This document shows positions 1 to 31,475 of a stretch of 31,475 nucleotides of DNA, piece by piece. Under the pieces are notes generated by a model, which was given only the letters and a program-made list of their open reading frames with translations, was not told the origin of the DNA and made no database searches. Within the stretch, counting starts at the first letter, position 1. Each line of letters opens with the position of its first letter. The stretch spans positions 1-31,475 of IMG/VR virus record IMGVR_UViG_3300024354_000050; one strand, given 5' to 3'. The position numbers and the translations under genes are program-made. The DNA comes from a virus.

Positions 1-437
1 TCATTTTTAATAATTTTATTTTGATTAACTAACTGCATAGCGGGAAAGAAACACTCTGCAAAATCTGTATTTGGAGTTCCAGGATACTTGGCCTTTTTAA
101 TAAACCAGTCGTTTACACCGAATACTGTTCCCACATTCCAGGAGTCTCCGAAAGGATAATGAAATCCACCAGATCCTTTGCCTGCCCAGTCTGTGAATTT
201 GATGCTCATCTTAAGACCAGCATCTGTGTATTTCATAAAATCGTCTTCTTTAATATCAAGTATGTGTAGCCATTCATTAATTTGACCTAATGTGCTTTCG
301 CCCACCCCTACAGTAGGAACATCTGCACTTTCAATTAAAGAGATAGTTTTTTCTGGAAAGAATTTTATAAGAGTTGCGGCAGTCATCCAACCGGCGCTAC
401 CACCTCCGACTACAACTATGCTATTGATTTTTGACAT
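1..437 (-). CDS. Flavin-dependent (tryptophan-type) halogenase, N-terminal part (halogenase D)
   Basis: The gene starts at 437 and runs off the left edge, leaving about 145 residues. The N-terminus has the FAD-binding signature GGGSAGW (residues 11-17) and a second flavin motif VGVGEST (43-49), both as in PrnA/RebH-type halogenases. K76, in the context LKMSIKF, aligns with the lysine that forms the halogenating adduct in PrnA (K79). The C-terminal half with the active-site Glu lies outside the window. The family uses FADH2, O2 and halide to halogenate aromatic substrates. VirX1 of cyanophage Syn10 is a characterised phage member. It begins 1 base after the preceding halogenase stops, so the two are probably translationally coupled. 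Of the four copies, this one keeps the most canonical N-terminal motifs. The substrate is unknown. Confidence 0.88.
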   Translation of the reverse strand, partial: MSKINSIVVVGGGSAGWMTAATLIKFFPEKTISLIESADVPTVGVGESTLGQINEWLHILDIKEDDFMKYTDAGLKMSIKFTDWAGKGSGGFHYPFGDSWNVGTVFGVNDWFIKKAKYPGTPNTDFAECFFPAMQLVNQNKIIKN

Positions 438-438
438 T

Positions 439-1935
439 TTATTTTCCTAAGGCTTTATTATAATTACCTATAAATTTTTCAAGACCTACTTTATGTGGAA
501 TATGAGGTAATGTATTTTCTAAATGTTTTTGTTCGTCGACAATCCTATCACAATGCTGTCTAATTTCCGGAGTCAGCATCATATATTCATGTTTGACACG
601 TTCTGGATTTAAGAGATTTAATCCGTGTAATGTAACTATCCAATTATCAGCAGTAAACAGTACATACTTTTGATCAAATTCTAATACCAATGGCAGTCGT
701 TTGCTCCACTTTTCTAAATTATCTTTTAATCTTTTAGGTACCCAGGTGTCTCTGTTATTTTTAAGATCCTTCCAGAATGCTGTATCTTCTCTGGGTACGT
801 AGTAATGTACTGCAATAAAATCTAAAATATTTTCGCAGATGTCGTCTACTCGTTTATTGTATATTCCGGCCACTTCGTCTGGACTGTTGGTCCAACTAGG
901 CAATAAATTCATAATTAAAAAAGTCTGCAAAATAGTTTGACTAATGGCACTACTTTCTAGTGGCTCTACAAAACTAGAACATAAGCCGATACTAGCGCAG
1001 TTTTTAATCCAAGTGCGGTCAAGTTTACCTGCATCAAACTTGATTTTCTTTGCTATGTTTATTTTTCTACCTAACTTTGCTTCGACTTCTGCCTGCGCCT
1101 GGTCGAAATCTATGTACTTGTCACTGAACACATAGCCGTTGCCCCATCGACCATGTACGGGAGTATTCCACATCCAACCATAATCCATACCGGTTGCGCT
1201 GGTGTAAATTGGATATTCGTCTGTATCTTCTGTAGGAAATGCAATAGCACTATTAACCCAAAGATTATCTTTATAACTTTCCCACTTTGCTCCAAGTTTT
1301 TTCATTATCACTTTGGCAAAACCAGAACAGTCAACAAAGAAATCTGCCGAGTGTACGGCATTTTCTCCAATTAGTTCTTTAACATATCCGTTGTCGTCTA
1401 AGATTACATCTACAATTTTATCATCTATTGTAGGAATGTTTCTTTCTTTACACAACTTATGTAAGTAGTCGTTGGTGGAAAATGTATTGAAATGAAATTG
1501 ATTAACAGGGCAAGGAACATTAAGATTTACCCAATCTTCGGGTACTGTGCTATCGATTGTACGTTTTTGAATAATGTCTAAAGGACCAGCACCTTCTGCA
1601 ATTAATTTAGCGTAAACTGCTAGATAATCTCCAGCGGGTCTTGCATAAGGTTCACAGGTAGCATGCCAGTAATCAGGCACACCCCAATTACTAAATTTTA
1701 TTCCTGTTTTAAGAGTAGCATCGCAGGCAACCAGCGTATCTTCTAACCTAACACCTATAGTTTCGCAGAAGTATCTCCAATGTTCTGTAGCGCCTTCCCC
1801 TACACCTATAACTCCAACGGAAGAACTTTCGATAACTTTAATATCTAAATGTTCATGTTGCCTTTTTAACATCAAGGCAGTAATTAATCCGCTGGTGCCG
1901 CCACCTAATACTATTATACTTTTAATTGTTTTCAT
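439..1935 (-). CDS. Flavin-dependent halogenase (halogenase C)
   Basis: The protein has 498 residues, close to the usual length of about 500 for tryptophan-halogenase-family enzymes. Visible motifs are the FAD loop GGGTSG (11-16), GVGEG (44-48), the catalytic-lysine equivalent K76 in ATLKTGIKF, and a WxWxIP variant reading WMWNTP (254-259, Ile replaced by Thr). The conserved FVEPLES block (322-328) carries the Glu equivalent to the PrnA/RebH active-site glutamate. It is most like halogenase A: both have TSGLITA after the glycine loop, where canonical enzymes have AGW. It overlaps the preceding halogenase by 14 bases, which suggests coupled translation. No flavin reductase lies nearby, so FADH2 would have to come from the host or from a gene outside the window. 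Family assignment is firm; substrate and halide preference are unknown. Confidence 0.93.
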   Translation of the reverse strand: MKTIKSIIVLGGGTSGLITALMLKRQHEHLDIKVIESSSVGVIGVGEGATEHWRYFCETIGVRLEDTLVACDATLKTGIKFSNWGVPDYWHATCEPYARPAGDYLAVYAKLIAEGAGPLDIIQKRTIDSTVPEDWVNLNVPCPVNQFHFNTFSTNDYLHKLCKERNIPTIDDKIVDVILDDNGYVKELIGENAVHSADFFVDCSGFAKVIMKKLGAKWESYKDNLWVNSAIAFPTEDTDEYPIYTSATGMDYGWMWNTPVHGRWGNGYVFSDKYIDFDQAQAEVEAKLGRKINIAKKIKFDAGKLDRTWIKNCASIGLCSSFVEPLESSAISQTILQTFLIMNLLPSWTNSPDEVAGIYNKRVDDICENILDFIAVHYYVPREDTAFWKDLKNNRDTWVPKRLKDNLEKWSKRLPLVLEFDQKYVLFTADNWIVTLHGLNLLNPERVKHEYMMLTPEIRQHCDRIVDEQKHLENTLPHIPHKVGLEKFIGNYNKALGK

Positions 1936-3421
1936 AAACCAATTTTACCCATTCTTCTAAAGTATAGCAGATTGATGTTATGTTGTCAACATCGTTAGAT
2001 AATTTTTGGTATGATTGGTGAAAGTCTTCAAATATAGTTGACCGTTTGGATAATAGACGTTGTCTAAGTTTGTCTTTATTGATTAAATCCAGTCCTTGGA
2101 TAACAACTGCATAATTTTCTAAAGCATATACTTCTGTATTGTCGATACCTAATGATCCAGATTTCCATAGATCTAATTTATGCTGTAATGACGCCGATAT
2201 ACGCTGTGGATTAGAGTTATGATCCTGCCAAAAATCGGAATCATTTCTGTGTCCTCGATAATGTAGTGAAAGGAAATCGCTGATATCAAACATTATTTTT
2301 TGATATTTGTCATTAAATGATTTTTGTTCATACACGGTATTACTGTCGGGAGACCAAAATTCTGACAATATTTTTAATTGTTCAGCAACAGATGCTAGTC
2401 CGTTCGACTCCAACGGCTCTAAAAATCCCGAACTAATTCCAACGGCAATTACATTATTTTTCCAAGAATTTAAAAACAACCCAGGTGTAAATTTTAAATT
2501 AGCCACCGGATCTATCTTTATATTAAAATATTTTTCTGCTTCGTCTATTGCCTGATCCGCAGTAATTCTGTCGGGGTCGTAAATGTATCCATTACCTGCC
2601 CTATGTTTTAAATTAATATTCCAAGACCATCCATTTTTCAATGCTGTCATTTCGGTATAATTTTTAAGTACAGGCTCGTTCCACCATGCTACAACTGCCC
2701 TAGCAGGAAAATATTCGCTTAAATCCTTAAAAGGTTCATTTAATTCTTTTTGTAGAAGTAGTCTGGCGAATCCGGAGCAATCAAAAAACCAATCTGCATT
2801 TATTTGATCCCTAGTATCTAATGTAATAGAATCAATGTCACCGTTGAGTGCTTTATTAGATTTAATATACTTGCCTTCGATTAGTTTAATCCCCTTGCTT
2901 ATGCCGCGACGTTTCATATAGTCGGCATTGGCGCGGCTGTCGAAGTGCCACATAGGTAGTGTAATAACATTAAATTTACCTACACTACTAGGACTGATAG
3001 GCAATTTATTCACACGCTGTAACGATCCGTTGTAGAATATTTTTTCAGTAGGTATGCCTTCCGCCAATGAACAGGCTAAAAAATCATTACCCAATCCAAA
3101 CTCTGGAAACTTAGCATTAAAGTCTAATCTATACCAGTCTGGTATAAGCCCATGAACAAACTCTGTTCCTATTCCGTTCCAATTTACAAATTTGCCGCCG
3201 AGTTTAGGCATGGCATTTACAGACACTATCCAGTCATCAAACGGAATTTCTAAAAAGTTGAATAGTTTATTAAGGGATGCGGAACCACTTTCTCCAGCAA
3301 TAATAGGTGGAGTATTAGGGTCTTCTATTACTGTCACATCGCAGGCAGGCCACACTTGTTTAACAAACAAAGCAGTTAACCAGCCAGCACTTCCTCCGCC
3401 TAATATTGCGATGGTTTTCAT
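1922..3421 (-). CDS. Divergent flavin-dependent halogenase (halogenase B)
   Basis: The protein has 499 residues. It shows a canonical FAD loop GGGSAGW (8-14), the lysine equivalent K73 in MPKLGGKF, and the SGFLEPLES block (331-339) with the active-site Glu. Two places depart from the family. The second flavin motif is IIAGESG instead of VGVGE, and the WxWxIP signature is WSWNIN (265-270), with Pro replaced by Asn. These changes surround the flavin and halide region and could mean altered activity or a non-halogenating monooxygenase. The gene overlaps halogenase A by 4 bases (ATGA) and the next halogenase by 14. It is the most divergent of the three complete copies, so these are old paralogues or separate acquisitions and not a recent tandem duplication. 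Confidence 0.88.
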   Translation of the reverse strand: MKTIAILGGGSAGWLTALFVKQVWPACDVTVIEDPNTPPIIAGESGSASLNKLFNFLEIPFDDWIVSVNAMPKLGGKFVNWNGIGTEFVHGLIPDWYRLDFNAKFPEFGLGNDFLACSLAEGIPTEKIFYNGSLQRVNKLPISPSSVGKFNVITLPMWHFDSRANADYMKRRGISKGIKLIEGKYIKSNKALNGDIDSITLDTRDQINADWFFDCSGFARLLLQKELNEPFKDLSEYFPARAVVAWWNEPVLKNYTEMTALKNGWSWNINLKHRAGNGYIYDPDRITADQAIDEAEKYFNIKIDPVANLKFTPGLFLNSWKNNVIAVGISSGFLEPLESNGLASVAEQLKILSEFWSPDSNTVYEQKSFNDKYQKIMFDISDFLSLHYRGHRNDSDFWQDHNSNPQRISASLQHKLDLWKSGSLGIDNTEVYALENYAVVIQGLDLINKDKLRQRLLSKRSTIFEDFHQSYQKLSNDVDNITSICYTLEEWVKLVYENN

Positions 3422-4878
3422 CGTTTCACTTCTTTTGCTAAGAATTCAATTGCGCCTCTGTGATTAAATTTAAGAGCATCGCGTTGGTATAATAATATAT
3501 TGTCGTATATTTTATCTGTTTCAGTAATAACAGAGGGATCCTGAGACATCCATATTTGTTTTATTTTTTCTATATCAAATAATTTTAAACCGTGTAATAC
3601 TTGTAACCAGTTCTGTTCTGTAAATAACACCCAGTGACTGGGAAAATATGCTCTACTTGGCACAACTGTTTTAAAGTGTTCCAGTGTATCTTTATTAAAC
3701 TCGGTCAACTTTAAATCTTTGCAACTACGCCAGAATGGTGTATCGTTACGTTGAGTGATGTAATGTAACTGTACAAAGTCAATAATGTTTTTAGCAACTG
3801 CTTCAAATTGTTGATTATATTTGTCCGCTATTTTTTCGTTGCCTTTAGTCCAAGATGCCAGTGCTGATCCTAGTGCAAACGCCTGTTGAATACTAGTTCC
3901 TATGCTAGTAGCCTCGAGAGGTTCAACAAAACTTCCAGCAAGACCTACTGCAACACAATTTTTAATCCAGAATTTATCAACATAACCTGCACTAAACTTA
4001 AAACTTTTACCTACTTGTATAGGATCTTTATAGTACTGTTGCATTTCAGACAATGCTTGATCGTCGGATAAAAATTCACTGGAATAAACGTAACCGTTGC
4101 CATAGCGTTCTTGCGTTGGTATTCTCCATGACCATCCGCTGGATAATGCACGACTCAGGGTCCAACTTGGAAACTCGTCGTCACTGGGTGTAGGAAAAGC
4201 AAACGCTCTGTCCATGGGTAAATATTCTTTACAATCATTCCACTTTGCGCCAAGTTTAGAACTAATGACTCTTCTGAACCCAGAAGAATCTACAAAGAAA
4301 TCTGCTGTATATTTGACACCGTCTTTGTTAATTAAAGAACTAATGTATCCTTGACTGTCAATTTCAACGTCGTCTATATCATCTTCAACAACAACTACTC
4401 CGCGTTCGATACATTTCTTGTGTAAAAATTTATTAAGTTTAAACGTATCAAAATGATATTGATTTACACTGGCATCGATAGGAAAGTAATGTATGGAATT
4501 AATGACATTATCTGGATATAAGTGCGGCTGATCTTCAGAAATTAATTTGACCATTACTCCTGGCAACCCGTTACCCATTAGTTGCGTATAATCGGCATGT
4601 AGAGCGTGCATATAAAATGTGCCGTCACCATTCCAATTTTCAAATCTAATACCTGCTTTGAAAGTAGCACCAGTTTCTAACATTAATTCTTGTAGAGTAA
4701 TCCCTACAGTATTAATAAACTGTTTCCAATGTTCTGTACTACCTTCTCCGACGCCGACAATACCTATAGTGGGAGACTCGATAATTTTAATATCCATGGT
4801 AGGATACCACTTATTGAGTACTAGTGCCGTTATTAGTCCGCTAGTACCTCCACCTAATATGCAAACGGACTTGATCAT
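3418..4878 (-). CDS. Flavin-dependent halogenase (halogenase A)
   Basis: The protein has 486 residues. Motifs in order are GGGTSG (9-14), VGVGEGS (42-48), K74 in ATFKAGIRF (equivalent of the PrnA catalytic lysine), a perfect WxWxIP signature WSWRIP (249-254), and SFVEPLE (316-322) with the active-site Glu. WxWxIP is the motif that separates halogenases from ordinary flavin monooxygenases, so this copy has everything expected of an active halogenase. It overlaps the preceding unknown gene by 4 bases (ATGA-type) and the following halogenase by 4. It is first of the four-gene tandem in transcription order. The substrate cannot be told from sequence: free tryptophan, a peptide or protein side chain, or a phenolic metabolite are all possible. 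Confidence 0.94.
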   Translation of the reverse strand: MIKSVCILGGGTSGLITALVLNKWYPTMDIKIIESPTIGIVGVGEGSTEHWKQFINTVGITLQELMLETGATFKAGIRFENWNGDGTFYMHALHADYTQLMGNGLPGVMVKLISEDQPHLYPDNVINSIHYFPIDASVNQYHFDTFKLNKFLHKKCIERGVVVVEDDIDDVEIDSQGYISSLINKDGVKYTADFFVDSSGFRRVISSKLGAKWNDCKEYLPMDRAFAFPTPSDDEFPSWTLSRALSSGWSWRIPTQERYGNGYVYSSEFLSDDQALSEMQQYYKDPIQVGKSFKFSAGYVDKFWIKNCVAVGLAGSFVEPLEATSIGTSIQQAFALGSALASWTKGNEKIADKYNQQFEAVAKNIIDFVQLHYITQRNDTPFWRSCKDLKLTEFNKDTLEHFKTVVPSRAYFPSHWVLFTEQNWLQVLHGLKLFDIEKIKQIWMSQDPSVITETDKIYDNILLYQRDALKFNHRGAIEFLAKEVKR

Positions 4879-5636
4879 TTTTTTAAGATCCTTCTAAAGA
4901 ATCTACAAATCCAAGGTTCTGATTTTACTAATTTCTTTGGACGTAATCTATTTGGAATGACCCCCGACACAATTTTCCAACTTAAATTGTTTTGATATGA
5001 TTTAAGAGACACAGAAGAATTTACAATATGATCGAGTTCTTCTGTTCTTGGTTGTTTGTTTAATTGAAACATTGCCTGTGGGTCTCTTGCTCTAAATCTT
5101 ACATAGGCTAACGGCTGTCCTCTCTTAAATTCAATTCTGTCATTGAGCATTTCAAAAGTAGGAACCAGCGGACGTTGCCAATTACAAATATTAAAACTGC
5201 CAGGCATCAATCTCCATCTTAAATCGATATGATTATAAGGAGGTAAAAAGTCTACCCATACTTCTTCGTCTGCATAGAACAGCATGGCGCTGTTTAATGC
5301 AACTATAGGTTTATCAACTTCAGGATTAAAATCTCCCCAGTGAACTTTGACCATAGCATCGTGTGCAAGACTTGGAAGATTACTGCTTAAAACTTTATTA
5401 TATTTGTCCCAGTGCAATTCTACATCAATTAAAGAACGTATTACCCATGTTTGTTCGTTATACTTTACAAATGCAGGGCATTTCATAAATCCTACTTTTG
5501 AATCTTTCCATGTGTCTAACTTTTCTAAATCAAAATGAATAATTTCGTTCCAGCCGTAATAATTTAGCGGACCCAGTCCGCTAGTATTTGGAGATTTTTC
5601 AAACCATGGAGTATATCCTACTTTTACAACTGACAT
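4875..5636 (-). CDS. Protein of unknown function inside the halogenase/oxygenase operon
   Basis: The protein has 253 residues and no motif I can assign with confidence. It is rich in Trp, Pro and aromatics, with a Gly-Tyr-Thr-Pro-Trp segment near the start, a long predicted beta-rich middle, and a very basic C-terminus (several Arg/Lys with two Trp/Phe in the last 30 residues). The central pattern (PGSF, then NWQRPL, then RGQPLAYVRF) is vaguely like a small beta-sandwich family often listed as DUF6065, but that is a weak recollection and not an assignment. Start and stop are fixed by coupling: TAATG with the upstream gene and ATGA with halogenase A. Its position between oxygenases and halogenases suggests a shared pathway, perhaps as substrate binder or accessory subunit. 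Confidence 0.8.
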   Translation of the reverse strand: MSVVKVGYTPWFEKSPNTSGLGPLNYYGWNEIIHFDLEKLDTWKDSKVGFMKCPAFVKYNEQTWVIRSLIDVELHWDKYNKVLSSNLPSLAHDAMVKVHWGDFNPEVDKPIVALNSAMLFYADEEVWVDFLPPYNHIDLRWRLMPGSFNICNWQRPLVPTFEMLNDRIEFKRGQPLAYVRFRARDPQAMFQLNKQPRTEELDHIVNSSVSLKSYQNNLSWKIVSGVIPNRLRPKKLVKSEPWICRFFRRILKK

Positions 5637-5902
5637 TATTCGTCCTTAAAATTATCATTAAAACTATACCAACTAGTCCATTTACCATAAGGACAACTTT
5701 GTGATTTATTTCTTACGGTCTTGGGCATAAAATATCCAGTAATAGTACAGCCGTAATTTTCATACGACTTACAGTTATTGCATATTTCTAAACGTTTTTG
5801 TTCTACTTCTCTTGGGACTAGTAAAATTTTTTCGTTGAAGTGAACTCTACGTTGCGATGTATCAAGGTTTCTTATAACACGAGGTACTTTTTTATCTTCC
5901 AT
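5636..5902 (-). CDS. Small Cys-motif protein (probable zinc-binding, DUF6171-like)
   Basis: The protein has 88 residues and four cysteines spaced as CNNC (41-44), then C52 and C70, followed by PYGKW. This resembles small phage proteins with the pattern CxxC, C, FM, CPxGKW (DUF6171-like), which are probably single zinc-binding domains. The N-terminal half is basic and may be extended. It starts 11 bases before the end of the upstream oxygenase and its stop codon overlaps the next start (TAATG), so it is embedded in the operon. No enzymatic residues are visible; binding nucleic acid or a protein partner are both possible roles. Confidence 0.8.
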   Translation of the reverse strand: MEDKKVPRVIRNLDTSQRRVHFNEKILLVPREVEQKRLEICNNCKSYENYGCTITGYFMPKTVRNKSQSCPYGKWTSWYSFNDNFKDE

Positions 5903-6665
5903 CAGCGCCTCCAGTGAGCATTGCTTTTAATTGATTTATAATAATTTCCTGAGTATGTAACTTATTAAACAAATAATCCATGGTACTGTTATTCGATTCC
6001 ACTATTACGGGAGTTGAAAAATTATCAGGCATTGTAGTTTCTTTAACGACCGGATATGGTTGTTGAGAATCTAAGTATACTCCGCTGTATCTTAAATTAA
6101 ATGTGATTACTATACGTTCATCATCAGTGTGACTTACTTCAGTTTTATGTCTCAACCATCCAGGAAACATTAACACATCGCCTGATTTAATATGAATTGT
6201 GGTATTAATTTTTTCTTCTACAGGACGATTGTAAGGAATGTGTGTAATACTGTATTCCATAGGATTAGTAAACACTATTCCTCCACTACGTTCAGGAGCA
6301 CTTAGATAAAAACTTACAACAATAGGGTGCATACTATGAGAATGCCAGTCAGTAAAACTACCGTTAACGTGTTTATTAGACCAGCACTCGTCTATTGCAG
6401 GGCGCAGACCGTCGTTGATATCCAGGACTTTCCAATATAAATTTGCATGATACAAAATTAAATCGCACAATGCTTTAAATTCTGGTACTTCATGCAAATT
6501 TCTATTAGTGCCGTAGGTACTTATACCGCCATTTTTTTCCAACCCAACATGAAATTTTATTTCCTTGTATTGTTGTTCAAGCGTAGACCTTATGACTCCA
6601 AAGTCTATATCAGAGTCAAAAATATTAGTTTTGTAGATAGGTAACGCAAATAAATTTTGAATCAT
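5892..6665 (-). CDS. 2OG-Fe(II) oxygenase, TIGR02466 type
   Basis: The protein has 257 residues. The N-terminus begins with the LFALPIYKTN pattern seen in TIGR02466 / 2OG-FeII_Oxy_5 proteins. Metal-site residues are visible: an H-x-H pair at H108/H110 in DWHSHSMH, then SFYLSAP and GGIVFTNP, and the distal His H173 in LMFPGWLRH. R184 in DERIVITFNL probably binds 2-oxoglutarate. Such enzymes couple 2OG decarboxylation to hydroxylation of a side chain or small molecule. About 60 residues after the core form an extra C-terminal tail ending in a predicted helix (about 228-250). The start overlaps the upstream oxygenase stop by 4 bases. Substrate unknown. Confidence 0.86.
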   Translation of the reverse strand: MIQNLFALPIYKTNIFDSDIDFGVIRSTLEQQYKEIKFHVGLEKNGGISTYGTNRNLHEVPEFKALCDLILYHANLYWKVLDINDGLRPAIDECWSNKHVNGSFTDWHSHSMHPIVVSFYLSAPERSGGIVFTNPMEYSITHIPYNRPVEEKINTTIHIKSGDVLMFPGWLRHKTEVSHTDDERIVITFNLRYSGVYLDSQQPYPVVKETTMPDNFSTPVIVESNNSTMDYLFNKLHTQEIIINQLKAMLTGGADGR

Positions 6666-7273
6666 TTAACTTCGGCTTCAATATCGCCACTAAAATCAAA
6701 CTTATTAACAAACGTCTTAAAAGAAATATATTTTCTTAATTCTGTACAATTTCTGTTAGGAGCAAGGCCTCTGTGAGGAATGTTACTGTCAAATACAATA
6801 CAAGTATTAGGCATTGGATAATAACTGGCTATAATATTTCCTTGATTGTCAAAAAATTGCAGTTCACCGCCCCATTCCGGGCTCCATTCTTTATTAGGAA
6901 AATAACACATTGTCATATAACCGTCGCCGTTTGAATTAAATTCAAACTCTCTGTCAACGTGTATATTTCCGTCTAGGCCAAATGTTTTGCCGCCGGCAAC
7001 AACGTCAAGACTTTTAAAGTTATAACCTTTGACTCTAGGATCTAGTGCTTCGAGTTTGTCAATAATATCCTGAAATAATACTTCTGTCCAACGATTTTTA
7101 ACCATATCTACAGACCAAAAGTTTGCGTTATCTTCGATATCAAAGCCAGCGGCATTAATTTTTATAACACCGTATTTCCAAACTCCGTCGTTTAAATCTG
7201 CAATAATGTTAGCAAAAACATCTTGCTTTGCAACGTTTTCGAGATAAAAAATTTCTGGTAATTTGTTAGACAT
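6662..7273 (-). CDS. 2OG-Fe(II) oxygenase (HxD type)
   Basis: The protein has 203 residues and a complete 2-His-1-carboxylate site: H105-x-D107 in NIHVDRE, distal H167 in NIPHRGLAP and R180 in LRKYISFK for 2OG. The strand between them (MTMCYFP, then WGGELQFFD) is the jelly-roll core typical of prolyl-hydroxylase-like phage 2OG enzymes. It is the first gene of the halogenase operon. It has a clear Shine-Dalgarno AAGGAGAA (7282-7289) and a late promoter box 27 bases upstream of the ATG. The next gene overlaps its stop by 4 bases. It is probably catalytically competent; substrate unknown. Confidence 0.9.
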   Translation of the reverse strand: MSNKLPEIFYLENVAKQDVFANIIADLNDGVWKYGVIKINAAGFDIEDNANFWSVDMVKNRWTEVLFQDIIDKLEALDPRVKGYNFKSLDVVAGGKTFGLDGNIHVDREFEFNSNGDGYMTMCYFPNKEWSPEWGGELQFFDNQGNIIASYYPMPNTCIVFDSNIPHRGLAPNRNCTELRKYISFKTFVNKFDFSGDIEAEVK

Positions 7274-7281
7274 ATATGTAA

Positions 7282-7307
7282 TTCTCCTTAATTCGACAAT
7301 ATTTAGT
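7282..7307 (-). promoter_or_regulatory. Late promoter ACTAAATA plus strong ribosome site for the halogenase operon
   Basis: On the minus strand the box ACTAAATA (7307-7300) matches the T4 late-type consensus TATAAATA at its last six positions. AAGGAGAA (7289-7282) sits 8 bases before the ATG at 7273. No -35 element is evident, as expected for gp55-type late promoters. The box lies in a 50-base gap behind the previous gene, which has no visible terminator, so the operon can also receive read-through. Confidence 0.65.
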
Positions 7308-7323
7308 GGGGTATTTTTGTGAT

Positions 7324-7962
7324 TTACTTAGATCCGGCTTGGATAGCAATATTACCTGCTACGGAAATCCTGTAATCGTCGGACGTATAAAATGGGTGTA
7401 CTTCGTGCATACATTCTGCTGGAAACAACAACATTTTCCCTTCCCATGTCTTATCCATGAATATAGGATTTTTAGTTATTTTACCAAACGAATTTACATA
7501 GAAAAATTCAAATGCTGATGCTAGATTTTTATTAGAGTTTACCCCAGGACTTGCAGCCAACTCTTCATTGAGGTCATATGGAATTTGTAAGTATATTACA
7601 AAACTATATAGACCTAGATGTGTATGCGCTGGATTGAATTCATATTTTTTCTGAAAATTAACCCATAGTGTGTCTACAGCGAAATCTAATCGCCCTGGTT
7701 TAAACACGCTGATATTAGAATTATATTTGAACAGCTCGTTATAAGTTTCGGCTACATTAAATGCAAATGGCTCTACTACCGAAATGGAGTCTTTTAATGA
7801 ATATTCTCTCTGAATATTACCAGCCAACGTGTGGTTAGTAGCAGAAGCATGGTCAAAGTCTTTTTGTATTTCTTTAACTTCCTTCCACAAAGTGTCCATA
7901 ATTTCTTTAGGAACGTCTTCAATAATATAGCCAAACGAATTAAATGTTTGATAATAACTCAT
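7324..7962 (-). CDS. 2OG-Fe(II) oxygenase, TIGR02466-like
   Basis: The protein has 212 residues. Visible site residues are the pair H113/H115 in NPAHTHLG, a following strand SFVIYLQIPYD, distal H186 in LFPAECMHEVHP (H189 is an alternative) and R198 in DDYRISVAGN. The order H-x-H, Y-L-Q-I-P, M-L-L-F-P, H, R-I-S-V-x-G-N is the TIGR02466-like architecture. It overlaps the upstream oxygenase by 4 bases. It is the last gene before a 50-base gap that contains a fresh late promoter, so it ends the gp14-gp15-led gene run. Substrate unknown. Confidence 0.85.
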   Translation of the reverse strand: MSYYQTFNSFGYIIEDVPKEIMDTLWKEVKEIQKDFDHASATNHTLAGNIQREYSLKDSISVVEPFAFNVAETYNELFKYNSNISVFKPGRLDFAVDTLWVNFQKKYEFNPAHTHLGLYSFVIYLQIPYDLNEELAASPGVNSNKNLASAFEFFYVNSFGKITKNPIFMDKTWEGKMLLFPAECMHEVHPFYTSDDYRISVAGNIAIQAGSK

Positions 7963-8558
7963 ATAATAATTGGAATAAATCCCATGTTATCAAAAATTCT
8001 ATCTCGATGCTCTAAGTCAAATCCAAATGTAATTCGTTCACCCTCGTACGGTTCTAAAATTTCTACATGATGAAATCTACTACCAGGGCCTATGTAAAAC
8101 TGTCCTACTTTGTTTTCAACTCTGTACAACTCTTTGCCGTTAGGCTTATCTGTAAACACAGTATGACTTTTCTTAGGATCTATAGCCATAAATCCGTGTA
8201 AAGGCCAATCATGATTATGTGTTTTAAGAACCTGTCCATTTTTATGACTGTTAATCCAAGCCTGCAACCATAGTTGTTTTGGCTTTTCGATACCCGCTAG
8301 TTCGTGATATTGTCTAATTCCGTCGATTAAACTTGTATAGATATCATAGAACCATTGATTACAAGAACAAAGACCAAACACATTATAGTTAGCAAACTGC
8401 CAGGTAATGTTGTCTGTGCCAACAGCATAATTACGTGCATTAAATTTTCTTTTAAATTTATCAATACCTATGTCTGTCATGCGTTGAATGTCTGCAATAT
8501 TTTCAACAACATGCGGAACATCAAATGTCATGTATTGATATTCACTGTTGTAATACAT
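7959..8558 (-). CDS. Putative 2OG-Fe(II) oxygenase-like protein
   Basis: The protein has 199 residues. The C-terminal half carries a likely double-stranded beta-helix: H114 and H116 in KTHNHDWPLHG, then GQFYIGPG, a distal His pair H163/H164 in SRFHHVEI and R175 in GERITFGFDL. The spacing fits the 2OG-Fe(II) oxygenase fold, but the first ligand cluster (HNHDW) makes the carboxylate ligand uncertain (D117 is a candidate). The N-terminal 100 residues are Trp/Tyr-rich and specific to this group. It overlaps both neighbours (17 bases upstream, 4 downstream), consistent with coupled translation. I place it in the superfamily with moderate confidence. Confidence 0.75.
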   Translation of the reverse strand: MYYNSEYQYMTFDVPHVVENIADIQRMTDIGIDKFKRKFNARNYAVGTDNITWQFANYNVFGLCSCNQWFYDIYTSLIDGIRQYHELAGIEKPKQLWLQAWINSHKNGQVLKTHNHDWPLHGFMAIDPKKSHTVFTDKPNGKELYRVENKVGQFYIGPGSRFHHVEILEPYEGERITFGFDLEHRDRIFDNMGFIPIII

Positions 8559-9123
8559 TTCTTCTCCTAATTACTTCGTCTATTACTTCTTGTGTGGACG
8601 CAAAACTATGTCGTCCGTCAAATCTTCTATCAGAATAAGGACCCTGCTTATCTACATAATGGAAAAACCCCTGATAGTGAAAATCATTTTCTAACGCATG
8701 CCGCCAGTGTAGATTTTTAACACCTTTATAAATTAAGATATCTCCAACGTCTAATAAAATTTCATGCCCTCTATTGCCAGACTGAACATAAATGGGCCAT
8801 ATATTTTTATCGTATTTTAAAGTAAGTGTAAAACTATATTCGCACTCAAACCTATCGATATGTGGATTTAACGCTTCATTTTTTGTATAAATCCTTGAGT
8901 AAGTGTATGTTGGAAATAACTTCTTTTCCACTAGTTCTTCTATTTTAGGTAACCACAATTTTGATTCGTCATTAAAAATTCCATAAAAAGTAGGACTAGA
9001 CGGACACTGATTATCCGGCGGCAAGTTATAACCTTTTTTATAAAAGTCGTCTAATTTTTCAACCATACGATTGCAAGTATCTGCATCTGCAAATCCTTTG
9101 ATAACTTTGTAATCTTCCTTCAT
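8542..9123 (-). CDS. 2OG-Fe(II) oxygenase (HxD type)
   Basis: The protein has 193 residues when started at the ATG at 9123. A longer reading from 9165 adds 14 residues that overlap the previous gene and look unlike the family, so it was rejected. The ATG lies 1 base after the previous stop (TAAtATG). Site residues are H88-x-D90 in NPHIDRF, then SFTLTLKY, DVGDILIYKG, and the distal His H139 in LHWRHAL (H142 is an alternative). The HWRH context followed by GFFHYVD is the form seen in many marine-phage 2OG oxygenases. A basic C-terminal helix ends the protein. Substrate unknown. Confidence 0.86.
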   Translation of the reverse strand: MKEDYKVIKGFADADTCNRMVEKLDDFYKKGYNLPPDNQCPSSPTFYGIFNDESKLWLPKIEELVEKKLFPTYTYSRIYTKNEALNPHIDRFECEYSFTLTLKYDKNIWPIYVQSGNRGHEILLDVGDILIYKGVKNLHWRHALENDFHYQGFFHYVDKQGPYSDRRFDGRHSFASTQEVIDEVIRRRNVLQQ

Positions 9124-9124
9124 A

Positions 9125-9775
9125 TTATTTCCAATAACATTCCATAGGATCCGCAGGTTGCACAAAATCTTCAGGATTTAATTTTAAAATTTGATCCTTA
9201 TTATCAATAGCATTGATAATTTTGTTGTATACCATAAGATTATTTTCTTTGGTTAAATGACATTTTCTGTTTTCATTGTTACCTGGATGATCTAGACCAT
9301 AGAATTGTAATTCTAAATCAGCATAGTGGCACAATGACCAAGAATTTAAATTAGGCAAACTTTCTAAAAATGCAGGGACAACTAACACATCCTGATACTG
9401 TAATATGTCATTAACCATAAAATTATGAAACGCAGTTTCTCGTTTGCTGGAATAAAAGTACCTAAAATACATTTCTCCAATGTTAATGCCATCCCATACT
9501 GGCCATGTACTAGGATTTAAATTCAAATGCTTATTGTTATATTCTACATGAATTCTGCCCGGAACTGTTACCACAAATATTGCCAAATCGTAACTGGCGT
9601 GAGTTTCTAAAAATTTATCATAACTCCACCACATGCTAGAACCTGTAAGAGAATAATTTTTGACAGTGTATTTCTGTTCTAACATCTCAGGCCACGACAA
9701 ATAGTCGTTTTGTACCCACGACGGATCTGAAAAACTATCCCCGTATATGGCTAATTTAGGTTTCTTGTTCATCAT
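9125..9775 (-). CDS. SGNH/GDSL-type hydrolase-like protein
   Basis: The start was chosen at the Met-Met pair at 9775, giving 216 residues. A longer reading from 9874 would overlap the previous gene by 119 bases. The N-terminus has the GDSFSD block (12-17) after a beta strand (KLAIY), the block-I signature of SGNH hydrolases with nucleophile Ser14. A GSSMWW block (45-50) fits block II. The C-terminal block V should read DxxH. Here the region reads NRKCHLT with H172 but no Asp three residues before, so the catalytic dyad is incomplete or uses another acid. Family members remove acyl or other ester groups, often from sugars or peptides. Its place among oxygenases suggests a shared modification pathway. 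Confidence 0.75.
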   Translation of the reverse strand: MMNKKPKLAIYGDSFSDPSWVQNDYLSWPEMLEQKYTVKNYSLTGSSMWWSYDKFLETHASYDLAIFVVTVPGRIHVEYNNKHLNLNPSTWPVWDGINIGEMYFRYFYSSKRETAFHNFMVNDILQYQDVLVVPAFLESLPNLNSWSLCHYADLELQFYGLDHPGNNENRKCHLTKENNLMVYNKIINAIDNKDQILKLNPEDFVQPADPMECYWK

Positions 9776-10409
9776 ATATAAAATTAAGGTTACAGAAAAA
9801 TGGTTGAAATAGTCTACCCGTCTCAGGCGTTGAACCAAAATACCTATCCGATTTGTGCCAAGCATTTGGTCCATAAATTATAGCACGATTATATACGTTA
9901 GGTATAGACATTGTCTGTTTAAAAAATTTATGAAATTCTTTGCTGTCCTGATCTCGATTTAATTTAAACCACAAATGATTATTACGTGCGGCATATTCTT
10001 CAAACTCTTGTCTGTGTTCTTCGTTAAATTTGTAAAACAAAGTTCCTGAATTATCAGGAGGATTTGGATGCAAATACACAACACCAACATGAGTACAATG
10101 CCACGTGGGCGTGTCGTAGTGTACCCAAGAATCTCCATCGGATTCGTAGCACAGTTGAAAATTTGTTTCAATATATCCGCCGTATTTTATAGGATTATTT
10201 TCTAATAAATTTCCAAGAAACGCATTATGAAATTCGTCGGACAATTCTTGATTAAGATTGTGTAAGAAACTTGTTCTTCGTCCAGGCCAGTTGCCTCCTG
10301 CATTGGCTTCTTTACAATTTTTAAATTCTTGATTAAGAGCAAACTTTCGTATTTTGTCAGGATCTTTGTAAAAATTATCTATAATTAATATTTTGTCATT
10401 CATCCACAT
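9756..10409 (-). CDS. 2OG-Fe(II) oxygenase-like protein (DUF6445-like)
   Basis: The protein has 217 residues. The site is complete: H97-x-D99 in SWVHYDTPTWH, the strand VGVVYLHPN, GTLFY, distal H185 in GPNAWHKSDRYFG and R199 in TGRLFQPFF. This arrangement matches the family I recall as DUF6445, a 2OG-oxygenase-like group common in marine phages and bacteria. The family name is from memory and should be checked. Met3 is an alternative start only two codons in. It begins 2 bases after the upstream gene ends, and the following hydrolase overlaps it by about 20 bases. Substrate unknown. Confidence 0.83.
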   Translation of the reverse strand: MWMNDKILIIDNFYKDPDKIRKFALNQEFKNCKEANAGGNWPGRRTSFLHNLNQELSDEFHNAFLGNLLENNPIKYGGYIETNFQLCYESDGDSWVHYDTPTWHCTHVGVVYLHPNPPDNSGTLFYKFNEEHRQEFEEYAARNNHLWFKLNRDQDSKEFHKFFKQTMSIPNVYNRAIIYGPNAWHKSDRYFGSTPETGRLFQPFFCNLNFIYDEQET

Positions 10410-10411
10410 GA

Positions 10412-10984
10412 TTATTCTCCAAAGACTAGATCAAAACTTACGGAAATGCGATCTTCTTGTGACTCGTTGGGCATGACAAAATGTTCTAAAAATGACGGAA
10501 ACAATATTAATTCCGTTTCATAGGGAATAAAATTTTCGCTATCACCCTGATTAAAAATTCTATTTGTAGTGGAATTAATAGCCGCTGGCCTCGGATCTCT
10601 GAAGCATATATTACCCGAGTCAACGGGAACTTTCAAATAAAATACGCCGCTTAGGTGATATTCATTACCATGTGCGTGAATTACATTAAAATCTTTGTGC
10701 TTGTTAACACAGGCCCACATTTGTTTGATAGAGATATTTTTATTAAACAACCAAAACACAGTACTGGCTATTTCATCAGTTAATTGAGCAAACGCAGGAT
10801 TGTCAAATAAATTTACTTCGCTTTGCCAGCCACCATAGTTTGATTTTTTAACAGCAGACTCCGTGGATTGTAGTCTATAAATTTCAGAAATCATACTAGG
10901 CATATCTAAAATGCGTATTTCAGAAACATACACAGTGGTAGGCCATAAATTCACCGGTTTAATGTTAACGAAACTTTGGCCCAT
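10412..10984 (-). CDS. 2OG-Fe(II) oxygenase, TIGR02466 type
   Basis: The protein has 190 residues and is a compact TIGR02466 (2OG-FeII_Oxy_5) protein. After an N-terminal NLWPTTVYV strand it shows H103-x-H105 in NVIHAHGNE, LSGVFYLKVP, SGNICFRDPR, ELILFPSFLEH with distal H168, and R179 in EDRISVSFDL. These blocks are the hallmark of the family, in which the first metal motif is H-x-H in place of H-x-D. It overlaps the upstream prolyl-hydroxylase-like gene by 20 bases. It is probably an active dioxygenase of unknown substrate. It is related to, but clearly diverged from, the TIGR02466 copy at 5892-6665. Confidence 0.9.
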   Translation of the reverse strand: MGQSFVNIKPVNLWPTTVYVSEIRILDMPSMISEIYRLQSTESAVKKSNYGGWQSEVNLFDNPAFAQLTDEIASTVFWLFNKNISIKQMWACVNKHKDFNVIHAHGNEYHLSGVFYLKVPVDSGNICFRDPRPAAINSTTNRIFNQGDSENFIPYETELILFPSFLEHFVMPNESQEDRISVSFDLVFGE

Positions 10985-11549
10985 GTACCCATCCTACTAG
11001 TGTATAACGTGTTCCTTTGGTAACCGGCGTTACTTCGTGAATAGACCAACTAGGAAATGCTGCCAACATACCCTTTTCTTTTTTCACTGTCATTGGTTCG
11101 TCTAATTTAAAGCGATAGATATTTAAATCACCGCCCTCATAATCGCTCGGGTCTGATAATTGTAGAGTAAAACTTAATTTTCTATAATGATTTGAATCAT
11201 ATCCGTCGTCTGTGTGATTTCTATACATACCCTGATAAGACTCGTCGTATTCGGAAAATTGTAAATCTTCTATCTGGGTTAATTCGTAGTCGTAAAATGC
11301 CTTGTTTACTTTTGTAATAGCATCTGTTAAGCGTTCAAAAATAAAAACAGTGGAAGCATCTGGTCCTATCCACGAGATTTTACTACGTCTTGCCCATTGT
11401 GCATCTTGATCTTTATTTTCGACACCACCGTCTACAGACGGCTTAGATTTACCAATAGCAATAATACGTGCAATTTCTTCGTCAGTAAAAACGTTCTTAA
11501 TCCAAATATAAGGTTCGTTTGGTGGTTTTTGGTGATGGATGGGCCACAT
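10965..11549 (-). CDS. 2OG-Fe(II) oxygenase, prolyl-4-hydroxylase/PKHD-like
   Basis: The protein has 194 residues. It shows the full prolyl-4-hydroxylase-like signature: H112-x-D114 in NHTDDG, then KLSFTLQLSD and YEGGDLNIY, distal H171 in FPSWSIHEVTPV and R181 in TRYTLVGWVHGP. This is the form found in PKHD-type hydroxylases such as PiuC and in many T4-like cyanophage 2OG enzymes. Members hydroxylate prolyl or other residues or small molecules; the phage versions have no established substrate. Its ATG overlaps the final base of the Nudix stop codon (TAATG), so translation is coupled. It is the best-conserved oxygenase in the island. Confidence 0.92.
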   Translation of the reverse strand: MWPIHHQKPPNEPYIWIKNVFTDEEIARIIAIGKSKPSVDGGVENKDQDAQWARRSKISWIGPDASTVFIFERLTDAITKVNKAFYDYELTQIEDLQFSEYDESYQGMYRNHTDDGYDSNHYRKLSFTLQLSDPSDYEGGDLNIYRFKLDEPMTVKKEKGMLAAFPSWSIHEVTPVTKGTRYTLVGWVHGPKFR

Positions 11550-11983
11550 TAAATTAACTCTACAATATCAAAAATAGTTTGTAATTTTGTTCTGATAGTT
11601 TTGTTGCTAAAACTGCTACGCAAACCTTGATGTAAAGGTTTAGGAGAACTATCTACAGTTGACCATGCCCATCCATTGTGCTCTTTGCTTAGTACAGGAA
11701 TAAATTCTTGTTCTATAACACAAAGGTAGGTGTGGAAATTAAAAACGCTGTCATTACTAACAAACGTTTCTATAGGAATTGTTTTGATTATTTTTGGAAC
11801 AGAACCAATTTCTTCTTCGATTTCTCGTTGAAGCCCTTGCCATGCAGTTTCGCCTTCGACGTTAGTGCCGCCAACTAACCCCCATGTGCCCGCGTGTTTG
11901 CCTTCTGCTTTTTGTAGCAGTAGGAATCGTTTAGTGTTTTTGGCATAGAAAAGTGCGCCAGAGCAGACTATCTGTTCTTTCAT
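11549..11983 (-). CDS. Nudix hydrolase
   Basis: The protein has 144 residues. The Nudix box GX5EX7REUXEEXGU is complete: G39, E45, R53-E54, E57-E58 and G60. The core strand AGTWGLVGGT precedes it, as in MutT-like pyrophosphatases. These hydrolyse a nucleoside diphosphate linked to another group (dNTPs, NDP-sugars, cofactors or capped RNA), with Mg2+ bound by the box glutamates. It lies 13 bases after gp15 and is coupled to the next oxygenase, so it is probably co-transcribed late. The exact substrate cannot be read from the sequence. Confidence 0.92.
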   Translation of the reverse strand: MKEQIVCSGALFYAKNTKRFLLLQKAEGKHAGTWGLVGGTNVEGETAWQGLQREIEEEIGSVPKIIKTIPIETFVSNDSVFNFHTYLCVIEQEFIPVLSKEHNGWAWSTVDSSPKPLHQGLRSSFSNKTIRTKLQTIFDIVELI

Positions 11984-11996
11984 GCACTTACTTAGT

Positions 11997-13427
11997 TTAG
12001 AATATCAAACGCCAGTGCCCTTTTCGATATTCGCCTTCGAATGATTTTGTCCATTCTCCGTCTAAGAATTTGTATTGTATACCGGTTCTAAGATTGGTAA
12101 TATATACAGGTGTGCCTACTAGGTCAGGATCCGCAGGGTCTAATACTACTTCCCAGTGTGTACCTGCCCATTCTATAATACTGTTTGCTTCGGCATAGAA
12201 GTCTGTGCCGTCTTGATTTTTCCACCCGTCTGGTCCATCATCATTAATAGTGTCGCCTATGCTTTCTAAAATAATGTATCTAATAGGACCATTGGTCATG
12301 TCGGGCCAATCTAATGCGCCACCTGGTAATCTTGGACGTGGATTGAATCTTGTTGGGTCAACAATAGCATCTACAGATCCTCTAAGAACAGAATTATTAG
12401 CATTGGCTATCAGTGTGTTAGTTGGGAATGTATCTTGGTCCCAATTAACGTGTAATATTGTACTATCGTCTGCGTCTTCGCTGAGAGTGCCCACTATCTG
12501 ATTACCGTCGTCTTGAATTAAAAACACTTGACTAACACCTGTTCTAAATTTACCAGGGTACTGTTCAAATATAAAATTCCAACTTATATCTGCACCTATT
12601 TTAGTAAACACCGAATCGGCAGCATCGTCGATTAATAAAGGTTCTCTGCCCTTTAATAAACTTAATTTATTGTTATAAACTAATATACCGTAGCCCGCAA
12701 CGTTATTAAATTCTACTGCCGCTGGCTTGCCGCTGACAAAATCTGGTGTTAAATTACCTGTAGCATCAAAGATATTCATTAATACATCTGTTACTACACC
12801 TAATTTCTTAACTTTAGTAGGAGCACTGATCCATATAGGAGTTTCAAACGTTAAACTGCCTACATCAATTTCTGTTTCAGCACCTACAGGAATACTTCTA
12901 GAACTAAAGGTGATATCTGTTAGTTCTACAACACTTAAACTAGTCCAGTCTAGGAAGTTATCTGTTGTTTGTATTTCTAAACTTGGATTAAACAACATTA
13001 GAATCTGCTCCATAATTTGCAGTTTCATATCTGTGTTTGTAGTCCATATATCTGCTTTAAGAGTGAGCTTATATGGTGTTGGCATTAGTCGCTCAACAGT
13101 AAAATTATTACCTTGTTTAGCAGTATATTCGCCCGTGACATCGTCATATTCTCGTTCACGAATATGCACTTTGCTAACAAAAGTACTATCACCTAAGCGA
13201 GTTTTATCCATAGCCAAGCCAGTAATGTAGACTGCTATACGAGGTGCGCTGGGCAGTTTATTTTCTGAATTGTCTTTGATTACTTGACCTACTTGACGAG
13301 TCATATCGCCGTAGATTACAGGCACGGTAATTTGTTTTCCGTCACCTGTTTGATACTTAAATCCGCTTAACATACGGATTACCTGTCCAATATATCGCCT
13401 TATTTGGCCGTCATAAAACCATTGCAT
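11997..13427 (-). CDS. 15: Tail sheath stabiliser / tail completion protein (T4 gp15-like)
   Basis: The protein has 476 residues; T4 gp15 has about 272. Residues 1-205 align by pattern with T4 gp15: FYDGQIRRYIGQVIRMLSG at the N-terminus, ITVPVIYGD, an LTLKADIWTTNTD strand block, MKLQIMEQILMLFNPSLEI and a late LTFETPIWISAP block. In T4, gp15 caps the end of the tail tube and sheath and joins the tail to the neck. About 270 extra residues follow, rich in Gly, Asp and Trp and ending in Trp-Gly repeats (WAGTHWEVV, FLDGEWTKS), probably an added beta-domain. It overlaps gp14 by 1 base. Confidence 0.87.
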   Translation of the reverse strand: MQWFYDGQIRRYIGQVIRMLSGFKYQTGDGKQITVPVIYGDMTRQVGQVIKDNSENKLPSAPRIAVYITGLAMDKTRLGDSTFVSKVHIREREYDDVTGEYTAKQGNNFTVERLMPTPYKLTLKADIWTTNTDMKLQIMEQILMLFNPSLEIQTTDNFLDWTSLSVVELTDITFSSRSIPVGAETEIDVGSLTFETPIWISAPTKVKKLGVVTDVLMNIFDATGNLTPDFVSGKPAAVEFNNVAGYGILVYNNKLSLLKGREPLLIDDAADSVFTKIGADISWNFIFEQYPGKFRTGVSQVFLIQDDGNQIVGTLSEDADDSTILHVNWDQDTFPTNTLIANANNSVLRGSVDAIVDPTRFNPRPRLPGGALDWPDMTNGPIRYIILESIGDTINDDGPDGWKNQDGTDFYAEANSIIEWAGTHWEVVLDPADPDLVGTPVYITNLRTGIQYKFLDGEWTKSFEGEYRKGHWRLIF

Positions 13428-15034
13428 TAGTTGTCCGCCTGTGGTCTAAGAGCCTTACTAAGGCTCTGTCTTTGTGTTACTACCTTGTCATAGATTGTAT
13501 ATCTAATTACAGAATTATCCTGTACAGGGTGTCCGATAGTGAATGCTAATGCACCGCTGACTTCGGATGTAGTAATCTTTGTTGCTTTACTCTGTTCATC
13601 TAACCATACTTCGACTAGATAGTTTTTATTGTATGCAACGTTGGTCTGAATAAACACAGACGTTGTTGTAATTTGTAAATCTTGTGTGATACTGCCGCTT
13701 TCCCAAATTGGATCTCCAAGCAAGTCGATATAAACAACATCGGTGGCCAATTGATTAATTCCTGACTTCTGAGTATTATTAACAAATCCAGTACGCTGTG
13801 TCTGACGTGTATCGTCACTGTTGCTCATAGTCATACGTACATTATCTTCTTGTTTGACCCATCTTCGACCATCGTATCTAAACATGCGATTAGGTAAAAA
13901 GTCTGTTCTTAAAAATACATCGCCAGTGCTGGCAGTACTCGGGAACTGTATACCAAATCCAAACTGTGCATCTACCTGTCCTTCTGGAATAGTGATATCA
14001 GTAGTGTCGACTATTGGACCGTTAGGAGCAATACCGTCGCCTAATAGGTATCCAGTGTAACCATCTTTTAAAGGTAAAGGACTAGAACTTACATTTGTAT
14101 CTACGGAAATATCAGTATCAGATGTTACCAACGTTAAATCAACTGTGCCAGTACTTTGATCAACTTTAACTGTATAAAAATGACTAGTTTCGTAGCCACT
14201 TTTCTTAGCATCTGCTTCTGCTTCTGCTACAACTGCATCATTAATTGCCTTTTCTTTTTCATAGGTACTCATTAGATCTCTAAGAGTATCGGTGGTGCTG
14301 ACTGTATAATAGTCTGCCCAGGCATCTGTAACTGTGGGTTCGATCGTAGTTTCAGTTAATCCAGGAATATTGCCCACAACTTCCTGCGTTACTTCGTAGA
14401 GCGTGCCTTTGTATTTTACCACCTGCCCAGGATAGTAGTTCATATTAGGGCTCCACTCCCCAGCATAATTGTCAGACTCTGTTGGACGATCCAGCAGATC
14501 TTTGTATTCTTGACTGTCTACTATGCTCTTTAATTTTACACGATACAAGTGCGGATACCAAGTGGCTGAAAAACCTTCTGCGGCACGATTAACTTCTTCT
14601 ACTACATAAAAGCGTTTCAAAGCAGTGGCATAGTCGTTCATGGCATGCTCGTCTTTTAAGTTGGGTAGTTCTATAACATCTCCCGCCATGATTTTACGAC
14701 CTAGTAAGTCCACACTATTATTGATGTGAACAGTCATAAAAATTGTATCGTTGCTTAAGAAAAGCCCAAATTGACTGAGGTTAAAATCAATGTCCTGTAC
14801 CTGATAGTGCCCGCGAAGTGTGTAGATATCGTCGCTGTATTTTCTATCTCTGTTTTCTAGGAACAGTAGATCCTGAATTTGTGTATGATCTTTGACCACA
14901 GAACCGTCGTCTGTGCCTATGTATTTGTGTACGTAGACGTCTACACCGCCTACTTGAAACATCTCGTAGACTGTGCGGTCAAAAAACTTGTAATCCTGCG
15001 ATTTTTCGGGTTTGTAAAGGCTTAATCTTGGCAT
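13427..15034 (-). CDS. 14: Neck protein (T4 gp14-like), enlarged
   Basis: The protein has 535 residues against about 256 for T4 gp14. The first 180 residues follow the gp14 pattern: VYEMFQVGGVDVYVHK, FGLFLSNDTIFMTVHIN, a GDVIELPN block and RFYVVEEVNRA. In T4, gp13 and gp14 form the neck joining head and tail, and gp15 follows as here. The extension holds a ChiC/CBM5-12-like motif (193-219, EWSPNMNYYPGQVVKYKG), a Glu/Ala/Lys-rich helix (about 253-278), and an RYDGRRWV module (371-396) like those in gp18. The ATG at 15034 lies only 7 bases after a late promoter box with no Shine-Dalgarno site, which implies a near-leaderless mRNA. Confidence 0.85.
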   Translation of the reverse strand: MPRLSLYKPEKSQDYKFFDRTVYEMFQVGGVDVYVHKYIGTDDGSVVKDHTQIQDLLFLENRDRKYSDDIYTLRGHYQVQDIDFNLSQFGLFLSNDTIFMTVHINNSVDLLGRKIMAGDVIELPNLKDEHAMNDYATALKRFYVVEEVNRAAEGFSATWYPHLYRVKLKSIVDSQEYKDLLDRPTESDNYAGEWSPNMNYYPGQVVKYKGTLYEVTQEVVGNIPGLTETTIEPTVTDAWADYYTVSTTDTLRDLMSTYEKEKAINDAVVAEAEADAKKSGYETSHFYTVKVDQSTGTVDLTLVTSDTDISVDTNVSSSPLPLKDGYTGYLLGDGIAPNGPIVDTTDITIPEGQVDAQFGFGIQFPSTASTGDVFLRTDFLPNRMFRYDGRRWVKQEDNVRMTMSNSDDTRQTQRTGFVNNTQKSGINQLATDVVYIDLLGDPIWESGSITQDLQITTTSVFIQTNVAYNKNYLVEVWLDEQSKATKITTSEVSGALAFTIGHPVQDNSVIRYTIYDKVVTQRQSLSKALRPQADN

Positions 15035-15041
15035 AGTAATA

Positions 15042-15049
15042 TATTTATC
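15042..15049 (-). promoter_or_regulatory. T4-type late promoter box for gp14-gp15 unit
   Basis: The minus-strand sequence is GATAAATA (15049-15042), seven of eight bases of the T4 late consensus TATAAATA. The gp14 ATG follows after 7 bases (TATTACT). It is one half of an inverted repeat with the plus-strand box at 15055-15062, giving a divergent promoter pair. Confidence 0.72.
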
Positions 15050-15054
15050 GTAGC

Positions 15055-15062
15055 GATAAATA
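15055..15062 (+). promoter_or_regulatory. T4-type late promoter box for the tail-fibre unit
   Basis: GATAAATA lies 28 bases upstream of the first fibre-unit gene. With the minus-strand box it forms a perfect inverted repeat, TATTTATCG-TAG-CGATAAATA (15042-15062). No -35 element is visible. The leader before the ATG at 15091 carries only a weak GGGA ribosome site. Confidence 0.7.
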
Positions 15063-15090
15063 CTGGAAGCGAGCTTATTGGGACGAAATT

Positions 15091-15369
15091 ATGGCCATAC
15101 AAACAATTAACATCGGAACAGCGTTAAACGCCAAAGACGGCGATACTTTACGCGATGCCTTTAACAAAACCAATCAAAATTTTGAAGAATTATATGTTCT
15201 AGCAGGGCAAGGTTCTGCGGCTGAATTACAAGAATTAGCCCAAGATTATGCGGCAGCAATGTTTACTAATGGTACACACAACGGTATAACAGCCACATAC
15301 GTAGACGAAGACAATAAGTTAAATTTGACAGTTTTGATTGATGGCGGAAATGCCGCAACAACATATTAA
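15091..15369 (+). CDS. Small fibre-associated structural protein
   Basis: The protein has 92 residues. The N-terminal pattern NIGTALNAKDGDTLRDAF followed by NKTNQNFEELY is a recurrent module at the start of T4-like marine phage fibre and virion proteins. It probably forms a trimerising or attachment helix. The remainder is short, with an Ala-rich helix and a Gly-ending tail. It is the first gene of the fibre unit and lies 12 bases before the giant fibre gene, so it may act as fibre adaptor, hub or chaperone. The module is common but its exact role is not known to me. Confidence 0.8.
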   Translation: MAIQTINIGTALNAKDGDTLRDAFNKTNQNFEELYVLAGQGSAAELQELAQDYAAAMFTNGTHNGITATYVDEDNKLNLTVLIDGGNAATTY

Positions 15370-15381
15370 TGAGGATTAACA

Positions 15382-18300
15382 ATGGCAACGCAGATTAAAT
15401 TAAGAAGAGACACAGCGGCTAACTGGGCATTAGAAGATCCAGTACTGGCGCAAGGTGAACCGGGATATGACACCACTAACAATATTTTAAAAATTGGTGA
15501 TGGTTCAACTATATGGTCATTGTTACCAAGCATTTATGATCCATCCACTAACATTATTCCTAGCGCAGATAACACCTACGACCTAGGTAGTCCAACAAAA
15601 CAATGGCGTCACGTTTATACCGCAGGCGGCAGTATCTATCTTGATAATATTAAACTTACTAACGTCGGCGGGAAGTTTGTCGCCACAAAAGTTATTAATC
15701 CAGGAGAAGAAAACGAAGCAGAAGATCCGGAAGATTCAGATGCCACTAGTGAAATTGGCGGCGGTAGTGGAAGCGGAGACAGATTAACCAGCGGTGATAA
15801 TGAGTTTGTACTAAATGGACCTAATATAGATATGCCAGACGGCGGCCAAATTTGGTTCAGTTATGGTTACATTGATCAAGACGAGGGCGAGGATAGTAAC
15901 GCTCTACGTGTCAGCGGCGGCAATGGTGTAACTATTAAAGCAGGTGAAGATACTTCAACTTGGCGTTTTAACAACGACGGTAGCCTAACATTCCCAGACG
16001 GTACAATACAAACAACAGCCTACACTGGACAAAGTGGTGGTGGTAGTACTTCAACATTATATGTTGCTGTTAACTCTGATGGCAGATCATTTACTTCCTC
16101 CGACGGCTTATCGTGGACAGAATATACAACTAATATGCTTGGAGTAGGCAGAGTTGCTGTTGGCCCTGATATGATTGTATATACTGCTAACGCTGTTGAT
16201 GTAAGTAATGGTAATAATGGAGCATTATGGTACGCATCAACATCTACTCCGGGAACGGTGACTGAAGTTACTGGTTTTGACAGTTTTAGTTTTAATCAAG
16301 TAAAATATTTTGCCAGCATTGAAAAATTTGTAGCAGTAGGTAGCAACACTGATAACCTACCAGTTATACTATATAGTTCTAACGGAACAAGTTGGACACC
16401 TGTGTCTCTTGATAGTGGTTTCCTTGCCGCATTTAATAGTGGCAGTGGATATACAGCCAATGCGGCATTCTATGACATTGAAACCAACGGCACTGGATTC
16501 CTTCTAATTACCAGCGATAACAACCTAGGTGCGTTCTACACTACAGATATTACAACATCAATGGGGCAGACTAACTGGATTGATTTCAGTGGATTTGGAT
16601 TAGACCAATCGTTTACAAAAATAGCGTATGCTGCCGCTGGATTCTTTACTGGCTGGCATATAATGCAGACTAATAGTAGTTCTCAAGACGCTTGGTATCA
16701 AAATTCCAACGCAAACCCAACATCTGGGGTATTCAGTGAATTTACGCTTGCAGATACAGGCAGTATGTTTGTCAGTACAATAAACTACGAACCGGATGTA
16801 TCAGAAGTTGTGTTTGGTGATTACAACGGTATCACAACAATTATGATGTCTACTAATGACGGTCAGATACTATACTGGCCTGCTATTCCAAACGGTCCGT
16901 TTGTAAGCATTCCTAAGCCATATACAGCAACAGATTTTGATATTACCCAGTCAAGTACGGCAACTATTACATTTGGTACTAAAACTGCCTTAACCAATGA
17001 AAAGATTGTGTTGTCTAATTGTACTCCATCGGACTACAACGGAACATACTATGTTGACAATAACAATTTTTTATATACGAATGCTAATATGGGTACAGCG
17101 TTTGATTCTTCTGGGCTTGGCTCATTTGTATCAGGTACACTAACATTTAGTCACGGACAATACATTGACGCATTACACTATTCGAACGGTAAATTTTATG
17201 CTGGCAACGACGATGAAGAAATGTTTGTATCTACCGACGGTGGTGCCACTTGGACATTAACAGATACATTTACTGGTAGCCCAGGCGAACCAGAGTATAT
17301 GAACGACATTGATTCATACGTGACAACAACTAGTGGTAGTAGTCTTACTAATGGCTCTTACTCGTTCACTCTAAACAGCGATGGTACTATTGCATTACCT
17401 GCTATAGAGATGACTGCTTACGAGCCAGGTTATACTATAGATGGACCAACACTACAAATGGGTAATGACCCGACAGTAGGTGAAACTATTATTACAGGTC
17501 CGGCACCTAATAGTAACAATCCAAGTGCTAGACGATTAATTATCCAAGGTCAGCGTGGTTATGGCGGTTGGGGAGATTCTGCTGTCGGTGAAGGTGGTGA
17601 CATTTATCTATGGGCCGGTACTGGCGGTGAAAACTCCAGTGGCAACGTTGGCTCAGGCGGTGACATTAAAATCCGTGGCGGTGTTGGACAAGCAGGTACA
17701 GAAGGCGGCGCCCACACCGAAGGCGGATATGTAAAGATTGAAGGCGGTGATGTCCAGTGGGGGTATGGCGCAGGCGGATTTGTTGATATTAACGCAGGTA
17801 GTACTAACCAAGGTAGCGGCGGAACAGGGGATGGTGGTGATGTAAACATTCGTGCTGGTCAAGGTTCTGTTAACAACGGCGAAGTACACATTTATACCAG
17901 CAGTAATGGTAGCAACTACAACAACGAGTGGGTGTTTAAGAATGACGGTTCCCTACAATTACCTAACGGTGGATTTATTAATGGTGCTGAACTAATAGGT
18001 GACGGCAGTAGTGCAGGCACTGGTTTTAAACGCACAGTCTACACTGATTACTTTAACGGACAAGGCGGTGAAGCAGATGGTAACGGAAATCAAGATTGGT
18101 TCTATACCACTGATGTTACTGGAGTAGAAGTGGGCGACACGATTACTTTCCGTCAAGGTGAAGTAAGAACTATCAGTAATGTCACAGTCAACGGCTTATA
18201 CACCGCTATAGATTGGTCCGGTGATGCTGTAACTGGCAGCGACACACTACCTCGTTATCCTGTAACAATAACATCTAGCGATTATTCAGCACCTGAGAAG

Positions 18301-21087
18301 AAGAAAGCAAGAATCAAACCTGATCTTACAGCCGCAAATGATTGGGGTCATTATATGGACATCTATGCCGGTGGCGGCAGTCCTGTAATAGACAGCAAAC
18401 ACATCCACATGTCAGGACATACCGGTGAAATAGAACTGTTCTTAGGCACTGACAGCAACTATGTTTCTGCTAAAGAAGCAGGCACAGCACCAGCAGGTGT
18501 ACGCCTACACAGTGAAAACGATGTCGCAGTTGAAAGCAGTAACCTACGCATCAATCGCAAGGGCAGTACCTGGGCCGCAGTCTACGGTGATGGAAACAAC
18601 GTCACTTCAGACGGCAATACCAGCGACCTAACATTTGATTGTATTGCTGTTGACGAACACGGTGACTACTATGTAGGTGGTGAACATTGCTGGAGAGCTG
18701 ATGCTATCATCAGCAAGTATGGCCGTGATGGCAATCTAATCTGGAGCAACTACAGCGAAGGCTCAGTTATAACAGGGTTTGAACCACAGGCCATTGCTTA
18801 CCACGACGGTGAAGTGGCCTCGGTAGTAAAAACCAACAATGGTAGAACAACTCTATATCTTAAACTAGTGGTTCAAGACAGCACCACTGGCGAAGTTAAA
18901 TCTACCACAGACATCTACGATCCAGACAATACTATTCGTGCTAATAGCATGATATACCACTCAACACTTGGTTGGGTCGTAGTTGGTAAAACCTGGGGCG
19001 AAACATTGGTCTCCAGTGCTATTACAGCCACAGGCAACACTGGTGTAGGCATTATTGAATTACCATCAGCACAGACAAAGTTAGAGAATATTTACCCAGA
19101 AACCAACGGTGACTGGTACATGACAGGTACTAGTATTACTGGTGATCAATTCCTAACCACTGGAGTAGGCATGTATCGTGACGTACCTATAACCACTGTT
19201 ACAGGTAGCGGTGCTGGAGCAGTTGCTAGAGTAACTGTAGGTTATAACGGTGGTGGAACATACGATCTCACTGTTACTACTCAAGGTAGTGGATACGCTA
19301 TCAACGATGAACTTAAGATACCAGGTAGTCTACTAGGCGGTGTTGATGCTATGTCAACTGTGACTGCAACACCAAACTCAGTTTCACCGGGCGCCGACAT
19401 TACAGCATACTTCGACAAGGCAACATATCCTGATCTGTACGATCAACTAAACTGGGCATCATATACTGTGTCCTACAACGCAGGCACACACGACGTTATA
19501 AGCATTGTCAGCAGTGGTGATAACTGGGCTGTTACCATTGACAGTTCAGACATTAATCTAAGCGTGGCCACTTTCTATACTGCCAATGGTAATGATTTAA
19601 CATTCCTTGCTCAAGTGTCAGGAGATGCTCTAGTTGGCCCTGGTAGTTCGCCGGCTGGAGTTGCTTCTAGAAAAACCATACGCATTGATATGGGATTTGC
19701 TATGGGTTACGGTAGTGTTGACTTTACTGGCGGCACATTTACTATTTCAAGACACTTGGCTACTCGCCCTTGGGTATGGACCAGCGGATGGACACGCTAC
19801 TTAGATCCAGCAATTAACTATGGAAGCGGTACAGCCTATACTGTAGCAGAAGTTCCTGCTAGTGGTGTATTGGTTGGCGGCTACATAGATGGTACACCTA
19901 CCAACCATAGTTTTATTTGGAAGTTAAACACCAACGGTTCAACTGGTTGGCTCAAAGGAATTCTAGCAGACGGAAACGGAGTTCGCAGTCTAGCAGTCAG
20001 CTCAGTAGACGGCAGTATATATGTTACAACCAACTACAATCAAGGCACACTGACCAAACTAGATTATACTGGCGCACTACAGAGTCGTATAGGGGCAACA
20101 GGCTTGTGGGGCTTGGCTCCTAAGGTAAAACTAGAAATAGACCTTGACGGTAATGAGCAGGTCTATGTTGGCGGATCAGGCGGTGCTATTTGGATTGGTC
20201 CGTACGGTGTTTTTATGTTAAACAAGTTTACTTCAAGCCTACAGCCAGTTTGGGGCAGAAGTATGCACTACACCGGTGGTGAAAGCATAAACCTTGAATA
20301 CAATGGTGAACCTTATGATAACTTTATACTAGGTAAAGGGCAGGCAACTCTAGTTGGTTATTCTAACTTGTTTAGCACCAACTATACCAACGCTGTGATG
20401 TTCACCATGGATACCACAGATGAATTTACACCTGTTAACAATGTTTGGGAAATCAAGACACACGCTGATCAGGTATGGAACGCAGAAACTGACTGGGCTA
20501 CAAATGACCTATTAGCTCTTGGCATCGAAGCAAAAACCAGTTCAGCATCAACAGATATTGAGGTTACTGGACTCGCACTATCACAATGGAGATTCCAAGA
20601 ACGAGTTGTTAACTTAAACGAAATACCAAATGGTATAGTTGGTGTAGAATCTATTACCTTTGCTGATGGTAATGTGCTGGATCATAACCCTAGCGACATT
20701 CCTCCAAGTACAGGATTTAATCCAAACAGCAGTTGGAATTATACATTACAGTTAAGTGACCGCGGTAGATTTATTATTAATCAAACTATACCTAATGTCA
20801 CTTATGTTCAAACCTTGTACATCACAGTCCCTCGCAATGACAATGTTCCATTCCCAGTAGGCACAGTGATTACACTGATCAACACAAACAGTATCACAGG
20901 AAACGCATATAAAATTTATGTACAACCAGAGAGTTATGGGGATCCTAATGCTCCTCAGATTTGGAGTACTAATGGAAATCAAAACCCAAGCACTTGGAGT
21001 TTCCAAGGCATACAGACTGCTACACTGATGAAGATTAGCAGTAACGGTTGGTTGCTAACTGGCAACGACATCACAAACGAGGACTAA
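15382..21087 (+). CDS. Giant tail fibre / adhesin
   Basis: The protein has 1901 residues. Residues 1-50 (IKLRRDTAANW, LAQGEPGYDTTNNILKIGDG) match the N-terminal fibre-anchor domain found in many phage fibres, like that of the major tropism determinant. Then come a DNTYDLGSPTKQWRHVY motif, an acidic linker (about 105-130) and a DGSLTFPDGTIQTTA module. A BNR/beta-propeller-like region (about 225-665) repeats S-T/S-D/N-G-x-x-W. A Gly-rich beta-helix segment (726-838) follows, then a second propeller-like region (about 1110-1720) with repeated YVGG/LVGG motifs. The C-terminal tip (about 1775-1901) ends with LMKISSNGWLLTG. GAGGATT gives a good ribosome site 6 bases before the ATG. It is probably the host-recognition fibre. 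Confidence 0.88.
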   Translation: MATQIKLRRDTAANWALEDPVLAQGEPGYDTTNNILKIGDGSTIWSLLPSIYDPSTNIIPSADNTYDLGSPTKQWRHVYTAGGSIYLDNIKLTNVGGKFVATKVINPGEENEAEDPEDSDATSEIGGGSGSGDRLTSGDNEFVLNGPNIDMPDGGQIWFSYGYIDQDEGEDSNALRVSGGNGVTIKAGEDTSTWRFNNDGSLTFPDGTIQTTAYTGQSGGGSTSTLYVAVNSDGRSFTSSDGLSWTEYTTNMLGVGRVAVGPDMIVYTANAVDVSNGNNGALWYASTSTPGTVTEVTGFDSFSFNQVKYFASIEKFVAVGSNTDNLPVILYSSNGTSWTPVSLDSGFLAAFNSGSGYTANAAFYDIETNGTGFLLITSDNNLGAFYTTDITTSMGQTNWIDFSGFGLDQSFTKIAYAAAGFFTGWHIMQTNSSSQDAWYQNSNANPTSGVFSEFTLADTGSMFVSTINYEPDVSEVVFGDYNGITTIMMSTNDGQILYWPAIPNGPFVSIPKPYTATDFDITQSSTATITFGTKTALTNEKIVLSNCTPSDYNGTYYVDNNNFLYTNANMGTAFDSSGLGSFVSGTLTFSHGQYIDALHYSNGKFYAGNDDEEMFVSTDGGATWTLTDTFTGSPGEPEYMNDIDSYVTTTSGSSLTNGSYSFTLNSDGTIALPAIEMTAYEPGYTIDGPTLQMGNDPTVGETIITGPAPNSNNPSARRLIIQGQRGYGGWGDSAVGEGGDIYLWAGTGGENSSGNVGSGGDIKIRGGVGQAGTEGGAHTEGGYVKIEGGDVQWGYGAGGFVDINAGSTNQGSGGTGDGGDVNIRAGQGSVNNGEVHIYTSSNGSNYNNEWVFKNDGSLQLPNGGFINGAELIGDGSSAGTGFKRTVYTDYFNGQGGEADGNGNQDWFYTTDVTGVEVGDTITFRQGEVRTISNVTVNGLYTAIDWSGDAVTGSDTLPRYPVTITSSDYSAPEKKKARIKPDLTAANDWGHYMDIYAGGGSPVIDSKHIHMSGHTGEIELFLGTDSNYVSAKEAGTAPAGVRLHSENDVAVESSNLRINRKGSTWAAVYGDGNNVTSDGNTSDLTFDCIAVDEHGDYYVGGEHCWRADAIISKYGRDGNLIWSNYSEGSVITGFEPQAIAYHDGEVASVVKTNNGRTTLYLKLVVQDSTTGEVKSTTDIYDPDNTIRANSMIYHSTLGWVVVGKTWGETLVSSAITATGNTGVGIIELPSAQTKLENIYPETNGDWYMTGTSITGDQFLTTGVGMYRDVPITTVTGSGAGAVARVTVGYNGGGTYDLTVTTQGSGYAINDELKIPGSLLGGVDAMSTVTATPNSVSPGADITAYFDKATYPDLYDQLNWASYTVSYNAGTHDVISIVSSGDNWAVTIDSSDINLSVATFYTANGNDLTFLAQVSGDALVGPGSSPAGVASRKTIRIDMGFAMGYGSVDFTGGTFTISRHLATRPWVWTSGWTRYLDPAINYGSGTAYTVAEVPASGVLVGGYIDGTPTNHSFIWKLNTNGSTGWLKGILADGNGVRSLAVSSVDGSIYVTTNYNQGTLTKLDYTGALQSRIGATGLWGLAPKVKLEIDLDGNEQVYVGGSGGAIWIGPYGVFMLNKFTSSLQPVWGRSMHYTGGESINLEYNGEPYDNFILGKGQATLVGYSNLFSTNYTNAVMFTMDTTDEFTPVNNVWEIKTHADQVWNAETDWATNDLLALGIEAKTSSASTDIEVTGLALSQWRFQERVVNLNEIPNGIVGVESITFADGNVLDHNPSDIPPSTGFNPNSSWNYTLQLSDRGRFIINQTIPNVTYVQTLYITVPRNDNVPFPVGTVITLINTNSITGNAYKIYVQPESYGDPNAPQIWSTNGNQNPSTWSFQGIQTATLMKISSNGWLLTGNDITNED
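17557..17889 (+). repeat. Gly-rich short repeats in the tail fibre (beta-helix-like)
   Basis: About 110 residues (726-838) contain six imperfect repeats of the form GG-D/Y/F-I/V-x-I/L-x-x-G: GGDIYLWAG, GGDIKIRGG, GGYVKIEGG, GGFVDINAG, GGDVNIRAG and NGEVHIYTS. Alternating Gly and beta-branched residues fit a triple-stranded or stacked beta-helix, which makes a stiff rod between the two propeller-like regions. The copies differ at DNA level, so this is an old repeat and not a recent expansion. Confidence 0.75.
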
Positions 21088-21088
21088 G

Positions 21089-21781
21089 ATGCCAGTAACA
21101 CAAATAATGTCAGTGGTAGGGCGTGGTGTTATTGCTCCTCCAGGGCCAATAACACCTCAAGGTTCGTTTTTATATAATAGTGCTTCACAGAATTGGGGTT
21201 CAACCAATGCTGTTACAACTACCTACGGAGCATATACCTTCCCAGATACTACCACTGGGTCGGTACATACTCTAACTGGAACAGAGTATTTGATATCTAA
21301 CGCATTTGGTAATTCCGCAACACTTAACATTAATCTGTGGTTCTATCCTGCTCTTAATAATGTAATTGTACTAGACGAGGTAGGACAGGCAGCGGAAAAT
21401 ACCAATTGGCACTATTCTATGTTAGAGATTGATAGTTCTAACAAGTTAAAGGGAAGATTTTGGGGTATGTCGGCATTGCAGGCAATTACATCTACCGGCA
21501 GCGTAAACCTAAATGCTTGGAATCACGTCTACCTGTATTTTGACAACTCAACTACAACTATTGGTATGAGCCTAAATAATGAAACAGCAGTGACACAGAA
21601 TATCGGTAGTGGCGTTAGACACGTTAGCGATACAGGCTTTACATATTTTGGTATTGGTGTAGTTGATACTACATATATGGTAACTTCTGCAAGATATCAA
21701 GGAAAATTTAACGATTTATCAATCGATACTAGTATTACTAGTTCAACATACACAGCCACTAAAGCCAAGTATGGATTCTAA
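21089..21781 (+). CDS. LamG/concanavalin-like carbohydrate-binding structural protein
   Basis: The protein has 230 residues. A short collagen-like APPGPITPQG stretch (about 16-25) follows the N-terminal segment, then a LamG-like jelly roll: LNINLWFYP, WHYSMLEIDSSNKLKGRFWG, NLNAWNHVYLYFDNS and TIGMSLNNE. The W-N-H-V-Y-L pattern before a strand is typical of Laminin_G_3-type domains that bind glycans. It starts 2 bases after the fibre stop and ends in a stop overlapping that of the convergent gene. It is probably a fibre tip, side fibre or head decoration that binds host-surface sugars. Confidence 0.83.
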   Translation: MPVTQIMSVVGRGVIAPPGPITPQGSFLYNSASQNWGSTNAVTTTYGAYTFPDTTTGSVHTLTGTEYLISNAFGNSATLNINLWFYPALNNVIVLDEVGQAAENTNWHYSMLEIDSSNKLKGRFWGMSALQAITSTGSVNLNAWNHVYLYFDNSTTTIGMSLNNETAVTQNIGSGVRHVSDTGFTYFGIGVVDTTYMVTSARYQGKFNDLSIDTSITSSTYTATKAKYGF

Positions 21782-22377
21782 CGAATACCTTGCTCTTTGA
21801 GTTTACGACAAGTATCACACCGTCCACAGGGTGTGATATTTTTTTCACTGTATACAGGCACACGACAACTCCAAAACATGTTACGCAGGCTTTCTGGTAG
21901 CATGTCATAGATCTCACGCTTGGTCATATTCATTACAGGAAATATCTTTTCAGCAGGTGTAAATGCTTCAAGTATTTTGTTAGCACGAATACGACGATCC
22001 TCTAAGCGTTGATTATGATCATTAGCCTGCATACCCATGGCAACTTTTTTAATGTCAGGATTAACGCTACAGACATAGCCAGCAAAGAAATTCATAGTAT
22101 CTGTGTCAAATAAAAAGTTCATACCAAACGGTTGTGTGCCTATTTCACTTTCACTGTAGGCAAATTCAAAGCCTAATCGTTTTAATTCTTTAGTGGCTAG
22201 ATCTACAGCAATCTGTTCAGCCCGCCAACGCTGTTCTACATTCTTGTTGTGTACATGATGTATATGAATGTCATAATCCTTATACGCATCTTCTGTTAGC
22301 AGTTTGTAAACCATGCCTAGACTGTCTAAGCCGCCCGAGTACATGGCAAGGATAGTAGGTTTTATTTGTTGTTCCAT
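21778..22377 (-). CDS. queC: QueC-like 7-cyano-7-deazaguanine synthase
   Basis: The protein has 199 residues, slightly short for QueC (about 220-230). The PP-loop ATP-binding motif SGGLDS (14-19) is intact. The C-terminal zinc site is C171 plus CGRCDTC (C184, C187, C190), the QueC hallmark. QueC converts 7-carboxy-7-deazaguanine to preQ0 with ATP and ammonia. In phages, preQ0 products can modify DNA guanines or feed tRNA queuosine. No other pathway genes (folE, queD, queE or a DNA transglycosylase) lie in this window, so host or distant phage genes would be needed. The adjacent methyltransferase-like gene overlaps it by 16 bases. Confidence 0.87.
   Translation of the reverse strand: MEQQIKPTILAMYSGGLDSLGMVYKLLTEDAYKDYDIHIHHVHNKNVEQRWRAEQIAVDLATKELKRLGFEFAYSESEIGTQPFGMNFLFDTDTMNFFAGYVCSVNPDIKKVAMGMQANDHNQRLEDRRIRANKILEAFTPAEKIFPVMNMTKREIYDMLPESLRNMFWSCRVPVYSEKNITPCGRCDTCRKLKEQGIR
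21813..21845 (+). terminator. Intrinsic terminator of the tail-fibre unit
   Basis: The stem is TATCACACC (21813-21821) pairing with GGTGTGATA (21830-21838) around an 8-base loop, followed by seven T residues (21839-21845). It is a perfect 9-bp hairpin with a U tract on the plus strand, 31 bases past the LamG gene stop. It lies entirely within the minus-strand QueC coding sequence, over codons of the zinc motif. Confidence 0.85.
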
Positions 22378-22823
22378 ATGTAAAATGTATAAACTTCGTT
22401 AATAGGATGTTCTTTAGGTTGTGGAGTTAGCTCGTTTGCCCTAGGAAAGTACACAGCATATTTGGTAGGCCAGTTGGGATTTAAGAACGCACGAGCTATG
22501 AATCTGTTACAATTAGGCAACACAACTTTTAATAGTTTCTCGCAGTAATCTTGACCAAATGCTAATGCGCCGTCTACTATGATTGTGTCCCAATGTTCGT
22601 TTAGTGTAAACCAGTCTCGATTCTTAATCTTAGGATCCGCATACTTAGGTTCTAAATCCCATGCTTCTGTACACAAAGGCAATAGCATTTTAGTGCTTCC
22701 TAGCAGTAAAACTTTGCCCGTGCAATATTGTTCAAAGACACAATAATCGTCCTCGTTAGGAGCCGCCGGCCACTTTAAATTAGTCCAAAAGTCTAAATCT
22801 TTGTGTGTTTCATTGTCTAGCAT
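22362..22823 (-). CDS. Methyltransferase-like Rossmann protein
   Basis: The start was placed at the ATG at 22823, giving 153 residues. A longer GTG reading from 22859 would put the late promoter inside the gene. Visible features are a motif-I-like strand and loop KVLLLGSTKMLLPLC (37-51), an acidic strand end WDLEP (55-59) and a motif-IV-like WDTIIVDGALAF (78-89), which fit a small class I SAM-dependent methyltransferase fold. The glycine loop is degenerate (GSTKML), so SAM binding is not certain. The ATG lies 7 bases after a late box. It is coupled to QueC by a 16-base overlap, which suggests a joint role in nucleic-acid or nucleotide modification, but that is inference. Confidence 0.72.
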   Translation of the reverse strand: MLDNETHKDLDFWTNLKWPAAPNEDDYCVFEQYCTGKVLLLGSTKMLLPLCTEAWDLEPKYADPKIKNRDWFTLNEHWDTIIVDGALAFGQDYCEKLLKVVLPNCNRFIARAFLNPNWPTKYAVYFPRANELTPQPKEHPINEVYTFYIWNNK

Positions 22824-22830
22824 CACAGGG

Positions 22831-22838
22831 TATTTAAC
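22831..22838 (-). promoter_or_regulatory. Late promoter box for methyltransferase-like/QueC pair
   Basis: The minus-strand sequence is GTTAAATA (22838-22831), followed by 7 bases and the ATG at 22823. It abuts the plus-strand box at 22839-22846 with no gap. The sequence matches the last six bases of the late consensus. Confidence 0.6.
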
Positions 22839-22846
22839 GCTAAATA
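22839..22846 (+). promoter_or_regulatory. Late promoter box for gp13
   Basis: GCTAAATA is followed by TTAGAGC and a 25-base leader to the gp13 ATG at 22872. The gp18 promoter has the same core and near-identical flank (CGCTAAATATT followed soon after by AGAGC), which supports a real phage-specific late motif. Confidence 0.65.
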
Positions 22847-22871
22847 TTAGAGCATTCACGGAAACCGACTC

Positions 22872-23648
22872 ATGCCAACTACAGAAATCAACGAACTACA
22901 ACAAGCAAAAACAGCAGTCTATGACTACTGCAAAAACATGCTGGGCGACGGCATGGTTGATGTGGAATTAGATCCTAAGCATTACGAAACAGCATTGGAA
23001 CGTGCTCTAGGAAAATACAGACAGAGAGGCGATAGTTCAGTAGAAGAAAGTTATATGTTCTTAACTACTGTACAAGATCAAAACACATACACTCTGCCTA
23101 AAGAGGTTATAGAAGTACGTCAAATATTCCGCAGAAGCATTGGTTCACGAACCGGTAGCGGATCGGGTGGTACAATATTTGAACCATTTAACCTAGCCTA
23201 CACAAACACATATCTGCTTTCGAGCTCCAATATGGGCGGTATATTAACCTACGAACTATTTGCTCAGTACCAGGAAATGATCGGTCGTATGTTTGGTAGT
23301 TTTATTGAATTTAAATGGCATAGTCAATCACACAAACTTACACTATTACAGCGTCCACGAAACTCGGATGAAGAGCTATTGCTCTACTGCTATAATTACC
23401 GCCCTGACATTGGTATCTTAAATGATGTCTATGCACAACAATGGGTCAAGGACTACACCTTGGCAAACTGTAAACTAATGCTAGGACAAGCACGTGAAAA
23501 GTTCGCACAGATTGCTGGTCCACAAGGCGGAACTAGCCTAAACGGTGCTACATTAAAAACAGAAGCCACAACTGAAATTGAAAATCTTGAAAAAGATTTA
23601 GCCACACAGGTTGCTGGCGGCAGAGGTTATACTTTTATCATAGGTTAA
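22872..23648 (+). CDS. 13: Neck protein (T4 gp13-like)
   Basis: The protein has 258 residues; T4 gp13 has about 309. The N-terminal helix (AVYDYCKNMLGDGMVDVELD, then ETALERALGKYRQRG) and the strand EESYMFLTTVQDQNTYTLP followed by EVIEVRQIFRR match the gp13 pattern of marine T4-like phages. The C-terminal part has two helices (YTLANCKLMLGQAREKFA and a Glu-rich segment ATTEIENLEKDLA). With gp14 it would form the neck that seals the packaged head. It has its own late promoter on the strand opposite to gp14, some 7.8 kb away. The ribosome site is weak (GGA at about 22860). The assignment rests on pattern and neck-gene context. Confidence 0.82.
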   Translation: MPTTEINELQQAKTAVYDYCKNMLGDGMVDVELDPKHYETALERALGKYRQRGDSSVEESYMFLTTVQDQNTYTLPKEVIEVRQIFRRSIGSRTGSGSGGTIFEPFNLAYTNTYLLSSSNMGGILTYELFAQYQEMIGRMFGSFIEFKWHSQSHKLTLLQRPRNSDEELLLYCYNYRPDIGILNDVYAQQWVKDYTLANCKLMLGQAREKFAQIAGPQGGTSLNGATLKTEATTEIENLEKDLATQVAGGRGYTFIIG

Positions 23649-23650
23649 TT

Positions 23651-24007
23651 ATGCGAGCTAAAGAATTTATAGATGAATCGACAAAACCTTTGCGTAAAAG
23701 TGTTAAATCGTCTTTGCCAGGCGGCAGAATACACCCAACATTAGATAACAGCAGTCCTTATCATTCTTACAGGTATGGTATAGCATTGGCTACATCTCCG
23801 GAAGATGATATGTACACAGACGGTCCTTACGGATCTAAGTTGCTGACTGTGGGTTATACCGAAGCCGACCGTGAGATTATCAAAAAAGCAGACAAGATTA
23901 TGGGTGTCAAATCCAATGCAGTCTCATCCAACGATAGTTCAGAAATCAAAACTATCAATACTACTAGTCCAGTAGCAAAGCCAAAAAAGAACAAATACGG
24001 CGTATAA
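23651..24007 (+). CDS. Conserved small phage protein of unknown function
   Basis: The protein has 118 residues and starts MRAKEFIDE, an N-terminal tag seen on several unrelated proteins of T4-like marine phages. The middle (HPTLDNSSPYHSYRYGIAL, then EADREIIKKADKIMG) looks folded. The last 35 residues are Ser/Thr/Lys-rich and disordered, ending KKNKYGV. It lies 2 bases after gp13 and is co-transcribed with it. I recognise the type from cyanophage-like genomes but know no function. Confidence 0.78.
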   Translation: MRAKEFIDESTKPLRKSVKSSLPGGRIHPTLDNSSPYHSYRYGIALATSPEDDMYTDGPYGSKLLTVGYTEADREIIKKADKIMGVKSNAVSSNDSSEIKTINTTSPVAKPKKNKYGV

Positions 24008-24011
24008 AAAC

Positions 24012-24040
24012 TTGACAACTAGTTTAGCCCAGTGTATTAT
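24012..24040 (+). promoter_or_regulatory. Host sigma-70-type promoter for dNMP kinase
   Basis: A perfect TTGACA (24012-24017), a 17-base spacer and TATTAT (24035-24040) give a predicted start near 24047. The strong ribosome site GGAGG (24052-24056) is 4 bases before the ATG at 24061. This is the only consensus sigma-70 promoter I see in the window and implies early expression of this one gene. Confidence 0.8.
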
Positions 24041-24060
24041 AGGCTATAAACGGAGGTCAT

Positions 24061-24741
24061 ATGATTATAGGTGTGTGCGGGTTTATTGGTTCGGGCAAAG
24101 ATACTATTGCCGATTATCTGGTTAATTTCCACGAATTTAGAAGAGAAAGTTTTGCTAACACGCTGAAAGATGCTGTGTCAGCAGTATTTGGTTGGGACAG
24201 AACCATGCTGGAAGGGCGCACCAAAGCGGCCCGTGAATGGCGTGAGCAGGTAGATCCTTGGTGGGCAGAACGCTTAGATATGCCTAATCTTACTCCAAGA
24301 TACATATTGCAATATTGGGGTACAGAAGTATGTCGCAAAGGGTTTCACGACGATATTTGGATCGCCAGTTTAGAAAACAAACTACGCAATAGTCCAGACG
24401 ATGTGGTAATTTCGGACTGTAGATTTCCTAACGAAATTAAATCAATTCGCGATGCTGGCGGCATTATTGTATGGGTAAAACGTGGCGAATTACCTGAATG
24501 GTATGATACTGCTGTGCAGGCAAATCAGGGTAATAATGTGGCAATCAACGAGTTAAAAATGAAGAAAATCCATGCTAGTGAAACTAGTTGGGTAGGTACA
24601 GACTTTGATGTAGTATTGGATAATAACGGCAGTATAGACGACTTATACGCTGAAGTTAGAAGTCTGGTGTTAGATCTCCTTGCCGCCACTTCACTCCCTC
24701 GCGGTGTAAAGACCGTTGACAATTTGCACACACAGTTTTAA
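24061..24741 (+). CDS. 1: Deoxynucleoside monophosphate kinase (T4 gp1-like)
   Basis: The protein has 226 residues. The P-loop GFIGSGKD (7-14) at the N-terminus is followed by a DTIADYL helix, and the segments SDCRFPNEI and GGIIVWVKRG are typical of T4 gp1-type dNMP kinases. The enzyme phosphorylates dNMPs (in T4 dGMP, dTMP and hydroxymethyl-dCMP) to diphosphates for phage DNA synthesis in the cytoplasm. Unlike its late neighbours it has a consensus sigma-70 promoter and GGAGG ribosome site, in line with an early metabolic role. Its last 86 bases overlap the convergent HNH-type gene. Confidence 0.92.
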   Translation: MIIGVCGFIGSGKDTIADYLVNFHEFRRESFANTLKDAVSAVFGWDRTMLEGRTKAAREWREQVDPWWAERLDMPNLTPRYILQYWGTEVCRKGFHDDIWIASLENKLRNSPDDVVISDCRFPNEIKSIRDAGGIIVWVKRGELPEWYDTAVQANQGNNVAINELKMKKIHASETSWVGTDFDVVLDNNGSIDDLYAEVRSLVLDLLAATSLPRGVKTVDNLHTQF

Positions 24742-24991
24742 GGTTAGCGGGTCTACAGTTAGTTAAATCTCCGTCTACGTGGAAGACATTAAACACTTCT
24801 TTAAACTTACTTTTGTACCCGCATTTTTCGCAATAATCTTTTTGTCTATAACCTAGTCTGTACCACACAGGCATACCTTGACTAGTGCCGCTGGCACAAC
24901 CATCGCACTTAGTTCTATAATAAGCACGTTTACCCTTGTAATAGTTTATAGCACAGGGTTTCTTTTGACAGATCTTGCATAAAGGTCGCAT
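24656..24991 (-). CDS. Small HNH-type zinc protein / putative homing-like endonuclease
   Basis: The protein has 111 residues. It has three Cys pairs, CKIC near the N-terminus, CDGC, and CEKC paired with CANC, so at least two zinc sites. The segment FNVFHVDGDLTNCRPANLK has the His and Asn spacing of an HNH nuclease core, although the second catalytic His is not obvious. It may be a freestanding HNH endonuclease or a zinc DNA-binding protein. The CKIC motif starts at residue 5, so the ATG at 24991, only 4 bases after a TATAAATA box, must be the true start. The 3' end overlaps the dNMP kinase by 86 bases. Confidence 0.8.
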   Translation of the reverse strand: MRPLCKICQKKPCAINYYKGKRAYYRTKCDGCASGTSQGMPVWYRLGYRQKDYCEKCGYKSKFKEVFNVFHVDGDLTNCRPANLKTVCANCQRSLHREGVKWRQGDLTPDF

Positions 24992-24995
24992 AAAC

Positions 24996-25003
24996 TATTT
25001 ATA
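24996..25003 (-). promoter_or_regulatory. Perfect T4 late promoter box, HNH-type gene
   Basis: The minus-strand sequence is TATAAATA (25003-24996), an exact match to the T4 late consensus, followed by GTTT and the ATG at 24991. There is no room for a leader or Shine-Dalgarno site. Confidence 0.78.
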
Positions 25004-25060
25004 CCACCCCTTTTCGGACCCTTTTCATGGTTGTATAACAGAGCATTTTACCGAATCTCC

Positions 25061-25068
25061 GCTAAATA
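25061..25068 (+). promoter_or_regulatory. Late promoter box for tail sheath gp18
   Basis: GCTAAATA is 41 bases upstream of the gp18 ATG and is followed by GTTAGAGCTT, similar to the gp13 promoter flank. The leader carries AGGAG (25097-25101), 8 bases before the ATG, and a second AAGGA closer in. This fits the high expression expected of the sheath protein. Confidence 0.7.
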
Positions 25069-25109
25069 TTGTTAGAGCTTAAAAGAAGAGCTAATTAGGA
25101 GATAAGGAT

Positions 25110-28100
25110 ATGGCTTTAACTTCCCCAGGCGTACAGGTTTCCGTAATTGACGAAAGTTTTTACACACCTGCTGAACCCGGTACACGCCCACTGTTTATTG
25201 TTGCTTCGGCACAGGACAAAACTAACGGTGCTGGTACAGGTACAGCATCAGGTACACTAGCCGCTAACGCCGGCAAGGTTTATTTAATTACAAGTCAACG
25301 TGATTTAGTTGACACATTTGGCGACCCAACATTCCGTGTTGACGCTAACAACAATCCAATACATGCGGGTGAGTTGAACGAATACGGCCTACAAGCCGCT
25401 TACAGTTATTTAGGTGTAAGTAATAGTGCATTCGTTGTTCGCGCTGACTTAGACTTGGAAAAACTAGTGGCAAGCGCAGACGCTCCAGGCGGTGCACCAG
25501 CAGATGGTACATTCTGGTTAGACAGCGATGCAACTACATATGGTATTTTTGAATGGAACGGTGCTGCCGCTACTTCAACAGGCGGACAGAGTTTTACTAA
25601 CAAAGTTCCAACAATCGTTACAACTGGTACTCCAGCAAACAGCGTTGGTGCAGTTGGTACATACGCAATTTCATACAATGCTGACAACACATCAACTGGC
25701 CACTTGGTAAAAGTTTATTACAAGAGCCAATTTGAAGATGATGGTTCAGTTGGTACAGCAACATGGGTACAGATTGGTTCTAGCGCATGGGCAACAGCTC
25801 ATCCTGTGGTAACTCCAACTGCTACTGTTAGTGCCGCACCATATACTTCAGGCGCTATGACTATTGTAGTAAACGGCGTAACACCTGGATCATCTGTGCC
25901 ATTCTCGGGCGGAACAGCCACAGAAGTAGCAACAGCATTAGATGGACAAGTTCCAGGAGTAGGTGCTCGTGTTGTGAATGGTCAAGTGCATTTATTTGCA
26001 ACTACAAACGATGTTAACAGTATCGAAGTTACCAGCGCAAGTACAAACATTTCTCAACTAGGTATTGTTGCTGGAACATATTATGCTCCAGATTTCAAGA
26101 TTAGTCCGCATACAGACGTTCCATTATGGAAGCGTAATAAGAGCGGAAACATTGCTCGTCCTACAGGTTCTGTATGGATGAAGACAACTGAACCTAACTT
26201 AGGTGCTCGTTGGAGAGTTAAGATTTACAACGGTACTACACAGTTATGGGACGAAGCCAGTGCTCCGTTGTATGCTACTAACCAAGCGGCAAACTACGGT
26301 ATTGACCCAACTAAGGGCGGTATTGGTATTCCTGTTAATTCTGTGTATGTACAATACAATTACGATGAATTTGCACAGCCTTTAGCAGAATTCCGTGTAA
26401 TGCGTAGAGCACGTAGCGGTTCAACAGTAGTTAATACAGTTCAAATTGGTTTAACAACATTAACTTCTGGACAAGATTATGCTATTAGCCTTGGTGCTGG
26501 ACAAGCAGGTAGTGCTACACTAGCGCAAGGTGTTGTAACATTTACTGCATCAGGTGTGGCCGCAACAACAGCCGCAAACATCGCAGCCGCAATTAATAGT
26601 GCTAACATTGGTGCTATTGAAGCCAGCGTAACCTCAGACAACCGTGTTAAGATTGAAAACACAGTTGGTGGCGATATTCGTTTTGCTGACGTTGGCGACA
26701 GCGCAACAGGTGCTTCAGCAGTTGGTAGACTAGGATTTATCAGCGAGAACACTAACGTTTATATTCTAGGCGAATCTGATGCAACATACGAGTATGTTGC
26801 TTCTAACTGGATTCCACGTACATTTGCTGGCACAACACAAAGTTATTTCATTGACACAGCCGCTCCAACTACACTAGTTGCAGACGGCGAACTATGGTAT
26901 AGTTCAGTTGTTGATGAAGTGGATATTATGGTACACGATGGTAGTACTTGGGTAGGTTATGGAAAGGCCGTTGGCGGTTATCCAAACACAGACCCAGCAG
27001 GTCCTATTGTAAGTGCTTCTGAACCAACAATGTTCGCAGATGGCACTACAGAAATCAATGCAGAAGCAGATGGACAACTTTGGATCGACACCAGCGACAT
27101 TGAAAACTATCCAGTAATCAAACGTTGGAACGGTGATACATTGAAGTGGGTAACATTAGACACATCAGATCAAACAACAGAAAACGGCGTATTATTTGCC
27201 GATGCACGTTGGGCAACTAGCGGTGGCGAAATGAACCCTAGCACAATCGCAGACTTATGGAATAGCGATTTCCTAGACTTCGATGCTCCAGATCCTGCAC
27301 TATATCCACGTGGTATGATTCTATTCAACCTACGTCGCAGTGGCTTCAACGTTAAGCGTTTCAAGCGCAATTATGTTGACCTACAAGCAGACAACGGACG
27401 TATGGGCGATGTATCAATGGAAGCCTACTATCCACATCGTTGGGTTACTGAATCTGGTAACCAAGCAGATGGTAGCGGTTCATTTGGACGTCATGCACAG
27501 CGTAAGGTTATTATCCAAGCATTACAAGCATTGGTAAACAGCAACGAAGATATCCGCGATACAGAAGTTCGTTCATTCAACTTAATGGCTTGCCCAGGAT
27601 ATCCAGAGCTAATTGGCGAAATGGTTTCATTGAACTATGACAGAGGTTTAACAACTTTTGTTGTAGGCGATACTCCTCCACGCTTAACTCCAGATGCTAC
27701 AACAATTAACGACTGGGGTAACAACGTTGCTCTAAGTCTACAAGACGATGATAACGGACTTGTAAGTTACGATGAATACTTAGGTGTGTTCTATCCATGG
27801 GGCTTTACAAGTGACAATGCAGGACGCGATATTGCTGTTCCTCCAAGTCACATGATTTGCCGTATGATTGCACTAAGTGACCAAGTAAGTTATCCATGGT
27901 TTGCACCAGCAGGAACACGTCGTGGCGGCATTACTAACGCAACAGCAGTTGGTTATGTAACAGCAGAAGGCGAGTTCCAATCAGTTGCTCTAAATGAAGG
28001 ACAACGTGATACATTGTATAACGTAAAAGTTAACCCAATCACATTCTTCACTGGAGCAGGTTTAGTAAACTTTGGACAGAAGACTCGTGCAAGAAACGCT

Positions 28101-28427
28101 TCTGCCCTAGATAGAATCAACGTAGCACGTTTGGTAATTTACCTACGTAGCCAGTTGAACAAACTTGCTAAACCATACATCTTCGAACCTAATGACAAGA
28201 TCACTAGGGACGAAATCAAGCAACAGGTTGAAAGTCTGTTGTTAGAGTTAGTCGGACAACGTGCTCTATACGACTTCTTAGTTGTTTGTGACGAAAGTAA
28301 CAATACACCTAACAGAATCGATAGAAACGAATTGTATGTAGACATTGCTATTGAACCAGTTAAGGCTGTGGAATTCATTTACATTCCAGTACGCTTGAAG
28401 AATACTGGCGAGATTGCAGGGCTATAA
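25110..28427 (+). CDS. 18: Tail sheath protein (T4 gp18-like), greatly enlarged
   Basis: The protein has 1105 residues; T4 gp18 has 659. The N-terminus (ALTSPGVQVSVIDESFY) and residues from about 720 to the end are the conserved sheath core, including GMILFNLRRSGFNVKRF, VPPSHMICRMIALSD, an FGQKTRARNASALDRINVAR block and the terminal VEFIYIPVRLKNTGEIAGL. In T4 this core forms the contractile sheath ring. Residues about 130-710 are insertions predicted to be beta-rich surface domains, with four repeated modules of the form G-x-x-W-x-(D/T/S) followed by W/Y/H-x-G-x-x-W (near 132, 352, 592 and 654). These probably decorate the outside of the tail. Confidence 0.93.
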   Translation: MALTSPGVQVSVIDESFYTPAEPGTRPLFIVASAQDKTNGAGTGTASGTLAANAGKVYLITSQRDLVDTFGDPTFRVDANNNPIHAGELNEYGLQAAYSYLGVSNSAFVVRADLDLEKLVASADAPGGAPADGTFWLDSDATTYGIFEWNGAAATSTGGQSFTNKVPTIVTTGTPANSVGAVGTYAISYNADNTSTGHLVKVYYKSQFEDDGSVGTATWVQIGSSAWATAHPVVTPTATVSAAPYTSGAMTIVVNGVTPGSSVPFSGGTATEVATALDGQVPGVGARVVNGQVHLFATTNDVNSIEVTSASTNISQLGIVAGTYYAPDFKISPHTDVPLWKRNKSGNIARPTGSVWMKTTEPNLGARWRVKIYNGTTQLWDEASAPLYATNQAANYGIDPTKGGIGIPVNSVYVQYNYDEFAQPLAEFRVMRRARSGSTVVNTVQIGLTTLTSGQDYAISLGAGQAGSATLAQGVVTFTASGVAATTAANIAAAINSANIGAIEASVTSDNRVKIENTVGGDIRFADVGDSATGASAVGRLGFISENTNVYILGESDATYEYVASNWIPRTFAGTTQSYFIDTAAPTTLVADGELWYSSVVDEVDIMVHDGSTWVGYGKAVGGYPNTDPAGPIVSASEPTMFADGTTEINAEADGQLWIDTSDIENYPVIKRWNGDTLKWVTLDTSDQTTENGVLFADARWATSGGEMNPSTIADLWNSDFLDFDAPDPALYPRGMILFNLRRSGFNVKRFKRNYVDLQADNGRMGDVSMEAYYPHRWVTESGNQADGSGSFGRHAQRKVIIQALQALVNSNEDIRDTEVRSFNLMACPGYPELIGEMVSLNYDRGLTTFVVGDTPPRLTPDATTINDWGNNVALSLQDDDNGLVSYDEYLGVFYPWGFTSDNAGRDIAVPPSHMICRMIALSDQVSYPWFAPAGTRRGGITNATAVGYVTAEGEFQSVALNEGQRDTLYNVKVNPITFFTGAGLVNFGQKTRARNASALDRINVARLVIYLRSQLNKLAKPYIFEPNDKITRDEIKQQVESLLLELVGQRALYDFLVVCDESNNTPNRIDRNELYVDIAIEPVKAVEFIYIPVRLKNTGEIAGL
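25500..27190 (+). repeat. Four Trp-Gly modules in the sheath insertion
   Basis: Four degenerate protein-level modules start near residues 132 (GTFWLDSDATTYGIFEWNG), 352 (GSVWMKTTEPN, ending VKIYNGTTQLW), 592 (GELWYSS, ending MVHDGSTWVGYG) and 654 (GQLWIDTSDIEN, ending IKRWNGDTLKWV). DNA similarity is low. A related module occurs in gp14 (371-396). I infer small beta-hairpin domains, possibly sugar-binding or decorative. Confidence 0.55.
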
Positions 28428-28433
28428 GGCTAA

Positions 28434-28441
28434 GATAAATA
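28434..28441 (+). promoter_or_regulatory. Late promoter box for tail tube gp19
   Basis: GATAAATA begins 6 bases after the gp18 stop and is followed by a 20-base leader containing AGGAG (28447-28451). It would give gp19 its own late transcript in addition to read-through from gp18. Confidence 0.68.
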
Positions 28442-28461
28442 ATTACAGGAGATTATAGAGA

Positions 28462-29082
28462 ATGTCTATTTCAACACTAAGCAGATTATCGGTGCCCTTA
28501 GCCAGTGACCAGTCAGCAAGCTCTCAAGGCTTGTTGATGCCTAAACTGTCTTACAGATTCAGAATTTCATTTGAGAATTTTGGGGTATCAACACCAACAA
28601 CAAACTTAACCAAGCAAGTTGTTGAAGCAAAACGTCCAGAAGTAACATTTGATTCTGTAGAATTACCAGTGTACAACAGCCGTGTTTACATGGCTGGTAA
28701 ACACAAGTGGAACCCAATCACATGCAAATTGCGTGACGATGCCACAGGTGAAGTGCAAAAGTTAGTCGGTGAGCAACTACAGAAACAATTTGACTTTTTT
28801 GAACAAAGTTCGGCAGCATCTGGTATTGACTATAAGTTTACTACTAGATTAGAAATGTTGGACGGTGGTAACGGTGCTAACGTTCCTACAGTTTTAGAAA
28901 CTTGGGAAATTTATGGATGCTTCTTAACAACAGCATCTTATGGTACTGTAAACTACGGTAGTAACGACGCAGTAACTATTGATTTAACTATTCAGTACGA
29001 TAACGCAATCCAGAGCCCACAAGGCACTGGCGTTGGTACAGCAGTAGGAAGAGCTCTAGGAACTCTCGCTACAGGTGGATAA
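28462..29082 (+). CDS. 19: Tail tube protein (T4 gp19-like)
   Basis: The protein has 206 residues; T4 gp19 has 163. The core pattern is that of gp19-type tube subunits: LSYRFRISFENFG, PEVTFDSVELPVYNSRVYMAG and HKWNPITCKLRDD. A C-terminal part follows with LETWEIYGCFLTTASYG and DAVTIDLTIQYDNAI. Hexamers of this protein stack into the inner tube through which DNA passes. It directly follows gp18, as in T4, and is followed by a strong intrinsic terminator. The short Gly/Thr-rich C-terminus is extra relative to T4. Confidence 0.93.
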   Translation: MSISTLSRLSVPLASDQSASSQGLLMPKLSYRFRISFENFGVSTPTTNLTKQVVEAKRPEVTFDSVELPVYNSRVYMAGKHKWNPITCKLRDDATGEVQKLVGEQLQKQFDFFEQSSAASGIDYKFTTRLEMLDGGNGANVPTVLETWEIYGCFLTTASYGTVNYGSNDAVTIDLTIQYDNAIQSPQGTGVGTAVGRALGTLATGG

Positions 29083-29102
29083 TTAGTTCCGGGAGCAATA
29101 TA

Positions 29103-29130
29103 AAAGGACACTTCGGTGTCCTTTTTCTTT
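29103..29130 (+). terminator. Intrinsic terminator after gp19
   Basis: AAAGGACAC (29103-29111) pairs with GTGTCCTTT (29116-29124) around a TTCG tetraloop closed by C-G, then the T-rich tract TTTTTCTTT. It is a textbook hairpin that closes the sheath-tube transcription unit 20 bases after the gp19 stop. Confidence 0.92.
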
Positions 29131-29152
29131 ATCTGCACACTTTTTCTTAGCC

Positions 29153-29160
29153 GATAAATA
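29153..29160 (+). promoter_or_regulatory. Late promoter box for the second tube-like gene
   Basis: GATAAATA lies 22 bases past the gp19 terminator and only 5 bases (ATTAT) before the ATG at 29166. It restarts transcription for the downstream structural and gp4 genes and implies a leaderless mRNA. Confidence 0.7.
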
Positions 29161-29165
29161 ATTAT

Positions 29166-30665
29166 ATGGCAAACATACTCAACGGATTTTTAAACAACGT
29201 AGGACAAGGACTAGGTAACCCTAAAGGTACGCTAGGCGATTTCCAACACGCGGCAAGACTTTATAATAGTCAGGCTATGCGACTTGCTCCCAAAGGCAAG
29301 TGGATGTATCACGTGGTATTCAACATTAATCCACGTGCTTTAGGATCAGCAAAATTTGATATTCAGAAACACGGTACTGCTATCAATATGTTGGTTAAGT
29401 CTATTGATCTTCCTAAGTTTAGAGCTCAGGTTGAAAAGCCAATACAATATAACAGAAAAAGACAAATCCATACTAAGTTAGAATATGATCCAATTAGCGT
29501 TGGATTTCATGATGACAACTTTGGCCTAACAACAAACCTATGGGCTATGTATTATGGTTATTATTTTGCAGACAGTAAACATGGCGGTAGTGCAGGATCA
29601 TCTGCCGCAGGATCATTATTGTCTGGTGTAGGAAATTTAATAGCAGGCTTTATACCTGGAAGCAATGGACTACTAGGCGCAGTTAAAGGATTCCTAGGTA
29701 GCTCAGATGCAGGTGTGCCTGCCGCTTATCAGCGTAATAGTTACAAAGGCTCCGCACTAAACACATATCGTTATGGCCTAGATAATGGTAGCGGTGCTCC
29801 TTTCTTTAGTAGCATTCAAATATTCCAATTAGCAAGACATCAGTATCAGAGTTATACATTAATTAATCCAGTAATTACAAGTTGGAGTCATGACAGTCTT
29901 GCTACCAGCAGTACAGAAGCATCTGGTAACACCATGCAGGTTGCCTATGAAGCAGTTATATATGGTGCCGGCGCAGTTAGTCGTGGCAATCCAAAAGGAT
30001 TTGCTACAGAGTTTTATGATAATCAGCCTAGCCCATTAGGATTATTAGGCGGCGGTGTAACTAGTTTGTTTGGTCAAGGCGGCGTACTTGGTGGCATCGG
30101 TGATATCCTTAGTGATCTCGGACCAGGCGGCAATGGATTCACACTAGGTACACTAATTAAAGGCATTAACGTTTATAACAATGCTAAGAAACTAACTAAA
30201 GAAGGACTACGCGAAGAAGGATTTAGTATTTTTAAATCTGCACTTGGTGCCAGCACAGGAATTGACGTTAGCGGTGTGGCTAATGTATTGTTCCCTAAAA
30301 AGGCAAGTAGTGCGGCTAATGCACCAACTAAAGCACTTGCACCGGTGGCTGCTAGTTCTGGAAAGACAAATGATCAAATGATCAAAACTTTAAATAACAA
30401 TCCAGCGGCAAAGGCAGCAGTAGCACGACAAGCCTTTGCCAATGGGTTTGTTGCAGGATTCGCTACAGGTGTTGCAGTCACAGCCGGAGCAACTGCCGGA
30501 ATCGCAATTACTCCTCAGCAGGCCGCGCAAGCATACGACTCGTTGCCAGCGGCAACAAAAGCACAAGCCGAAGCAGCCGTAATAAAGGCATTAGAAAATA
30601 ATGATCCAACTGTATCAAATATTGCGTCGGCTGCTATAGCAAAACTACCAGGATTTTTAGGATAA
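29166..30665 (+). CDS. Virion structural protein, tail-tube-related (cyanophage-type)
   Basis: The protein has 499 residues. The N-terminus (GNPKGTLGDFQHAARLYN, then RLAPKGKWMYHVVFNINP) and the block VKSIDLPKFRAQVEKPIQYN are those of structural proteins found near gp19 in T4-like cyanophages. LINPVITSWSHDSLA and MQVAYEAVIYGAG (about 232-269) resemble tube-fold strands. Three Gly-rich hydrophobic stretches are inserted: 150-178, 287-330 and 427-448. The last (GFVAGFATGVAVTAGATAGI) looks like a glycine-zipper membrane-type helix. The C-terminus is Ala-rich. It may be a tube-tip, tail or membrane-active component. The start is supported by the conserved N-terminal motif despite the missing Shine-Dalgarno site. 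Confidence 0.78.
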   Translation: MANILNGFLNNVGQGLGNPKGTLGDFQHAARLYNSQAMRLAPKGKWMYHVVFNINPRALGSAKFDIQKHGTAINMLVKSIDLPKFRAQVEKPIQYNRKRQIHTKLEYDPISVGFHDDNFGLTTNLWAMYYGYYFADSKHGGSAGSSAAGSLLSGVGNLIAGFIPGSNGLLGAVKGFLGSSDAGVPAAYQRNSYKGSALNTYRYGLDNGSGAPFFSSIQIFQLARHQYQSYTLINPVITSWSHDSLATSSTEASGNTMQVAYEAVIYGAGAVSRGNPKGFATEFYDNQPSPLGLLGGGVTSLFGQGGVLGGIGDILSDLGPGGNGFTLGTLIKGINVYNNAKKLTKEGLREEGFSIFKSALGASTGIDVSGVANVLFPKKASSAANAPTKALAPVAASSGKTNDQMIKTLNNNPAAKAAVARQAFANGFVAGFATGVAVTAGATAGIAITPQQAAQAYDSLPAATKAQAEAAVIKALENNDPTVSNIASAAIAKLPGFLG

Positions 30666-30667
30666 TC

Positions 30668-31051
30668 ATGTCAAACATATCACAGAGCAGTAACTTACCG
30701 CAAACAGAGCAAACAGATTCCGGTGAAAAAGTAAAATCATTTTTTGATGCTTATTTCATTGAGCCTATTAGTTTTCCAGCAGATCAAATCGATGCCACAG
30801 TTGGCTTCTTTCAAAAAAGAGGCTTTGACGATCTGGCCAGCCAAGCCACTGCTATTGTATTATTACAACAGGCTAAAATAGACGGCGTAAATGTGTTTAC
30901 ATTGTTAGACACACTAAAAGGTCTGGAAGATATTAAACTTAGTGCCGTAGTTGCAGAAGTCCTTAACTATAACAGACAAAAGATATCTACCCTAGGATAT
31001 CGTCAACAAGGTCAAGGCGACTTACTGGAAAGCAGAAACATAGTAGTATAA
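30668..31051 (+). CDS. Conserved small T4-like marine phage protein
   Basis: The protein has 127 residues. After a Ser/Gln-rich disordered start, the folded part has conserved-looking segments: FFDAYFIEPISFPADQIDA, VGFFQKRGFDDLASQATA and DTLKGLEDIKLSAVVAEVL, then NYNRQKISTLGYR. I recognise this pattern from T4-like cyanophage structural regions, without a known function. It is predicted all-helical and soluble. It starts 2 bases after the tube-like gene and is followed 1 base later by gp4, so it is probably a late assembly or virion factor. Confidence 0.8.
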   Translation: MSNISQSSNLPQTEQTDSGEKVKSFFDAYFIEPISFPADQIDATVGFFQKRGFDDLASQATAIVLLQQAKIDGVNVFTLLDTLKGLEDIKLSAVVAEVLNYNRQKISTLGYRQQGQGDLLESRNIVV

Positions 31052-31052
31052 T

Positions 31053-31475
31053 ATGGCCAGCAAGTTTGCACAAGGTAAGTTCGCTTTAAAAAATCCAGAA
31101 AAGTATATGGGTAATAGAACTCCTACCTACAGAAGTAGTTGGGAATGGGCAGTAATGCAGATGTTCGATAATAATCAAGCCATCGAAAAGTGGGGCAGTG
31201 AAGTAGTTAAAGTTCCTTATAGAGATCCTTTAACTGGCAAGCATACTATCTATGTACCAGATTTTTTTGTAGTCTATAATGATAAAAACGGACGTAAACA
31301 CGCAGAAGTCTGGGAAGTTAAACCTGCTAGTCAAGCAGTATTAGAAAAAGTAGGACGTAGTAAAACTAACCAGGCCGCATATATTAAAAATCAAGCCAAG
31401 TGGGCGGCTTGTCGTGCTTGGTGTAAACAGCAGGGTATAATGTTCAGAGTTGTATCGGAAAATGATATTTTCCAT
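31053..31475 (+). CDS. 4: Head completion protein (T4 gp4-like), cut by window edge
   Basis: 141 residues are visible with no stop before the window end; T4 gp4 has about 150, so only a few residues are missing. Matches to gp4 include GKFALKNPEKYMG, PTYRSSWEWAVMQ, KWGSEVVKVPYRDPLTGKH, YVPDFFVVY and NQAKWAACRAWCKQQG. The PD-(D/E)xK nuclease-like residues D70 (in VPDFF) and E88-x-K90 (in EVWEVKP) are in place. gp4 acts with gp50 to finish the DNA-filled head before tail joining. It begins 1 base after the previous stop and so shares the late transcript from 29153. Confidence 0.9.
   Translation, partial: MASKFAQGKFALKNPEKYMGNRTPTYRSSWEWAVMQMFDNNQAIEKWGSEVVKVPYRDPLTGKHTIYVPDFFVVYNDKNGRKHAEVWEVKPASQAVLEKVGRSKTNQAAYIKNQAKWAACRAWCKQQGIMFRVVSENDIFH

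Follow-up and report, generated by a model that had tools for sequence, protein, structure and literature searches.

An Island of Halogenases and 2OG-Type Oxygenases in a Giant Phage, a Candidate Late Cassette for Modifying Receptor-Binding Proteins

The window analyzed here (the whole 31,475-nucleotide stretch of IMG/VR record IMGVR_UViG_3300024354_000050) carries a dense minus-strand island of oxidative enzymes behind neck genes. Similar enzyme blocks lie beside adhesin genes in several phage groups, a gene order that suggests chemical decoration of the parts that grip the host. We propose, with confidence evenly poised for and against, that the island is a late cassette that would hydroxylate and halogenate receptor-binding proteins, as the enzymatic half of a module for late virion maturation.

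Layout of the Island

All open reading frames listed in an earlier note on this DNA are present on the minus strand at the same positions. The run is headed by a gp14-like virion structural protein (13427–15034; phrog_11591, 1.1e-81), followed by the tail sheath stabilizer gp15 (11997–13427; PF16724, 5.8e-22) and, between gp15 and the first oxygenase (OxA), a NUDIX hydrolase (11549–11983; PF00293, 5.2e-15). Eight 2OG-oxygenase-type genes (OxA–OxH), an SGNH-type hydrolase, a small four-Cys protein, an unknown protein (UnkA) and four flavin halogenases (Hal1–Hal4) make up the rest. The earlier note had this gene content right apart from the NUDIX gene, which it omitted. It gave gaps of 0–2 bases with one exception of 50 bases; a 13-base gap also separates NUDIX from gp15. 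The SGNH-type gene (9125–9772) encodes a GDS motif (GDSF) and has a weak AlgX match below the cut-off; its start, as judged from the sequence, is most likely the ATG at 9772. The four-Cys protein (5636–5902) is DUF6171-like (PF19668, 8.4e-5, below cut-off). A RiPP-like precursor within the island is improbable, the gaps being 1–50 bases.

A 270 kb phage contig (G001) is 99.997% identical to the window over the 29 kb compared and carries the whole island. Past the window end, UnkB and three further 2OG-type genes extend the same run, which thus holds 15 oxidative-enzyme genes overall (11 2OG-type genes and four halogenases). Two of the added genes, OxI (25.3 bits) and OxJ (24.8 bits), slightly miss the Pfam cut-off of 27.

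The Enzymes and Their Partner Family

The GxGxxG motif of flavin-dependent halogenases binds flavin, and a Lys and a Glu are catalytic. The four halogenases recognized in the earlier note, Hal1 (3418–4878; 350 bits), Hal2 (1922–3421; 294 bits), Hal3 (439–1935; 305 bits) and Hal4 (3–437; 104 bits, interrupted by the window end), all match PF04820, for which the cut-off is 21 bits. An alignment of 14 rows that includes all four, with Hal4 represented by its complete G001 copy (523 aa, 58696–60267), shows no variation at G9, G11 and G14 of GxGxxG, at K74 or at E319. By profile and predicted catalytic residues, Hal1–Hal4 are putative flavin-dependent halogenases. The nearest PDB entries to Hal1 are 9luq and 6frl. 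Full-length Hal4 matches VirX1 of cyanophage Syn10 (PDB 6qgm) at 9e-104 over residues 1–520, with 351 bits vs 276 for the next PDB match. In a quick tree with long branches, Hal4 falls within a 21-row VirX1 clade that holds both Syn10 halogenases (SH-aLRT 94, interior not resolved), and Hal2 sits in a separate six-row clade. A recent tandem duplication is rejected, as each of the four halogenases branches at a different position in this tree.

2OG-Fe(II) oxygenases are marked by an HxD/E...H metal triad plus an Arg. The earlier note counted eight of them. Five pass a Pfam 2OG-family cut-off: the PKHD/prolyl-hydroxylase-like OxA (10965–11549; PF13640, 62.7 bits), OxG (6662–7273; PF13640, 36.6 bits; H105xD, H167), the TIGR02466-type OxB (10412–10984; PF13759, 70.4 bits; TIGR02466, 83.5 bits) and OxH (5892–6665; PF13759, 55 bits; TIGR02466, 67.1 bits), and OxF (7324–7962; PF13759, 42.5 bits). 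The other three fall outside. OxC (9756–10409; H97xD) passes the cut-off for PF20043 alone (DUF6445, 53.9 bits), a family without oxygenase in its name. The divergent OxE (7959–8558; phrog_2696, 1.3e-45; phrog_81, 4.4e-7) reaches 19.3 of the 27 bits set for PF13759. OxD (8542–9123; H88xD; phrog_2954, 9.3e-39) is also divergent, with zero Pfam matches, and shares two of its 38 relatives with the other 2OG sets. All eight have either an H-x-D (OxA, C, D, G) or an H-x-H motif (OxB, E, F, H); in some, the distal His and Arg were identified by eye. Both His are invariant in a 10-row alignment that includes OxB, OxF and OxH, as are H112, D114, H171 and R181 of OxA in a four-row alignment. The OxA family profile matches PiuC PKHD hydroxylases (2.2e-9) and prolyl 4-hydroxylases (7e-4), and the relatives of known structure closest to OxA are PKHD and prolyl hydroxylases; some enzymes of this group modify proteins.

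UnkA (4875–5636; phrog_17480/7084) and UnkB belong to one family. A fold search was needed because the family profile matched no sequence in the PDB. The predicted model of UnkB (pLDDT 80) finds dUTPases throughout the best 50 fold matches listed (Z 11.0–11.8, rmsd 2.4–5.7 over 112–142 residues); that of UnkA itself is poor (pLDDT 64). dUTPases have catalytic motifs 1 and 5, which can be written as text patterns, and none of 76 family members matches either pattern. UnkA and UnkB are predicted to have a dUTPase fold, yet we do not class them as dUTPases. A family member lies at gene distance 1 from a halogenase in 11 of 14 whole contigs (8/10 among those that were not picked for their adhesins). 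A scan of the genome contigs with the UnkB family returned two relatives.

Promoter Motifs and Block Exchange

A late-type promoter motif, GATAAATA, lies upstream of gp14 (15042–15049, minus strand), and it is this motif that the phage shows in excess ahead of its genes. On G001, 23 of 24 gene-proximal [GC][AT]TAAATA sites are intergenic, several of them upstream of tail genes. A late-like motif, CTAAATATT, falls inside the 50-base gap (7298–7306, minus strand) and occurs three times in the window vs 0.79 by chance. The exact T4 late motif, TATAAATA, was discarded, with one match in the window vs 3.96 expected. Terminator-like sites number 16 on both strands (8.1 ± 3.3 in shuffles), and the six listed on the minus strand are all within genes. 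The late expression proposed in the earlier note is probable, given the motif before gp14.

The phage itself is probably a giant phage, closest by gp15 to jumbo phages. The 15 records that cover at least 80% of gp15 are all PA5oct-like, Phosso, Atu_ph07 and SCTP-2 phages (284–490 kb, 30–34% identity). Synechococcus phages contribute nine of the 73 matching records and rank below the best 40 of the 73, and on this one marker the phage is not closest to the T4-like cyanophages with which the earlier note compared it.

In a related contig (G007) the enzymes are swapped as a block while the neck genes are kept, and the border is at gp15/NUDIX. In comparison with another (G006), pN/pS is 0.15–0.43 for 16 island genes, a range read with dS saturated, an invalid SGNH row (out-of-frame start), and OxF, OxH and Hal3 left out. 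A 3,835-aa fiber has 37% identity to its G006 counterpart and does not track the island. Exchange en bloc and recurring neighbors favor the single coupled system that the earlier note envisaged. Independent shuffling, which it named as evidence to the contrary, is mostly not what is seen, although some lone halogenases stand well away from any adhesin gene (P-SSM2 type, S-B64).

Adhesin Genes Beside the Enzymes

On G001 the island abuts a convergent phrog_1787 gene, three phrog_863 proteins (20–23% Gly) and fibers of 3,835 and 2,670 aa. The phrog_863 proteins have conserved G runs (39 rows). Syn10 has the same gene kinds in another order and strand: adhesins, phrog_1787, two halogenases, a protein of the UnkB family and 2OG-type genes follow one another on a single strand. 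We fetched 23 phage loci and counted 20 after excluding the near-duplicates L133, L138 and L139. Phrog_863 is present in 11 of these 20 named halogenase phages, and in nine of the 11 its matches lie 389–685 bases from those of a halogenase, with phrog_1787 in between. The Syn10 adhesin matches 20 records (about nine phage types), the identical set that its phrog_1787 protein matches, and at least 19 of the 20 are among the best 60 of 82 halogenase-matching records. These tblastn searches miss S-B64, in which profiles recognize both genes, about 85 kb from a halogenase of the VirX1 clade.

Other arrangements vary the theme. Adhesins are followed by halogenases on the same strand in four contigs (G009, G012, G014, G015), and in two loci of other phages the gene for an unrelated Gly-rich protein precedes 2OG genes and a halogenase (L033, 31% Gly; L069, 32% Gly). 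In S-SRM01 a lone halogenase sits between a tail fiber and an adhesin of 19% Gly, with no 2OG or partner gene nearby. In HTVC008M the halogenase adjoins terminase genes downstream of neck genes, and a 2OG gene run is next to neck genes. Four halogenase loci of one MAG, viewed by eye, include two beside fiber-like genes (L130/L174, L177) and two with enzyme genes only (L175, L176).

Within eight genes of the halogenase, 52 of 66 non-redundant loci have a 2OG gene and 39 have a poly-Gly adhesin-like gene; the set mixes scan results with hand-picked loci, many incomplete, and its figures stand without a background rate. The poly-Gly gene is absent from 27 of the 66, and from 9 of the 23 with at least eight genes on both sides; the negatives include the P-SSM2-type loci, S-PM2, S-SSM7 and S-MbCM6. 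Of 10 whole contigs chosen without regard to adhesins, eight have a poly-Gly gene within eight genes of a halogenase vs 3.1 expected (P = 0.0013); the contigs are partly related, and G024, G025 and G037 were viewed beforehand. G020, with no fiber-like or poly-Gly gene, was dropped, and scoring it as a miss gives 8/11. The wider set (12 of 14, P = 1.2e-6) is biased because Syn10, P-TIM40, S-SRM01 and G001 were picked with their layout known, and 8/10 is the fairer figure. A fiber-composition rule, fixed before its test but after several loci had been read, gives a combined P of 0.008 on the same 10 contigs. Rank tests on single contigs are weak (0.02–0.39). The poly-Gly rule was set after some adhesins had been read; its rank test gives 0.001 over 14 contigs.

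What the Enzymes May Act On

The tail components that the earlier note offered as targets are plausible given the adhesin adjacency, and the likely type is a glycine-rich adhesin. We propose that the halogenases and 2OG-type oxygenases are made alongside the neck proteins, in the same late program as the tail fibers, and would modify side chains in receptor-binding proteins that the phage itself encodes, namely the phrog_863-type adhesins beside the island. The giant fibers may be modified too; their Trp-rich CBM-like repeats were rejected as targets, being few and not enriched in Trp. The prolyl-hydroxylase-like and TIGR02466-type enzymes would yield hydroxylated residues, and the halogenases would yield halogenated Tyr, Trp and His between poly-glycine strands, the expected site of host-contact loops. 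UnkA and UnkB could form a docking trimer that has no catalytic role but recruits the enzymes to the fiber, itself trimeric. The benefit would be a binding surface that is changed or harder to escape.

Cellular enzymes offer a possible parallel. LodB, GoxB and QhpG are protein-tailoring maturases that oxidize residues of an adjacently encoded protein, and by analogy the cassette may likewise work on a neighbor-encoded protein. Hal1 resembles them weakly, far under their cut-offs; they are cellular rather than viral, and are not halogenases. The cassette-side adhesins (19–32% Gly) resemble T2-type gp38 in composition, with a glycine-rich motif domain. In gp38 tip adhesins such motifs flank hypervariable receptor-contact regions, and the portion of that source seen mentions no modifying enzymes (PMC12892980).

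The adhesin-substrate proposal is supported by the adjacency itself (G001, Syn10, nine of 11 phages, the four same-strand contigs, unrelated Gly-rich proteins, S-SRM01), the 8/10 contigs, the G007 exchange, the pN/pS values, the OxA relatives, and VirX1, which is trimeric and whose active site is large and accessible (PMC8407142). It is weakened by the poly-Gly-negative loci, the lack of 2OG and partner genes near the S-SRM01 halogenase, HTVC008M, the weak single-contig ranks, the post hoc rule, the untracked 3,835-aa fiber and the activity of VirX1 on small aromatics in vitro (PMC8407142); adjacency is not proof, and fiber regions recombine readily. Two cases run counter to it, the halogenases of the P-SSM2 type and S-B64.

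The enzymes could instead modify another virion part, such as the giant fiber shafts, the neck or the baseplate, or else a molecule on the host surface, e.g., in a superinfection block. The position downstream of gp14–gp15 under one late-type promoter, near the 2,670–3,835 aa fibers, would suit such a target, as would the HTVC008M layout. We nevertheless consider it fairly unlikely, since the phrog_863/phrog_1787 adjacency is constant in nine of the 11 phages with phrog_863, a Gly-rich adhesin-like gene by the cassette is common to unrelated phages, and block exchange splits the enzymes from gp14/gp15.

Auxiliary metabolism is what published readings favor, as free-tryptophan chemistry or 2OG/nitrogen metabolism (PMC2984593, PMC9964418, PMC3037559, as far as their text was available). 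The substrate of the halogenases would then be free tryptophan or some other small aromatic (antibiotic, signal), with PrnA as antibiotic protection (PMC2984593, PMC9964418), and 2OG enzymes would tune 2-oxoglutarate/nitrogen signaling through NtcA (PMC3037559). The small aromatics that VirX1 accepts agree with this, and the review text seen treats it as a small-molecule halogenase, without an adhesin-gene link (PMC8407142). Hal4 matches VirX1 over its full length and like gene kinds neighbor both, but the window holds four halogenases from four clades. Cyanophages carry the identical enzyme families (of 153 cyanophages, 76 have 2OG genes and 20 have flavin halogenases; PMC10452541), there as separate metabolic genes (PMC3037559, PMC10452541) and here as a late adhesin-linked cassette. 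We regard auxiliary metabolism as decidedly unlikely for the island: one simple conversion would not call for four halogenases and up to 11 oxygenases, all of them divergent, Pfam scans of the island recognized no gene for transport, for a synthetase or for resistance, and the late-type promoter and adhesin adjacency also speak against it.

That the fiber–neck border merely gathers mobile accessory genes, with enzymes and adhesins mere neighbors, would agree with the exchange border at gp15/NUDIX and the hypervariable gp17–gp18 region of cyanophages (PMC3037559, in the text seen), but is very unlikely, as the halogenase, dUTPase-fold partner and 2OG grouping recurs in phages of differing gene content.

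Significance

Our searches of the open-licence literature, outside which most subscription papers lie, found no description of a phage cassette in which halogenases and 2OG-type oxygenases, along with a dUTPase-fold partner, are coupled to Gly-rich adhesins. The novelty is the unit; the enzyme families themselves are known. Searches of the same literature for the bacterial link of halogenase/TIGR02466 to TonB receptors, proposed in the earlier note, found nothing on it. The word "halogenase" is absent from the main text seen of the S-TIM4 experimental evolution study (PMC6224464), and the S-CREM1 virion proteomics lists 14 proteins, with no adhesin or modification named in the text seen (PMC9964418).

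More tentatively, many phages, including marine cyanophages, may diversify their receptor-binding tips post-translationally, with a dUTPase-fold-docked cassette modifying poly-glycine adhesins and a phage adhesin as the natural substrate of VirX1. The hypothesis lends itself to direct testing, since Synechococcus or Prochlorococcus hosts are on record for Syn9/Syn10 and for several further named phages with a like neighborhood. If it is true, viral halogenases such as VirX1 would gain a natural substrate, and there would be an alternative to interpreting prnA and 2OG genes in terms of antibiotics and nitrogen metabolism. The chemistry would then fall on the phage part that decides host choice, and host contact could be altered without a change in the adhesin gene.

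Gene Content of the Oxidative-Enzyme Island

The left half of the window, a 31-kb IMG/VR fragment, carries a single minus-strand run. It encodes gp14, gp15, a NUDIX protein, eight 2OG-type proteins, the partner protein UnkA, and four halogenases of the flavin-dependent type (Hal1 to Hal4); an SGNH hydrolase and a four-Cys protein also lie within the run. Two gaps are wider, 13 bases following gp15 and 50 bases ahead of 6662-7273; elsewhere neighboring genes overlap or are separated by 1-2 bases. Of the eight 2OG calls, five clear a Pfam 2OG cut-off and one clears that of DUF6445; one more scores under its cut-off, and the last lacks any Pfam match. All eight carry an HxD or HxH motif. Four (10412-10984, 7959-8558, 7324-7962, and 5892-6665) have HxH as opposed to the HxD/E usual in 2OG enzymes, and H103, H105, H168 and R179 are invariant in a 10-row alignment that includes three of these four. 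The HxH proteins may bind their metal through three histidines. Three other proteins that resemble the oxygenase type match PHROGs whose labels may be wrong: "minor coat protein" (phrog_1644; 9756-10409), "ferrochelatase" (phrog_2954; 8542-9165), and "DNA endonuclease V" (phrog_274; 6662-7273).

The flavin motif and the Lys and Glu residues are invariant in the window halogenases, which occupy four separate positions in the tree. Hal4 groups with VirX1, the cyanophage Syn10 halogenase of known structure (PDB 6qgm), and with other adhesin-linked cyanophage enzymes; its match to VirX1 spans the full length. Hal1 is closer to 9luq and 6frl (BrvH) than to VirX1.

Window bases 1-29132 are 99.997% identical to part of a 270,181-base phage contig, G001, which supplies the complete fourth halogenase, a second partner protein (UnkB) and three further 2OG-type genes, of which OxK is above the Pfam cut-off and OxI and OxJ are just under it. 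UnkA and UnkB are members of the same family, which numbers 76 proteins, some redundant, in the examined loci. The UnkB model has a mean pLDDT of 80, and all 50 structural matches listed are dUTPases (Z 11.0-11.8). None of the 76 members matches the patterns used here for dUTPase motif 1 or 5, which makes a non-catalytic role likely.

Elsewhere in the window, a minus-strand gene pair (21778-22859) between plus-strand virion genes encodes a QueC-like protein together with one of 165 aa that has no Pfam or PHROG match. A minus-strand ORF (24656-24991), Cys-rich and HNH-like by eye, shares 86 bases with the end of a kinase-like gene on the plus strand (24061-24741), and contigs G008 and G014 show this arrangement again. 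Outside the window, G001 carries 32 tRNA genes at 239723-252576, one of which has a CUA anticodon and was called tRNA-Pyl. Only 4 of 178 G001 ORFs longer than 150 aa end in TAG, and amber suppression is possible in this phage.

Recurrence Beside Adhesin Genes

In G001 the end of the island faces convergent genes for a phrog_1787 protein and three phrog_863 proteins, the latter a glycine-rich adhesin type; beyond these are two small genes and then fibers of 3,835 and 2,670 aa. With profiles built for this analysis, we examined 66 non-redundant halogenase loci. A 2OG gene lies within eight genes in 52, a relative of UnkA/UnkB within two genes in 26, and a poly-Gly adhesin-like gene within eight genes in 39 (14 of the 23 loci that extend eight or more genes to each side). 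Among 14 whole contigs, the partner adjoins a halogenase in 11. Of their 73 2OG genes, 33 are within six genes of a halogenase, where about 7.8 would be expected. In the ten of these contigs that were not selected for adhesins, the partner adjoins a halogenase in eight, 19 2OG genes are near a halogenase (4.2 expected), and a poly-Gly gene is within eight genes of a halogenase in eight (3.1 expected; P = 0.0013). Single-contig tests have little power, and some of the contigs are related to one another. The adhesins beside the cassettes vary by phage group. Their common feature is a high glycine content, which is 20-23% in the G001 phrog_863 proteins, 31-32% at loci L033 and L069, and 19% in S-SRM01.

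Syn10 has all of the following on a single strand: fiber genes, adhesins of the phrog_863 type, phrog_1787, a pair of halogenases, a UnkB-family member (phrog_7084), and a series of 2OG, JmjC and DUF6445 genes. The second halogenase is most likely VirX1, judging from its length (530 aa versus 531 in 6qgm). A search of 20 named phages with a halogenase, taken from 82 records to represent each type roughly once, found phrog_863 in 11. In nine of these, the phrog_863 match lies 389-685 bases from the halogenase match with phrog_1787 between them; the exceptions are S-B64 and P-SSM2, the latter with a weak phrog_863 match. The Syn10 adhesin and phrog_1787 protein have the same 20 matching records, and phrog_1787 occurs in 19 of 29 halogenase records. 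Halogenases are downstream of adhesins on the same strand in G009, G012, G014, and G015, and the lone halogenase of S-SRM01 is flanked by a tail fiber on one side and an annotated adhesin-tip gene on the other.

The adhesin-linked cassette of L025 includes a fourth halogenase-like protein, highly divergent (L025:12252), which recurs as relatives in G012, G014, and G015. It is about 385 aa long, has 23-24% identity and a long branch, and its activity is doubtful. By eye, Neomarinimicrobiota and Maricaulis MAG contigs (L129, L130, L174, L177) have 2OG and UNK genes beside fiber-like genes, and those of Maricaulis additionally have halogenases there. Such contigs may derive from phages and have been binned with bacteria.

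Inheritance and Expression

The related contigs G006, G007, and G008 have the general gene order of G001. The gp14 and gp15 proteins of G007 are 91-92% identical to those of G001 but only 44-46% identical to those of G008, whereas the island proteins of G007 and G008 are 66-91% identical, and the G007 NUDIX protein is close to both G001 (88%) and G008 (80%). The enzymes were thus swapped as one unit, close to the boundary between gp15 and NUDIX. In its gp15 the window phage comes nearest to jumbo phages, PA5oct and Atu_ph07 among them (30-34% identity). The adhesin comparison covers G006 and G008, the G007 contig not being long enough to include its adhesins. Between G006 and G001, the adhesins and phrog_1787 are 65-75% identical, about equal to the enzymes (most 49-83%), while gp14 and gp15 are further apart (41-45%) and the 3,835-aa fiber has only 37% identity. 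In G008 all three groups (adhesins with phrog_1787, enzymes, and gp14/gp15) are similarly diverged from G001, and the comparison is non-discriminating. Against G006, pN/pS is 0.15-0.43 across 16 island genes.

Late expression of the island is likely, judging from upstream motifs. GATAAATA is enriched in upstream regions of G001 (10 of 116, 0.6 expected); in the window alone it occurs four times, without significant over-representation (20 of 100 shuffles reach four). The pattern [GC][AT]TAAATA has 32 sites in G001. Of these, 24 are at most 90 bases upstream of a gene on their own strand, and all but one of the 24 (23) are intergenic; the genes they precede include the tail tube, a giant fiber and gp14. 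One late-type site (15042-15049) stands at the head of the island run, and CTAAATATT is located in its 50-base gap. Sigma-70-like sites no more than 90 bases ahead of a G001 gene number 20, and every one is on the minus strand, whereas late-type sites are on both strands.

Possible Function of the Cassette

The published readings consulted are of two kinds: chlorinated tryptophan giving antibiotic protection (PMC2984593, PMC9964418), and 2OG/nitrogen signaling (PMC3037559). Another study counts these genes, and its main text does not contain the term "tail fiber" (PMC10452541). At the level of search listings, we found no published description of such a halogenase/2OG/adhesin cassette. Against modification of the phage's own adhesins stand the 27 of 66 halogenase loci that have no nearby poly-Gly gene, in some cases because the locus is truncated; P-SSM2-type halogenases are mostly among them. 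The S-B64 halogenase, of the VirX1 clade, is about 85 kb from that phage's adhesin, and the HTVC008M halogenase adjoins terminase genes. Support is good both for the gene cassette and for its repeated occurrence next to adhesin genes. Adhesin modification would be its most economical function and has, in our estimate, about an even chance of being correct.
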